Source of the DNA: a virus
Direction: 5' to 3' (one strand)
Length of the DNA: 47,067 nt
Virus record (IMG/VR): IMGVR_UViG_3300046313_000338
Span: 1 to 47,067 of that record
Positions 1 through 47,067 of this stretch are shown here, piece by piece; position 1 is the first letter of the stretch, and each line of letters starts with the position of its first letter. The position numbers and the translations under genes are program-made. The notes under the pieces were generated by a model. The model saw only the letters and a program-made list of their open reading frames with translations. It searched no databases and was not told the origin of the DNA.

Positions 1-23
1 TCCCAAAACGGCCCTCCCCTAAT

Positions 24-55
24 CTGACCCGGCACTGCCAAAATCCGGTTATAAT
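24..55 (+). promoter_or_regulatory. Possible promoter before the first HNH gene
   Basis: A perfect -10 hexamer TATAAT lies at 50-55, ten bases before the first start codon. The best -35 candidate, CTGACC at 24-29, is about 20 bases away, which is too far for a standard sigma-70 promoter. Only the -10 element is convincing. The window begins just upstream, so the real control region may be cut off. Confidence 0.35.
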
Positions 56-64
56 CACCCCCAC

Positions 65-556
65 ATGAAAAAACGACCAATCAGAATCGACGGAGACACC
101 GCTTACGTGCCCCTAAAAAACGGCCAAGAAGCCACCATCGACGGCAAGCATGCAGCCAAGGTTGGGCAGCACAATTGGTGTCTGGACGGCAAAGGTTACG
201 TCGTCACGGCTGCACCTCTTGGTAACGGTAAGTACAGGACACTACTGCTACACAGACTTGTCATGGGCGAGCCAGACGCAGAGGTAGGACACAAGGACCA
301 CAACCACACGGACAACCGAGAGTCCAACCTGCACGTAACGACGACCGCAAAAGCGGCCCAGAACGCGAAGCTGTCACGCGCAAATAAATCAGGCCGAAAA
401 GGGGTCTCTTGGCACCGCACCGCCCAAAAGTGGCAAGCCAAAATCATGTTTTTCGGTAAAAACACGCACTTAGGATACTTCACCGACCTAGAAGCTGCAG
501 CACAAGCGTACAAAGAAGCCGTACTCAAACACCAACAAGAACCCCAACATGCGTAA
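65..556 (+). CDS. HNH endonuclease with AP2 domain (copy 1)
   Basis: A 163-residue protein of the phage HNH-AP2 homing-endonuclease type. The N-terminal two thirds hold the HNH (beta-beta-alpha-metal) module: LLLHRLVMG at about 61-69, then GHKDHNHTDNRESNL at about 76-90, giving the His/Asp/Asn set expected for metal-dependent DNA cleavage. The C-terminal about 50 residues (GRKGVSWHRTAQKW to LGYFTDLEAAAQAY) form an AP2/ERF-type DNA-binding fold. It is clearly paralogous to the gene at 3008-3496. It overlaps the next gene by 8 bases. Such genes are usually selfish free-standing endonucleases, but HNH proteins next to terminases can also help packaging cleavage, so the role is uncertain. Confidence 0.85.
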   Translation: MKKRPIRIDGDTAYVPLKNGQEATIDGKHAAKVGQHNWCLDGKGYVVTAAPLGNGKYRTLLLHRLVMGEPDAEVGHKDHNHTDNRESNLHVTTTAKAAQNAKLSRANKSGRKGVSWHRTAQKWQAKIMFFGKNTHLGYFTDLEAAAQAYKEAVLKHQQEPQHA

Positions 557-857
557 GACCCTTGCCCAACTCGTCACACCCGAACAGCTAGACGCGCTGT
601 ACCATCGAACCTTGACCGTGCGCCAGCTCGCCAAGGACCTTGGTTACTCGGAATCATGGGTAGGCAAGAGCTTGCCCGCCCGCGCACCCAGACGTGACCC
701 CAAACTCCTACGCAAAACGCGCATCGAGTTCCAAAATCAAATCGTGGCACAGTATTTGTCACAGGGGATTTCAGCGAAGCAGGCCGCAGCCATGTCCTTC
801 ACCAGCCCCAGAACCTTCTTCCGACGTTTGAAAGATTACAAAAATGGCCAGTCTTGA
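549..857 (+). CDS. Small basic helix-turn-helix-like protein, possible terminase-associated
   Basis: A 102-residue basic protein. Residues about 18-45 (TLTVRQLAKDLGYSESWVGK) read as a helix-turn-helix, and a second candidate lies at about 72-95 (ISAKQAAAMSFTSPRTFFRR). Two tandem helix-turn-helix-like segments suit a DNA-recognition subunit. Its place two genes before the large terminase makes a small-terminase-like or regulatory role plausible, but no specific family is recognised. It overlaps the upstream HNH gene by 8 bases and the downstream gene by 14 bases, so the set is co-translated. Confidence 0.6.
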   Translation: MRKTLAQLVTPEQLDALYHRTLTVRQLAKDLGYSESWVGKSLPARAPRRDPKLLRKTRIEFQNQIVAQYLSQGISAKQAAAMSFTSPRTFFRRLKDYKNGQS

Positions 858-1185
858 CGAAATCTACGCGCAAAAGAAGGCCGCACCTCCCCCACCAGAG
901 GCCAAAGACGGCCCACTTGACCTACATGCTGAGCTTCTGCTCCAGTACCAAAAGGCCAAGGACATGCTGCAGGATGCCGAAATTTCAGACGAGCCCTTGA
1001 ATTACAGGGTACAAGCCTTGAACGCTATCGGGTCAGTCATCTCCCAACTTGTGAAGTTGCAGAGTGATTTACACACGTTGGAAAACATACAAAAAATTGA
1101 GAGTGCCTTGATTGATACCTTAAAAGCAATGCCAGAAGTGCGAGAAACCTTCTTAGAGCACTACAAAGGGGTGCTAAAAGTATGA
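844..1185 (+). CDS. Hypothetical protein, candidate small terminase subunit
   Basis: A 113-residue acidic helical protein. The N-terminus is proline rich (KKAAPPPPEAKDGP, about 11-24) and the rest is helical with heptad-like stretches (about 45-105), suggesting an oligomer. It lies directly before the large terminase and overlaps it by 4 bases (ATGA), the usual position of a small terminase subunit. No helix-turn-helix is visible here; the preceding gene has one, so DNA recognition and oligomerisation may be split over two proteins. The assignment is inferred from position only. Confidence 0.55.
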   Translation: MASLDEIYAQKKAAPPPPEAKDGPLDLHAELLLQYQKAKDMLQDAEISDEPLNYRVQALNAIGSVISQLVKLQSDLHTLENIQKIESALIDTLKAMPEVRETFLEHYKGVLKV

Positions 1186-2852
1186 TTTTAGACCACTTTC
1201 AGCGCTTGTCCGACGGGGCGAGGGATGTATATCACCTAAACAATTTGTCCGAGTGGATTGAAAAGTATATCTACTTGGAGGGCAAACTCATGTCGATGAG
1301 CGGTAAGTATTCGTTCCAAGCTGATATTGTAAACAATACAAGTAGAGTGACAAATACAGTTAAATGCGCTCAAATCGGCTTGACAACCTCAACACAGGCT
1401 TACTTCTTGGCTGCTTTAGCTACTCAACCTAAGTTTAACTGTATTTATGCCTTGCCAACAGCGTCTGATGCAGCAAAACTAACGACAACCAAGGTAAATC
1501 CCCTGATTTATGGCAGCCCAAGGCTTAAATCTACGCTTAATAAAGAGGTCGATTCTGTAGAATTAAAACAATTTGGGGACAATTTTTTGTTCACGCGGGG
1601 TTCTAAGTCTGAAACAGCCGCCTTGTCCATTAGCGCGGATTGCCTGGTTATAGATGAGTTAGACAGATGTGACGAGAACGTCGTTAAACAGTTCCGGTCC
1701 CGCCTACAGGCGAGCCAACTTGGCATTATTAAGCAATTCTCGACGCCCACTATCCGGGGTATCGGTATCTCCCGCGAGGCCGAAGCGTCAAAGCGCTTCA
1801 GAAGTATGGCCACCTGTGCCCACTGCAGCCACAAGTGGCTGCCGACTTACGAGTTGGACATCAGGATACCGGGATTCAAAGGCGAGCTAGAGGACTTGGA
1901 CAAGCACAACATCATTAACACTCGCTGGCAGAAGGCCCACTGGGCATGCCCACACTGCGGACTTGACCCCAAGCTCACTCGCCACAGCTTGGAGTGGGTG
2001 TGCGAAAACCCAAACGAGAATTACGAGGCCAACACTTTTTACGTGGGGCCGGTGACTTGCTGTGAGGTACTGAAGCCCAGCTACTTGGTTCGCACCTCTA
2101 CCGAATTCGCTACCCGCGCCGAGTGGAAAAATCAGGTGCTTGGGTTAGAGGCGGAGGATAGTAATGAGCAAATTACAGATTCTGATGTAGAATCTGCTAT
2201 GATTCACGCCGACCTAGCCAGTTCCGAGATAAGCTATTTTGGAGCCGACATGGGCCTTCTATGTCACATCGTAATCGGTAGACGTACACAGGCAGGTGAG
2301 TTACTGGTAATTCACAGAGAGTCGGTACCTGTAAATCAGTTTACTACTAGGCGTTCAGAGTTAATTCGACAGTACCGCTGCGCTGTAAGCGTAATGGATG
2401 CTTTCCCATATACACCTATGGTAGGGGCTATTACAGACTTCGATGTGAATGCTTACGGTGCAGACTTCTCTACAGGTAAAAACGTGGAACTGTTCACCAT
2501 CAAAGAGAAAGAGGCAAACGCTGAAGAAGGCAAGCTGAACCTACGCTTGGCCCGAATTAACAGGACACGAGCGCTTGACGAATTGATGTTGCTGTTCAAG
2601 GGGCGAAAGATACTCATCAGCAAGAAGTCTGACGATGATGATAAGAAACTGAAGGCGCACATCTTGTCGATGAAACGGACCCAGACCTTCAAGGGCGATG
2701 AGCTGATGTACACATGGGTGAAAAGCGACGGGGTGGACCACTTCTTCTTGGCCATGCTGTACATGTACGTGGCGACCTTGTTAAGGGGGACTGTGAGCCC
2801 GGTGAATACGGGCAATGTGCCCCTCGTGACGAGTTTTGCGGTGCGGAAATAA
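1182..2852 (+). CDS. terL: Phage terminase large subunit, GpA family
   Basis: A 556-residue packaging motor and nuclease. The N-terminal ATPase has a deviant Walker A (KCAQIGLTTS, from K61) and Walker B LVIDELD (155-161). A zinc-finger-like insert with Cys pairs at C212/C215 and C256/C259 is typical of the lambda GpA family. The C-terminal RNase H-like nuclease shows FGADMG (D356), VMDAF (D406) and a late Asp-His (D519-H520), consistent with the metal-binding acidic triad. Length is somewhat shorter than lambda GpA (about 640 residues). The start overlaps the previous stop as ATGA. Base composition is patchy, with A+T-rich stretches near 1190-1650 and 2155-2460 inside a G+C-richer gene. Confidence 0.93.
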   Translation: MILDHFQRLSDGARDVYHLNNLSEWIEKYIYLEGKLMSMSGKYSFQADIVNNTSRVTNTVKCAQIGLTTSTQAYFLAALATQPKFNCIYALPTASDAAKLTTTKVNPLIYGSPRLKSTLNKEVDSVELKQFGDNFLFTRGSKSETAALSISADCLVIDELDRCDENVVKQFRSRLQASQLGIIKQFSTPTIRGIGISREAEASKRFRSMATCAHCSHKWLPTYELDIRIPGFKGELEDLDKHNIINTRWQKAHWACPHCGLDPKLTRHSLEWVCENPNENYEANTFYVGPVTCCEVLKPSYLVRTSTEFATRAEWKNQVLGLEAEDSNEQITDSDVESAMIHADLASSEISYFGADMGLLCHIVIGRRTQAGELLVIHRESVPVNQFTTRRSELIRQYRCAVSVMDAFPYTPMVGAITDFDVNAYGADFSTGKNVELFTIKEKEANAEEGKLNLRLARINRTRALDELMLLFKGRKILISKKSDDDDKKLKAHILSMKRTQTFKGDELMYTWVKSDGVDHFFLAMLYMYVATLLRGTVSPVNTGNVPLVTSFAVRK

Positions 2853-3007
2853 ATCTGCGCAGACCGCGAGGTTATGGTATAAACGCACTTGGGATTGGAG
2901 TCCCAACGTGCGGTCAGCGAGCTTCTAGTGTTTTGCTGGCCCTCCTTTAAGCCACCGCCGCTAAACTCCAGACTGGAGAAGCCGGCAAAACACTGAAAGT
3001 TTGGAAC
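2853..3007 (+). ncRNA. Highly structured gap between terL and second HNH gene
   Basis: A 155-base gap dense in inverted repeats. CGCACTTGGGA (2884-2894) pairs with TCCCAA-C-GTGCG (2901-2912) across a 6-base loop. An outer GACCGC (2862-2867) can pair with GCGGTC (2910-2915) as an alternative. AGTGTTTTGCTGGC (2927-2940) pairs with GCCGGCAAAACACT (2981-2994) over 14 bp with one wobble, enclosing a small CTCCA-GAC-TGGAG hairpin (2966-2978). There is no terminal T run, so this is not a plain terminator. An extended -10-like TGGTATAAA sits at about 2875-2883. It could be a structured RNA, a processing site, or a landing site linked to the HNH gene. Confidence 0.5.
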
Positions 3008-3496
3008 ATGGAAAAACGACCAATTAGAATTGAGGGTGAAATAGGATACGTGCTCTTAGCCGACGGCACAGAGGCTACTATAGATGCTGAAGATGCGGAA
3101 TTAGTTGGACAGTATAATTGGTGCCTTAGTGGCGGCTACGTAGTGACATATCGGCCCCTAGGACTGCTCAGGCTGCACAGACTTGTAATGGGAGACCCAG
3201 AGGGAAAGTTTATTGACCACCGAAATGGCAATAAACTTGATAATCGAAAAGCCTTTTTGAGGCCTGCGACGAATGCAGAGAACCAATACAACCAAGGAAT
3301 TCCTAGCCGTAACACCTCCGGCCACAAAGGAGTCCACTGGCACAAGCGAGACCAGAAATGGAGCGCCCAAATCAGGCACGAAGGCAAGCAGATACATCTA
3401 GGCTACTTCACAGACCTCGAAGATGCAGCTCAAGCATATCGAGAAGCGGCCGTGAAATACCACAAAGAATTTGCAAACTCAGGAACACCAACATGA
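3008..3496 (+). CDS. HNH endonuclease with AP2 domain (copy 2)
   Basis: A 162-residue paralogue of the gene at 65-556, sharing the N-terminal block (KRPIRI, EATID, NWCL, GYVVT). The HNH part includes LRLHRLVMGD and FIDHRNGNKLDNRK (about 73-87); the AP2 part runs from GHKGVHWHKRDQKW to LGYFTDLEDAAQAYREA. It sits between the terminase and portal genes, which are normally adjacent, so it looks like an insertion. Its stop overlaps the portal start as ATGA (3493-3496), so it is translationally integrated into the operon. The 5' half is more A+T rich than the neighbours. The ribosome-binding site is weak and lies at the end of a structured leader. Confidence 0.87.
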   Translation: MEKRPIRIEGEIGYVLLADGTEATIDAEDAELVGQYNWCLSGGYVVTYRPLGLLRLHRLVMGDPEGKFIDHRNGNKLDNRKAFLRPATNAENQYNQGIPSRNTSGHKGVHWHKRDQKWSAQIRHEGKQIHLGYFTDLEDAAQAYREAAVKYHKEFANSGTPT

Positions 3497-5217
3497 ACCC
3501 CTTCAAAGCCCTCTGGCAAGCCGCTACATTGCAGCCCCCGCCACTGCCCAAGGCCCCAAATGCGCCAATATCCCTCCCCGGCTATCGGACAGATGTAACT
3601 CCGTCAACAAGCGCGAAGACAAGAACGGAGCGCAACCTCAAGAGCTTAGACCGCCTGACTGACCTTCGAAGCCGCTCAACCACGAGCCAGGTTCTGCGTG
3701 AGGCCTCAATCCAGTCCGCCGAGCTGTCCGCAGCCATTTACCTTGCAATTCGCACGGGCATCCCCGAACACTTCACAGTTATCGGCAGAGACCTAGACGG
3801 CAAGGTAGACCCAAATGCCACGGCCTTGGCGCACGAACTCCTACGCCGCTTGACCTACCTCGGCGCTGCTGATGGAAGTTTCGGCCCCCAACAGGGGCTG
3901 CAGTCCATCAGCGAAACCTTGGCCAGAGACTTGCTGCTCGAAGGGGCTGCATGCCTTGAGGTAGCGCTTGATAAAGCCCGCATCCCAGCCAGCTTGAACG
4001 TGATTGCGCCCCCAACCCTGGTATTTTACGAGGAAGATAATTCGTTCAGACTAGCCCAGAAAGTAGGTGGAGATGAAATCTCTCTGGACCTCGCCACTGT
4101 CATCTACACCAGCGTAGACCAAAGCTCCAGCCAGCTACACCCAACTAGCCCATTAGAATCAAGCATTAAAGCGATTATCGCTGATATAGATTTTAACCAA
4201 GACATGTCTAGAGTGCTCAAGCGGGCCATCCTACCCCGCTTGTCTGCCAGTATAGATACAGACAAGCTCAAGAAAATGACACCACCAGAGATTCTAGCAG
4301 ACCCCGAGAAGTGGGCCACGTACCAGAATACTGTTATTTCTGCAGTACAGAGCGTGGTCAACAATTTGAGCCCAGAAGACGCTTTAGTCTCTTTCGACAT
4401 GGTGTCCTACGCCTACTTAGACGGTGGCCATAGCCCCGGCGACATCCTAGAACAGGTACAGAAGGTATTGAACGCAAAGTTAGCGTCGGGCGTGAAGACC
4501 TTGCCAGTAGCCTTGGGCTTCGGTAGCTCTGCCAATGCCAGCTCAACAGAGTCCCTGCTGTACCTCAAGTCTTCTGACATGCTGCGCCGGAAATTGAACG
4601 AGGTCTACAGCCGAGCCCTGACAGTGGCCATCCGTATTATGGGGGTTGACGGGTATGTAGAATTCGCTTACGAAGAGCTCGACCTGCGCCCTGCCAAGGA
4701 ACTTGAAGCGTTCAAGAGTATGGAGCAGTCACGTATCCTTGACCTGCTGTCTCTAGGCCTATTGGACGATAACGAATGTAGCCTAAAACTCACCGGCCAG
4801 TTGCCTCCAGCAGGTTACACGCCCAAGAGCGGAACCATGTTCCGCAGTACACAGGCACAAGCGCCGATTGCAAATCCGGCCAGCGGGACCTCCACGACCC
4901 CAAAACCTGACACACCTCAGCAGCCCAAAGGCCCACCAGCAAAAGCAGAAGTGGACCCCAACTTGGCCTTGGCACATGCCCAAAGCGAGCAGGCGAACGA
5001 GACTACAAAGCAGGCCTTGAAGGCAATGCAAGACCTCACCTATGTGATGAGTCAGCAGAACCAAAAGCCCACACAAGTCCACATGCAGCAGGACCCCATC
5101 GAACTAAACTTGAGTATTGCACCGGAGGCTAAGTCACCGACCAAGCGCAAAGTCAAAATCATTCGTGACAAAGACGGCCGTCTCTCAGATTTCGAGGTGA
5201 GCGATGCACAACAGTGA
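3493..5217 (+). CDS. Portal protein
   Basis: A 574-residue portal vertex protein. The ATG at 3493, overlapping the HNH stop as ATGA, is chosen over an upstream in-frame ATG at 3358 that lies inside the HNH gene. The N-terminus leads into the portal core (about 60-450), with LARDLLLEGAACLEVALD, DLATVIYTSVDQSS and DILEQVQKVLNAKLASGV features typical of portals. The last about 110 residues are Pro/Gln rich and then basic, and may be an internal DNA-facing tail. The portal forms the dodecameric DNA gate and docks the terminase. Position after terL supports the call; no exact subfamily is claimed. Confidence 0.85.
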   Translation: MNPFKALWQAATLQPPPLPKAPNAPISLPGYRTDVTPSTSAKTRTERNLKSLDRLTDLRSRSTTSQVLREASIQSAELSAAIYLAIRTGIPEHFTVIGRDLDGKVDPNATALAHELLRRLTYLGAADGSFGPQQGLQSISETLARDLLLEGAACLEVALDKARIPASLNVIAPPTLVFYEEDNSFRLAQKVGGDEISLDLATVIYTSVDQSSSQLHPTSPLESSIKAIIADIDFNQDMSRVLKRAILPRLSASIDTDKLKKMTPPEILADPEKWATYQNTVISAVQSVVNNLSPEDALVSFDMVSYAYLDGGHSPGDILEQVQKVLNAKLASGVKTLPVALGFGSSANASSTESLLYLKSSDMLRRKLNEVYSRALTVAIRIMGVDGYVEFAYEELDLRPAKELEAFKSMEQSRILDLLSLGLLDDNECSLKLTGQLPPAGYTPKSGTMFRSTQAQAPIANPASGTSTTPKPDTPQQPKGPPAKAEVDPNLALAHAQSEQANETTKQALKAMQDLTYVMSQQNQKPTQVHMQQDPIELNLSIAPEAKSPTKRKVKIIRDKDGRLSDFEVSDAQQ

Positions 5218-5593
5218 ACACCTACTCTCGTTCTTTAAGGGCGAGCACAGGGCATCAGACCTGTATAAGCTTGCCCTGTTTTTGGAGAAGCCGGGCGAGG
5301 CGTACTCCCGCACAGGTGAAGTAAAAGGGCCGGGTTACATCGCAGGGGGTAAAGACCTGCCCAAGGCAGAGTATGAGGCTTCCGAAAAGTCTGTTTGGAT
5401 GACCTTCAGCGGTTCCATTGTTTGGCCCGGTAGCTCGATAGCCGCTCGCTACGCTATGATTTACAACCACCGCTCGAAGGCCCTCGTACACGTCGAGGAC
5501 TTCGGCAAGCTGAAGTCGTCTGAGAATGACCGATTTACCGTAGACCTGCCCGGAACTGAAGAGCCGCTGATAAAAGTCGTGCTGAGTGCCTAA
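5204..5593 (+). CDS. Putative virion decoration or beta-sandwich protein
   Basis: A 129-residue protein with a segment SGSIVWPGSSIAARYAMIYN (about 70-89). Such 'Ala-Arg-Tyr-X-X-Ile-Tyr-Asn' strands occur in small phage virion proteins with an immunoglobulin-like or beta-sandwich fold. It overlaps the portal gene end by 14 bases and has a good Shine-Dalgarno sequence (GAGGTGA, 5193-5199). It begins the long block of surface-type genes between portal and protease. A role as head decoration or adaptor is inferred, not demonstrated. Confidence 0.6.
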   Translation: MHNSEHLLSFFKGEHRASDLYKLALFLEKPGEAYSRTGEVKGPGYIAGGKDLPKAEYEASEKSVWMTFSGSIVWPGSSIAARYAMIYNHRSKALVHVEDFGKLKSSENDRFTVDLPGTEEPLIKVVLSA

Positions 5594-5617
5594 AGATTGA
5601 CAGTAGCTCACCATACC

Positions 5618-5657
5618 CCTGAAGGTTAGAATCAGCGTATTAAGGTACCTTCAGGAG
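5618..5657 (+). promoter_or_regulatory. Inverted repeat covering the ribosome-binding site of the 565-residue gene
   Basis: CCTGAAGGT (5618-5626) is perfectly complementary to ACCTTCAGG (5647-5655) across a 20-base loop. The Shine-Dalgarno AGGAG is at 5653-5657, so the 3' arm of the hairpin masks most of it. The start codon at 5665 lies 7 bases after the site. This could limit translation until ribosomes or a protein open the hairpin. Confidence 0.5.
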
Positions 5658-5664
5658 TTAGTTC

Positions 5665-7362
5665 ATGCCTATTGCAACAGATTTCGAGATTCAAGCGGAC
5701 AAAGACATCCGCTACATCGGCGCAGCCCACGGCGCGTCCGGTGCGGGTTATTACAACGTCATTGAGTTTCACCGCTGGTTGCAAGACCTCGCTGACGACG
5801 CCGTAGCGAGTGGCGATGACTACATGGACATTACGCGGTTGACGCCCTCTGAGCGTTCGACCGACAACATTATCACGCTCATCAACGGGTTCAATATCGA
5901 CGATATTGCCAGTGAGCACCTGTTCGATGGTTCTATTATCCAGACCAACGGCGACGTAATTTATGACGGCTTGCTGGTGTACGCGAATGCTGGTATGGAC
6001 ATGCAAGTGGTGCAGAACGGTGCCATCATTGTCAACGACTTCTGGAACACCATCCCATTCGGCGGCTCCTTGAAGGGCCTGAACGCCAACGCTGCAAACG
6101 GAATCTCACACCGTTTCATGTTGAAAGTGCGTACGGCGGCTGCAGACATCGACGGACGACGCCTGCTGACGCAGACCCGTGTGTGGGGAAAGACCTTCTC
6201 CCAGTTCCCGATTAACGGAACTTCCCGTGGTAATAACGTGGCGGCCTTGACGTACGCTGACGACTTGAACAACCAGACAGTCGTAGGTACCATCGCCGGT
6301 TACAACTCCATCGCCAACTTGAGCGAAGGTTACAACGGAATTGACGTTGACAACAACTCGGTCAGTGAGTTCTATTACTCCAAGTGGGACCGTGATACCT
6401 ACACAATCAACCAGTTTTACGAGCGCATGAAGTGGTTGACTCGCCAAGAGTCCGCCAGCACCATCTACGGCTTGAACGGCGAGTTGTTCCGAGGTATCAC
6501 GCACCAGTTTGCCTATGATGCTGAAGCTAGTGGACCATTCGTGCAGGCAACCCCAGTAACTTGGGGCTCTGGCGCCACAGCCGGCACCGGCCAACTCTTG
6601 GCCCTGCTGGACAGCGGCACCACAGGCACCATGTGGATTCAGTTGTTGACTGGCGTGATTCCGACCGACAACATGACCATCAACCAGGCAGGAGGCAAGA
6701 CCTGCTTGGTGAACGGTACCGTGACCGAGCGTACGCTCAGCTTCCCATTCTGCGGTGTCTCCACCGGCTCCGCTCTGATTGGTGCTTACGGTTTCGCGCT
6801 GGAAGCAACAGACTTGGCTGCGACAGACAAAGTGTTCGACTTGACCAACACCCAGCGCACACCGCCAAACTATGTGACCTTCACGGTCGGAGGCTTGGTG
6901 TCCGGCGAAGACTACGTGCTGGTTGGTCCAGAGTCCGGCGGCGTACTGAACGAAGCTCAGTTCACCCTGAATGGAGCCTTGTCAGGTGCTGCAGTTACCG
7001 CCGTAGTCGTCAACGGGTCTATCCCACTTGACACACCTTCTACTGGAACCATCCGTATTCTGCGGGCTAACGGTGTTTACACTCGTCATGCTTACTCCGC
7101 ATGGAGCGGCTCCACCTTTACCATTACGTCCACCAACTTTAGCACCAACGGCGCTGCTAATGCTGCTAACACGTACATCAGCTACATCGACGTATTGGCC
7201 AGCTCCTCAACAGCCAGCTTCACTTCCGTGTACTCTAGCAACCGTGGACTGTACATCCGTGTTCGTGACGGTGGTGGCTCTCCAATCAAGACCTTTGAGA
7301 CTACTGGTACCTTGGGTTCTGCTGGAGGCTCTGCAACCGCGATTCGTACTTCCGACACGTAA
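5665..7362 (+). CDS. Virion structural protein, unknown family
   Basis: A 565-residue protein rich in Gly, Ser, Thr and Asn and poor in Lys, as expected for an all-beta virion surface protein. The N-terminal about 270 residues look globular (YYNVIEFHRWLQDLADDAV; NQFYERMKWLTRQESASTIY); the C-terminal half is repetitive beta (GSGATAGTGQLLALLDSG; VTFTVGGLVSGEDYVLVGP). A strong ribosome-binding site (AGGAG) precedes it, partly in a hairpin. The next gene starts on the last base of its stop (TAATG). It may be a head fibre, baseplate or appendage component. No enzyme motif is seen. Confidence 0.65.
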   Translation: MPIATDFEIQADKDIRYIGAAHGASGAGYYNVIEFHRWLQDLADDAVASGDDYMDITRLTPSERSTDNIITLINGFNIDDIASEHLFDGSIIQTNGDVIYDGLLVYANAGMDMQVVQNGAIIVNDFWNTIPFGGSLKGLNANAANGISHRFMLKVRTAAADIDGRRLLTQTRVWGKTFSQFPINGTSRGNNVAALTYADDLNNQTVVGTIAGYNSIANLSEGYNGIDVDNNSVSEFYYSKWDRDTYTINQFYERMKWLTRQESASTIYGLNGELFRGITHQFAYDAEASGPFVQATPVTWGSGATAGTGQLLALLDSGTTGTMWIQLLTGVIPTDNMTINQAGGKTCLVNGTVTERTLSFPFCGVSTGSALIGAYGFALEATDLAATDKVFDLTNTQRTPPNYVTFTVGGLVSGEDYVLVGPESGGVLNEAQFTLNGALSGAAVTAVVVNGSIPLDTPSTGTIRILRANGVYTRHAYSAWSGSTFTITSTNFSTNGAANAANTYISYIDVLASSSTASFTSVYSSNRGLYIRVRDGGGSPIKTFETTGTLGSAGGSATAIRTSDT

Positions 7363-7562
7363 TGGAAAACGAGCTCGAAGAGAAGCTGAAATGTGCCTTT
7401 GCTGACGCAGGGGCACAAATCGGTGCCCTGTTGCGTTGCATGATTGCCGCAGAAGTTGCTTCCCATATGGCTCGTGTAGAACAATTAAATGCAGTGCTGA
7501 ACGGCACTGTATGTGCAGAATCACAAAGCACTCCGCTAGGTGAAGAGTCGCCTGCTGCTTGA
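7362..7562 (+). CDS. Small hypothetical protein
   Basis: A 66-residue protein starting within the previous stop codon (TAATG, 1-base overlap). It is mostly helical, with two Cys (C11, C26) in a segment KCAFADAGAQIGALLRCMIA, and a third Cys near the end. The tight coupling between two structural genes suggests a small virion component or a chaperone for its neighbours. No family is recognised. Confidence 0.6.
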   Translation: MENELEEKLKCAFADAGAQIGALLRCMIAAEVASHMARVEQLNAVLNGTVCAESQSTPLGEESPAA

Positions 7563-7585
7563 GTGCAGGCAATAAAGGAGTTCTC

Positions 7586-8440
7586 ATGGAAGATTACAAT
7601 GAAGACCTAACGGTCCTAGTCCAGTGTTTGGCCGCTACGTTTGGTACCGAAGTAGGTAGTGCTGTAAAAGACAAGTTTGACCAAGTGCTGGCACTTGGTG
7701 AAGTTGACATTAACGCCCTGCAAGCTCAGATCACAGCTCTGAACGCCCTGTTGGCTGCTAACACCTCTGGCGACACTTTGACTGCTCAGTCAATCTTGGC
7801 TCAGTTGGCTGCTCTGGATTCCCGTTTGGACGTTTTGGAAGGCTCTACCGCACTTGCTGACCTGCAATCTGCTGTAACCGTTATCCAGAATGCTCTGACC
7901 TCGGAAACTGCTGCTCGTGAAGCTGCTGACGCTGCTAACGCTGCTACTATCGCTTCTGCCGAAACCGCTATCGCCGCCTTGGCTGCACAAGTTGCAACCT
8001 TGGAAGCCGCTGGCCCAGGTACTTCCGGCTGTGACTGCGTTGCCATCAACGCTGCCATCGCTGAGCAAGCTACCGCCTTGGCAAACCTGCAAGCTTCTGA
8101 CGCTGCTCAAGCAACTCAAATCGCTGCTCTGCAGACTGCTGTTCAAGGTCTTTCGGTTAATACCGCAGCTATCACTGCTGCTACCGAAGCTGCTGCTGCT
8201 GCCCAAGCCGCTGCTGCTGCTGCCCAAGCTACCGCTTCTGCTGCCCAGTCCGCTGCTCAAGCTGCTGCTACTGCAGCAGCCGCTGCTCAGGCTGCTGCTG
8301 ACGGCGCTGCCGGTGCTGCTGGTGCTGCTGGTATCAGCATCCACACGCTGAAGCTGGAAATCAAGAACATCAACTGCGCTGCTGTCGGAGCTTCGTTCCG
8401 TAACGCTATGCGTGCTCAGATGTTTGCACCTGCCAACTAA
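7586..8440 (+). CDS. Alanine-rich coiled-coil fibre-like protein
   Basis: A 284-residue protein. ATG at 7586 is chosen because AAAGGAG (7574-7580) stands 5 bases before it; an upstream TTG at 7559 has no such site. Residues about 45-230 are Ala-rich heptads (QAQITALNALL, LAALDSRLDVLEG, AAQATQIAALQ), then near-pure Ala/Gln repeats, then a short collagen-like DGAAGAAGAAG stretch (about 240-252). The last about 30 residues (HTLKLEIKNINCAAVGASFR) form a small cap. The plan of N-terminal anchor, long trimeric coiled coil and C-terminal cap suits a slender virion fibre. It relies heavily on GCT alanine codons, unlike its neighbours. A perfect terminator follows. Confidence 0.65.
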   Translation: MEDYNEDLTVLVQCLAATFGTEVGSAVKDKFDQVLALGEVDINALQAQITALNALLAANTSGDTLTAQSILAQLAALDSRLDVLEGSTALADLQSAVTVIQNALTSETAAREAADAANAATIASAETAIAALAAQVATLEAAGPGTSGCDCVAINAAIAEQATALANLQASDAAQATQIAALQTAVQGLSVNTAAITAATEAAAAAQAAAAAAQATASAAQSAAQAAATAAAAAQAAADGAAGAAGAAGISIHTLKLEIKNINCAAVGASFRNAMRAQMFAPAN

Positions 8441-8450
8441 AGCGGACGAG

Positions 8451-8475
8451 GGTGGGGCCTAGGCCCCACCTTTTT
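8451..8475 (+). terminator. Intrinsic terminator after the fibre-like gene
   Basis: GGTGGGGC (8451-8458) pairs with GCCCCACC (8463-8470) around CTAG, and TTTTT follows at 8471-8475. The whole 20-base core is a perfect palindrome. The next start codon (8476) follows the T run directly. Confidence 0.85.
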
Positions 8476-8658
8476 ATGCAGACACCAGACTTCAAATACA
8501 TTGTGCTACGCAGAGCTGAAAGGCTTGAGGTATGCGCCACTTGTCCAGAAAAGAAGCAATCTTATGGGTTTGAAGTGTGTGGTTTGTGCAATTGCGTCTT
8601 GGCTGGGAAGGCTACTCTTCCGACCAACGGATGCCCCCTTAAAAAATGGAAAGAGTGA
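8476..8658 (+). CDS. Small Cys-rich, probably zinc-binding protein
   Basis: A 60-residue protein. ATG at 8476 is preferred over a GTG at 8452 because the latter lies inside the terminator stem. Cys pairs CATC, CGLCNC and a final CPLKKW fit the small phage proteins ending 'C-X-C-X-(L/F)-X-X-K...C-P-X-X-K-W' that probably bind one zinc. There is no good Shine-Dalgarno sequence before the ATG, so expression may be low or rely on read-through of the terminator. The molecular role is unknown. Confidence 0.65.
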   Translation: MQTPDFKYIVLRRAERLEVCATCPEKKQSYGFEVCGLCNCVLAGKATLPTNGCPLKKWKE

Positions 8659-8662
8659 CCCT

Positions 8663-11600
8663 ATGGCCAACTTCACGATAACCAGCGCACAGGTCATTAC
8701 TGAGCTGACAGGCAAAGCAGGTTCGGACTCGTACTTCATTAACGGTGGCTCGCTGGTCATTGACTGCGACTCCCGGTACGGCCCCAACCAATCCCCCACT
8801 TCAGGCCCCCTAGGCAACGTGCAGGTCTCGACAACCTTGGGAGGCCTCTTCAAACTTGACGGCTCTAAGGTTCGCCTAATCCCCTTTACCGGAGGGGCCG
8901 GCAATGTCCCCGCGCCGGGGTCTCAAATCAGCCAAGGCACAGCCACTGCAGAGTTGCTGTGCGTTATGTCCTCCAAGATGGGCGGCTCAACCTACACCGC
9001 AGGCATGCCCGGTACGGGGTGGCTGAAGGTTCGTGTCACTGCGGGCGCCTTCGCTGCAGGCAGGTTGGCGGGCATTGATGCTGTAGCCTCCTCACCGGAC
9101 GAGACCGGATGGATGGTAGTTGTCGGGGTTGAAGACAAATCCTTTGTAGTCCCACGGCTCGGCCAGATGGTGGTCGATGGTAGGTGGTTTTCCGTAGGCT
9201 CCACGTCAGGCCTGAGAGGCCAGAATCTGAATCTCCCCCACTTCTCCGCCGACAACTCCACGTTTTACCCTGGAGTAGAGGTTGAGACCGCACCCGGCTC
9301 AGGAATTTACGACTTTTGGGCCAATGTAGGGGTCAAGTTTAAGGGCTCTACCGTATCTACCGACTCTCGTAGTCGTTTTGTGCATATCAGCACCAACGGG
9401 GTAGTCACACTTGGCCGTGGGCTGGACAACGCCAACGCCGGACTCCTGCCGCCTGCAGGGTGTGCAGTGCGAATCCCCAACATCATCCTGCAGAACTGTG
9501 GCTCCAGCCGAAGCAACAACTCTGTGCATGACACACTGAACAGCCGCTACGAGGCATCTTTTGGGGGAGGCGGAACCTTGGCCCACTCCATCAGCACCGG
9601 TGCATGGTACTGGAACGTCGGGCAAGCTTGGAGTATGGACGCTACTGACCTGCACTCGTGCGACCAAGTTTGCATCAGCCGTATCACGCAGGCCCCAAAC
9701 CTTGACCGTATTCACGTAGGCTTGAGCACTCGCCCCAACTTCACGGCGGCCAGCGCCCTGCTGATTCAGCAGTGCCGAAATGGCGGTACCGTAGGCTCTG
9801 TCAGCGGTGTGCGAGCCGAGGGTACCAGCAACAGTGGCTACGCTGTAACCATGCAAAACCTGTACGGTGGGTGGGAAGTGGCTAAAGTTCGCGCAGTCTA
9901 CGCCAGCGACTGCACCGCCGTCAGCGGGTCACTATTTCTGAACACCAACGACGACCTGACTATCAGCAAGGCTGAAGTTGTCGGTAAGCGCCTGCTCAAG
10001 TATGCCTGCAAACGGGTCACGGTAGAGCACTTGGTCTATGCTGACAACGTGAAGGCCACCACCGGAACCTTGGCAGCCTGCTGCGCGGTAGAGGCGCTCA
10101 ACCAATCCATAGACTGCAGAGTGTTGCGTGTAGACAACTGGCCTGACGCACCGGTGACAGGCCCCTACAACGGAGTCGTGTACGCCAACACCACCGAGAA
10201 CCTAATAGTGCGCGGTGTAGGTAGCCAACAAACCCCATTCTCCGGCGGAGGCTTCACTGGCTCCCTGTTTGCCGACGGTGGCAACAACACCAAGCCTAAG
10301 TTTCAACGGTGCTGGTTGACCGGCCTGCGCTCAGGACTCAACCAAGGCAACGCCTCCACGACTGGGCTCGTGATGGAGAATTGCTACCACACTGACGCCA
10401 GCAAGACTCAAACAGTCTCACAGTCCGAGGCTACATCTCGCGGTAACCGCCACAACAGCGGCACACTCTCCACAAACTACACTGGCACCACAGGCACGGC
10501 GTTTATGGACGCGTTTACAGGCGACACGACAGCCCGAGTGTCGCTTGTGATGACCGAACCGCTGACCAGCGACGGCGTTATGCAGGTCTTGGCCGGCACA
10601 CCTAAGTTCAGCGGTACCGGGGCCATCGTGATGCAAAAAGGCGACATCGCTACGTGGACCATGCCCTATTTCGTGCTCGGCTGGACAAACCTCACAGCCA
10701 TGAATGTGAGCGCCGTGAACCTGACCCTGCACTCTGTGAGTTACGACATCGACAAGGGTGTAGGCTTCAGTGGTGTGTTCAGAGTGCTAAGCAACACAAA
10801 CCTGGCAGCAGAGGGCGGCCTCGACCCAGCCATAGGCTTCAAGTTGCGGGTGAAGGTTGAGTGTACCGCCTCGAACTACAGCAACGCACTCTCGAACATC
10901 ACCGTCACAGGTGTCACTTCGGTGACACTGCAGAACGCAGCCTTGTACCCAATGGACGTGCCGATGGCGACCATGCACATCGAAGGCCTCAAGTTTGGTA
11001 GCAACATCACGGTGACTTTGGACGGCGAGCAAGTATTCGCCGGGGCATGTGTTACGGCTACGGCTGACCTCACATACCGCCACCGGCCAAGTGCGACCAA
11101 TTGCACAGTAGTGGTGTCCAAGCCAGGCTACCACGAGGAAGTGCTAACCTTGGTAAACGCCCAGAGAATCTCCATCCCGGTGTGCCAGCAAGAGCTTGGC
11201 GCTCCAGTCGTCGTAGGCGGGCCTTCCAGCGAAGTTTCAGATATAGCCGCCGCCGTGCAGGCCATTCTGCTGGATGACTTCTCCGCTTTGGATGCTCGTC
11301 TGTCCAACCAAATGCACGACGCTTACGACCCCAACCAAGAGTGGTTCGTTATCACTAAAGACGGCCAACACCTCCTTGGCGTCACAACCCAGAACCCCTA
11401 CGTTATGGGGCTGCCAGAAGGGACAGGCATCGCAGAGTTCACCGGACAGATACCTGACTTAAACTTCAGTACATGGGACTTCGGTGCTGATATGTTCAGA
11501 AGCTCTCTCACTCCCCGCCTGAACTTCATATCTAGATTCACCATAGCGGAGTTGACCCTTATGCGGGCCAGCACTGACCCTGTAGTGAAGGATATTCTGG

Positions 11601-11719
11601 AACGCTTTGACGCAAAGAGCTACGTGAATCTTCAAGAGCAGCTTACAATCGACTCTGTGAACCACCTAGCGAGTTCCGGGCTGATTGCCCCAGAGCGAGC
11701 GTATGAGATACTTGCATAA
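8663..11719 (+). CDS. Large beta-rich virion protein, tailspike- or fibre-like
   Basis: A 1018-residue protein; ATG at 8663 follows an AAAGAG site, while the upstream in-frame start at 8501 lies within another gene. It is Gly/Ser/Thr/Asn rich. Near the N-terminus DSYFINGGSLVID matches in style DYFINGAACVSK of the next gene, so the two share an N-terminal beta module. The middle (about 250-650) has many short alternating strands (VRAVYASDCTAVSGSLFLN; VTMQNLYGGWEVAKVR) as in a right-handed beta-helix. The last about 160 residues are helical and probably a separate domain (SEVSDIAAAVQAILLDDF; LTLMRASTDPVVKDIL). A host-recognition appendage is likely; no catalytic residues were identified. Confidence 0.65.
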   Translation: MANFTITSAQVITELTGKAGSDSYFINGGSLVIDCDSRYGPNQSPTSGPLGNVQVSTTLGGLFKLDGSKVRLIPFTGGAGNVPAPGSQISQGTATAELLCVMSSKMGGSTYTAGMPGTGWLKVRVTAGAFAAGRLAGIDAVASSPDETGWMVVVGVEDKSFVVPRLGQMVVDGRWFSVGSTSGLRGQNLNLPHFSADNSTFYPGVEVETAPGSGIYDFWANVGVKFKGSTVSTDSRSRFVHISTNGVVTLGRGLDNANAGLLPPAGCAVRIPNIILQNCGSSRSNNSVHDTLNSRYEASFGGGGTLAHSISTGAWYWNVGQAWSMDATDLHSCDQVCISRITQAPNLDRIHVGLSTRPNFTAASALLIQQCRNGGTVGSVSGVRAEGTSNSGYAVTMQNLYGGWEVAKVRAVYASDCTAVSGSLFLNTNDDLTISKAEVVGKRLLKYACKRVTVEHLVYADNVKATTGTLAACCAVEALNQSIDCRVLRVDNWPDAPVTGPYNGVVYANTTENLIVRGVGSQQTPFSGGGFTGSLFADGGNNTKPKFQRCWLTGLRSGLNQGNASTTGLVMENCYHTDASKTQTVSQSEATSRGNRHNSGTLSTNYTGTTGTAFMDAFTGDTTARVSLVMTEPLTSDGVMQVLAGTPKFSGTGAIVMQKGDIATWTMPYFVLGWTNLTAMNVSAVNLTLHSVSYDIDKGVGFSGVFRVLSNTNLAAEGGLDPAIGFKLRVKVECTASNYSNALSNITVTGVTSVTLQNAALYPMDVPMATMHIEGLKFGSNITVTLDGEQVFAGACVTATADLTYRHRPSATNCTVVVSKPGYHEEVLTLVNAQRISIPVCQQELGAPVVVGGPSSEVSDIAAAVQAILLDDFSALDARLSNQMHDAYDPNQEWFVITKDGQHLLGVTTQNPYVMGLPEGTGIAEFTGQIPDLNFSTWDFGADMFRSSLTPRLNFISRFTIAELTLMRASTDPVVKDILERFDAKSYVNLQEQLTIDSVNHLASSGLIAPERAYEILA

Positions 11720-13509
11720 TGGCCGCCGCAGCATACACCACCGACCTCACTGTCCTATCCTTAGCTCAGACCACCACAGGTTGGTCTGAGCCGGGTACGT
11801 GGACTTCGGGTGGCCTGCCTGCGGCTGAGACCGATTACTTCATTAACGGCGCAGCCTGCGTATCCAAGACCTTCAACTCGGTAAGCCTTGGAGGTTTAGT
11901 CTACACTGCGGGCGCAGGTGTCACTATCCCTACCGACGGCGCGTTCCTTTGCTGGCAATATTTTGCCGCACCCAATGCGTTGAACACCTTGGCCAACGGA
12001 GGTATTCGGCTGATTGTGGGCAGCAGCACGGCTGCCTTCAAGTCATGGTTCTTGGGTGGAAGCAACACGTACCAGTACGGCGGCTGGCAAAACCTTGCTG
12101 TAGACCCTTCACTCACTGCCGACGCTACTGTGGGGACACCTACAGCGACCCTGCTCACCTTTGGCTGGGCCGCTAACAACAACAACGCTGTTGCCAAGGG
12201 TAACCCGTTTGCTGCCGGCGCTCTGCGGTACGGACGCTGCGAGTCTCGTATGAATGGGGGAGACCTTGCCAACGGTTACGCAACATTCGCAGGTTATGCA
12301 GCACAGAACGATGCGGTGGCCAACCGTTGGGGCCTGATTCAGGCTGTAGACGGGGGCTACCTTTGGCAGGGGTTGATGGTCCTGGGCCATACCTCTGCAG
12401 TGGACTTTCGTGATAGTAACACTCAGGTCTTGGTGGCCAATACTACAAAGGTCAGCAATAACTTCAACCGAATCGAGATTCGCAACGCCGCCAGTCGGGT
12501 AGACTGGACCGGCGCATCCTTTCTGGCCTTGGGCACAGTATCACTTGGACGCCTACAAGTAGTGGACAACGCCGTAGTTAATATTGACGCCTGCTCTTTT
12601 ACAGGCATGGATTCCTTTGCGTTTTTATCTGCCAGCACCTTGAGCGACTCTACGTTTCGGCGCTGCGGCATCGTGACACTGGGCGGTGCGGCCTTCGACG
12701 GTTGCACGTTTGACCGGGCCACGGGCACCACTGCGGTGACGGGCACCCCAGCCCAATGCGAGTTGGTCACCAACGCCAGTTTTGTGAGCGACGGCACAGG
12801 TTACGCCATGACTGTGACAGGCACGGCAGCCAATATGACGCTCACCAACGTGGGGTTTTCAGGCTACGCCTCTGTCAGCGGTTCTACAGGCAACGAGGCC
12901 ATATTTGTCAACATCGCCACAGGTTCCATGAATCTGACCATCACCGGCGGAGCAGTTCCAAGTGTTCGCACCGCAGGCGCTGTTGTTACGGTTATCTCCG
13001 GGGCCGTGAACGTGACGGTGACTGCTGTGACCGCTGACGGAGCAGCGGCTGCCTCGGCAAACGTACTTCTGAAAGCTGCAGCCGGCGGACCGTTCCCGTC
13101 AGGTGTGACTGTCACTATCGTCAACAGCGGCACTACTGCGACGGTCACGCACACAGGGCACGGCTTGGCTACAAACGACAAAATTGGTATCGAAGATGCC
13201 AGCCTTCCTGCCAACAATGGGGTCTTTGGTATCACTGTGACAGGGGCCAACAATTACACATATACTATGGCCAGCGCCCCCGGAAGCAGCCCGACTGGCA
13301 CCATCAAGGCTACCTTCGTTCTGCTCAAAGGGTTGACCAATGGGTCTGGTCAAATCAGTATGAGCCGAGTATTCCCTAGCAACCAACCAATCACTGGCTG
13401 GGTGCGAAAGTCCTCTACCCAGCCTTATTACAAGACTGGGCTCATTTCTGGCTCTGTGTCCAGTGCGTCAGGCGCTGCGTTCACTGGCCTACTTCTGACG
13501 GACCAATAA
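11719..13509 (+). CDS. Beta-helix-like virion surface protein
   Basis: A 596-residue protein starting on the last base of the preceding stop (TAATG). The N-terminus has the DYFING element shared with the preceding large protein. The body is Gly/Ala/Thr/Asn rich with repeating short strands (FAFLSASTLSDSTFRRCGIV; AAFDGCTFDRATGTTAV), typical of a parallel beta-helix. A segment at about 470-540 (ATVTHTGHGLATNDKIGI, NYTYTMASAPGSSPTGTI) resembles a small beta domain common in phage tail proteins. A role in attachment is inferred. Confidence 0.62.
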   Translation: MAAAAYTTDLTVLSLAQTTTGWSEPGTWTSGGLPAAETDYFINGAACVSKTFNSVSLGGLVYTAGAGVTIPTDGAFLCWQYFAAPNALNTLANGGIRLIVGSSTAAFKSWFLGGSNTYQYGGWQNLAVDPSLTADATVGTPTATLLTFGWAANNNNAVAKGNPFAAGALRYGRCESRMNGGDLANGYATFAGYAAQNDAVANRWGLIQAVDGGYLWQGLMVLGHTSAVDFRDSNTQVLVANTTKVSNNFNRIEIRNAASRVDWTGASFLALGTVSLGRLQVVDNAVVNIDACSFTGMDSFAFLSASTLSDSTFRRCGIVTLGGAAFDGCTFDRATGTTAVTGTPAQCELVTNASFVSDGTGYAMTVTGTAANMTLTNVGFSGYASVSGSTGNEAIFVNIATGSMNLTITGGAVPSVRTAGAVVTVISGAVNVTVTAVTADGAAAASANVLLKAAAGGPFPSGVTVTIVNSGTTATVTHTGHGLATNDKIGIEDASLPANNGVFGITVTGANNYTYTMASAPGSSPTGTIKATFVLLKGLTNGSGQISMSRVFPSNQPITGWVRKSSTQPYYKTGLISGSVSSASGAAFTGLLLTDQ

Positions 13510-13510
13510 C

Positions 13511-13609
13511 ATGGCAATATGGACTATGATCATGCTGTTCAACGGGGTTGCCCTGCTGCACCTGTGCGACCTGCTAAGCCGTCCTGATGAGGAAAAATTT
13601 TATGAGTGA
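13511..13609 (+). CDS. Very small membrane-like protein
   Basis: A 32-codon reading frame beginning MAIWTMIMLFNGVALLHLCD, a single hydrophobic helix followed by a charged tail (RPDEEKFYE). It starts one base after the previous stop and overlaps the next gene by 8 bases, filling the gap exactly. The Shine-Dalgarno sequence is weak, so translation probably depends on coupling. It could be a small membrane or structural peptide, or only a coupling device. Confidence 0.45.
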   Translation: MAIWTMIMLFNGVALLHLCDLLSRPDEEKFYE

Positions 13610-13799
13610 CCTGTACCAAAGAAACTTCGAGGCTGTAGCGCAGAAATTGCGGGAGATGGACTCTCGACTGTGTGACCAAGACGTGAAGATTCGCTCCTTG
13701 AGCGGTCAAGTGTCTGACCTGTCACTATCCCTACAAAACCTGCAACAGCAGGTAATGATAGCCCGTGCCATGGCTACAGGGCGAGGCCCTAGCACCTAA
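13602..13799 (+). CDS. Small coiled-coil protein
   Basis: A 65-residue protein with a clear heptad repeat over residues about 8-55 (KLREMDSRLCDQDVKIRSLS; SLSLQNLQQQV). ATG at 13602 is chosen because GAGGAA (13589-13594) precedes it at good spacing; an in-frame ATG at 13587 has none. It probably forms a trimer or dimer stalk or a small adaptor for the adjacent surface proteins. It is two bases from the next gene. Confidence 0.6.
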   Translation: MSDLYQRNFEAVAQKLREMDSRLCDQDVKIRSLSGQVSDLSLSLQNLQQQVMIARAMATGRGPST

Positions 13800-13801
13800 C
13801 C

Positions 13802-14404
13802 ATGGCCGTCAGCATCAACTACCTCACTAAAGTCATAAACGTCCCGAAACCGTTTATGACTTTAGTTACGCCTACTCTATACGAGTTGGACGTAAACGCC
13901 TTGAGGCTTGCACTCAAGGACCTTGAGGACGACCCTGACGGTATGTTTGCAGTAGATACTCACCGCCACAACACAGCGGTGAGTCTTTCCGGCGTTACGT
14001 ATGCCCGGATTTTTGAAGTGATAAATGGATACACAGTTGAGTTTGAGGATGGGCAGTACGCGGTCAAATGTGTAGGGGCCAACCACAACTTGGCAGACGT
14101 TAAAGTCCTGAACCAAGTCAGCCTGATTATCGGAAATTCCGCAGGCTTGGTGGAAGTCGGTACAGGCGGCAGCGGCTCGTCACCTACAGCAGCCCAAGTA
14201 GCTTCTGCTGTATGGTCTCAAGCACTTGAAGGCCTGACCGCCGAGGAGATGATGCGTATCATGCTCGCAGCCTTGGCTGGCAAGCGCCAAGGCTTAGGCA
14301 CACCGACAGAAGAGTACATGGCCCAAGACGGCCTGACTCCACGAGTGACCTTGGTAGCCGACACAGCAGGCAATGGAACCCCGGTCCTGAACGGGGCACC
14401 GTAA
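13802..14404 (+). CDS. Conserved phage structural protein
   Basis: A 200-residue protein. The N-terminal about 110 residues (LYELDVNALRLALKDLEDDP; HRHNTAVSLSGVTYARIFEV; FEDGQYAVKCVGANHNLADV) match a type of protein I know from several siphophages, where it lies in blocks of virion genes. The C-terminus (LTAEEMMRIMLAALAGKRQG) is helical and Gly rich, also a recurring phage element. Its exact place in the virion is not known to me. The next gene starts inside its stop codon (TAATG). Confidence 0.65.
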   Translation: MAVSINYLTKVINVPKPFMTLVTPTLYELDVNALRLALKDLEDDPDGMFAVDTHRHNTAVSLSGVTYARIFEVINGYTVEFEDGQYAVKCVGANHNLADVKVLNQVSLIIGNSAGLVEVGTGGSGSSPTAAQVASAVWSQALEGLTAEEMMRIMLAALAGKRQGLGTPTEEYMAQDGLTPRVTLVADTAGNGTPVLNGAP

Positions 14405-14796
14405 TGTTTAAGGGCTCGCTCTACAAGAGTGCCCTGTACGCCGGTCTGCTGTTCGGGGCCGTAATTGCCATCGAGCTTCCGAAGCCGGTAGCGGATTATC
14501 AGTTTCGGCCTGCAAAACTTGGGCAGAAAGTCACCCTCAAGGCCTACCACAAATTAGGCAGTACGGCGTATGACGCAAGACTCGCCGAGCTTTTAGCCAA
14601 AAGCGCAACCGTCCAAGTCGTTACAGGGGCGGAATTCACTGCCAACTTCGGGAAGCTTGGGGCTAATACCGCCTCCAAAGTTGCTCTCATTCCTGTAGAC
14701 TCACTACTTAAACGTGGCCGCTTGGCCGCTGAGGGCTATAAAGACATTTCTGATGAGGAATTGGTAGCCCTACTCATGGAGATACTTGATGTTTGA
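14404..14796 (+). CDS. Hypothetical protein with N-terminal hydrophobic helix
   Basis: A 130-residue protein starting within the preceding stop. Residues about 5-24 (SLYKSALYAGLLFGAVIAIE) are hydrophobic and could be a membrane helix. The rest is mixed alpha/beta ending in an acidic helix (DISDEELVALLMEILDV). It overlaps the protease gene by 8 bases. It closes the inserted block of surface genes. Function unknown. Confidence 0.55.
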   Translation: MFKGSLYKSALYAGLLFGAVIAIELPKPVADYQFRPAKLGQKVTLKAYHKLGSTAYDARLAELLAKSATVQVVTGAEFTANFGKLGANTASKVALIPVDSLLKRGRLAAEGYKDISDEELVALLMEILDV

Positions 14797-16129
14797 AAAC
14801 GTATGGTTAGGCACACAGACTTCTTACGAAGTCTTCGAGGCCGCTAAAAAAGAGCCCAAAGTTGACTCTTACGGTCTGCCTTCCATGGTGGACGTGCAAG
14901 ACGGTGTGGCCGTGATTACGATTCAGGGCAGCCTCGTCTCTGGCTCTTCCGGCTACATGCGCATGTTCGGTGTAGTAGGCTACGCTGACATTCAGGACGC
15001 TCTCCTGCAAGCGGTGTCGGACAAGTCGGCCAAGAGCATCCTGCTGAATATTGACTCGGGCGGCGGCGCAGTGGCAGGTGTCAACGACGCCGGCAAGCTA
15101 GTCGCTGAAGTGAACAAAGTGAAGCCTGTGGTGACCTACACCGGAGGCATGATGGCTTCCGCAGCCTTGTGGCTAGGCTCCAGCGCCAGCAAGATGTACG
15201 CCAGCGAGACAGCCATCACAGGCTCTCTCGGAGTTCTAATGGTACACGCCAGCCGGGCTCGTCAACTTGAGAATGACGGCATAAAGGTCACCGTGATTCG
15301 TGCCGGCAAGGACAAGGCCCTTATGAATCCTTACGAGGACTTGACCGACAAGGCCATGGAAGACGCCCAGTCCAAAGCAGACGCTCTGTATGACGTATTT
15401 CTGTCCCATGTGGCCGACAGCCGAGGCATGAGCCTGACAGCCGCTGACGCAGCATTCGGTCAAGGCCGCGAATTTGTAGGTAAGCAAGCGGTCAAAGCAG
15501 GCCTCATAGACGAGGTGGGCTCACTCACCGACGCCTTCATGTATGCCAAGTCCTTGCAATCTTCTGCCAATAAGCCCGCAGTTCGCACTAAGGGTGAGGC
15601 TACGGCTGAAGTACAGGACGATAATCAGGCGCAAGAAGGAGCAACTATGCCTAAACCGATTACCCCAGAATACTTAGCAGCACTGGCTGCAGGTATTGAC
15701 CTAGAAGCTGTCGCAGAACCTGCGGCAGTCGCCGCCGTTGAAGCCCCAGCACCTGTTGCCGTGGTGGAGCCGACTATTGAGAGCTTGCAAGCAGAACTCG
15801 CTTCTGCCAAAGTAGCGGCTGACGCTGCCGTGGCTGAGGCTTCGACTCTTAAAGCTCAAGTGGAAGCACTAGAAGCGTCTCAAGGTGGACTTCTGGCTTT
15901 TGCTCGCAACAGTATCAAGGCGATGAGCGTACCTCTGAACATTGAAGCCGCTGCAGTGGCTGACTCCGAAGTCTTGGCTGAGCACAGCCGAGTTAGCGAG
16001 TTGTTCAAATCCAAATTTAAGGTGGGTGGTGTTACCGCAGCCAAACCAGAAGATGCCCCGGCTAAACCCGTAGCAGCGCTGGTGAACCCATTGTTTGTGC
16101 ATGCGGTGAAATCTTCTCAATCAAAGTAA
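14789..16129 (+). CDS. Prohead protease, S49 (SppA/lambda C-like) fused to scaffold
   Basis: A 446-residue protein; ATG at 14789 is preferred to the TTG one codon earlier. Residues about 30-255 form an S49 serine peptidase: IDSGGG (88-93), nucleophile Ser124 in GGMMASAA, and general-base Lys174 in VIRAGKDKA, the Ser/Lys dyad of this family. The C-terminal about 160 residues are Ala/Pro/Glu rich coiled coil and are also made separately from an internal start at 15647. This copies the lambda C/Nu3 arrangement, in which the fused scaffold targets the protease into the prohead. It lies just before decoration and capsid genes. It cleaves scaffold and portal or capsid proteins during maturation. 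Confidence 0.88.
   Translation: MFENVWLGTQTSYEVFEAAKKEPKVDSYGLPSMVDVQDGVAVITIQGSLVSGSSGYMRMFGVVGYADIQDALLQAVSDKSAKSILLNIDSGGGAVAGVNDAGKLVAEVNKVKPVVTYTGGMMASAALWLGSSASKMYASETAITGSLGVLMVHASRARQLENDGIKVTVIRAGKDKALMNPYEDLTDKAMEDAQSKADALYDVFLSHVADSRGMSLTAADAAFGQGREFVGKQAVKAGLIDEVGSLTDAFMYAKSLQSSANKPAVRTKGEATAEVQDDNQAQEGATMPKPITPEYLAALAAGIDLEAVAEPAAVAAVEAPAPVAVVEPTIESLQAELASAKVAADAAVAEASTLKAQVEALEASQGGLLAFARNSIKAMSVPLNIEAAAVADSEVLAEHSRVSELFKSKFKVGGVTAAKPEDAPAKPVAALVNPLFVHAVKSSQSK
15647..16129 (+). CDS. Nested scaffold protein (lambda Nu3-like), in frame within the protease gene
   Basis: Internal in-frame ATG at 15647 (residue 287 of the protease) preceded by a strong Shine-Dalgarno sequence AAGAAGGAG (15633-15641) with 5-base spacing. 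The product has 160 residues: an Ala/Pro-rich start (MPKPITPEYLAALAAGIDLE), a coiled coil at about 50-80 (IESLQAELASAKVAADAAVA), and a basic C-terminus (RVSELFKSKFKVGG). A nested scaffold is established for lambda C/Nu3; here the evidence is the internal ribosome-binding site, the sequence type and gene order. Expression is not shown. Confidence 0.75.
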   Translation: MPKPITPEYLAALAAGIDLEAVAEPAAVAAVEAPAPVAVVEPTIESLQAELASAKVAADAAVAEASTLKAQVEALEASQGGLLAFARNSIKAMSVPLNIEAAAVADSEVLAEHSRVSELFKSKFKVGGVTAAKPEDAPAKPVAALVNPLFVHAVKSSQSK

Positions 16130-16142
16130 AGGAACCTGAATC

Positions 16143-16619
16143 ATGGCCCTCGACCATTTCATTTCCCCTACCGTACCTGAAGCACCAGCTATGGCTGTCC
16201 GCTTGGGTGCTGGCTCAGGGACTAGCAACCAAGTAGACACCAAAGAGCAAGGCAAAATTGTCAAGCTCGCAGGTGAGTCCCGTTATGACCTGGCTGTGGC
16301 CGGCGATGACATTGAAGCCATCATCTACGCTGTAGAGCTGGCACCACAAAACGGTTTCAGCATTGGCTCCGTGTATTGCGAAGGCCGCGCTCGCGTAGTC
16401 TTTGATGGCCTGCAAGCCACCCCCGGTACCGGCGTTGTTGCTGTAGGCGACTACGTTGTTGCTGGTAGCGTTACCGCTAAAGGCACCGCCCTCACCTCTT
16501 ACCCCAAAGTCTGCAAAGCAACTTCTCAGGGTACACAAAAGAGCTTGTGGCGTGTTGTGAGCTTGGGTGCTGTTGGCACTGGAGCAGTCGGCACTGTGGG
16601 CGTTATTGCTCGCGTCTAA
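16143..16619 (+). CDS. Putative capsid decoration protein
   Basis: A 158-residue, Gly/Ala/Val-rich all-beta protein between the protease/scaffold and the major capsid gene, the usual site of head decoration proteins such as lambda gpD. The segment GVVAVGDYVVAGSVTAKGTA and C-terminal GAVGTGAVGTVGVIARV look like a beta sandwich. AAAGGAA at 16128-16134 serves as ribosome-binding site. Assignment is by position and composition, not by a diagnostic motif. Confidence 0.6.
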   Translation: MALDHFISPTVPEAPAMAVRLGAGSGTSNQVDTKEQGKIVKLAGESRYDLAVAGDDIEAIIYAVELAPQNGFSIGSVYCEGRARVVFDGLQATPGTGVVAVGDYVVAGSVTAKGTALTSYPKVCKATSQGTQKSLWRVVSLGAVGTGAVGTVGVIARV

Positions 16620-16643
16620 ACCATTTTTCAAGGAATCAAAATC

Positions 16644-17855
16644 ATGCAAGTTGCATACATCGACCGCTCTGGCGGTACACAACAATGGGAGCCCAGCGCA
16701 GAAGAGCTGGTAGCGATGGTTAAATCTGGCGACCCAGTTGCTGAAATCAACCGCAAGTTTGCTGACGCAGACCTGTCTGTTGGCACCGCTTTTGACCAGT
16801 TTAAGGCCTCCACAGGCTTGGTTCGTCCCGGCAAGAACAACCCATTCGGCTTCCGCGCCACCAAGATTGGTGCTCTCTTGGATGGTTCGGCTGCCGGAAG
16901 CTTCTCCGCTAACACTCAGCAGAACTCTGGCACTTTCGGCACTGCTTCCCGTGCTTTCGTGAATATCGCTGTTATCAGCGAAATCACGAGCGAGATGCAA
17001 AAGGACCGTGAAACCGATTCTGGTGTGTTTGAGCAAATGATTGCCAACAACATCAGCGTTGACTCGGAGCATTTTGAACAGCCAGTGGTGGACTACAAGA
17101 CAGTTGGTGGCCCAGAGGAGGCTAAGGCAACTCGTGTTGCTCAAGGCGCTGAGCCGTCAAAGATGCTGTTCTTCAAGACCAGCGACCGTATCCGTCGCAT
17201 TGGCGCTTGGAACATCGGAATGCAATGGACCGATCAGGCCCTGCGCAATACGAACATAGATTATGTCACTCGTACCGTGGCTCACTACCTGCAAGTTGAG
17301 CGTGACGAGCGCGTCTACCGCTACATCAACGCTCTGTACAACGGAGACGGTGACTTGAACGTAGGTGCAGTTGCTGCAGTGACTTCTACATCCTTGGATG
17401 CAGCAGCTACAGGTGGCGTTCTGACTCACAAAGCTTTTGTTAAGTTCTTGGCTCGCCAGCGCAAGTACCGTAAGATTACGCACCTTGTTTGCGACCTCGA
17501 CACGTATTTGAAAATTGAAGGCCGCACTGGTCGTCCAGGTTCAAATAGCTATGACCCAACACTGACTCGCGTAGACCCACAAGCAGGCTTGATTAACGTA
17601 GGCTTCGGCAATGACGTTCGCATCTTCTTGGTTGACTCTGCTGCTGATGGTGGACCGGTGCCTGCTAACACCATCTATGCTTTAGATGCGTCCGTAGGTA
17701 TCTCTCGTGTTACCAATACGGCTGCTGCTTACAGCGCTGTAGAGGAGTACGCCATGAAACGCTCGACAGCTATGCGCCTTGACTGGGCTGAGGAAGTATT
17801 CCGCAGCTTGGGCGACAGCGACCTGCGCCCCTTTGATGTGCTGACAATCAGCTAA
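16644..17855 (+). CDS. Major capsid protein
   Basis: A 403-residue protein with the features of an HK97-fold capsid subunit: a charged N-terminal arm (about 1-65), a central region with FKTSDRIRRIGAWNIGMQWT and VAHYLQVERDERVYRYINAL (the spine helix, about 205-230), and a C-terminal strand-rich part (GFGNDVRIFLVDSAADGG; STAMRLDWAEEVFRSL). It follows the protease, scaffold and decoration genes and precedes connector genes. AAGGAA lies before the start. A strong GNRA-loop hairpin follows the gene. Confidence 0.85.
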   Translation: MQVAYIDRSGGTQQWEPSAEELVAMVKSGDPVAEINRKFADADLSVGTAFDQFKASTGLVRPGKNNPFGFRATKIGALLDGSAAGSFSANTQQNSGTFGTASRAFVNIAVISEITSEMQKDRETDSGVFEQMIANNISVDSEHFEQPVVDYKTVGGPEEAKATRVAQGAEPSKMLFFKTSDRIRRIGAWNIGMQWTDQALRNTNIDYVTRTVAHYLQVERDERVYRYINALYNGDGDLNVGAVAAVTSTSLDAAATGGVLTHKAFVKFLARQRKYRKITHLVCDLDTYLKIEGRTGRPGSNSYDPTLTRVDPQAGLINVGFGNDVRIFLVDSAADGGPVPANTIYALDASVGISRVTNTAAAYSAVEEYAMKRSTAMRLDWAEEVFRSLGDSDLRPFDVLTIS

Positions 17856-17865
17856 TAAAAAAGAA

Positions 17866-17887
17866 CAGGGAGGCGAAAGCCTCCCTG
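17866..17887 (+). terminator. Hairpin after the major capsid gene (terminator or mRNA-stabilising)
   Basis: CAGGGAGGC (17866-17874) pairs perfectly with GCCTCCCTG (17879-17887) around a GAAA tetraloop. No T run follows (AATACTTA), so full intrinsic termination is doubtful. It may protect the 3' end of the abundant capsid message or lower downstream expression. Confidence 0.6.
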
Positions 17888-17894
17888 AATACTT

Positions 17895-18098
17895 ATGGAA
17901 AAACAACAAATCCACGACAAGACAGGCATCTGGCTAATTAACACTGCAGTTTTCCCGTTCGTGTGCCCCGAAAGCGGTTGCCGCTTTGAGCCACGAGTGC
18001 CCACCAAGGCCAAGGAGACTGACTGGATCAAGGGCCAGCCCGTGATTCAGCGATGGGCGGACCCCGATGAGAGTAAGCCCGCAGGGGCAAAGAAGTAA
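17895..18098 (+). CDS. Small hypothetical head-region protein
   Basis: A 67-residue protein lying directly after the major capsid gene. It has a CPESGCRF segment (two Cys) and a basic C-terminus (DESKPAGAKK). Small genes at this place are common in siphophages and often encode minor head or neck components. The last codons and stop lie inside the following bidirectional terminator stem. Confidence 0.55.
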   Translation: MEKQQIHDKTGIWLINTAVFPFVCPESGCRFEPRVPTKAKETDWIKGQPVIQRWADPDESKPAGAKK

Positions 18099-18128
18099 AA
18101 ATGGCCCGTTAGGGCCATTTTTACTTCT
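18091..18128. terminator. Long bidirectional terminator
   Basis: A 17-bp perfect inverted repeat: AGAAGTAAAAATGGCCC (18091-18107), loop GTTA, then GGGCCATTTTTACTTCT (18112-18128). The GC core followed by TTTTT on both strands makes it an effective terminator either way. It ends the capsid segment of the late operon. Confidence 0.8.
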
Positions 18129-18186
18129 GCTGCCATCTTCCACCACCTAAGCACCCAAAACCCCAGACCCCAGCCATAATTCACCC

Positions 18187-18675
18187 ATGGCACTAACACG
18201 CACCACCGCAGACGAAGTTCGAGCAGTCCTTGGAGTTTCCGACGAGGAGCTAGAGGACCTCACGCTTGACTTAAAGGTCTTCACTGACCAGCTCGAACTT
18301 GAGTTGTCGGACATAGATTCAACCCTTCCAGCGCTCTTGGACTCCATTCTCGCTACGCCTGTGCTGTCCCGCACCGCAGCGCAGACCAAGGTGTTCACAA
18401 TCGCAAACCTGTTTTCAGCTTACGCTTATGGCAGGATACTGCTCACAAGCCTACCCTTGTTCAGCCCCAAGAAGGTCACCGACGGACGTGCAGAGTTCGA
18501 GCGCTTTGCCGACCCATTCGAGGCAGTTCGCAATGGCGTTAATGCCGGCTACGTGAGCATCCGGGCCCGCTTGCAGGCTGCCCTAACCTTGTTGAGCGGC
18601 TACACGCCTCCAGCAGCCATTACCCCGATTTTCACTATAGCCGCACCCTTGGCTGTAGACCCGGTGACAGCATGA
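18187..18675 (+). CDS. Putative head-tail connector protein
   Basis: A 162-residue, mainly helical acidic protein. Its position, first after the capsid segment and before further neck genes, and its helical bundle look (EVRAVLGVSDEELEDLTLDL; TKVFTIANLFSAYAYGRILL) are those of adaptor or connector proteins that bind the portal after packaging. The stop overlaps the next start (ATGA). No specific domain is claimed. Confidence 0.6.
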   Translation: MALTRTTADEVRAVLGVSDEELEDLTLDLKVFTDQLELELSDIDSTLPALLDSILATPVLSRTAAQTKVFTIANLFSAYAYGRILLTSLPLFSPKKVTDGRAEFERFADPFEAVRNGVNAGYVSIRARLQAALTLLSGYTPPAAITPIFTIAAPLAVDPVTA

Positions 18676-19505
18676 AGCTAAAGACCGTAGCCCGAAAATT
18701 CGATACATGTCCGGTCTACGACGCGTACAGCAATGCGCTGCTGTTCAAGGCCCAAGTATCCACCTTCCTAGAAGCTTCTCCCGACGGTAGCACTGCTAAA
18801 CGTCGGGTGTTGAGCATCGACCCGGCCATCACCCCACCCACGCATTCCGCAATCAATATCCTGAATGAGATGTGGGTGGTTGGTGATGGGATACTGGACG
18901 AGTGGCGCGGCGGAGCAATCCGCGCCTCGCACTGGATGAAGGCAAGCAGCGGACTATTCAACCTTGTGACACCTGGCCAAGCATGCTTAAGTACAGCAGT
19001 CACCGCGCAGCACGGTCAGCGGGACTACCTGAAGGACACTGTAAACGGAGTCACTGACGCCCAGTATGACCCGTTCTGGCTATTCCATTTCAGCAAGAAC
19101 GCAGTCATTGCAAAAGGCACCATCATCAAGCAAGGCCCAGCCCTCTACCGAGTGCGCACCGTCCACCTGTCCTTGGAGGGGTTCAAGACCGCCCAGTGCG
19201 ACGAAATTGACTACGGCGTAATTTCTTCCACATTCACCAGCACCGGCGTGTACAATCCCGTGCTCGACACTTACAGCGCAGCCAGCGTGACAGTGCCGTC
19301 AATCCTCTTGGGCTATTACAAGGTCTATGAGTTTCGTACGCAAGCGAGCCCAAGCAACTTGGCAGGTGACATGGCGTTGGTTGTTGCTAAATCGTCAGTT
19401 AGCCCAGTAGTCGGTCAAAACGTAGTGGTGAATTCTGAGAGTTGGAGAATTGTCGCCATAGTCTCTGACCAAGATGCTTGGAGCCTGCACATCCGTCGAG
19501 GTTGA
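18672..19505 (+). CDS. Putative head closure or neck protein
   Basis: A 277-residue mostly beta protein, coupled to the previous gene by ATGA overlap. Segments such as HSAINILNEMWVVGDGILDE and GTIIKQGPALYRVRTVHLSL, and the ending SESWRIVAIVSDQDAWSLHI, suggest beta-barrel parts as in head-closure or stopper proteins, though the length is larger than usual for them. The call is positional. Confidence 0.5.
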   Translation: MKLKTVARKFDTCPVYDAYSNALLFKAQVSTFLEASPDGSTAKRRVLSIDPAITPPTHSAINILNEMWVVGDGILDEWRGGAIRASHWMKASSGLFNLVTPGQACLSTAVTAQHGQRDYLKDTVNGVTDAQYDPFWLFHFSKNAVIAKGTIIKQGPALYRVRTVHLSLEGFKTAQCDEIDYGVISSTFTSTGVYNPVLDTYSAASVTVPSILLGYYKVYEFRTQASPSNLAGDMALVVAKSSVSPVVGQNVVVNSESWRIVAIVSDQDAWSLHIRRG

Positions 19506-19507
19506 GC

Positions 19508-20038
19508 ATGGCTGCAATTCAGGTAAAGAACTTAAACTCGTTTCTGAAAAAGACAAAAGCTCAGAGAGCTCTTATCAAGGGCTCAGCCACCGACTTCGTA
19601 AAGAAGAAGGTAACTCAAATTCTAAAAACAGTTCTGAAAGAGTCTCCACAATATTCGGGAGACTTCGTATCTAACTGGCAAGTTGTAACCTCAAACAACC
19701 CGCACACAGGCTACACCAAGGACTGGTACAAGAATTTGCTCGATACTGAGTATCAGAACATGGACATCAAGGGCTCGAAGCAGATTAAGTCTTACTATGA
19801 CAAAGTGCGTTACGCGGGGCACCCAGAGGCAATTCAGGAACCCTTGGCAAGTGGACTAGCCGTTATCAGCACGATAAAGTATAACACCAAGGTTACACTT
19901 GTCAACTCCTCCCCAATTTCCGGCAGCATCAAGACCGGAGACATGGACCCCAATTACAGGCCTGTTCACAGGCATTTAGAGAATCGTGCTTTTGTAGACT
20001 ACATCATACAGAAGTACAAATACAACTGGATTAAGTGA
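19508..20038 (+). CDS. Putative tail completion/neck protein (HK97 gp10-like position)
   Basis: A 176-residue basic protein. ATG at 19508 follows a GAGG site; an earlier in-frame start at 19478 would lie inside the preceding gene. The sequence (FVKKKVTQILKTVLKESPQY; SGDFVSNWQVVTSN; LVNSSPISGSIKTGDMD) fits the gp10-like neck proteins, which have the pattern 'S-X-X-T-G-X-L-X-X-S/N-W' and then 'N-X-X-X-Y-A'. The downstream gene starts on the last base of its stop. Confidence 0.6.
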   Translation: MAAIQVKNLNSFLKKTKAQRALIKGSATDFVKKKVTQILKTVLKESPQYSGDFVSNWQVVTSNNPHTGYTKDWYKNLLDTEYQNMDIKGSKQIKSYYDKVRYAGHPEAIQEPLASGLAVISTIKYNTKVTLVNSSPISGSIKTGDMDPNYRPVHRHLENRAFVDYIIQKYKYNWIK

Positions 20039-20451
20039 TGGCTACACTCGAACAACACCGTCAAAGTATAGTTACTGCTGTAGAAGCGGCCAAGGCCAGC
20101 TTTACAGACTACCCGCTTGTGATTGAATACGACAACCGGATTATTGTCGATACCTCCACACAGCTTGACCCGTTCTTGGTGGTGAACATCCGGTTCTTGG
20201 ACGGCGCACAAGCTGACTTGAGCACGAACCCAATTCACCGCAAGATTGGCCAGATTCACCTTCAAGCCGCCGTCAAAGAGGGCTCAGGCACTGCCAAGGC
20301 CTACACCTTGATTGAGCACTTCTACCGAGCCCTGCAACAGTCGCAGTTTGGCGGCGTACGCACCCGCATGGCATCCTTTGCCAGAGAGCAGCCGTTCAAG
20401 GGCTGGGTCTACTATCCTGCGCTTGTGCCGTTCTGGGCAGATGACAACTAA
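20038..20451 (+). CDS. Putative tail terminator protein (DUF4128/gpU-like)
   Basis: A 137-residue protein (ATG at 20038, overlapping the previous TGA by one base). The order of residues (VIEYDNRIIVDTSTQLDPFL; QIHLQAAVKEGSGTAKAYTL; HFYRALQQSQFGGVRTRM) resembles the DUF4128 or gpU-type alpha/beta proteins that cap the tail tube. It sits just before the tube gene, as expected. Confidence 0.65.
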   Translation: MATLEQHRQSIVTAVEAAKASFTDYPLVIEYDNRIIVDTSTQLDPFLVVNIRFLDGAQADLSTNPIHRKIGQIHLQAAVKEGSGTAKAYTLIEHFYRALQQSQFGGVRTRMASFAREQPFKGWVYYPALVPFWADDN

Positions 20452-20559
20452 AGGTATGTCGTCAGTCATGTAGTGACAGGAGCAGCACACTCAGTTGCAA
20501 ACGGGGTACAGGCTCCGGATAAAGAGGCAAACTTCAGCATCTTTTACTAGGAGTCCAAT

Positions 20560-21774
20560 ATGCCTCTCGCAAGTTCCAGTGCTGTACAAGTACGCTATAT
20601 CCCCGAAGTAACCTTCGGCGTAACCCCTGTCGCGGGTAACCCTCTCGAAGTCCGTATTACTGGCGAGAGCCTGAACTACGACATCACCAAGGCGATGTCT
20701 ACCGAAATCAACTCCACTCGCACTATCTCTTCGATGATTCCCACAGGCGCTAAAGCCTCTGGCGACCTCAACGGCGAAATGCAGTACCGCGAGTATGACC
20801 GCTTCATGGAGTCCACACTGCAAAGCACCTTCGCGGTGTACGGTACTGCTGGTGTTGGTACAACCTTCACTGCGGACTTCACTGCAACGACCATCACTGC
20901 GTCCGTGGCCCCAACCACAACCAGCGCCTTCACAAACTTGAAGCGCGGTCAGTGGTTCCGTTTGACTACAGGTGGCGCCAACAACGGTAAGTTGTTCCGT
21001 GTCAGCTCTACCGTGGCCCCCACCTCCACGGTCATCACCTTGGATGCTGGAACCCCTGCGACTGTCGGCACCTCTGTAGCTACTTGCTCCGTGCAGACCC
21101 GTCGCTTGAGCCATGGCATTACCCAGACTTCTTATACCATTGAGAAGAACATGACTGACGTGGGCGTGTTTGAGGCTTTCACCGGTATGACACCTAGCAA
21201 GATGGCTATCTCCATCCAGTCTGGAAACCTGTCTACCATCAACTTCTCGTTCATGGGTAAGGCTGCTGCAATGACCACAGCGACTGCTCTGCCCGGAACC
21301 CCTACGGCGAGCTATTCGTTTGACATCCAGTCCGGCGTGACCGGCAGCTCCTGCCAGGTGTGGGAAGGCGGCACACCCCTGTCTAGCACCTTCGTCAAGT
21401 CCTTGAGCTTGGATTACGACAACGCCCTGCGCGAGCAAGATGCCCTTTGCACTTTGGGCAGTGTCGGTATCGGTAGCGGCACCATCTCTTTGACCGGCTC
21501 CATGTCCATCTACTTCGCTGACAAGACCTTGTTCGACAAGTTTGTGGCTAACACCAACACGTCGTTGGCGTTCTCTACCATGGACGGTGCAGGTAATGGC
21601 TACGTGTTCTCCTTGCCTGTGGTCAACATCTCTTCCTACCAGATTACCGCTGGCGGCAAGGATGCTGACATGATGGCTGACGTACAGTTCACAGCTCTAC
21701 GTGATGCTGCTAATGCAGACGCTACCCTGCAGAAGGTTGTGTTTATCGACGCTTTTGGCACGGCGGCACTCTAA
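20560..21774 (+). CDS. Major tail (tube) protein
   Basis: A 404-residue protein of the phage tail tube type (Phage_tube_2-like): VRYIPEVTFGVTPVAGNP at the N-terminus, followed by SLNYDITKAMSTEINSTRTI and MQYREYDRFMESTLQSTFAV. An extra Thr/Ser-rich domain is inserted at about 105-190. The C-terminal half repeats the core features (FVKSLSLDYDNALREQDALC; GSMSIYFADKTLFDKF). It polymerises as rings around the tape measure. AGGAG before the ATG is a strong ribosome-binding site. A terminator follows, as is common for abundant tube genes. Confidence 0.87.
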   Translation: MPLASSSAVQVRYIPEVTFGVTPVAGNPLEVRITGESLNYDITKAMSTEINSTRTISSMIPTGAKASGDLNGEMQYREYDRFMESTLQSTFAVYGTAGVGTTFTADFTATTITASVAPTTTSAFTNLKRGQWFRLTTGGANNGKLFRVSSTVAPTSTVITLDAGTPATVGTSVATCSVQTRRLSHGITQTSYTIEKNMTDVGVFEAFTGMTPSKMAISIQSGNLSTINFSFMGKAAAMTTATALPGTPTASYSFDIQSGVTGSSCQVWEGGTPLSSTFVKSLSLDYDNALREQDALCTLGSVGIGSGTISLTGSMSIYFADKTLFDKFVANTNTSLAFSTMDGAGNGYVFSLPVVNISSYQITAGGKDADMMADVQFTALRDAANADATLQKVVFIDAFGTAAL

Positions 21775-21807
21775 ATTTCGTGGTGGGTTGGGTGGTACCA
21801 ACCTTTT

Positions 21808-21840
21808 GGCTCCGGGAAAGAAATTTCTCGGAGCCTTTTT
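21808..21840 (+). terminator. Intrinsic terminator after the tail tube gene
   Basis: GGCTCCGGGAAA (21808-21819) pairs with TTTCTCGGAGCC (21824-21835), a 12-bp stem with one wobble and a GAAA loop, followed by TTTTT (21836-21840). Confidence 0.85.
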
Positions 21841-21848
21841 GATTTGCG

Positions 21849-21855
21849 ATATACT
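21849..21855 (+). promoter_or_regulatory. Possible -10 element before the tail chaperone genes
   Basis: TATACT at about 21850-21855 lies 40 bases before the chaperone start and just after a strong terminator, where a new promoter would be useful. No clear -35 is visible, so this is weak. Confidence 0.25.
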
Positions 21856-21894
21856 CTGCACCGGAATCAACCAACCACCACCACAAGGAATCCT

Positions 21895-22296
21895 ATGTTA
21901 GATATTTTTTCCACTTTCGCTGTCGATGAAAAAGCTGAACAAGAAGGCCGCTGGGTCGAGTACGGCAACGGCGTCAGCTTCTTGGTCGCTCGTGCTGGCA
22001 ACGCTAAGTACAACCGCCTCTTGGCCAGCATGTACAAGCGCAACAAGGTCGCTTTGGAGTCCAAGGGCGAAGCTGCTGAAGCCCTCAACGAGAGCCTGAT
22101 GGGCGAAGTTATGGCCAAGACTATCCTCTTGGGCTGGAAGGGTCACGTTGCCATCAAGGGCGAGAAGTTGGACTACAGCACCGAGAATGCAAAGCGCTTG
22201 CTGGCCATCAAGGACTTCCGCCGCTACATCTCGTCCGTGAGCGAGGACTTTGAATCCTTCAAAGCTGAGCAAGAGGCCGAAGACGCAAAAAACTAG
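21895..22296 (+). CDS. Tail assembly chaperone, short form (gpG-like)
   Basis: A 133-residue acidic, helical protein. ATG at 21895 is chosen because AAGGAA (21885-21890) precedes it; an in-frame start at 21844 lacks a site. It lies between the tail tube and tape measure genes, where nearly all siphophages encode a G/GT chaperone pair that coats the tape measure during tail assembly. Its last codons GCA-AAA-AAC-TAG contain a slippery heptamer that allows a -1 shift into the reading frame ending at 22616. Confidence 0.85.
   Translation: MLDIFSTFAVDEKAEQEGRWVEYGNGVSFLVARAGNAKYNRLLASMYKRNKVALESKGEAAEALNESLMGEVMAKTILLGWKGHVAIKGEKLDYSTENAKRLLAIKDFRRYISSVSEDFESFKAEQEAEDAKN
22287..22293 (+). promoter_or_regulatory. 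Programmed -1 frameshift site A-AAA-AAC
   Basis: The heptamer A AAA AAC (22287-22293) has the X-XXY-YYZ phasing relative to the chaperone frame and is directly followed by the zero-frame stop TAG (22294-22296). A -1 slip continues through CTA-GAA-GAG and stays open to 22616. This is one of the most efficient bacterial slippery sequences known, and its position matches the lambda G/GT system. Confidence 0.88.
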
Positions 22297-22616
22297 AAGA
22301 GTGCCTAATCTGGGAACTTGAGTGGGCACCGTCTCTGACAGAGCTGCTCAAGTTTGAAGAAGATTCAGGCATTCGCCCTGCAGCACTTGCCCGACGACCG
22401 ACAATCCAGAAACACCTACAGCACACTATGCAGGTATTCTGGGAGTTGTCAGAGATGAGGCAGGCGGCGATGGCAGGAGTCAACCGGCTCACCTTGGTTG
22501 AATTCAATGCTTACTGCCAGCACCACCGCATAGGATTTTGGGATGCCCAAGACCTGTGGTGGGGGGTTCAGGTACTCGATAGGGCCTACAAAGCCTTCAA
22601 AGCCGATAAGAAGTGA
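22293..22616 (+). CDS. Tail assembly chaperone, frameshift extension (T part of gpGT-like)
   Basis: The -1 frame adds 107 residues after the slip, giving a fusion of about 240 residues (join 21895..22293 and 22293..22616). The extension is LEECLIWELEWAPSLTELLK, a middle with RRPTIQKHLQHTMQVFWELS, and a C-terminus with FWDAQDLWWGVQVLDRAYKA. There is no start codon early in this frame; an ATG at 22428 would yield only 62 residues and has no ribosome-binding site, so frameshifting is the likely route. In lambda the T part recruits the tube protein to the tape measure. Confidence 0.82.
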   Translation, partial: LEECLIWELEWAPSLTELLKFEEDSGIRPAALARRPTIQKHLQHTMQVFWELSEMRQAAMAGVNRLTLVEFNAYCQHHRIGFWDAQDLWWGVQVLDRAYKAFKADKK

Positions 22617-22618
22617 AG

Positions 22619-22650
22619 AAAAGCCAGCCTCAGTGCTGGCTTTGTCGTTT
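22619..22650 (+). terminator. Probable terminator before the tape measure gene
   Basis: AAAGCCAGC (22620-22628) pairs with GCTGGCTTT (22635-22643) around CTCAGT, followed by a broken T tract. It is probably a partial terminator that sets the chaperone-to-tape-measure ratio. Confidence 0.6.
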
Positions 22651-22713
22651 TTGTCGCTACTGAATGACGATGGCAGCGAGTAAAATCGGGGCCATACACA
22701 CGAGGGTAGCAGT

Positions 22714-25700
22714 ATGAGCGAAGGCAGCGACGATAACATCCTAAAACTAAGCGTCCAAATCCCAAATAAGGACTTGGACGCGTTAGACCGGTTGAACGAG
22801 GGCATAGCAAAAACGGGCACCAACGCCACCAAAGCCGCCACTGCCCTAAAGACTGCTGCCCCTGCCGGCGTGGATTTCGCACAGGCTTTCGCCTCTCCAA
22901 GCGCCACAAAAAATATTAAAGCGCAGGAAGAGGCTTTTGGAACTTTTATAAAGTCGGCAGCAGATTACGACTCTAAAGTTGAGAAGCTTGGTAAAGCCTC
23001 TAAGACAAGCTTGGGCCGGATGGCTGAGGCGATGAAGTCCGTAGAGAAGACTGGTATCGCCGGGACGTTCAAGCAGGCGCAAGAGCAGATGCGCCAAGAG
23101 CTAATTAGCGGAGAGAAGACAAACCTGAACTTGGTTCGGGCGCAGACCAGCGAAATCCAGAACGCTTACGAGCACCGACTGGCCAAGATGGGGCAGTTGC
23201 AGGGTTCGGAACTGGAGGCTTGGCGCACCCAAGGCGCTCGCCTGGGGGGGTTTCAGGCCTCACAGTTGACGGAGTTCAAGCGCTCCGAGAGCATCAAGCG
23301 CCAAGCCGAGCGGGAGGCGCTTGCTGCCCGACGCAGAAGCATGTCTGAAGCCGAGCGAGACATGGCGTTGAACGTCAAGTACGCGACCGACGCTAATACG
23401 GCCTTGCAGCAGATTAGCGAAAAAGGCTCCAGCCGCATGTTGGCCAATATCCAAAAGCGCTCTGAGAGTATCAGGCGCATGCTGGAAAGTGGGTCTGCCG
23501 ATGCCGAGAAGCTGGCCACCAAGAAGTACGGCTCAGACTTCGTGGGCACCGTTCGCCAAGGCCTACAAGGCAGTGGGCAGGTATTGGCCAAGCATGATGA
23601 GACACGGATAGCCTTAATTGGGGAGATGGCGAACAAAGAGGCCGAGGCCATAAAACTGGCTGCCAAGAAGGTAGAGGCGGCCCGGCTTGAGGCTGCTGCC
23701 AAAGCCCGTACAGCAAACATCGGCACCACCGGCCAACGCCTCGCAGGCAACGAAGTCGTCGGCTCCTACACACCGTACAACGCACTGCGGGCCCAGCCGA
23801 TTAAGGCTATTTCTGAGCAGGTGCCAGCACTGCCGATGACCTCTCATGCCAAGGAAGCCGACGAACTGGCTAAGAAATTCGACCGACTGTCAATTTCAGG
23901 AAACAACCTGCACTCCAGTGTCAGGGGTTTGGCCTCCGGCTTCGGAGCCTTGTGGCTGACTTGGGGCAACACACTGCCGTTGCTCGCCGGCGCGGCGGTG
24001 TCGTTCAGCTTGACAGGTGCCATAAAGTCTGGCAAAGAGTTTGAGTCTACCCTCTTCAATATTTCCGAAGTGGCGGGCACCTCTGCAGCCGATATGGCCA
24101 TCCTGCGTGACCGCCTGCTTGAGATTGGAAACAAGGGTATGTACGGCCCACTGGAAGCCGCGAAAGGTCTAGAAGTTCTATCCCTGGCCGGCCTTAACGC
24201 GAAAGACGCCATGGCGGCCCTTGAGCCTACGATGCGGTTCGCGTCCGCTGGCGGCGTCAACATGCAAAAAGCGGCTGAAGTGACAGTGGCCGTCGGGCAG
24301 GCATACGGGTTTACTGCTCAGCAGTATGAGACCTTGCAGGACATCATCACGAAGACGGCTTCTGATAGTATTGCTTCTGTGTCTGACATGGCAGAAGCCT
24401 TCAAGACTGCCTCAGTCGTAGCACAGCACTTCAACCTGTCATTGGCTGATACAGCGGAAGGCTTGGGCTCACTTGCTCAAATCGGTATTACAGGTTCTGC
24501 CGCAGGAACCAGCTACCGAAACTTCTATACCGAAATAAGTAAGAGCAGCGGAAAAGTTGCAGAAACACTTAAAGCTCTAAAGGTGAATATACGGGAAGTA
24601 AACGGTGAGGCAGCAGGCGAGCTGAAGCCGACCATCGAAATCTTCCGCGAGCTGACTCTTGCCACAGTCAACAAAACCAAAGCAGCTCAGGACAGCTACT
24701 TTGCTGGCCTGTCCAACGAGAGGGGCGCAAAGACTTTTGCTGCGGCCCAAGCTAAAGCGCTTGAGACTGTGAAGGGCATGGCCGGTGAGCACCTCAAGGA
24801 GGCTGATGCTCTGGAGGCTAAAGGAAAGAAGGCCGAAGCTGCTGCAATTCGCATCAAAGCTGTGAACGAGGCTTTCGATGTTATGGCAGCCAAGAGCAAA
24901 GAAGCAACGGAGAACGCAGCGGGCAAGAACTTCATCATCGCTGCTGAGAAACGCCTCACACCACAAGGCTCAGTAGACGCCTTGAAAGCAGCCCTCGAAA
25001 CCGGGCTCGTCGGAGCCTTCACCACAGCCTCGGACTCCTTGATGGTGTTCGCTGACCGGCTGCACCAGACCTCCAGCAGCCCAGAGTTTCAAAAAGGCTT
25101 GGCAGACATGGTGAAGGGCACTGTGGACTTAGGGATGGCACTCGTAGAGGGTACCAAGTTCTTGTGGGAGCACAAAGAGGCCGTTCTTGGCCTGTCTGCA
25201 GCTTACGTCCTTTTCGGAAAAGAGGCCTTGGCTGTGGTGCTGACCGGGTTCGTAGCTGTACGGGCAGCAACCGCAGCGTTTATGGCCGAAGTTGCTGTGG
25301 GGACAGCTGTGATGGCGGCCCTACGTTCCAGCATCGCTGGTGTGGTTATGTCCTTGGAGCTTATGGTTCCTGGAATACTGGCTGCCGGCTCAGCACTGGT
25401 CACTGGGGCGCTTGTGGCAGGCTTGGCCGCCATCACCTTGGGTGTGATTGCCGCCACTGCCGCCGTCGGCGCTCTGGCTGTCAAGTGGATTTTTGCTGGT
25501 GAGAGCGCTCAGGAAGCGCTGGAAAAGCAAGACGCCAAGACTCTAAAGGGTCTGCAGGAATCGTCCGCTGCCATCAAAGCGAAGATGAACCTGTTTAATG
25601 AGAGCCTGACCAGTGAACTGGCTGCCTCTGAGTCTGCCTTGAAGGCTCGTAAAGAGGGCCTGACTGCAGGTGAAGCAGCCGACAAGGCCTACGGCGAGGC

Positions 25701-28700
25701 CGCCGTGCGCCGTGTTGACGAATACTACCGCCAACTGGCGGGCATTGAGCGCCTGTTGGCTGCTGAGTCCGAGCTGTATTTCGTAAGAAACAATATGTAC
25801 GACCCAGAAATGGCTCGTGCTACAGCTCAAGCTGAGATGGAGTCTAGGTTGGTAAAGATAGAGAAAGATAGGCACCAAGCGATATACAAGACCATCACAG
25901 ACACAAACAGATTATTCCAGATTAAGAAGCAGATAGCCGCCCTCGATTTAGCACAGTCAAAAACTAGGCGTCGTGGAATACAAGGCTCGGAAGGTGACAT
26001 CTTTGACGGTGAAGGCGGTAAGAAGCGCAAAGCCCTCACCCCCCTAGACCTGAACCAAGACAACACCTTGGCAGAGCTTGCCAAGCGCAACACCACAGCC
26101 GTAAACCTGATGGACAAGCTGGAGTCGGATAAGCTGGCAATCCTGAAGGTTAAGCGGGAAGCTGAGATGATTACCGAGGGCCAGTATTTTGCTGAACTCT
26201 TGTCTATGACTCGTGCATTTTCTGATGAGAAGACCGCACTGCTTGAATTGGATGCTAAGACTTACTCTGAAGCTTACGCTGCAGGAATTCTGAACATTAT
26301 AGACGCCACAGACAAGTGGAAGAAGTCCAACCCACAAGCCACTCCAGAAGAGGTTTCCAAAGCAGTCAAGGATATGGAAACTAAGATTTCCAGCGCCCAA
26401 AACTCTGCCGAATCCTTCTTTGAGAAAATCTCTGCAGAAAAAGCCAAAGCAGCCAGCGCCACCTTCCGCTTGGTAGAGACTGAAATCATCAAAGTGGGCA
26501 AGGCCCTGCACGACCTCAAGAAGACCTCCCAAGAATTCTGGGATGCACAGGACAAGGCCCAAGTTAAGGCCGCCGCCGCCGCCGCACTTGACGAATCCTT
26601 GCGCTACGCTGACCCATCTTACGCTGCAGGTGTGCGGGCCTCCGCCGCCGCGCAGGAAGCGCTGAACGACCAGTACGACAAGTTGGTGCCGAACCTAAAG
26701 GCTGCACAAGAGAACTTGGACGCCCTGATTTCGTCTCAAATGGACAGCGGTGTGCCAATCACCGCCGCCACAGACCTGATGGACAAGTACAACGCCCAAA
26801 TCTTGGCACTTCGCACAGAGATGGACCAGCTAAAAGGCGAGAAGGGAGCAGGAATCAAAGAGCGGGCTGCCGCAACCGCCAAGACTATTTTGGCCAACTC
26901 CGAGCGCGAGAAGCTGGCAGGTTCTCTGGCTGACGCTGTAATCGACGGGCTGACCGTGGGCGGTGACCAGAGCGCCAAGAACCTGAAGAAGGTCTTGGAG
27001 GACGAATTGAGCAAGCCCATCAAGGTCAACATGCAGGCCATGTTCAGCTCCGTGATGGGCGGCACCGCGTTCGGCGGCACAGGTACTTTGGGTGGCTTAG
27101 GTGGGCCAGGCTCTAGCATCCTGAGCAACCTGAGCAGCCTGTACGACAAGTTGACCGGCGGCCTGAACGTCGGCGCGAATGTCGGTCAATTCTTGGTGGA
27201 TAAGACTGGCGCAGGCCCCATCGGAAGCCTTTTGGGTGAGTTCGGCTCAGGCATGACCAACACAGCCACCATGCAGTCTGCCAGCATGGCAGCCCAAGCT
27301 GGCGGTGCTCAGTTGGCCGGCGTGATTGCTGGTTCCGTGCTCAACGGTGTGAGCGGTTACGGCATCAGCAAGGCGCTCTCGGGCGGTTTCAAGGTTGATG
27401 GCCTCGATGTAGACGCCATCGCAGGCATCGCCAGCATGATTCCAGGCATCGGCCCAGTAGCCGGTGTTATCGGAGGCCTCGTCAACCGAGCCTTCGGCTA
27501 CGGCTCGACGGAAGTGCGCGAGCAGGGCACAAGGGGAACCTTCAACTCCTCCGGCTTCAGTGGCCAGAACTACGCCAACATGCACCAGCAAGGCGGCTGG
27601 TTCACCAGTGACCGCAACTGGACCGAAACTTCTGCTATCGACGCAGCCGTCGCCAAGCGCTGGACCGATGCTTTTGTGGGCGTGAAGTCTGCGGCATCCG
27701 ACTCTGCCAAGGCTCTTGGTCTGTCCGCATACTCCATTGACAGCTACAGCAAGAGTATCGACATCGCCGCTGGTGCCACATCAGACACCATTCTTGCTAT
27801 TTTCTCCGGTATGGCCGACGAGCTGGCCGTCAGGCTGGTACCGAACATTGCTGGCTTCGCGGTAGAGGGCGAAGCAGCCCGTGACACCTTGGCCCGCTTG
27901 GCCTCCAGCCTGACAGCGGTGAACACTTGGCTGACTGCCACCCATACTTCACTCTACGCTGTAAGCGTGTCCGGCGCTGTGGCTGCTGCTGAACTCCTGA
28001 AGGCTCACGGAGGCTTGGAGAAGTTTGCATCCGTCAGCCAAGCGTTCTACGACACCTATTACTCCAACGGCGAGAAGGTTGCCGACAGCCAAACCAAGAT
28101 GCGTAAAGCCTTGGTCCTTCTGGGGTACGCACTACCAGCGACTAACGAAGGGTTCCGAGCCTTAGTTGAAGGTCTAGACCTGAACACCGAGGCAGGTCGC
28201 AACGCCCATGCCGTGCTGCTGAACTTGGCACCGGAATTTGCAACGACAACTGCTGCCATGAAGACCTTGGCCGAGGAAACCGCAAAGGCTGCGACTGACG
28301 CTGCTGAGGCTATTCTGAAATCTGTCACAGGCAGTCAATTCGGTGTGGTGGCCTCCCTTGGGATGGTTACTTCCGGCTTGAGCCTGCTGTCCAGCACGGC
28401 CACCAATCCGACAGTGAGTTCGCTGGCCGCCGCCACAGCCGCCTCTGCCGCCATGTCTAACGAGTTGCTGTTCATGAACTCCATCATGGGCACTAGCACT
28501 AGCAGCGTTCTGGCTTTTGATACTCGCGTCAGGCCTATGAGGCAGAACCTGATAGCGGCTCAAACAGCTGCTGCAGGCCTGCAGCAGCAGATTTACGACC
28601 TGTCAATCGCTGCGGATTCAGCCAACGTGGACTTCACCAAACTAGCTGCGGTCCTAGCAAACGTAGACACCGCCACGTTCACCACTACTGTTACCAAGGT

Positions 28701-30291
28701 CTTTGAAAACTTGGCCGAGAGGGTGAGTAAAGTGATTGGCGATATTACTGGTGAGCGCATATCCGTTAGAGACGCTGCTATTGGTATCCTATCCCCACAG
28801 TCGCTATCCAAAGACGAGATAGAGAGCCGCATTGCGGCTATCCAGTCCGGCGGACCGTCCAATGGTAGCGTCACGAGTACAGCGTCTCAACTAGCGTCCC
28901 TGACAGGTCAGTTGACTGCAGCTAACACCAACTTAGCCGCAGCCCAAACCGCCGCCAGCGTTGCCCAGAACAACGTCATCCGGCAAAGCACGGCTGCACA
29001 AAACTACTCGTTGGCCTACAGCGACTACGGCTCCAAGCAACTCGGCGTGGCTGAGGCACAGGCAGTGGTGAACGCCACACCTGACCGCCTCATGAGGGAT
29101 ATAGGACCTTGGTATAACCGCAGCTCTGAAGCCTACACCCCAGAGGCATACACAGCAGCTGTCAATGCTTTGAATGCCGCCAAGTCCGCACTCGCTGCGT
29201 CTGAGACCCGTATGTACGCCGCCCAGACAACTTGGTCCCAGATTCGGACCGAACTCGGCGGTGATGGTGGTGCAACCCTGCAGGCCGCCAATCAAGTCCT
29301 GAGCGCCATGACAACAGAACGTGACGCCCTGCAAGCCCAAGTCAACACCGCCCAAGGCTTGGCAGGCGCGGCTGTTCTGGCGTACCAGAAAGCCATGCAG
29401 GACTTCGTGAACTCGTCGTCTACATCCGTCACCCGACTCTCAAAGCTGAAAGATGAGACTGTCAAGTATTACGAGGCCCAAAAGGCCTTGGCAGACCTGA
29501 TGGCCGGCTCCGCTGCAGGAATCCGCGAAACTATCCGCAGCTACAAGTTCAGCCAGATGACCGACGAGCAAAAGGCTAACGACCTGAAGTCTCAGTTCGC
29601 CCAAGCCACGCTTATGGCGCAAAGCGCCACAGACGAGGGCCTTGTCGCCGCCAGCGACAAAGTGAACTCCCTCATCAACCCGCTGATTGAGGCCCTGCAG
29701 ACGACCGGGCAGGACAGCCTGATTGCTAAGGTCTTAGCCGATGCGGAGAGTGTCGCCGCCTTGGTGGACCAGAACATCTTGTCCATGAGCGATTACAGAG
29801 CTGACAGCTTGGCCCTGCTGGACACGATTGACCAGAAGCTGCTGGCCTTGGGCGCGTCCACAGGCACAGCCCAAGACGTAATCGCTGCTGCTGTAGCTGC
29901 AGGAGCCGACAGGACTGCCAACGGTCTGCGCGGAGTAATTGCCGCCATCCTTGGCCAGACCATACCCGCGTTTGCGTCCGGCGGCTTCCATTCCGGCGGT
30001 ATGCGCTTGGTAGGGGAGAACGGTCCAGAATTAGAGGCCACAGGCCCAAGTCGCATCTATAATGCTGCTCAGACCCAGAGCCTACTGACAAGCACAGGCT
30101 CTGACACCACCGCCCGCTTGGAGGCACTTGTACAACAGCAGGCAGAAATTATGCGCCAACAAAGCCGCCAGTTAGAGAATATGAGTTATGAGTTGCGGGC
30201 AATTGCAGGCAATACGGGCTATACCAGTGCAGTGCTGAAGCGAGTAACCCAAGGCGGCGAGTCCATCCAAACTACGGAGGTGGTGGTATGA
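22714..30291 (+). CDS. Tape measure protein
   Basis: A 2525-residue protein, by far the longest here. Residues about 1-400 are helical and charged. About 404-690 match the TP901-type tape measure core (EFESTLFNISEVAGTSAADM; GTSYRNFYTEISKSSGKVAE). Hydrophobic helices lie at about 829-930 (ALAVVLTGFVAVRAATAAFM; ALVTGALVAGLAAITLGVIA), consistent with membrane insertion during DNA injection. Heptad regions follow. About 1440-1600 is Gly rich (FGGTGTLGGLGGPGSS). Near the C-terminus FASGGFHSGGMRLVGENGPE (from about 2418) is a motif seen at the end of many tape measures. The protein sets tail length; at about 1.5 angstroms per residue a tail of several hundred nanometres is expected. Confidence 0.93.
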   Translation: MSEGSDDNILKLSVQIPNKDLDALDRLNEGIAKTGTNATKAATALKTAAPAGVDFAQAFASPSATKNIKAQEEAFGTFIKSAADYDSKVEKLGKASKTSLGRMAEAMKSVEKTGIAGTFKQAQEQMRQELISGEKTNLNLVRAQTSEIQNAYEHRLAKMGQLQGSELEAWRTQGARLGGFQASQLTEFKRSESIKRQAEREALAARRRSMSEAERDMALNVKYATDANTALQQISEKGSSRMLANIQKRSESIRRMLESGSADAEKLATKKYGSDFVGTVRQGLQGSGQVLAKHDETRIALIGEMANKEAEAIKLAAKKVEAARLEAAAKARTANIGTTGQRLAGNEVVGSYTPYNALRAQPIKAISEQVPALPMTSHAKEADELAKKFDRLSISGNNLHSSVRGLASGFGALWLTWGNTLPLLAGAAVSFSLTGAIKSGKEFESTLFNISEVAGTSAADMAILRDRLLEIGNKGMYGPLEAAKGLEVLSLAGLNAKDAMAALEPTMRFASAGGVNMQKAAEVTVAVGQAYGFTAQQYETLQDIITKTASDSIASVSDMAEAFKTASVVAQHFNLSLADTAEGLGSLAQIGITGSAAGTSYRNFYTEISKSSGKVAETLKALKVNIREVNGEAAGELKPTIEIFRELTLATVNKTKAAQDSYFAGLSNERGAKTFAAAQAKALETVKGMAGEHLKEADALEAKGKKAEAAAIRIKAVNEAFDVMAAKSKEATENAAGKNFIIAAEKRLTPQGSVDALKAALETGLVGAFTTASDSLMVFADRLHQTSSSPEFQKGLADMVKGTVDLGMALVEGTKFLWEHKEAVLGLSAAYVLFGKEALAVVLTGFVAVRAATAAFMAEVAVGTAVMAALRSSIAGVVMSLELMVPGILAAGSALVTGALVAGLAAITLGVIAATAAVGALAVKWIFAGESAQEALEKQDAKTLKGLQESSAAIKAKMNLFNESLTSELAASESALKARKEGLTAGEAADKAYGEAAVRRVDEYYRQLAGIERLLAAESELYFVRNNMYDPEMARATAQAEMESRLVKIEKDRHQAIYKTITDTNRLFQIKKQIAALDLAQSKTRRRGIQGSEGDIFDGEGGKKRKALTPLDLNQDNTLAELAKRNTTAVNLMDKLESDKLAILKVKREAEMITEGQYFAELLSMTRAFSDEKTALLELDAKTYSEAYAAGILNIIDATDKWKKSNPQATPEEVSKAVKDMETKISSAQNSAESFFEKISAEKAKAASATFRLVETEIIKVGKALHDLKKTSQEFWDAQDKAQVKAAAAAALDESLRYADPSYAAGVRASAAAQEALNDQYDKLVPNLKAAQENLDALISSQMDSGVPITAATDLMDKYNAQILALRTEMDQLKGEKGAGIKERAAATAKTILANSEREKLAGSLADAVIDGLTVGGDQSAKNLKKVLEDELSKPIKVNMQAMFSSVMGGTAFGGTGTLGGLGGPGSSILSNLSSLYDKLTGGLNVGANVGQFLVDKTGAGPIGSLLGEFGSGMTNTATMQSASMAAQAGGAQLAGVIAGSVLNGVSGYGISKALSGGFKVDGLDVDAIAGIASMIPGIGPVAGVIGGLVNRAFGYGSTEVREQGTRGTFNSSGFSGQNYANMHQQGGWFTSDRNWTETSAIDAAVAKRWTDAFVGVKSAASDSAKALGLSAYSIDSYSKSIDIAAGATSDTILAIFSGMADELAVRLVPNIAGFAVEGEAARDTLARLASSLTAVNTWLTATHTSLYAVSVSGAVAAAELLKAHGGLEKFASVSQAFYDTYYSNGEKVADSQTKMRKALVLLGYALPATNEGFRALVEGLDLNTEAGRNAHAVLLNLAPEFATTTAAMKTLAEETAKAATDAAEAILKSVTGSQFGVVASLGMVTSGLSLLSSTATNPTVSSLAAATAASAAMSNELLFMNSIMGTSTSSVLAFDTRVRPMRQNLIAAQTAAAGLQQQIYDLSIAADSANVDFTKLAAVLANVDTATFTTTVTKVFENLAERVSKVIGDITGERISVRDAAIGILSPQSLSKDEIESRIAAIQSGGPSNGSVTSTASQLASLTGQLTAANTNLAAAQTAASVAQNNVIRQSTAAQNYSLAYSDYGSKQLGVAEAQAVVNATPDRLMRDIGPWYNRSSEAYTPEAYTAAVNALNAAKSALAASETRMYAAQTTWSQIRTELGGDGGATLQAANQVLSAMTTERDALQAQVNTAQGLAGAAVLAYQKAMQDFVNSSSTSVTRLSKLKDETVKYYEAQKALADLMAGSAAGIRETIRSYKFSQMTDEQKANDLKSQFAQATLMAQSATDEGLVAASDKVNSLINPLIEALQTTGQDSLIAKVLADAESVAALVDQNILSMSDYRADSLALLDTIDQKLLALGASTGTAQDVIAAAVAAGADRTANGLRGVIAAILGQTIPAFASGGFHSGGMRLVGENGPELEATGPSRIYNAAQTQSLLTSTGSDTTARLEALVQQQAEIMRQQSRQLENMSYELRAIAGNTGYTSAVLKRVTQGGESIQTTEVVV

Positions 30292-31874
30292 AGGTAATAA
30301 AACCCACCACAATCACAGCGGGGTCCTTCGCACGGGCCAGCACTGCTACCTACATCGACAGCGCCGGTGTTATGCAGACAGCAGCCGTTGATACCCCCCG
30401 CCTAACCCACGACCCCATTACAAAGGTTTTTCAGGGGTTTATGGCGGAATTCGCTACAACCAACCTGCAAATCCATAGCAGTCAGTTTGGGGACGTAGCA
30501 TGGACCAAAACAGGCACCGCCGTTGCGGTGAACACCGCAACGGCACCAGACGGCACCACCTCCATGGACCGACTTGTTGAAGATAGTAGCACAGGGGCGC
30601 ACACTATCACGTCAGCAGGGCGCAGCGTTACTGCAGGCTTAGATTACACTTTTTCCGTTTACGTGAAGGCAGACACAGGGTCTAGGCGTATAGGAATCTC
30701 TCCGGGTTATTCGCCGCATTTCTCTTCAACCGACTTTGCCGTGTTTGACTTGACAACCGGGGCGTTTACCGACACTGGAACACTGGTCTGTAGCGTAACA
30801 GCCTTTGCAAACGGTGTGTACAGAATCTCAGGTAAGGCTGTTGCTCTCTCTACAGGCTCCGCGACCAGTCGAATCGAGTTGATGAGTGGCTCAACTAGCA
30901 CCTACTCAGGTGACGGCACATCCAGCGTCTACCTCTGGGGTGCCCAGTACGAGCAGGGCAACCTGTCCAGCTACTACGCCACAACTCACGTTACAGCGAC
31001 TCGTGCTGCTGATGTGACTACGGGGGCTTTTGTCTACACCAGTCTGGTGGATGTAGACGCAGCCTACGCTGCAGGCACCACCTACACCCTCAATGACCGA
31101 GTGACTTACGACAAGCAAATATGGGAGTGCGTCCTGTCGCCTAGCACCGGCAACACGCCGTCCACGTCACCCACCTACTGGTTGAGCAGGGGGCCGTCCA
31201 ATACTTGGGCAGCTTTTGACTCCCAGGTCAGCACATCCAGCACAGCAGCGACTGAGCAGGTTTACATACTTAGACCTGGCTACTGTTCGGGCTTGGGGAT
31301 GTTCGGACTTGAAGGCCTACAAGTTGAGGTCAGTGTGTTAAGTGAGCACGGTGGAGAGATACTGCGTACTGAGAAGTTCGTGTTAGATGGGGCACCTATC
31401 GCCAATTGGTATCAATACTACTTCTCACCTTTTGAACAACGCACAGACTACACGCTGACTGATTTATCGTTGTACAGCCTGTCGTACATCACCATACGAA
31501 TCACAGGTTCCACCACGAAATGCGGTCACCTGAGCTTAGGACAGACCGTGGACCTCGGTGGTTCCCAGTATGGGGCCTCCATTGGAATCACCGACTACAG
31601 CATAAAAAAGACTGACACCAACGGGGTCACGACCTTTGTTCAGAAGGGCTACAGTAAAGACCTCAGCGTTGATACCTTGTTCGACAAGTCGCAGTTGTCC
31701 GGTGTCTATCGCACACTTGCAGGTCTGAGAGCCACCCCATGCACATGGATTGTTGCCGATGTGGCGGAATATGAGACTCTCACTACCTTCGGAAACATCC
31801 GAGACTTCACTATTAACGTAGAATACTACTCTACTTCGCTATGCAACTTTGACATTCAAGGGCTATCCGCATGA
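30288..31874 (+). CDS. Tail-tip minor protein with carbohydrate-binding-like domain
   Basis: A 528-residue protein coupled to the tape measure by ATGA overlap (30288-30291). The N-terminus FARASTATYIDSAGVMQTAA and the following jelly-roll stretch (about 75-235: YTFSVYVKADTGSRRIGISP; SSVYLWGAQYEQGNLSSYYA) match the carbohydrate-binding-module-like domain found in phage structural proteins. Residues about 255-300 (YAAGTTYTLNDRVTYDKQIW) resemble a small chitin-binding-like fold. The C-terminal half is another beta domain. It probably lies at the distal tail and touches the host surface. Confidence 0.7.
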   Translation: MKVIKPTTITAGSFARASTATYIDSAGVMQTAAVDTPRLTHDPITKVFQGFMAEFATTNLQIHSSQFGDVAWTKTGTAVAVNTATAPDGTTSMDRLVEDSSTGAHTITSAGRSVTAGLDYTFSVYVKADTGSRRIGISPGYSPHFSSTDFAVFDLTTGAFTDTGTLVCSVTAFANGVYRISGKAVALSTGSATSRIELMSGSTSTYSGDGTSSVYLWGAQYEQGNLSSYYATTHVTATRAADVTTGAFVYTSLVDVDAAYAAGTTYTLNDRVTYDKQIWECVLSPSTGNTPSTSPTYWLSRGPSNTWAAFDSQVSTSSTAATEQVYILRPGYCSGLGMFGLEGLQVEVSVLSEHGGEILRTEKFVLDGAPIANWYQYYFSPFEQRTDYTLTDLSLYSLSYITIRITGSTTKCGHLSLGQTVDLGGSQYGASIGITDYSIKKTDTNGVTTFVQKGYSKDLSVDTLFDKSQLSGVYRTLAGLRATPCTWIVADVAEYETLTTFGNIRDFTINVEYYSTSLCNFDIQGLSA

Positions 31875-32689
31875 CCGTACTTATCCCTATAAACTCCACG
31901 CCTGCCCCCAGTAGGCTGGACACCCCGAATTTTGCCGAACGGGCCGACGCCTACCACGCATGGCTGCCTGTCGCTATTGACGCGATGAACGCTCAAAACC
32001 TGGAGAATAACGCCGTAGCTGCTGACATAACTGCCGACATAGGGGCAACTACTGCCAGCGCTGCAGCCGCATCAGCCAGCGCCGCTGCCGCTGCAGCCAG
32101 TGCCGCTGCCGCTGCAGCCAGTGCTTCGGTAGCCGCAGGTGAGGCTAGTGCGGACGTAGTTGGATTCGCCCCTGCGGGTACTATCTCGTCAACAAATGTT
32201 CAAGCGGCTATTGAGGAGGTCTCGTCCGATTTAACTGCCTCGATTACAGCAAACTTCACAGCCACTCAAAACGGGACTGTGTTCTTGCTGACTAGCGTAG
32301 CAGGAACTAATACAATCACAGCTACCATAACTCCAGCTATCACAGCCTACGTTACAGGGCAGACCTTTCGCTTCGTAGCCGCTGGCGCTAACACAGGCGC
32401 AGTGACTATCAACATCAACGGGTTGGGTGCTAAGGCTGTTACGAAGTCGGGCGCTACGGCCTTGACTGGTGGGGATATTCCAGCGGGCGCTGCGGTGCAG
32501 ATTTTTTATGATGGTACACGGTTCCAACTTTCGAGTGGTGGTGGTAGTTCATCAGGCGTGAACCTCTTAACCCAAGCCAACGGGGTCAGTGTACTGGCAG
32601 GGACAGGCCAAGTGTTAGTTGGCCCCCTCACCATCCCTACGGGACAAAACATTACAGTCGCCTCTGGCGCTAGATTGGTACTTTTATGA
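31871..32689 (+). CDS. Tail fibre-like protein with poly-alanine stalk
   Basis: A 272-residue protein coupled by ATGA overlap on both sides. An N-terminal anchor (about 1-55) is followed by an almost pure Ala/Ser helix (about 60-95) and then beta domains (GTISSTNVQAAIEEVSSDLT; QTFRFVAAGANTGAVTININ; YDGTRFQLSSGGGSS). The latter resemble segments common in tail fibres. The stalk region contains an exact 21-base tandem repeat. A fibre or fibre-attachment role is inferred. Confidence 0.7.
   Translation: MTVLIPINSTPAPSRLDTPNFAERADAYHAWLPVAIDAMNAQNLENNAVAADITADIGATTASAAAASASAAAAAASAAAAAASASVAAGEASADVVGFAPAGTISSTNVQAAIEEVSSDLTASITANFTATQNGTVFLLTSVAGTNTITATITPAITAYVTGQTFRFVAAGANTGAVTININGLGAKAVTKSGATALTGGDIPAGAAVQIFYDGTRFQLSSGGGSSSGVNLLTQANGVSVLAGTGQVLVGPLTIPTGQNITVASGARLVLL
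32081..32122 (+). repeat. Exact 21-base tandem repeat in the fibre stalk
   Basis: The unit starting GCCGCTGCCGCTGCAGCC occurs at 32081-32101 and again at 32102-32122 without mismatch, adding seven Ala/Ser residues per copy in frame. Copy number change would alter stalk length without breaking the frame. Confidence 0.85.
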
Positions 32690-33279
32690 CAATGATTTTA
32701 GACGGAAATGGAAGCATCACAGGCCTAGTAGCAGGTGGGTTGCCCGATGCTACGGTGACTGCTGCGGATATTGTGGACGCAAGCATCACGGCTGCAAAAC
32801 TGAGCCAGCCCTTAACACTCGGCACTGCTCAGGCCGCTACATCAGGTACGTCTATTGACTTCACTGGCATCCCTTCATGGGCGAAGCGGATTACTTTGAT
32901 GCTAGGTGTTGTTTCCACAAGCGGCACCAGTGATTTGCTTGTTCAGGGGGGTGCTGGTTCTATTGATACCGCAACCTATAACGATGTTGTCAGCGGGATT
33001 GTCGGCACTGCTGTTGGTTCAACAACTGTAACCACAATAGGATTCCGTCTTACTCCTTCTGTAACTGCTGCCACTACTAATTCAGGCCAATTGGTAATGA
33101 CGCTAATTGGTTCAAACCGCTGGGCGGTTACACATACATTGACTAGAAACGATGGCATAGTTGCAATAGGTGGTGGGGATAAGTTGTTCTCAGGAACCCT
33201 AGACCGCATTCGTCTCACCACAGTCAACGGCACAGACACCTTCGACGGTGGAAGCATGAATATTCTCTGCGAAGGTTAA
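32686..33279 (+). CDS. Distal tail fibre-like protein
   Basis: A 197-residue protein coupled by ATGA overlap. The N-terminus MTMILDGNGSITGLVAGGLP is a widespread fibre entry motif (ILDG-X-G-X-I-X-G), followed by DATVTAADIVDASITAAKLS, also common in tail fibres. The remainder is a beta-rich domain ending SGTLDRIRLTTVNGTDTFDG with a short C-terminus. It is the last structural gene before lysis and is probably the receptor-contacting tip. Confidence 0.72.
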   Translation: MTMILDGNGSITGLVAGGLPDATVTAADIVDASITAAKLSQPLTLGTAQAATSGTSIDFTGIPSWAKRITLMLGVVSTSGTSDLLVQGGAGSIDTATYNDVVSGIVGTAVGSTTVTTIGFRLTPSVTAATTNSGQLVMTLIGSNRWAVTHTLTRNDGIVAIGGGDKLFSGTLDRIRLTTVNGTDTFDGGSMNILCEG

Positions 33280-33281
33280 GC

Positions 33282-33563
33282 ATGATAGACGATCACCCAA
33301 CCTACGGCGGCACAGAGCGACGAAGCGGCACACACGAGCATTTAGTCAATTCAATAATCACGGCTCTCAAGGTTCACTATCAGCCTACGTGCCTGACAGA
33401 GCAGGAACAGCAATGGGTTAGGTTAGCCATTCAAGAGCAGTCTAATCGTGCGGCTATGCGTAAAGCCATCATTGAAAAATCATTAAGTGGTTTGGTATGG
33501 TCTGGACTTGTTGGTCTTGGTTACATAGTTCTTGACTACATGAAAGCGCATGGTTTTAAATGA
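33282..33563 (+). CDS. Small membrane protein of the lysis module
   Basis: A 93-residue protein with a charged N-terminus (about 1-65) and one C-terminal membrane helix (about 68-86: SLSGLVWSGLVGLGYIVLDY). It stands directly before the endolysin with a 4-base overlap. It may be a holin partner, antiholin or spanin-like component; no diagnostic motif separates these. Confidence 0.6.
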   Translation: MIDDHPTYGGTERRSGTHEHLVNSIITALKVHYQPTCLTEQEQQWVRLAIQEQSNRAAMRKAIIEKSLSGLVWSGLVGLGYIVLDYMKAHGFK

Positions 33564-34000
33564 ACCTTTCACCGCATTTCACCGTCGCAGAGTTCACCCA
33601 GTCTCAAACGGCTGGGCGGCTTGGAATCAACAACGATTTACCGATAGAGCTTTATGAAACTGCGAAAAGAACCGCAGCCGGACTTGAGCAGGTTAGATTG
33701 CGCCTTCGTTCTAATCCAATCCATATTAGTAGCGGTTATCGGTGTCTTGCTCTTAACGCTGCTGTAGGCTCAAAACATACAAGTCAGCATGTCAAGGCCG
33801 AAGCGGTTGACTTCACTTGCCCTACGTTCGGAAGTGTTGACCAGATTGTCAAGGCAATCATTGATAGCGACATTGTTTACGACCAATTGATAAGCGAGTT
33901 CGCATCCAATGGTGGCGGCTGGGTGCATATCTCATTCAGCGACGCGAACAAGAAACAAGCACTCATTATTGATGCACATGGAACAAGGGCTTATGTATGA
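33560..34000 (+). CDS. Endolysin, peptidase M15 family
   Basis: A 146-residue cell-wall peptidase of the M15 type (DD- or L-Ala-D-Glu-type). Zinc ligands are visible: His77 in SQHVKAEAVDF, Asp84 in the same segment, and His123 in GWVHISF. The N-terminal SPHFTVAEFTQSQTA and SGYRCLALNAAVGSKHTSQH are typical of the family. No signal peptide is seen, so it needs a holin for release; the holin gene follows with a 4-base overlap. Confidence 0.88.
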   Translation: MNLSPHFTVAEFTQSQTAGRLGINNDLPIELYETAKRTAAGLEQVRLRLRSNPIHISSGYRCLALNAAVGSKHTSQHVKAEAVDFTCPTFGSVDQIVKAIIDSDIVYDQLISEFASNGGGWVHISFSDANKKQALIIDAHGTRAYV

Positions 34001-34497
34001 ACGAACTACTGGCAAAACTTGCACCACTCCTAGGTAGCGCCATTGCAGGCCCATTCGGGGCCATTGCAGCCTCATTCATCGCCGATAAGCTAGGTGTGCC
34101 TGAAAAGACAGTTCAAGCCGTTAGCGACGCGCTCAGTGCCGATAAGCTAACACCAGACCAAGTAGCGCAAATAAAGCTGGCTGAGATTGAGTTCAAAAAG
34201 TGGATGGACGATAACGAGATTAAGCGCGAACAATTGGCCTTAGATGATAGGAAGAGCGCGCGTGAAATGCATGTGTCTACGGGGTCAACAGTTCCCGCTG
34301 TACTAACTTACTTGATCACGGTGGGGTTCTTTGGGATATTAGCCTTCATGATGTCTGAATCGTACAAGAGTAGCGAACCTCTATTGGTCATGTTGGGCAG
34401 CTTGGGCACCGCGTGGATGGCCTGCGTTTCTTATTGGTTTGGGTCGAGTAGTTCGTCAAGAAACAAGGACGATACCATTGCAAGATCGCTGAAGTGA
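33997..34497 (+). CDS. Holin of the 3TM (GTA-type) family
   Basis: A 166-residue protein with an N-terminal amphipathic or membrane helix (LGSAIAGPFGAIAASFIADK, about 12-31), a charged helical middle (AQIKLAEIEFKKWMDDNEIK; LALDDRKSAREMH) and two strong membrane helices (VPAVLTYLITVGFFGILAFM, about 99-118; LLVMLGSLGTAWMACVSYWF, about 129-148). This layout matches the phage 3TM holin family. It closes the late operon and meets the leftward operon terminators. Confidence 0.8.
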   Translation: MNELLAKLAPLLGSAIAGPFGAIAASFIADKLGVPEKTVQAVSDALSADKLTPDQVAQIKLAEIEFKKWMDDNEIKREQLALDDRKSAREMHVSTGSTVPAVLTYLITVGFFGILAFMMSESYKSSEPLLVMLGSLGTAWMACVSYWFGSSSSSRNKDDTIARSLK

Positions 34498-34501
34498 TAC
34501 G

Positions 34502-34546
34502 AAAAACCCCCAAGCAATTGCACCTAAGTGCTTTTGATGGGGGCTT
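34502..34546 (-). terminator. Terminator for the leftward early operon (distal)
   Basis: On the minus strand AGCCCCCATC and its partner TTGGGGG form the outer stem with an inner GCAC-TTAG-GTGC hairpin, followed by TTTTT (plus-strand AAAAA at 34502-34506). It would stop leftward transcription from entering the late genes. Confidence 0.7.
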
Positions 34547-34564
34547 GAATTATCAGTTTTGCCG

Positions 34565-34590
34565 AAAAACCCCTGCCTTTAGGCGTGGAG
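34565..34590 (-). terminator. Terminator for the leftward early operon (proximal)
   Basis: Minus strand CTCC-AC-GCCT-AA-AGGC-A-GGGG followed by TTTTT (plus-strand AAAAA at 34565-34569). The stem has a small internal loop and overlaps the end of the last leftward gene. With the next terminator it forms a tandem pair. Confidence 0.65.
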
Positions 34591-34776
34591 GAGGATGTCA
34601 AACGCCCAGTTGCTAGCCTCTTGAATCTCGCGCATTGCCACACGAAGTGCTGCATTTTCTCGCGCCATTGTCAGGTCACGTTCGCTGTCCTGCTTACGCA
34701 TGGCGCGGATTGTTTCAAGCTCTTGATCTGCTGTAAGTGCGCGGCGCTCCCATTGTTTTGCGGTTGTAGTGCTCAC
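34579..34776 (-). CDS. Small coiled-coil hypothetical protein
   Basis: A 65-residue charged helical protein (KQWERRALTADQELETIRAM; SERDLTMARENAALRVAMRE), the last gene of the leftward operon. It starts 4 bases inside the preceding gene end. Its stop lies within the proximal terminator. Function unknown. Confidence 0.6.
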   Translation of the reverse strand: MSTTTAKQWERRALTADQELETIRAMRKQDSERDLTMARENAALRVAMREIQEASNWAFDILLHA

Positions 34777-34970
34777 TGATCACCATCCAACTTCATAGCT
34801 GATAGAGCATATTGCAAGCTTGGTACGATTGCATCAAAGGTGGTTCGATCAAGGCAGCTTTTGAGTTCAATCGTTGCACCACCTTCATCAAACATAGTTA
34901 CTTTGGCAATAAGCATTTTTGCATCTTCGTCGTGTATTTCAAACTCAACTGGGGTTACTGTGTATTTCAC
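34773..34970 (-). CDS. Small hypothetical protein (GTG start)
   Basis: A 65-residue alpha/beta protein (YTVTPVEFEIHDEDAKMLIA; IVPSLQYALSAMKLDGD). The GTG at 34970 is preceded by GGAGGTGACAA, an excellent ribosome-binding site that forms the end of an 11-codon frame overlapping this start (GTGA). Function unknown. Confidence 0.65.
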   Translation of the reverse strand: MKYTVTPVEFEIHDEDAKMLIAKVTMFDEGGATIELKSCLDRTTFDAIVPSLQYALSAMKLDGDQ

Positions 34971-35002
34971 TTGTCACCTCCAATGGTTTGAAATTGGTTC
35001 AT
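34967..35002 (-). CDS. 11-codon coupling peptide or gene remnant
   Basis: A minute frame encoding MNQFQTIGGDK. Its start overlaps the stop of the upstream gene (ATGA) and its stop overlaps the start of the downstream gene (GTGA). The last five residues IGGDK and the 18-base DNA ATTGGAGGTGACAAGTGA are identical to the end of the gene at 40016-40519. It looks like a duplicated gene tail kept as a translational coupler carrying the ribosome-binding site. Confidence 0.4.
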   Translation of the reverse strand: MNQFQTIGGDK

Positions 35003-35229
35003 TTGATAACTTTCAAAGTGACAGCATTAGCAGAGTAGTTTCCCTGACGGATACAAGCTGCCATCGGGTCTTTTGGGTCTTTCAATGTGAACGGCTTTGA
35101 CTTGTCAATTGAGCAAAGGTTGTGGCTGTCGTTGATTGCACCAACAAAGAACCGTGCGCTGTTGTTTTCAACTTCGTCGCCGACCGAGATTGCAATATCG
35201 GTTCCGTAGATACGAATAAAGTCTTTCAT
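34999..35229 (-). CDS. Small hypothetical beta-rich protein
   Basis: A 76-residue protein beginning MKDFIRIYGTDIAISVGDEV, with a pattern of short strands and a DPKDPMAACIRQGNYSANAV C-terminal part. AAAGGACGAG precedes the ATG, which overlaps the previous stop (ATGA). No family recognised. Confidence 0.62.
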   Translation of the reverse strand: MKDFIRIYGTDIAISVGDEVENNSARFFVGAINDSHNLCSIDKSKPFTLKDPKDPMAACIRQGNYSANAVTLKVIK

Positions 35230-35453
35230 GTCGTCTCGTCCTTTAGTTTGCGGATAGCTTGTGCTGCCCGAGTTCCGTAAATATTGATACCCGTTGGGAT
35301 GTGGGTATCGCAGATGGTTTTCTGTGCAAGCGCAGCCGCTTCCTCCAACACATCGCGCCGGAACTGGAGCATTTGCTCTTCGGTGTAGCCTACAACCGAG
35401 CCAACGCCATTTCCCCAGCTTGCTATCGCTTTTGGTTCAGGTAGCTTGGTCAT
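35226..35453 (-). CDS. Small early protein, paralogue of 37643-37864
   Basis: A 75-residue protein starting MTKLPEP, with YTEEQMLQFRRD and CDTHIPTGINIYGTRAAQAI. The gene at 37643-37864 shares MTKLPEP, YTEEQMLQFRRD, CDTHIPTG and the ending ETT, so the two arose by duplication, with a long stretch of near-identical DNA. Proteins of this sort are common in enterobacterial and burkholderial phages but have no known function. AAAGG precedes the ATG. Confidence 0.7.
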   Translation of the reverse strand: MTKLPEPKAIASWGNGVGSVVGYTEEQMLQFRRDVLEEAAALAQKTICDTHIPTGINIYGTRAAQAIRKLKDETT

Positions 35454-36016
35454 GCTGTGCCTTTCATAGCTGCGCTAGATGTGGTGCTTGGTTCTTCCAT
35501 TCTTTTGATATACCGTAGTGCTGTTTCATGGCGGCTCTCGTTGGGGAACTTTCGCGCAACTGCAAAGATCAATTCACGATAACGCCAAGCATCCCGTTGC
35601 ACATAGTCATCAATGACTGGGGTAGAGTACAAAGGCAGGGTGTATTCACCTTCATGGCTTTCGTGTTCATCAGGGCAAATAACATCAAGTACCAAACCAT
35701 CATCTCTCCGCATAGCGAATGCACACGGTGTCTGATTCTGGCTTGCTTCAATAATCGCCTGCGCTTCGGCTAGTTGCTGGCGCAGGGTGTTGTTTTCTTC
35801 CTTCAATGAAGCCACTGCAAAATCGGCTGCTGCTATTTGCTCTTGTCTGCGTGTAATTGAGTTTTGCAGTTCTGCCTGTATCCGTTCATTCTCTGCTTGC
35901 AGCGCTTCGATAGCGTCTGCGGCTTCAGTGGCTAGTGGCCCCCAGCCGATATAAACAACGCGCTCTCGCTCAATACCTGCACCGACGCGCAGCCGTGCTA
36001 TCAATTCTTTGTACAT
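35450..36016 (-). CDS. Ea22-like early protein with coiled coil
   Basis: A 188-residue protein: short N-terminal domain, a coiled coil at about 38-92 (AIEALQAENERIQAELQNSI; LKEENNTLRQQLAEAQAIIE), and a C-terminal part with WRYRELIFAVARKFPNESRH. The plan resembles Ea22-like or Ead-type phage proteins, whose function is unknown. GAGGAAAC precedes the ATG. It overlaps the upstream gene by 16 bases and the downstream gene by 4. Confidence 0.62.
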   Translation of the reverse strand: MYKELIARLRVGAGIERERVVYIGWGPLATEAADAIEALQAENERIQAELQNSITRRQEQIAAADFAVASLKEENNTLRQQLAEAQAIIEASQNQTPCAFAMRRDDGLVLDVICPDEHESHEGEYTLPLYSTPVIDDYVQRDAWRYRELIFAVARKFPNESRHETALRYIKRMEEPSTTSSAAMKGTA

Positions 36017-36495
36017 GTTTGTTTCCTCATTTGTTCCACTAGCCTATTACGTTCAAGCATGGCATTGTGCATCTGCATCGGACTGCTATTTGTAGCCACT
36101 TCCTCAAACAAGTCCAAGCCGTCCGCTATCTCTGCCAATGCAGGGCCATCAAAGCCCCATACGCCCGTTTTTTCCCATCGTGTGCGTGTACGTAGCAAAG
36201 CAGCGTCCGCAGTGTCTAGCGCGTCAACGGCTAGGTTTTCGTTGCCTGCTATCTGTGCAAACCGTATCTTTGCTTCACCCAGTGCAACAATCAGCACATC
36301 GTAGCTATGGGAATTCCCATAGCCGCTTTTGATGCGCTCAAACGCCATGCGGGTTTCGATAATCATTGCGCGGATGGCTTCAAAGCTAGGCACTTTTGCA
36401 ATTGCACCGGGTATCAATTCGTCAGAATATGCGCGGCACTTGGTTAAGGTGTTCAACCAAGCTGCGGCATTGTAGGTTTGGTCGGTACGTCGCAT
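36001..36495 (-). CDS. Hypothetical helical protein
   Basis: A 164-residue protein. ATG at 36495 (MRRTDQTYNAAAWLNTLTKC) is preferred; a TTG at 36552 would overlap the upstream gene by 40 bases. Helical throughout (IRAMIIETRMAFERIKSGYG; EIADGLDLFEEVA). Its middle AVDALDTADAALLRTRTRWE resembles an early phage protein type of unknown role. No clear Shine-Dalgarno sequence before this ATG, so the start is uncertain. Confidence 0.6.
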   Translation of the reverse strand: MRRTDQTYNAAAWLNTLTKCRAYSDELIPGAIAKVPSFEAIRAMIIETRMAFERIKSGYGNSHSYDVLIVALGEAKIRFAQIAGNENLAVDALDTADAALLRTRTRWEKTGVWGFDGPALAEIADGLDLFEEVATNSSPMQMHNAMLERNRLVEQMRKQTCTKN

Positions 36496-36511
36496 CTTGC
36501 GTGCGTATGTG

Positions 36512-36838
36512 CTAGTTTTTTTCAATCTGGTCCCCAATAACTGCCATTGCAATGGCCTTCTGTGGTGTATCTGCTATGGTGTCAGGCCAAACAACCCACT
36601 GACCGTCAAGCAGTCCTTTTTTATCCCGATGTACGTAAGGGAATTTGTTGTATTTAGCAGCAATCGGACCAATCACACTCCAGTCTAGGTAGTTGAATGT
36701 TCTGAAGTGATTGCGACCATCAGGACAGATTAAAATGTATCGATAGCTTGGGTGTGTACCGGCAAAATGAATACTAATTGTTGATTCATCCCACCCTATC
36801 GCTAGAGCGAGTGCTTTACTGATTTCTACGTCTGTCAA
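36512..36838 (-). CDS. Small early protein, ABA-sandwich-like (TTG start)
   Basis: A 108-residue protein (DVEISKALALAIGWDESTIS; FNYLDWSVIGPIAAKYNKFP; DTPQKAIAMAVIGDQI) with the order of small phage 'ABA sandwich' proteins, in which an N-terminal helix, central strands and C-terminal helix appear. It starts with TTG at 36838, overlapping the upstream stop (TTGA), with GGAGG eight bases before. Function unknown. Confidence 0.6.
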   Translation of the reverse strand: MTDVEISKALALAIGWDESTISIHFAGTHPSYRYILICPDGRNHFRTFNYLDWSVIGPIAAKYNKFPYVHRDKKGLLDGQWVVWPDTIADTPQKAIAMAVIGDQIEKN

Positions 36839-37146
36839 GATGTCATCCTCCGAAGGTGGTTAGCAATCGACTGGCCCAATGGGTCTTTTGCATGTTCTTC
36901 CAAGTAATCAGCGGCACGTTTTGCCATTGTGATCAGATCATCATCGCCCACCCATGTGTAGAGGTTGCTGCGCGAACCTGGCCGCCTGTCATAACCAACA
37001 AACTGCACATTTCCTGCGGCTATTTCTTTGCTTATTAAGTTTTGGGCAACACTGACACGGCATCCGACTTCACTTGCTAACTCCGATGGTGTCCAATCAT
37101 CGTCTCGCAATATCTGGCGCATCTTGTCTGATACAGTGACTTTCAT
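36835..37146 (-). CDS. Small winged-helix-like DNA-binding protein
   Basis: A 103-residue protein. Residues about 16-55 (WTPSELASEVGCRVSVAQNL; ISKEIAAGNVQFVGYDRRPG) read as a winged helix-turn-helix. The C-terminal half is helical. Coupled to its neighbours (ATGA with the Gp157 gene; TTGA downstream). It may be an early regulator of the leftward operon. Confidence 0.62.
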   Translation of the reverse strand: MKVTVSDKMRQILRDDDWTPSELASEVGCRVSVAQNLISKEIAAGNVQFVGYDRRPGSRSNLYTWVGDDDLITMAKRAADYLEEHAKDPLGQSIANHLRRMTS

Positions 37147-37646
37147 TTAATCGCGAGCCTAACGCCTTGCACCATACGTGCGCCGGAAATCTCTTTTCCT
37201 GCTTTCATAGCGGTCGCCAGTGCTTTCTTGTCCACACGTTCAGGCGGTGGATCTGGTGTCACCATGTATTCGGCTGGGATGCTTAATTGGTCATAAACAT
37301 CTACGCTTGCTGGGTTCTTTTGTATCTTCATGGTGAACAGTGGGCATTCAATGCGCTCGATTTGCATTCGTTGCATGTTGCTGAGAATGTATTCCCGCAA
37401 ACCTGTAGCAATCTTTGTTCTATGCGCTTTGAGAGCTTGTAAACGGGCAATCTCTGCGTCAATCGCTGCATGGTTCGCCTCTGCACTTCGGGCAACGTAT
37501 TCGATGTTTGCCGCTTTGGTGGCGATATCATCAGGCAAATTTGATGCTTCTAGCGTGTCAGCGATTGTGGTGCTGTCTAAATCAAGCTCTGCGAGTGTGT
37601 GGGCTAGTTCTAGGTACTGATTTGAAAGTAAAAATAAAGAGCTCAT
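37143..37646 (-). CDS. Siphovirus Gp157 family protein
   Basis: A 167-residue protein of the Gp157 family, found in phage recombination and early modules and in one case linked to phage resistance. It has the family plan: a helical coiled coil (AEANHAAIDAEIARLQALKA; REYILSNMQRMQIERIECPL) then a beta hairpin with FTMKIQKNPASVDVYDQLSI, and a C-terminal DKKALATAMKAGKEISGARM. AAAGGAAAC precedes the ATG. It is likely to act with the ATPase and SSB upstream. Confidence 0.8.
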   Translation of the reverse strand: MSSLFLLSNQYLELAHTLAELDLDSTTIADTLEASNLPDDIATKAANIEYVARSAEANHAAIDAEIARLQALKAHRTKIATGLREYILSNMQRMQIERIECPLFTMKIQKNPASVDVYDQLSIPAEYMVTPDPPPERVDKKALATAMKAGKEISGARMVQGVRLAIK

Positions 37647-37864
37647 GTGGTTTCCTTTAGCAGTGCGCGGATGGCTTTGCCTGCACGTTGCCCATAAATT
37701 TTTACCCCAGTTGGTATGTGTGTATCACATACGGTTGCGTCTGCAACTTTCGCCGCCGCATCCAGCGTATCGCGCCGGAACTGGAGCATTTGCTCTTCGG
37801 TATAGCGTTTGATATGACACATCGGATACGGCATATAGCCGTCTGGTTCAGGTAGCTTGGTCAT
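37643..37864 (-). CDS. Small early protein, paralogue of 35226-35453
   Basis: A 73-residue protein. ATG at 37864 is chosen because it matches the MTKLPEP start of the paralogue and overlaps the stop of the small upstream gene by one base (TGATG). Shares YTEEQMLQFRRD, CDTHIPTG and ETT with 35226-35453. Differs mainly at residues 8-22 (DGYMPYPMCHIKR). Function unknown. Confidence 0.7.
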   Translation of the reverse strand: MTKLPEPDGYMPYPMCHIKRYTEEQMLQFRRDTLDAAAKVADATVCDTHIPTGVKIYGQRAGKAIRALLKETT

Positions 37865-38010
37865 CACACTTGACTCCATGGTCCGACCATTTCACCAAGT
37901 TCACGTACTGAAATAATGACTTCATCGCCATCTTGCACAACATCAAGCGAAATTCTTGTGTGAAACTTTCTTGATGTTGTTGTGTTTTTGTAAGTGATTT
38001 CGTAGAGCAT
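37864..38010 (-). CDS. Small early protein (48 residues)
   Basis: A short frame starting at ATG 38010 (MLYEITYKNTTTSRKFHTRI), ending VRELGEMVGPWSQV. It is preceded by ACAAACAAAGGAAACGAT, carrying the operon's shared AAGGAAAC ribosome-binding box, and its stop overlaps the next start (TGATG). These signals make it a real gene despite its size. It appears beta rich. It is the first gene after the operator-like repeats at 38138-38173, so a regulatory or inhibitory peptide is possible. A longer overlapping frame (37848-38198) is rejected. Confidence 0.72.
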   Translation of the reverse strand: MLYEITYKNTTTSRKFHTRISLDVVQDGDEVIISVRELGEMVGPWSQV

Positions 38011-38137
38011 ATCGTTTCCTTTGTTTGTGTGCTTATAGTGTAATCTAATTTACTATAGTTTTGTAAAAGATTTAGAAATAAATTAGCAGCTATTGCCAAC
38101 TTATTTTGGCTGCTCCTACATTGGTAAAAGTGGATTA

Positions 38138-38173
38138 TTTGCAAACTTGTTTGCAAACTTGTTTGCCAAGTTA
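38138..38173 (-). promoter_or_regulatory. Tandem operator-like dyads before the leftward gene group
   Basis: A 12-base unit TTTGCAAACTTG repeats at 38138-38149 and 38150-38161, with a third degenerate copy to about 38173. These create two overlapping dyads GCAAAC-TT-GTTTGC at 38141-38154 and 38153-38166. Two adjacent dyads in an otherwise A+T-rich, gene-free stretch (38011-38241) are what a repressor operator would look like. The binding protein is unknown. Confidence 0.55.
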
Positions 38174-38179
38174 GATTGA

Positions 38180-38223
38180 CACTGGTAGTGCGCTCCACCG
38201 GGATACCCCAGAGGCTACCAGTG
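38180..38223 (-). ncRNA. Stem-loop between SSB-like gene and downstream early genes
   Basis: CACTGGTAG (38180-38188) pairs with CTACCAGTG (38215-38223), enclosing a GGG-ATA-CCC element (38100-38108 region of the loop, about 38200-38208). No T run follows on the minus strand. It may mark the 3' end of the SSB-like message, attenuate leftward transcription, or be a processing site. Confidence 0.45.
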
Positions 38224-38241
38224 CAAAAAATCAGTCAGTGG

Positions 38242-38862
38242 CTAGAAGGGAAAATCCTCTGCGTCACCCAAGAACTGATCATCAGGCATTGCAGCATGTG
38301 TGCGCTGTGCCATTGGTGCAGCCTTCAAAGGGTTGTGTTTTAGAGCTGCTACCATTTTGGGCAATGCTTCCGGAACAGTCTTACGGTCGAGAATCTCGCT
38401 CGCTGTCAGCTCTGTACTAGCTTGGAACACACCACGCAGCACCATGCGGCTACCAACACCGCCATCTTGCTTCAGATAGTCCTCAGTGCCCAACAAGAAG
38501 CCAATGGGTTTGCATAGCTCTGGGAAGATGCTTGCTTGTTTCTGCACGTCCTTCTTTTGGTCGTAGTCGTAAACCGTCACAGTGCCTTGTTTTGGCGACA
38601 AGCTGCGAAGCTGCAAGCAGGTCATTAAGGCTTGCAGCAAATAGAAGCCGCTTAGCTCTGTGCCGTTTGCTTTTGCAACGTAGATAGAAACCTTGGTTTT
38701 TTGGCCTGCATCGCTGGTGAAATAAAGGTTGAGACCTTTAGTGCCAGTCTTTGCTGTGATGTCCTCCGCTTGGGTGATGGCGCCTAGGTATTTGCCAAGC
38801 TCTTTGATTTGGTTGCCTTGCGTGTCAGCTTTTCGCGCTGCGTTTGGGTCGAGGTTATACAT
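38242..38862 (-). CDS. SSB-like single-strand DNA-binding protein with acidic tail
   Basis: A 206-residue protein. The N-terminal about 150 residues are beta rich (TGTKGLNLYFTSDAGQKTKV; SIYVAKANGTELSGFYLLQA; GTVTVYDYDQKKDVQKQASI) and could form an OB-like fold. The C-terminus ends DDQFLGDAEDFPF, close to the DDDIPF tip by which SSB recruits partner proteins, after a flexible Lys/Pro/Gln-rich linker. It is encoded just after the Sak4-like ATPase, as often found for phage single-strand binding proteins. AAAAGGAAAAAG precedes the ATG. Not a recognised classical SSB sequence; inferred from tail and context. Confidence 0.68.
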   Translation of the reverse strand: MYNLDPNAARKADTQGNQIKELGKYLGAITQAEDITAKTGTKGLNLYFTSDAGQKTKVSIYVAKANGTELSGFYLLQALMTCLQLRSLSPKQGTVTVYDYDQKKDVQKQASIFPELCKPIGFLLGTEDYLKQDGGVGSRMVLRGVFQASTELTASEILDRKTVPEALPKMVAALKHNPLKAAPMAQRTHAAMPDDQFLGDAEDFPF

Positions 38863-38882
38863 GGTTGCTTTTTCCTTTTTGG

Positions 38883-39536
38883 TTAAGCAGTGGTTTGGGG
38901 AATTGAATAGAAGTCTTGAATATCTTGATCAACTTGCGCTAAGTCGTTATCAATGTGCAGGTCTTTGAATAGACCCATTGGACTTTTCGAGCAATCTTGC
39001 CCATTGGTCTGGGTGAGAAACTTGTAATTGCCGTTGGTGACTTCGGTGCGCAGGACGATAGTAAAGTAACCCTCTGGCACAATAGTGTTGTCAACCATAC
39101 GGCCAATTGTTTGCATTCGAATGTTTCCAAATTCGTCTGTCCTGGTGTGTGCCATGATATACACGCGCCGATGATCAGCAAGGTCGCCAGCAGCATTGAA
39201 GATGTTCCATGCCCCCTTGGCAACATCGTTGTATTTTGCATATCCAGTTTCTGCGCTTCTGTTTAATATCTCCGTCAGCATTACCGCCTGGTAATCATCA
39301 ATCACCACAATGTCGTGGGGTGACTTGCGCATGATTTTCTCAATCAGTACCGGGTCGCTGGTTTGGATTACGTTGCCATCGTCCTGCTTGCTTACCCGCT
39401 TTTTCCATCCGGCTGATTTGAATGGCAGGGGTTTCTTGATGCACTGGATTAGCAGTGTTTTGGTTGGGTCTAGGTTTCTCAGGCTTGTGGATTTACCACT
39501 TCCCGAAGAGCCTAGTATTAGTGCTGCAATGCTCAT
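38883..39536 (-). CDS. Sak4-like RecA-type ATPase (single-strand annealing/recombination)
   Basis: A 217-residue P-loop ATPase. Walker A GSSGSGKST (9-17) and Walker B VVIDDYQ (77-83) are clear; AHTRTDEFGNIRMQTIGRMV (about 127-146) fits the sensor or DNA-binding loop region of the AAA_24/Sak4 group. Such proteins act with a phage SSB in strand annealing or exchange, matching the SSB-like gene downstream. The ribosome-binding site is AAGGAAAC, shared with other early genes. Confidence 0.83.
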   Translation of the reverse strand: MSIAALILGSSGSGKSTSLRNLDPTKTLLIQCIKKPLPFKSAGWKKRVSKQDDGNVIQTSDPVLIEKIMRKSPHDIVVIDDYQAVMLTEILNRSAETGYAKYNDVAKGAWNIFNAAGDLADHRRVYIMAHTRTDEFGNIRMQTIGRMVDNTIVPEGYFTIVLRTEVTNGNYKFLTQTNGQDCSKSPMGLFKDLHIDNDLAQVDQDIQDFYSIPQTTA

Positions 39537-39574
39537 AAGTTTCCTTGTTTGTTGAGTTTCAATTGTAATCGCTT

Positions 39575-39727
39575 TTACTGTGTTTTTTGCAATTCTTTTA
39601 CATTTATTTCACTCATATCGTTTGGGTCTGGCGGGTATGGCACATCAAGCAGCTTGCACAGCTCTTGCATCAGGCGGTAGGCTGTGTCGGATGCCATGCC
39701 AATCGAAAAGAGGTCGGATTGGTTCAT
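39575..39727 (-). CDS. Small early protein (50 residues)
   Basis: A short frame: MNQSDLFSIGMASDTAYRLM at the start, then QELCKLLDVPYPPDPNDMSE. Its ATG overlaps the preceding stop (ATGA, 39724-39727), and the next gene begins 38 bases on. Single amphipathic helix plus Pro-rich tail. Overlap in the operon style makes it credible. Function unknown. Confidence 0.62.
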   Translation of the reverse strand: MNQSDLFSIGMASDTAYRLMQELCKLLDVPYPPDPNDMSEINVKELQKTQ

Positions 39728-39924
39728 TTGTTTTTTATCCTCTGTTGCAATGACTGCCTAGGCATTTTTTTTAACCCGGCCACTTCTTTTTTTAGCTCTG
39801 CGATTTCAGCATCCATTCCCTGCAATCTATTGCGTAGTGCATCAAAAATTGTCGTCATTGCAGCATCGAGTGCTTGTACATCGGATTGCGTCAATCCTGT
39901 TGGCGTTCTGTTGAATAGGCTCAC
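39724..39924 (-). CDS. Small coiled-coil protein (GTG start)
   Basis: A 66-residue helical protein with heptads (LDAAMTTIFDALRNRLQGMD; AEIAELKKEVAGLKKM) and a basic end (PRQSLQQRIKNK). GTG at 39924 follows GGAGGACGAT and overlaps the preceding stop (GTGA). Probably a small oligomer; function unknown. Confidence 0.65.
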   Translation of the reverse strand: MSLFNRTPTGLTQSDVQALDAAMTTIFDALRNRLQGMDAEIAELKKEVAGLKKMPRQSLQQRIKNK

Positions 39925-40019
39925 ATCGTCCTCCGCATCGTTTCCAATGCTCGCACAATGGAGCGGTATGGTGTGTGGCCATGGTTACGGTACATAAAAA
40001 ATAATCGAATGAAAGTCAC
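39921..40019 (-). CDS. Very small basic early protein (32 residues)
   Basis: GTG at 40019 overlaps the upstream stop (GTGA) and is preceded by GGAGGTGACAA; the stop overlaps the downstream start (GTGA). The product begins MTFIRLFFMYRNHGHTPYRS and continues IVRALETMRRTM, a basic helix pair of a kind often seen as tiny phage genes. The exact overlap on both sides supports translation. Confidence 0.6.
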   Translation of the reverse strand: MTFIRLFFMYRNHGHTPYRSIVRALETMRRTM

Positions 40020-40519
40020 TTGTCACCTCCAATATGGTGGGCGCGCTCGATTGCTCGGGCAAAAGCATTTTCAAAATCACGCCCATGGTGCCCCATGTTG
40101 TATTCGCTGATATATATTTCTTGTATCTGATCATTACTCAAAGGCCCCCGTACTGGCTGCGTCTGTTCATCTTCTCCATGCCACCAGCCAACCATGCCAC
40201 CGTATGTGATAAATCCACGCCTCCATGTTGCGCCATCCTGCTCACGCTGGAAAGAAACGCCGTTGATTTTGTAGCCTTGTGCCAGCAAATCATCTAGCTT
40301 GCGCTTTGGTAGTCCTGTGAACTCTGGCTCTATTATTGGCTGAGCTTTGTTACCCTCATTGATGAGGGAGACATACGGCTGCGCTAGTGCTTCCGTCAGT
40401 GCTTTGAGTAAGTTTTCTCGATACCACAACGACGATCCTTCGCCTGTTAAGTAGTCGCTGCACTCTGCATCGGCGTATGAGTCAGCCAGCGCCATTAGTG
40501 CATCTACTGTGTTGGTCAT
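40016..40519 (-). CDS. Hypothetical early protein
   Basis: A 167-residue protein: NTVDALMALADSYADAECSD at the start, typical of phage early proteins, then FTGLPKRKLDDLLAQGYKIN and GGMVGWWHGEDE. The C-terminus IERAHHIGGDK shares its last five residues and the coding DNA with the 11-codon frame at 34967-35002. Good Shine-Dalgarno sequence (CAGGAG). Function unknown. Confidence 0.62.
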   Translation of the reverse strand: MTNTVDALMALADSYADAECSDYLTGEGSSLWYRENLLKALTEALAQPYVSLINEGNKAQPIIEPEFTGLPKRKLDDLLAQGYKINGVSFQREQDGATWRRGFITYGGMVGWWHGEDEQTQPVRGPLSNDQIQEIYISEYNMGHHGRDFENAFARAIERAHHIGGDK

Positions 40520-40710
40520 GCTTGGCTCCTGTATCCGTCTCGCATTGCTGGATTTATTCCACCTTCACCTGTTGGTTTTGTCCATTTAGTTCCACTTGGA
40601 GCACTAGATAGGCGAATTGCGCCACACTGGTAACACCACATCCAATAACCTCCGGCAATAAACCACATAGATCGTTCGTGGCGATGGCGTTTAACTTTGA
40701 TTGCTTCCAT
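40516..40710 (-). CDS. Small Cys-pair protein
   Basis: A 64-residue basic protein (AIKVKRHRHERSMWFIAGGY; WCYQCGAIRLSS) with a single CYQCG knuckle. ATG at 40710 overlaps the preceding TGA; a GTG one codon earlier is possible. May bind a metal through the Cys pair plus His residues. Function unknown. Confidence 0.58.
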   Translation of the reverse strand: MEAIKVKRHRHERSMWFIAGGYWMWCYQCGAIRLSSAPSGTKWTKPTGEGGINPAMRDGYRSQA

Positions 40711-40910
40711 CACACCACCCCCGCCAACAATACAGCTGTACCCACCACAGCTATGGCAATGATGATTAAGTCAGTTAGCAAGAATGGCGGCTCTTGTTCG
40801 ATTGGCTCGCCCAGGTGATTGAAGTGCGTGCGGTATGCGTTGGGCTGGCAGTCGCATGGAAGCCTGCCTTGGTTGCAATTTCCGCCACAACCGTTAGTTT
40901 TTATTTGCAT
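40710..40910 (-). CDS. Small Cys-rich membrane protein
   Basis: A 66-residue protein. ATG at 40910 is chosen because AAAGGAAACACC precedes it; an upstream start at 40976 lacks a site. N-terminal Cys cluster (CGGNCNQGRLPCDCQPN) and a C-terminal membrane helix (LLTDLIIIAIAVVGTAVLLA). Overlaps the upstream gene end by 10 bases. Possibly a small early membrane effector. Confidence 0.62.
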   Translation of the reverse strand: MQIKTNGCGGNCNQGRLPCDCQPNAYRTHFNHLGEPIEQEPPFLLTDLIIIAIAVVGTAVLLAGVV

Positions 40911-41677
40911 GGTGTTTCCTTTGGTGGTGAAGGTAATTTCATCCAGTGGGTTGGCTGTGTTTTTGGGTTGCCACATGCGTAGCCGTCATACTCCCAACGT
41001 GGTGGCTCTGCTAGTGAGTACCAATGCCCATAGCAGGTCTGCCCTTCTGCGGCTAACAGTACGCGACCAGAAGGTTTAGGCGCACTCTCAATAGGCAACC
41101 ATCCTGCTGGCACTGCTTGTGGTGCTGATACCAGCTTCACAGGTTTTCCGCAGTGGTGGCAGTAACTGACGCGGTTCTCCTTTGGCCCACCGTCGATAAA
41201 TGACCAAAGTTCACCACAGCTACTGTGATACGTGTCTCCCATTTCAAAGTCCGGGTCTTGCGTCCACTCACATACTGCTGTCACCTTTGGCGCTGGTGGA
41301 TAGTTACTTGCGCTGCAATGGATGCACTCATAAAGCAAGTCAGGTGCTTTGCAGTCTGGGCAGGATGGTTCTGTTGGCACTGCTTGCGGTGCTTTTGGTT
41401 TTTCAAAGCAGTACACTTTTTCTAAGTGCGCATATTTTGCGTGAGGCGACACAATGATCTGCTGGCCGTGGAGAAGCGACACGTCAGTGACGCGCACGCA
41501 GTCAGCAAAAATGACAATAGGCCGTGCTGGGTCGCTCATGCCATTCACAGCTTTTTCAAGCTCCGCAGCGTAGGCGATGATGACACCCATGCGCTCAACC
41601 CGATGCAGGTACTGGCGCGAGGTGTAAAGGCCAAGTGAATTTAGCAACTCAACGAGTCTCTTTTTAATCGCGCTCAT
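40901..41677 (-). CDS. DUF551-domain early protein with zinc-ribbon-like Cys pairs
   Basis: A 258-residue protein. An N-terminal helical part (about 1-45) is followed by Cys-pair segments (CPDCKAPDLLYECIHC; SYCHHCGKPVK), suggesting zinc binding. The C-terminal about 65 residues carry the DUF551 signature (WLPIESAPKPSGRVLLA to PTHWMKLPSPP), frequent in phage early regions and of unknown function. The short linker APQAVP occurs twice. Coupled upstream by ATGA overlap. Confidence 0.72.
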   Translation of the reverse strand: MSAIKKRLVELLNSLGLYTSRQYLHRVERMGVIIAYAAELEKAVNGMSDPARPIVIFADCVRVTDVSLLHGQQIIVSPHAKYAHLEKVYCFEKPKAPQAVPTEPSCPDCKAPDLLYECIHCSASNYPPAPKVTAVCEWTQDPDFEMGDTYHSSCGELWSFIDGGPKENRVSYCHHCGKPVKLVSAPQAVPAGWLPIESAPKPSGRVLLAAEGQTCYGHWYSLAEPPRWEYDGYACGNPKTQPTHWMKLPSPPKETPCK

Positions 41678-42093
41678 GCTTCACCGCCTTCCAAGTCAGC
41701 ATCACGCCTGGCTTCCCATTGCTGCTCTGCGCGGTCGTATTCAGCTTGCTTGCGCTGGATGTATGCGTGGTCTGTGCAATGCTCTTCAATCTGCGTCATT
41801 ACTTTGGAGTCTGCTACCAGGTTGAGAATGTCCATACCGTTGGCGAAGATGCCCAGAATGTCATTCAATCCTTCGAGGTCAGCATCGTAGTGAATCACCA
41901 GATCGGCGCCTGAGTTGGTTCGGAATGTTGTCTCTGTGCCGTTGGTAGTTGGGGTGTATTGACTTAGCTGATGGCACAGCATGGTTACTTCAGCTTGAAG
42001 ACAGCCAACGTGATAAGAGAGCCGTGACAGTTGGTCGTGGCTACATTTAGCAGCAGCGTCTTCAGCGCGTTTGATGATTTGTTTGGCGTTCAT
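41674..42093 (-). CDS. Hypothetical early protein, first gene of the leftward operon
   Basis: A 139-residue mainly helical protein (KQIIKRAEDAAAKCSHDQLS; NDILGIFANGMDILNLVADS) with an acidic C-terminus. CTAAGGAAACGA before the ATG carries the early ribosome-binding box. Being promoter proximal it is made first; not recognised. Confidence 0.6.
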   Translation of the reverse strand: MNAKQIIKRAEDAAAKCSHDQLSRLSYHVGCLQAEVTMLCHQLSQYTPTTNGTETTFRTNSGADLVIHYDADLEGLNDILGIFANGMDILNLVADSKVMTQIEEHCTDHAYIQRKQAEYDRAEQQWEARRDADLEGGEA

Positions 42094-42251
42094 TCGTTTC
42101 CTTAGTTGTGTTGCGGCGTGGTAATTGTAAAGCCTTTTTCATGGCCGAGCACATAAATTTTACAAAAAAAGTAAAAATAATTTTCATACGGCAATGGCAA
42201 TGGCTAGTAATTTGGTTTACAATGGCGCTGTCACTAACTTAAAGGATTCAC
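42094..42251. promoter_or_regulatory. Divergent early promoter/operator region
   Basis: An A+T-rich 158-base gap between divergent early operons. Likely -10 elements TACAAT occur on the plus strand at 42218-42223 and on the minus strand near 42124-42129, both in the context TTTACAAT; their -35 elements are poor. A dyad TTTTAC-N7-GTAAAA lies at about 42158-42176, and GGCAAT repeats in tandem near 42190. The location next to the Cro-like gene suggests that Cro acts here. Confidence 0.5.
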
Positions 42252-42455
42252 ATGACGATGACAAAACAGGAAGCGGTAGACTTGCTAGGCGGAACACCAA
42301 AACTTGCAGCTAAGGCACTTGAGTACACGGTAGTCCAAACCGTCTATTCGTGGCCTGACATTCTCACGACAGCCTTGGAAGATCGTGTCCGTGGAGCAGC
42401 CTCACGATTGAAACTTAAGCCAAAAAAGCTCCCAGCGCCCACCCAGTCTGAATAA
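42252..42455 (+). CDS. cro-like: Cro-like transcriptional regulator
   Basis: A 67-residue protein: KQEAVDLLGGTPKLAAKALE followed by YTVVQTVYSWPDILTTALED, the Cro plan of helix, helix-turn-helix and a 'S/W-W' recognition turn. The C-terminus is Lys/Pro rich. AAAGGA at 42241-42246 sets the start at 42252. It is the first rightward early gene and faces the leftward operon across a shared control region, as Cro does in lambdoid phages, but no CI partner is visible. Confidence 0.72.
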   Translation: MTMTKQEAVDLLGGTPKLAAKALEYTVVQTVYSWPDILTTALEDRVRGAASRLKLKPKKLPAPTQSE

Positions 42456-42490
42456 GCAGCTACACATTTAATAGCAACAAAGGAAACAAA

Positions 42491-42832
42491 ATGAAACTTA
42501 CACCAACAAAGCGAAACATGCTCACCAGCGTTGCATCTTCACCGCGACGCGCTGCGTTTTTCAATAAAGCAAGCGGATTCTCACTAAGCCAAGAGCGCGT
42601 TACAGAGCTACTTGCCGAACTGGTGGAGTCATGCTTGCTGTACGAAGCCGAAGCCGCATTCCACATCACTAAGCTAGGACGTAGCCATCTTGACCTTGGA
42701 AACGTGGCCGCTACCAAAGAAGCCAAAAAAGCATACGAGCCCTACAAGGTGGGCATGTGCGACCCGTTCAATCAACCGCGGCGCCCTAACTCTGACCACT
42801 CGCACCTACGCAGCGTGGGTTACTTATGCTAA
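42491..42832 (+). CDS. Winged-helix-like early protein
   Basis: A 113-residue protein with a likely winged helix (MKLTPTKRNMLTSVASSPRR; SLSQERVTELLAELVESCLL; AEAAFHITKLGRSHLDLG) and an unstructured end. AAAGGAAACAAA precedes the ATG. Probably a regulator in the rightward early operon. It overlaps the next small gene by 7 bases. Confidence 0.6.
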   Translation: MKLTPTKRNMLTSVASSPRRAAFFNKASGFSLSQERVTELLAELVESCLLYEAEAAFHITKLGRSHLDLGNVAATKEAKKAYEPYKVGMCDPFNQPRRPNSDHSHLRSVGYLC

Positions 42833-42999
42833 AGCAAAAACAAAAGAGCGCCTTTAATTGGCAAGGGCCATCTACATTGATAGACAAGATGGGCCGCATT
42901 AAATCCAAACGCCAAATGCTGCTAGATGCTGTACGGGTAAACCCAGAGCAGCACTCTTGCACATCTAATCAGACTAAATCGAAGGTAGCACCACGATGA
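42826..42999 (+). CDS. Small basic early protein (57 residues)
   Basis: ATG at 42826, seven bases inside the preceding gene end, to TGA at 42999, which overlaps the methyltransferase start (ATGA). Product MLKQKQKSAFNWQGPSTLID, then KMGRIKSKRQMLLDAVRVNP, basic and helical. It fills the space between two genes exactly, so is probably translated. Function unknown. Confidence 0.58.
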   Translation: MLKQKQKSAFNWQGPSTLIDKMGRIKSKRQMLLDAVRVNPEQHSCTSNQTKSKVAPR

Positions 43000-43637
43000 A
43001 AATCGTAACTATTGGAGACGCTACGCTGTATTTGGCGGATTGTTTGGAAGTGCTGCCAACGCTGCCAAAGGTGGATGCTGTAATCACTGACCCTCCATAT
43101 GGGATTGGCATTGCAAAGAATCCCGTGCGCCAGATGCATGAAAAGATGGATTGGGACGCATCGGTACCTGAAACATCATTGATTGATGCCTGCATTGCTC
43201 TTGGAGAAGTTGCCTTGCTTTGGGGTGGCAATTACTTTGATTTGCCTCCTTCGCAGTGTTTTTTTGTGTGGGACAAGATGCAGCCGCAGGACTTCTCATT
43301 GGCGATGTGTGAGCAGGCATGGACTAACAAAAAAGGACCCGCCAAGATTTATAAGCAATCGGTGCTTTCTTACCGTAAAGAGCATCCAACACAAAAGCCA
43401 GTTGAGTTGATGGCTTGGTGTATTGAGCAGCTAGGCAACCCTAAAACCATCCTAGACCCATTCATGGGCAGCGGCACAACAGGTGTTGCCGCCATCCAGC
43501 TAGGCCGCTCATTCATTGGCATAGAACGCGAAGAGAGATACTTCAATATCGCCTGCGAAAGAATTACCCAAGCCGTGGCGCAAGGGCAGTTATTTGAACC
43601 CGTGAAACAAAAACACATACAAGAGGCGCTACTGTGA
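42996..43637 (+). CDS. DNA methyltransferase (N6-adenine/N4-cytosine, beta type)
   Basis: A 213-residue methyltransferase. Catalytic motif DPPY is at 32-35 and the S-adenosylmethionine motif DPFMGSGTT at 154-162, so the order is catalytic before cofactor, as in the beta group. The recognition region between them is short and has HPTQKPVELMAWCIEQLG just before the cofactor motif. It probably protects phage DNA from host restriction. The next gene, another methyltransferase, starts inside its stop (GTGA). Confidence 0.9.
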   Translation: MKIVTIGDATLYLADCLEVLPTLPKVDAVITDPPYGIGIAKNPVRQMHEKMDWDASVPETSLIDACIALGEVALLWGGNYFDLPPSQCFFVWDKMQPQDFSLAMCEQAWTNKKGPAKIYKQSVLSYRKEHPTQKPVELMAWCIEQLGNPKTILDPFMGSGTTGVAAIQLGRSFIGIEREERYFNIACERITQAVAQGQLFEPVKQKHIQEALL

Positions 43638-45244
43638 CCGAACTAGCACACACCGAGCTAGTAGACGAAACGGCTCAATTCTTTGCACCAGTCTCTGCCG
43701 ATATTTTTACCGAGCTACTAGGCCAATATCAATCCATGAGAAAACGGATTGAAGCCATTGGCAACATGATCGACGTAGAGAATGAATCCGCGCTGGAATA
43801 CTTCTTATCTGGCAACAGTGACGATAGCGGACACTTCAGACCTTCAGTGAAAAAGCTGTTTGAGGTATCTGGAGCTGTAGCAAGTCTTAATGCTTCCTAT
43901 TGGTCAAAGACCCTCGCACTGACTGACGTGCTGGACATGATGCCGCAAAAGCGCCGGGACGAATGGAACAAGACCATTCGAGATATGACAGCGCCCGACT
44001 TTGTAGAGGCAACGGTGCGCCCGACCATCACGGAAATGATGAACATGCGCGCCCAGTTTCTCGCCGAGCGGGTAGACGGGATATTCAGGGGATTGTCTGG
44101 CGACCACGTAACCAACGCACCCGAAGGGTTTGGCAAGCGGATGATCATTGCCCGAGTTTTGAATGCTTACGACTCTGCGGATCACAGTACATGCGGGTTA
44201 ATCAATGACCTGCGGTGTGTGGTGGCTAAATTCATGGGACGCAAAGAACCAGGCTGGCATGCAACGTCTGACCTAATCCCGATTCTTAGGCGTAGGTGGG
44301 GCCAGTGGGTGACGTTGGACGGTGGGTCTATGAAGATCAAGTTATTCAAGAAGGGAACCGCCCACATGGAGATCCACCCGGATATGTCGTGGCGCTTGAA
44401 TGCAATTCTTGCAAGCATGCACCCCAGAGCAATCCCGGCACAGTTTCGCCAAAAGCCTAAAAAGCAGATCAAAGAGTTTGAACTTATCGGCAGACCGCTA
44501 CCATTTAACGTGTTGGCCTTGTTGGGTGGTATGAGAATCGCTACACGTATCGTAGGAAACGGCTACCCTACAAAGTACGTCAACATCGAAAACGCTCGGA
44601 AGTTTGACAGCGGCAGACACGTTGGTGGAGTAGAGGAAGCAACCAAGGTACTTGAGTCAATCGGCGCGGTACTGATGGAGCGTGGGTCTAATCCATACTT
44701 TCAATTTGACTACGACCCGACCGAAGTGTTGGATGATATTGTTGCCTCTGGGTGTATTCCTGACAAACAATCGCACCAATATTACGCAACCCCTGAAAAT
44801 CTGGCACGCATCGCGGTTGAGTGGGCTGACATTGGTGACGATGATCAATGCTTAGAACCCAGCGCAGGACAAGGCGGCATTGCTCAATTCATGCCACAGG
44901 ATAGAACTACATGTGTGGAAATATCCGAACTGCATTGCACCATCTTGAAGGCCAAAGGGTTTAACGTAGTCAACGCTGACTTTCTACCGTGGGCTATTAC
45001 GGCTGGCAGGTACTCAAAGATCATTTTAAATCCTCCATTTGAAGGCGGTAGGGCGCGACTGCATACCGAGTACGCCATAGGCCTATTAAAGCCCGGTGGC
45101 GTGGTTGTAGCCATCCTGCCAGCGTCCAACAAGGGTAAAGACTTTGACGGAGTGCAGTGCGAATGGTCAACAATTTATGAGAATGAGTTTGCAGGCACAG
45201 GCGTAAACGTGGTGATGCTTAAGGCAACCAAGAAATCTATTTAA
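43634..45244 (+). CDS. DUF4942 protein with C-terminal DNA methyltransferase domain
   Basis: A 536-residue protein, GTG start overlapping the previous stop. The first about 290 residues match the DUF4942 methyltransferase-associated region (NASYWSKTLALTDVLDMMPQ; GFGKRMIIARVLNAYDSADH; WGQWVTLDGGSMKIKLFKKG). The C-terminal about 150 residues are a class I methyltransferase: LEPSAGQGG (about 406-414) for cofactor binding and NPPFEGGR (about 466-473) for catalysis. Order here is cofactor then catalytic motif, unlike the preceding enzyme. It is likely a DNA adenine modifier that defeats restriction. Confidence 0.85.
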   Translation: MTELAHTELVDETAQFFAPVSADIFTELLGQYQSMRKRIEAIGNMIDVENESALEYFLSGNSDDSGHFRPSVKKLFEVSGAVASLNASYWSKTLALTDVLDMMPQKRRDEWNKTIRDMTAPDFVEATVRPTITEMMNMRAQFLAERVDGIFRGLSGDHVTNAPEGFGKRMIIARVLNAYDSADHSTCGLINDLRCVVAKFMGRKEPGWHATSDLIPILRRRWGQWVTLDGGSMKIKLFKKGTAHMEIHPDMSWRLNAILASMHPRAIPAQFRQKPKKQIKEFELIGRPLPFNVLALLGGMRIATRIVGNGYPTKYVNIENARKFDSGRHVGGVEEATKVLESIGAVLMERGSNPYFQFDYDPTEVLDDIVASGCIPDKQSHQYYATPENLARIAVEWADIGDDDQCLEPSAGQGGIAQFMPQDRTTCVEISELHCTILKAKGFNVVNADFLPWAITAGRYSKIILNPPFEGGRARLHTEYAIGLLKPGGVVVAILPASNKGKDFDGVQCEWSTIYENEFAGTGVNVVMLKATKKSI

Positions 45245-45258
45245 CAACAGGAGACACT

Positions 45259-45747
45259 ATGTCCAAAACCCTAAAAGTAAAGCGCGTTCACGACAACGCC
45301 ATTATTCCAAAGTACCAAACCGAAGGCGCGTGTTGCTTCGATTTGCACGCTGCCACGGTGGCCGGAATGGCCCATATCGGCTCAAACCTACACCCAGGCC
45401 ACCCTATCACCTGCGGGACTGGTTTAGCCTTTGAGATACCCGAAGGCTACGTGATGCTGGTTTACAGCCGATCAGGGCATGGCTTCAAGCATCAGGTGAG
45501 ATTGTCCAATGCTGTGGGCGTGGTGGACAATGATTTTACAGGTCAAGTAATGGTGCAATTGGTAAGTGACGAGCGTGATGAAGACCTAGGCCATGTGCCG
45601 TTCTTTGTACGCCCTGGAGACCGAATAGCACAGGCCATGCTGATACCGGTTGACCAATGGGCTATCGAAGAAACTAGCGAGCTAAAAGAAACCGAGCGCG
45701 GTGATAAAGGCTTCGGTAGTACGGACAATCAGTCGCCTTTGTTGTAA
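45259..45747 (+). CDS. dut: Deoxyuridine triphosphatase (dUTPase)
   Basis: A 162-residue trimeric dUTPase converting dUTP to dUMP and pyrophosphate. All five motifs are present: I ACCFDLHA (24-31), II SRSGHG (70-75), III NAVGVVDNDF (84-93, catalytic Asp90), IV RPGDRIAQAM (118-127), V RGDKGFGST (147-155). A Cys-rich GACCFD replaces the more usual GAAGYD in motif I. CAGGAGACACT is the ribosome-binding site. Followed by a structured leader and terminator. Confidence 0.95.
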   Translation: MSKTLKVKRVHDNAIIPKYQTEGACCFDLHAATVAGMAHIGSNLHPGHPITCGTGLAFEIPEGYVMLVYSRSGHGFKHQVRLSNAVGVVDNDFTGQVMVQLVSDERDEDLGHVPFFVRPGDRIAQAMLIPVDQWAIEETSELKETERGDKGFGSTDNQSPLL

Positions 45748-45756
45748 AAAATAGCA

Positions 45757-45840
45757 CTACCCCTGAGAGATTGGGGGTAGAATATGCGCTGAGAGTTTCG
45801 ACATTCCCTGAATCAGAGGGTTAAAAAGTCAAAGCTCTCA
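45757..45840 (+). ncRNA. Structured leader RNA, possible C4-type antisense RNA
   Basis: Two adjacent structured parts. CTACCCC (45757-45763) pairs with GGGGTAG (45774-45780). TGAGAG (45790-45795) and its neighbour pair with CTCTCA (45835-45840), with inner TTT-C-GAC/GTC-AAA and CCCT/AGGG pairing. The same TGAGAG also occurs in the first loop (45764-45769), so CTCTCA has two possible partners. It precedes a terminator and a Rha/KilAC (antirepressor-type) gene, the context of C4 RNA in phages P1 and P7. The sequence identity to C4 is not established here. Confidence 0.5.
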
Positions 45841-45847
45841 AGGCCTA

Positions 45848-45896
45848 CCGCCTGTAGTTCCGTGCTGATTCCACGGGGTTGCAGGCGGTTTTTTTT
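45848..45896 (+). terminator. Strong terminator/attenuator before the Rha/KilAC gene
   Basis: CCGCCTG (45848-45854) pairs with CAGGCGG (45882-45888), enclosing a second hairpin CCGTG/CACGG (45860-45864 with 45872-45876), followed by eight T (45889-45896). The Shine-Dalgarno GGAG of the next gene begins at 45897, so expression of that gene must pass through this terminator, which suggests attenuation. Confidence 0.82.
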
Positions 45897-45908
45897 GGAG
45901 TAACGAAA

Positions 45909-46577
45909 ATGCAGATAGCAACAATGGACAGCTCGCAAAAGATGTCGAGCCGTGAGATAGCAGATTTGGTTGAATCGCGTCACGATAAGGTAAAGCAGTC
46001 GATTGAGCGATTGGTAGAGCGTGGCGTGATTGTTCAACCCCCAATGGGGAATGAACCGGAAACTGACAGTATGGGCCGGGTTCGCGATGTGATGGTATAC
46101 CGACTTTCCAAGCGTGACAGTTACGTGGTTGTTGCCCAACTCTCACCCGAGTTCACGGCACGACTGGTAGACCGCTGGCAAGAGCTAGAAGCCAAGCAAG
46201 CACCAGCCATTGCGCCAATACCAAAGACACGCTTAGAGCTAGCAAAAGAAAACGTATTGCTTATCGAAGAGATAGAAGCCAAAGACGCGCTATTGCTTGA
46301 GCAAGCACCTAAAGTTGCCATCTATGAAATATTGGCAGACCGCAAACAAGACGTAAGCACTACGCTCATTGCAAAACAACTAGGCACTACGGCCATCAAA
46401 CTAAATCATTTTTTGCGTGAAAGCGGCGTGAAGTGGCTTAATGCTGATTTGCCTAAAGCTGGCTATTCTGAGTGGTTTAACGTTGTTTCTGACGTAAAAA
46501 ACGGGCACGAATTCCATCAATGTCTGATTACACCGCTGGGTCAAATAGAAATAACGAAGCTGTGGACAGCAAAATGA
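45909..46577 (+). CDS. Rha family/KilAC-domain antirepressor-like protein
   Basis: A 222-residue protein. ATG at 45909 follows GGAG (45897-45900); an earlier in-frame start lies in the terminator. Residues about 12-95 match the phage Rha domain (KMSSREIADLVESRHDKVKQ; DSYVVVAQLSPEFTARLVDR). Residues about 110-222 match the KilAC/ANT domain (AKDALLLEQAPKVAIYEILA; STTLIAKQLGTTAIKLNHFL; GQIEITKLW). The same pair of domains occurs in P1-like antirepressors, so it probably counters a repressor or affects host regulation. ATGA overlap with the next gene. Confidence 0.85.
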   Translation: MQIATMDSSQKMSSREIADLVESRHDKVKQSIERLVERGVIVQPPMGNEPETDSMGRVRDVMVYRLSKRDSYVVVAQLSPEFTARLVDRWQELEAKQAPAIAPIPKTRLELAKENVLLIEEIEAKDALLLEQAPKVAIYEILADRKQDVSTTLIAKQLGTTAIKLNHFLRESGVKWLNADLPKAGYSEWFNVVSDVKNGHEFHQCLITPLGQIEITKLWTAK

Positions 46578-47067
46578 CCAAGGATGCTCGAATATCAACC
46601 GGGCTACCTGGTCACCCAAAGACCAAGAAGCTACTCAGGCGATTGGGGCATGCTGGTCCATTGGCATGCATCTACCTGTTTATATGGTCCGCGGCTAATC
46701 GAAGCGACGGCGACTTGTCCGGACTGTCAAACGAGGATATAGAACTTTCCGTCGATTGGACTGGCGAACATGGTGCATTTGTCTCTGCAATGGTAGATGT
46801 TGGTTTTTTGGATGGCGAGGAAAACCAGCTTTATATTCACGATTGGTCAGAGCATAACCCGTGGGCGGCTGGTGCAAAGGATAGGTCCGAAGCGTCACGA
46901 TTTGCAGCTTTATGCAAGCGATATGGACGCAATGAAGCTGCGAACCGCATGCCAGATTATGCGGACCGCATGCGAGGCGCATCCGAACCGCACACGGACC
47001 GCATGCGAGGCGGATGCGAGGCGGATGCCCCGTCTCCGTCTCCGTCTCCGTCTCCGTCTCCAATACC
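46574..47067 (+). CDS. Phage replication protein, N-terminal part (runs off window)
   Basis: ATG at 46574 (ATGA overlap) open to the last base, so incomplete; at least 164 residues. Begins MTKDARISTGLPGHPKTKKL, then GPLACIYLFIWSAANRSDGD, DWTGEHGAFVSAMVDVGFLD and QLYIHDWSEHNPWAAGAKDR, which is the N-terminal winged-helix-type domain of many phage replication or primosome-loading proteins. The domain is followed by a Met/Arg/Gly repeat region (RMRG) and a (Pro-Ser)5 linker, both produced by DNA repeats. The DnaA/O-like organisation suggests a nearby origin. Confidence 0.75.
   Translation, partial: MTKDARISTGLPGHPKTKKLLRRLGHAGPLACIYLFIWSAANRSDGDLSGLSNEDIELSVDWTGEHGAFVSAMVDVGFLDGEENQLYIHDWSEHNPWAAGAKDRSEASRFAALCKRYGRNEAANRMPDYADRMRGASEPHTDRMRGGCEADAPSPSPSPSPSPI
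46941..47022 (+). repeat. Iteron-like repeats inside the replication gene (possible origin)
   Basis: CGGACCGCATGCGAGGCG occurs exactly at 46962-46979 and 46995-47012 (period 33, in frame). A shorter ACCGCATGC copy lies at 46944-46952, and an ATGCGAGGCG copy at about 47014-47023. The core contains the palindrome CGCATGCG. Repeats inside the replication gene resemble the lambda origin within gene O. Confidence 0.5.
47030..47059 (+). repeat. Hexamer tandem repeat (CCGTCT)5
   Basis: Five perfect CCGTCT units at 47030-47059, encoding Pro-Ser repeats in the replication protein linker. Hexamer slippage would change linker length but not reading frame. Confidence 0.85.

What the first reader, a model, noticed from the sequence alone, without database searches (positions are those of the whole stretch)
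5204..14796. About 9.6 kb of surface-protein genes inserted between portal and protease
Portal, protease and capsid genes normally sit side by side. Here eleven genes for beta-helix, coiled-coil and collagen-like proteins interrupt them. Two large proteins share a DYFING-type N-terminal element. This may be a head-fibre or capsid appendage cassette, not a tail cassette, because the usual fibre genes lie at the far end of the tail cluster.
Basis: partly seen in the sequence, partly recalled or inferred. Interest (0 to 1): 0.66.

Follow-up and report, generated by a model that had tools for sequence, protein, structure and literature searches.

The report
Swappable phage head-horn gene cassette
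Between two phage head genes sits an exchangeable set of genes related to those that build the rare "horn" on the head of cyanophage Syn5, and the same kind of set, with two alternative core gene pairs, turns up in nearly 200 uncultured phage contigs with unrelated heads, which suggests that such head appendages are common rather than an oddity of one phage.

Summary
The block is real: about eleven genes lie between portal (3487-5217) and protease (14789-16129). It is a replaceable cassette. The closest relative (portal 94%, protease and capsid 97-98% identical) has a different set in the same slot; DNA similarity stops at 5574 and resumes at 14174, inside the 200-aa gene. The relative's set is the cyanophage Syn5 set gp54-gp53-gp55 (gp53 35.5% identity, E 4e-73). 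Gp53 and gp54 form Syn5's head "horn" (from memory; that paper was not held). The window's 1018-aa protein belongs to the gp54 family. Its 565-aa protein is a remote gp53 homologue (profile E 1.5e-5) and its 200-aa protein a remote gp55 homologue (E 1e-4). In 193 loci, 565-aa/200-aa and gp53/gp55 are two matched pairs that never mix, while the large spike-like proteins occur with both. The 565-aa family crosses at least five unrelated head-gene lineages at up to 86% identity and is absent from 50,697 phage records, PHROGs, Pfam and NCBIfam. Best reading: a horn-type head-appendage cassette, new variant of a known kind. Position on the virion is inferred, not shown. The DYFING element and collagen claims are not upheld; the shared element is C-terminal.

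The parts
5204..5593 (+). 129-aa conserved phage protein (phrog_644, unknown function); left flank of the cassette, also present in the relatives with other cassettes
   Evidence: phrog_644 E 4.5e-8; 88% identical in L027; DNA similarity to L027 ends at 5574
5665..7362 (+). CSP565, 565 aa: conserved core protein of the cassette, remote homologue of Syn5 horn protein gp53
   Evidence: 106 loci; profile match to gp53 family E 1.5e-5 over 401 columns, reversed control 0.34; iterative HMM; model mean pLDDT 93
7362..7562 (+). 66-aa small protein, shared with relative L030
7595..8440 (+). 281-aa Ala-rich coiled-coil protein (not truly collagen-like), shared with relative L030 (49%)
8451..8475 (+). 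terminator-like hairpin with T run after the coiled-coil gene
   Evidence: MFE -25.1 kcal/mol for 8440-8482, z -4.4; not listed by the pattern scan
8476..8658 (+). about 60-aa Cys-rich protein
   Evidence: phrog_13558 E 1.2e-9
8663..11719 (+). B1018, 1018 aa: large spike-like protein of the gp54 (horn protein) family
   Evidence: 29.5% identity over 888 aa to L027 862-aa protein; gp54-family HMM E 5.9e-256, Syn5 gp54 in the same family E 1.5e-15
11719..13509 (+). B596, 596 aa: second spike-like protein; family occurs with both core types; shares a C-terminal domain with B1018
13602..13799 (+). 65-aa coiled-coil protein, conserved between the B596-type gene and MAVSI in 38 loci
   Evidence: cluster 3
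13802..14404 (+). MAVSI, 200 aa: two-domain protein (proposed adaptor); N-domain remote homologue of Syn5 gp55, C-domain (about residues 132-196) shared with gp55-type proteins
   Evidence: N-domain vs gp55 family E 1.1e-4, reversed control 0.48; C-domain swap; model N-domain pLDDT mostly 94-98
14174..14174 (.). right cassette boundary: DNA similarity to the close relative resumes here, inside the MAVSI gene
   Evidence: blastn window vs L027: 14174-18129, 90.3% identity
14404..14796 (+). 130-aa protein; right flank, 85% identical in L027

Best explanation
The block is an exchangeable virion-appendage cassette of the Syn5 horn kind, inserted in a recombination slot between portal and protease. 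Supported by comparison: CSP565 is a remote homologue of Syn5 gp53, B1018 belongs to the Syn5 gp54 family, MAVSI corresponds to gp55, and the whole set replaces a plain Syn5-type set in a near-identical phage. Inferred mechanism: MAVSI is the adaptor; its N-domain fits the core protein CSP565 and its C-domain, which is shared by both adaptor types, docks on the particle. CSP565 forms the stalk or base. The large, variable proteins B1018 and B596 are the outer spikes that contact cells or the surroundings and hang on through their common C-terminal domain. The appendage most likely sits on the head, as a horn or head fibre, and is added during or after packaging. Tail adsorption is left to the separate tail-tip genes at 30288-33279.
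For: Same slot in L027 holds gp54-gp53-gp55: 35.5% identity over 462 aa to Syn5 gp53 (E 4e-73) and 40.6% over 133 aa to gp55 (E 1e-22), while portal, protease, decoration protein and capsid are 94-98% identical to the window. Breakpoints at 5574 and 14174, the latter at the domain border of MAVSI. CSP565 vs gp53 profile E 1.5e-5 and MAVSI-N vs gp55 E 1.1e-4, with reversed controls 0.34 and 0.48; among unrelated decoys CSP565 gave at least 0.6 and MAVSI at least 0.05. Iterative HMM from gp53 reaches 81 CSP565-cluster members by round 4. Matched pairs: 80 loci CSP565+MAVSI, 73 gp53+gp55, 0 mixed, while gp54-family proteins occur in 18 CSP565 and 77 gp53 loci and B596-family proteins in 87 and 18. 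Same C-domain on both adaptor types. The same portal-[cassette]-protease/MCP slot recurs in L087 and L038 (CSP565 type) and L133, L140, L152, L155 (gp53 type), with different portal families.
Against: No virion data for any CSP565-bearing phage. Gp53 and gp54 as horn components is recalled, not read here; PMC10575957 confirms only that Syn5 has a horn opposite the tail. The CSP565-gp53 and MAVSI-gp55 links are remote, resting on low-diversity profiles, and the reverse HMM search (CSP565 HMM against the gp53-type loci) found nothing. hhalign of MAVSI with Syn5 gp55 alone and of CSP565 with gp54 alone was not significant. In some contigs the cassette lies elsewhere, e.g. between tail chaperone and tape measure (L023) or before TerL (L090, L103). 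Some neighbours match tail-fibre or collagen families (L099).
Confidence: 0.6

Rival explanations
1. Tail-fibre cassette that happens to lie next to the portal gene: CSP565 is a baseplate or tail-tip connector, MAVSI an adaptor, B1018 and B596 the receptor-binding fibres.
For: Structure search hits of CSP565 in the viral library include proteins named fibre, tail and baseplate; L023 carries the cassette between tail chaperone and tape measure, and one gene upstream of the cassette in L099 matches tail-fibre and collagen families.
Against: The window has separate tail-tip candidates at 30288-33279; among loci with recognised neighbours, head or packaging genes were near in 19 and tail genes in 3 of 89 CSP565-type loci; the gp53/gp54 homologues are in the Syn5 horn (own knowledge). 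Structure hits are weak (TMq at most 0.23).
Confidence: 0.2
2. Neck, collar or portal-vertex whiskers: the cassette forms fibres attached at the head-tail junction.
For: Gene position next to portal; one weak local fold match of CSP565 to a 116-residue chain in the GP4 portal-tail complex (8jov_1, prob 1.00 but E 0.05, 85 columns).
Against: The full MAVSI model gave no such match; no whisker or collar family match; Syn5 homologues localise away from the portal (own knowledge).
Confidence: 0.12
3. Non-structural insertion (moron-like genes) parked between head genes.
For: Exchangeable, sharp borders, no database annotation.
Against: Same strand and tight overlaps as structural genes; fixed multi-gene composition across about 100 contigs; homologues annotated as structural proteins in Syn5.
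Confidence: 0.04

Closest known systems
Cyanophage Syn5 horn gene cluster gp52-gp55 (NC_009531)
   Same: gp54-family spike protein (B1018); gp53 and gp55 remotely homologous to CSP565 and MAVSI; the plain Syn5-type set occupies the same slot in the close relative L027
   Different: Core pair is CSP565+MAVSI instead of gp53+gp55; a second spike (B596) and a coiled-coil protein are present; host phage is a long-tailed (siphovirus-like) virus, not a T7-like podovirus; Syn5 keeps its set near TerL, not between portal and protease
IMG/VR contig 3300043391_000446 (L027/L133), closest relative
   Same: TerL, portal, protease, decoration and capsid genes in the same order; portal 94%, capsid 97% identical; adaptor C-domain 86%
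   Different: Holds gp54-gp53-gp55 in the slot; lacks CSP565, B596, the 65-aa protein and the MAVSI N-domain
Siphovirus isolate ctPCi537 (MW202577) and Maribacter phage Panino (PP540027)
   Same: Carry gp53-type proteins (53.9% and 33.6% identity to the L027 protein) among late or structural genes
   Different: No CSP565 or MAVSI match in these records; proteins mostly annotated as hypothetical or structural

Membership tests
Syn5-type horn module | gp54-family spike protein | tested here: met
   B1018 in the gp54-family HMM E 5.9e-256; Syn5 gp54 in the same iterative family E 1.5e-15
Syn5-type horn module | gp53-family core protein | tested here: inconclusive
   CSP565 is a remote homologue only: profile E 1.5e-5, iterative HMM link; reverse search negative
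Syn5-type horn module | gp55-family small protein | tested here: inconclusive
   MAVSI-N vs gp55 profile E 1.1e-4; shared C-terminal domain on both types
Syn5-type horn module | same genomic slot as a bona fide gp54-gp53-gp55 set in a sibling phage | tested here: met
   L027/L133
Syn5-type horn module | proteins form an appendage at the head vertex opposite the tail | not testable with these tools
   needs immunogold or cryo-EM
Tail-fibre cassette | lies at the distal end of the tail gene cluster | tested here: not met
   lies between portal and protease; tail-tip genes are at 30288-33279
Tail-fibre cassette | match to a known tail-fibre family | tested here: not met
   no informative PHROGs, Pfam, NCBIfam or PDB sequence match for CSP565, B1018, B596, MAVSI

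The most novel reading that the evidence does not exclude
CSP565+MAVSI and gp53+gp55 are two alternative, never-mixed cores of one widespread head-appendage system that carries interchangeable spike proteins and moves between phages with unrelated heads, so that horned or head-fibred virions are common among uncultured phages.
Probability: 0.5. Interest if true: 0.75.

Novelty: new variant of a known kind. Interest (0 to 1): 0.62.

Why it matters
As far as I know, the Syn5 horn has been treated as a curiosity of one cyanophage, with no known function. If this reading holds, the horn gene set is a mobile structural module found in nearly 200 uncultured phage loci of several unrelated head lineages, with a second core protein family (CSP565) that none of the libraries searched here describes. 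It gives a clear handle on two open questions: what the horn is for, and how one appendage system can attach to unrelated heads.

Tried and rejected
DYFING element as a shared N-terminal domain: not supported. Collagen-like label: only about four triplets. Direct search of CSP565 and MAVSI in 50,697 phage records: none, apart from a chance-level hit (E 0.03). PDB sequence profiles for CSP565, MAVSI, B596 and B1018: none, only a chance hit for MAVSI (E 5.9). Fold searches: CSP565 gave no E below 1e-3 in PDB; the viral-library hit to Syn5 gp54 was a lead but has low TM-score and no sequence support, so it is not used as evidence; MAVSI gave no PDB hit. A CSP565-N to MAVSI-N common fold, suspected by eye, was not significant. 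MAVSI C-domain as a phage-lineage-specific docking domain was weakened because it also occurs in L020, whose portal and capsid families are unrelated. Bacterial genome hits for CSP565 are all contigs of metagenome-assembled genomes, so they do not name a host. The horn paper itself was not held.

Full report
What is there. The window is a virus record of 47,067 bases; it matches IMG/VR contig 3300046328_000373 at 100% in the fetched parts. Gene order: TerL (1182-2852), an HNH gene, portal (3487-5217), then the block, then protease (14789-16129), a 158-aa protein, major capsid protein (16644-17855), head closure, tail terminator, a tail protein, tail chaperone, tape measure (2525 aa), tail-tip proteins and endolysin. 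The block holds ten clear genes and one 32-codon ORF. None of the large proteins has an informative match in PHROGs, Pfam, NCBIfam or PDB sequences.

A conserved set, not a random insertion. CSP565 (5665-7362) is found in 106 loci, mostly viral contigs, at roughly 43-70% identity to the window protein. Next to it, usually in the same order, come a large protein of the B596 or B1018 family, often a 65-aa coiled-coil protein, and MAVSI (13802-14404). The rest of these contigs is largely unrelated: after the four module families, the next shared cluster has only 23 members. Contigs with this set use at least five unrelated portal/terminase types (phrog_3753, 21, 12, 113/979, 156), yet CSP565 is up to 86% identical between contigs of different type, and on a CSP565 tree head type changes at least 12 times. 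So the set moves between phages.

Swapped in the closest relatives. L027 has 94% identical portal and 97-98% identical protease, decoration and capsid proteins. DNA similarity to the window stops at 5574 and resumes at 14174. In between, L027 has an 862-aa, a 451-aa and a 196-aa gene. The 196-aa protein shares its last 73 residues with MAVSI (86%) but has a different N-domain, so the right border lies at the domain junction of this gene. L029 and L030 carry further mixtures; L030 also has a Syn5 gp52-like protein.

Link to the Syn5 horn. The L027 451-aa protein is 35.5% identical to Syn5 gp53 over 462 aa (E 4e-73); the 196-aa protein is 40.6% identical to gp55 over 133 aa (E 1e-22); the 862-aa protein matches the gp54 C-terminus, and the iterative gp54 family holds both Syn5 gp54 (1.5e-15) and the window's B1018 (5.9e-256). 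A scan found 79 viral loci with gp53-type proteins, mostly as gp54-gp53-gp55, several directly between portal and protease or capsid genes (L133, L140, L152, L155). That Syn5 carries a horn on the vertex opposite the tail is stated in PMC10575957. That gp53 and gp54 are its components, shown by immunogold labelling, is from my own knowledge (Raytcheva et al. 2014, J Virol), which I could not open.

CSP565 and MAVSI as counterparts of gp53 and gp55. Profile comparison gives CSP565 vs gp53 E 1.5e-5, colinear over 401 columns, and MAVSI-N vs gp55 E 1.1e-4; reversed-profile controls give 0.34 and 0.48. Against unrelated decoy families CSP565 gave at least 0.6 and MAVSI at least 0.05. CSP565 also matched the B596 family (E 6.8e-6) and the B1018 family (E 0.002), but only over its last 60 residues, which I read as a shared C-terminal domain. 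Iterative HMM searching from gp53 reaches most of the CSP565 family through intermediates; the reverse search did not. Co-occurrence agrees: 80 loci have CSP565 with MAVSI, 73 have gp53 with gp55, none mixes them, while both spike families occur with both. Loci were fetched by one core or the other with 6-10 kb flanks, so the zero counts speak for neighbourhoods, not whole genomes. The same C-terminal domain is fused to both adaptor N-domains.

How it most likely works. Inferred: adaptor (MAVSI) on the particle, core or stalk (CSP565), variable outer spikes (B1018, B596) held by a common C-terminal domain. Head location is the best guess because the Syn5 homologues are in a head horn and because recognised neighbours are mostly head or packaging genes (any head gene near in 19, tail gene near in 3 of 89 CSP565-type loci, an undercount since only some families were labelled). 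L023 and other contigs with different positions keep the tail-fibre rival alive.

Structure. CSP565 models with high confidence (mean pLDDT 93.1, pTM 0.82) but has no convincing structural relative. MAVSI's N-domain models well (block pLDDT mostly 94-98) and has no PDB match.

Verdict. Observation real, two details wrong. Interpretation supported by homology and replacement in kin; virion position unproven. New variant of a known kind.

Noticed in passing
window 13826-13866: Perfect 16-bp hairpin inside the start of the MAVSI coding sequence (MFE -19.7, z -8.1); the other MAVSI genes have at most 9 bp.
   Followed up: partly
window 8451-8475: Terminator-like palindrome with T run in the middle of the cassette, after the coiled-coil gene (z -4.4).
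   Followed up: partly
window 65-556 and 3008-3496; L027 4565-5062 and 20418-20912: Related HNH endonucleases sit on both sides of TerL and, in the relative, also after the capsid gene on the other strand.
   Followed up: no
window 5665-7362, residues 505-564: The C-terminus of CSP565 resembles the C-terminus of the B596-family proteins (E 6.8e-6), so several cassette proteins may share an attachment domain.
   Followed up: partly
L125 7250-9178: A 642-aa protein bridging the gp53 and CSP565 families in an HMM search, in a contig assigned to a Shapirobacteria MAG.
   Followed up: no
window 5204-5593; L067, L081, L108: The phrog_644 protein also lies shortly upstream of CSP565 in other lineages, so it may belong to the system.
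   Followed up: no
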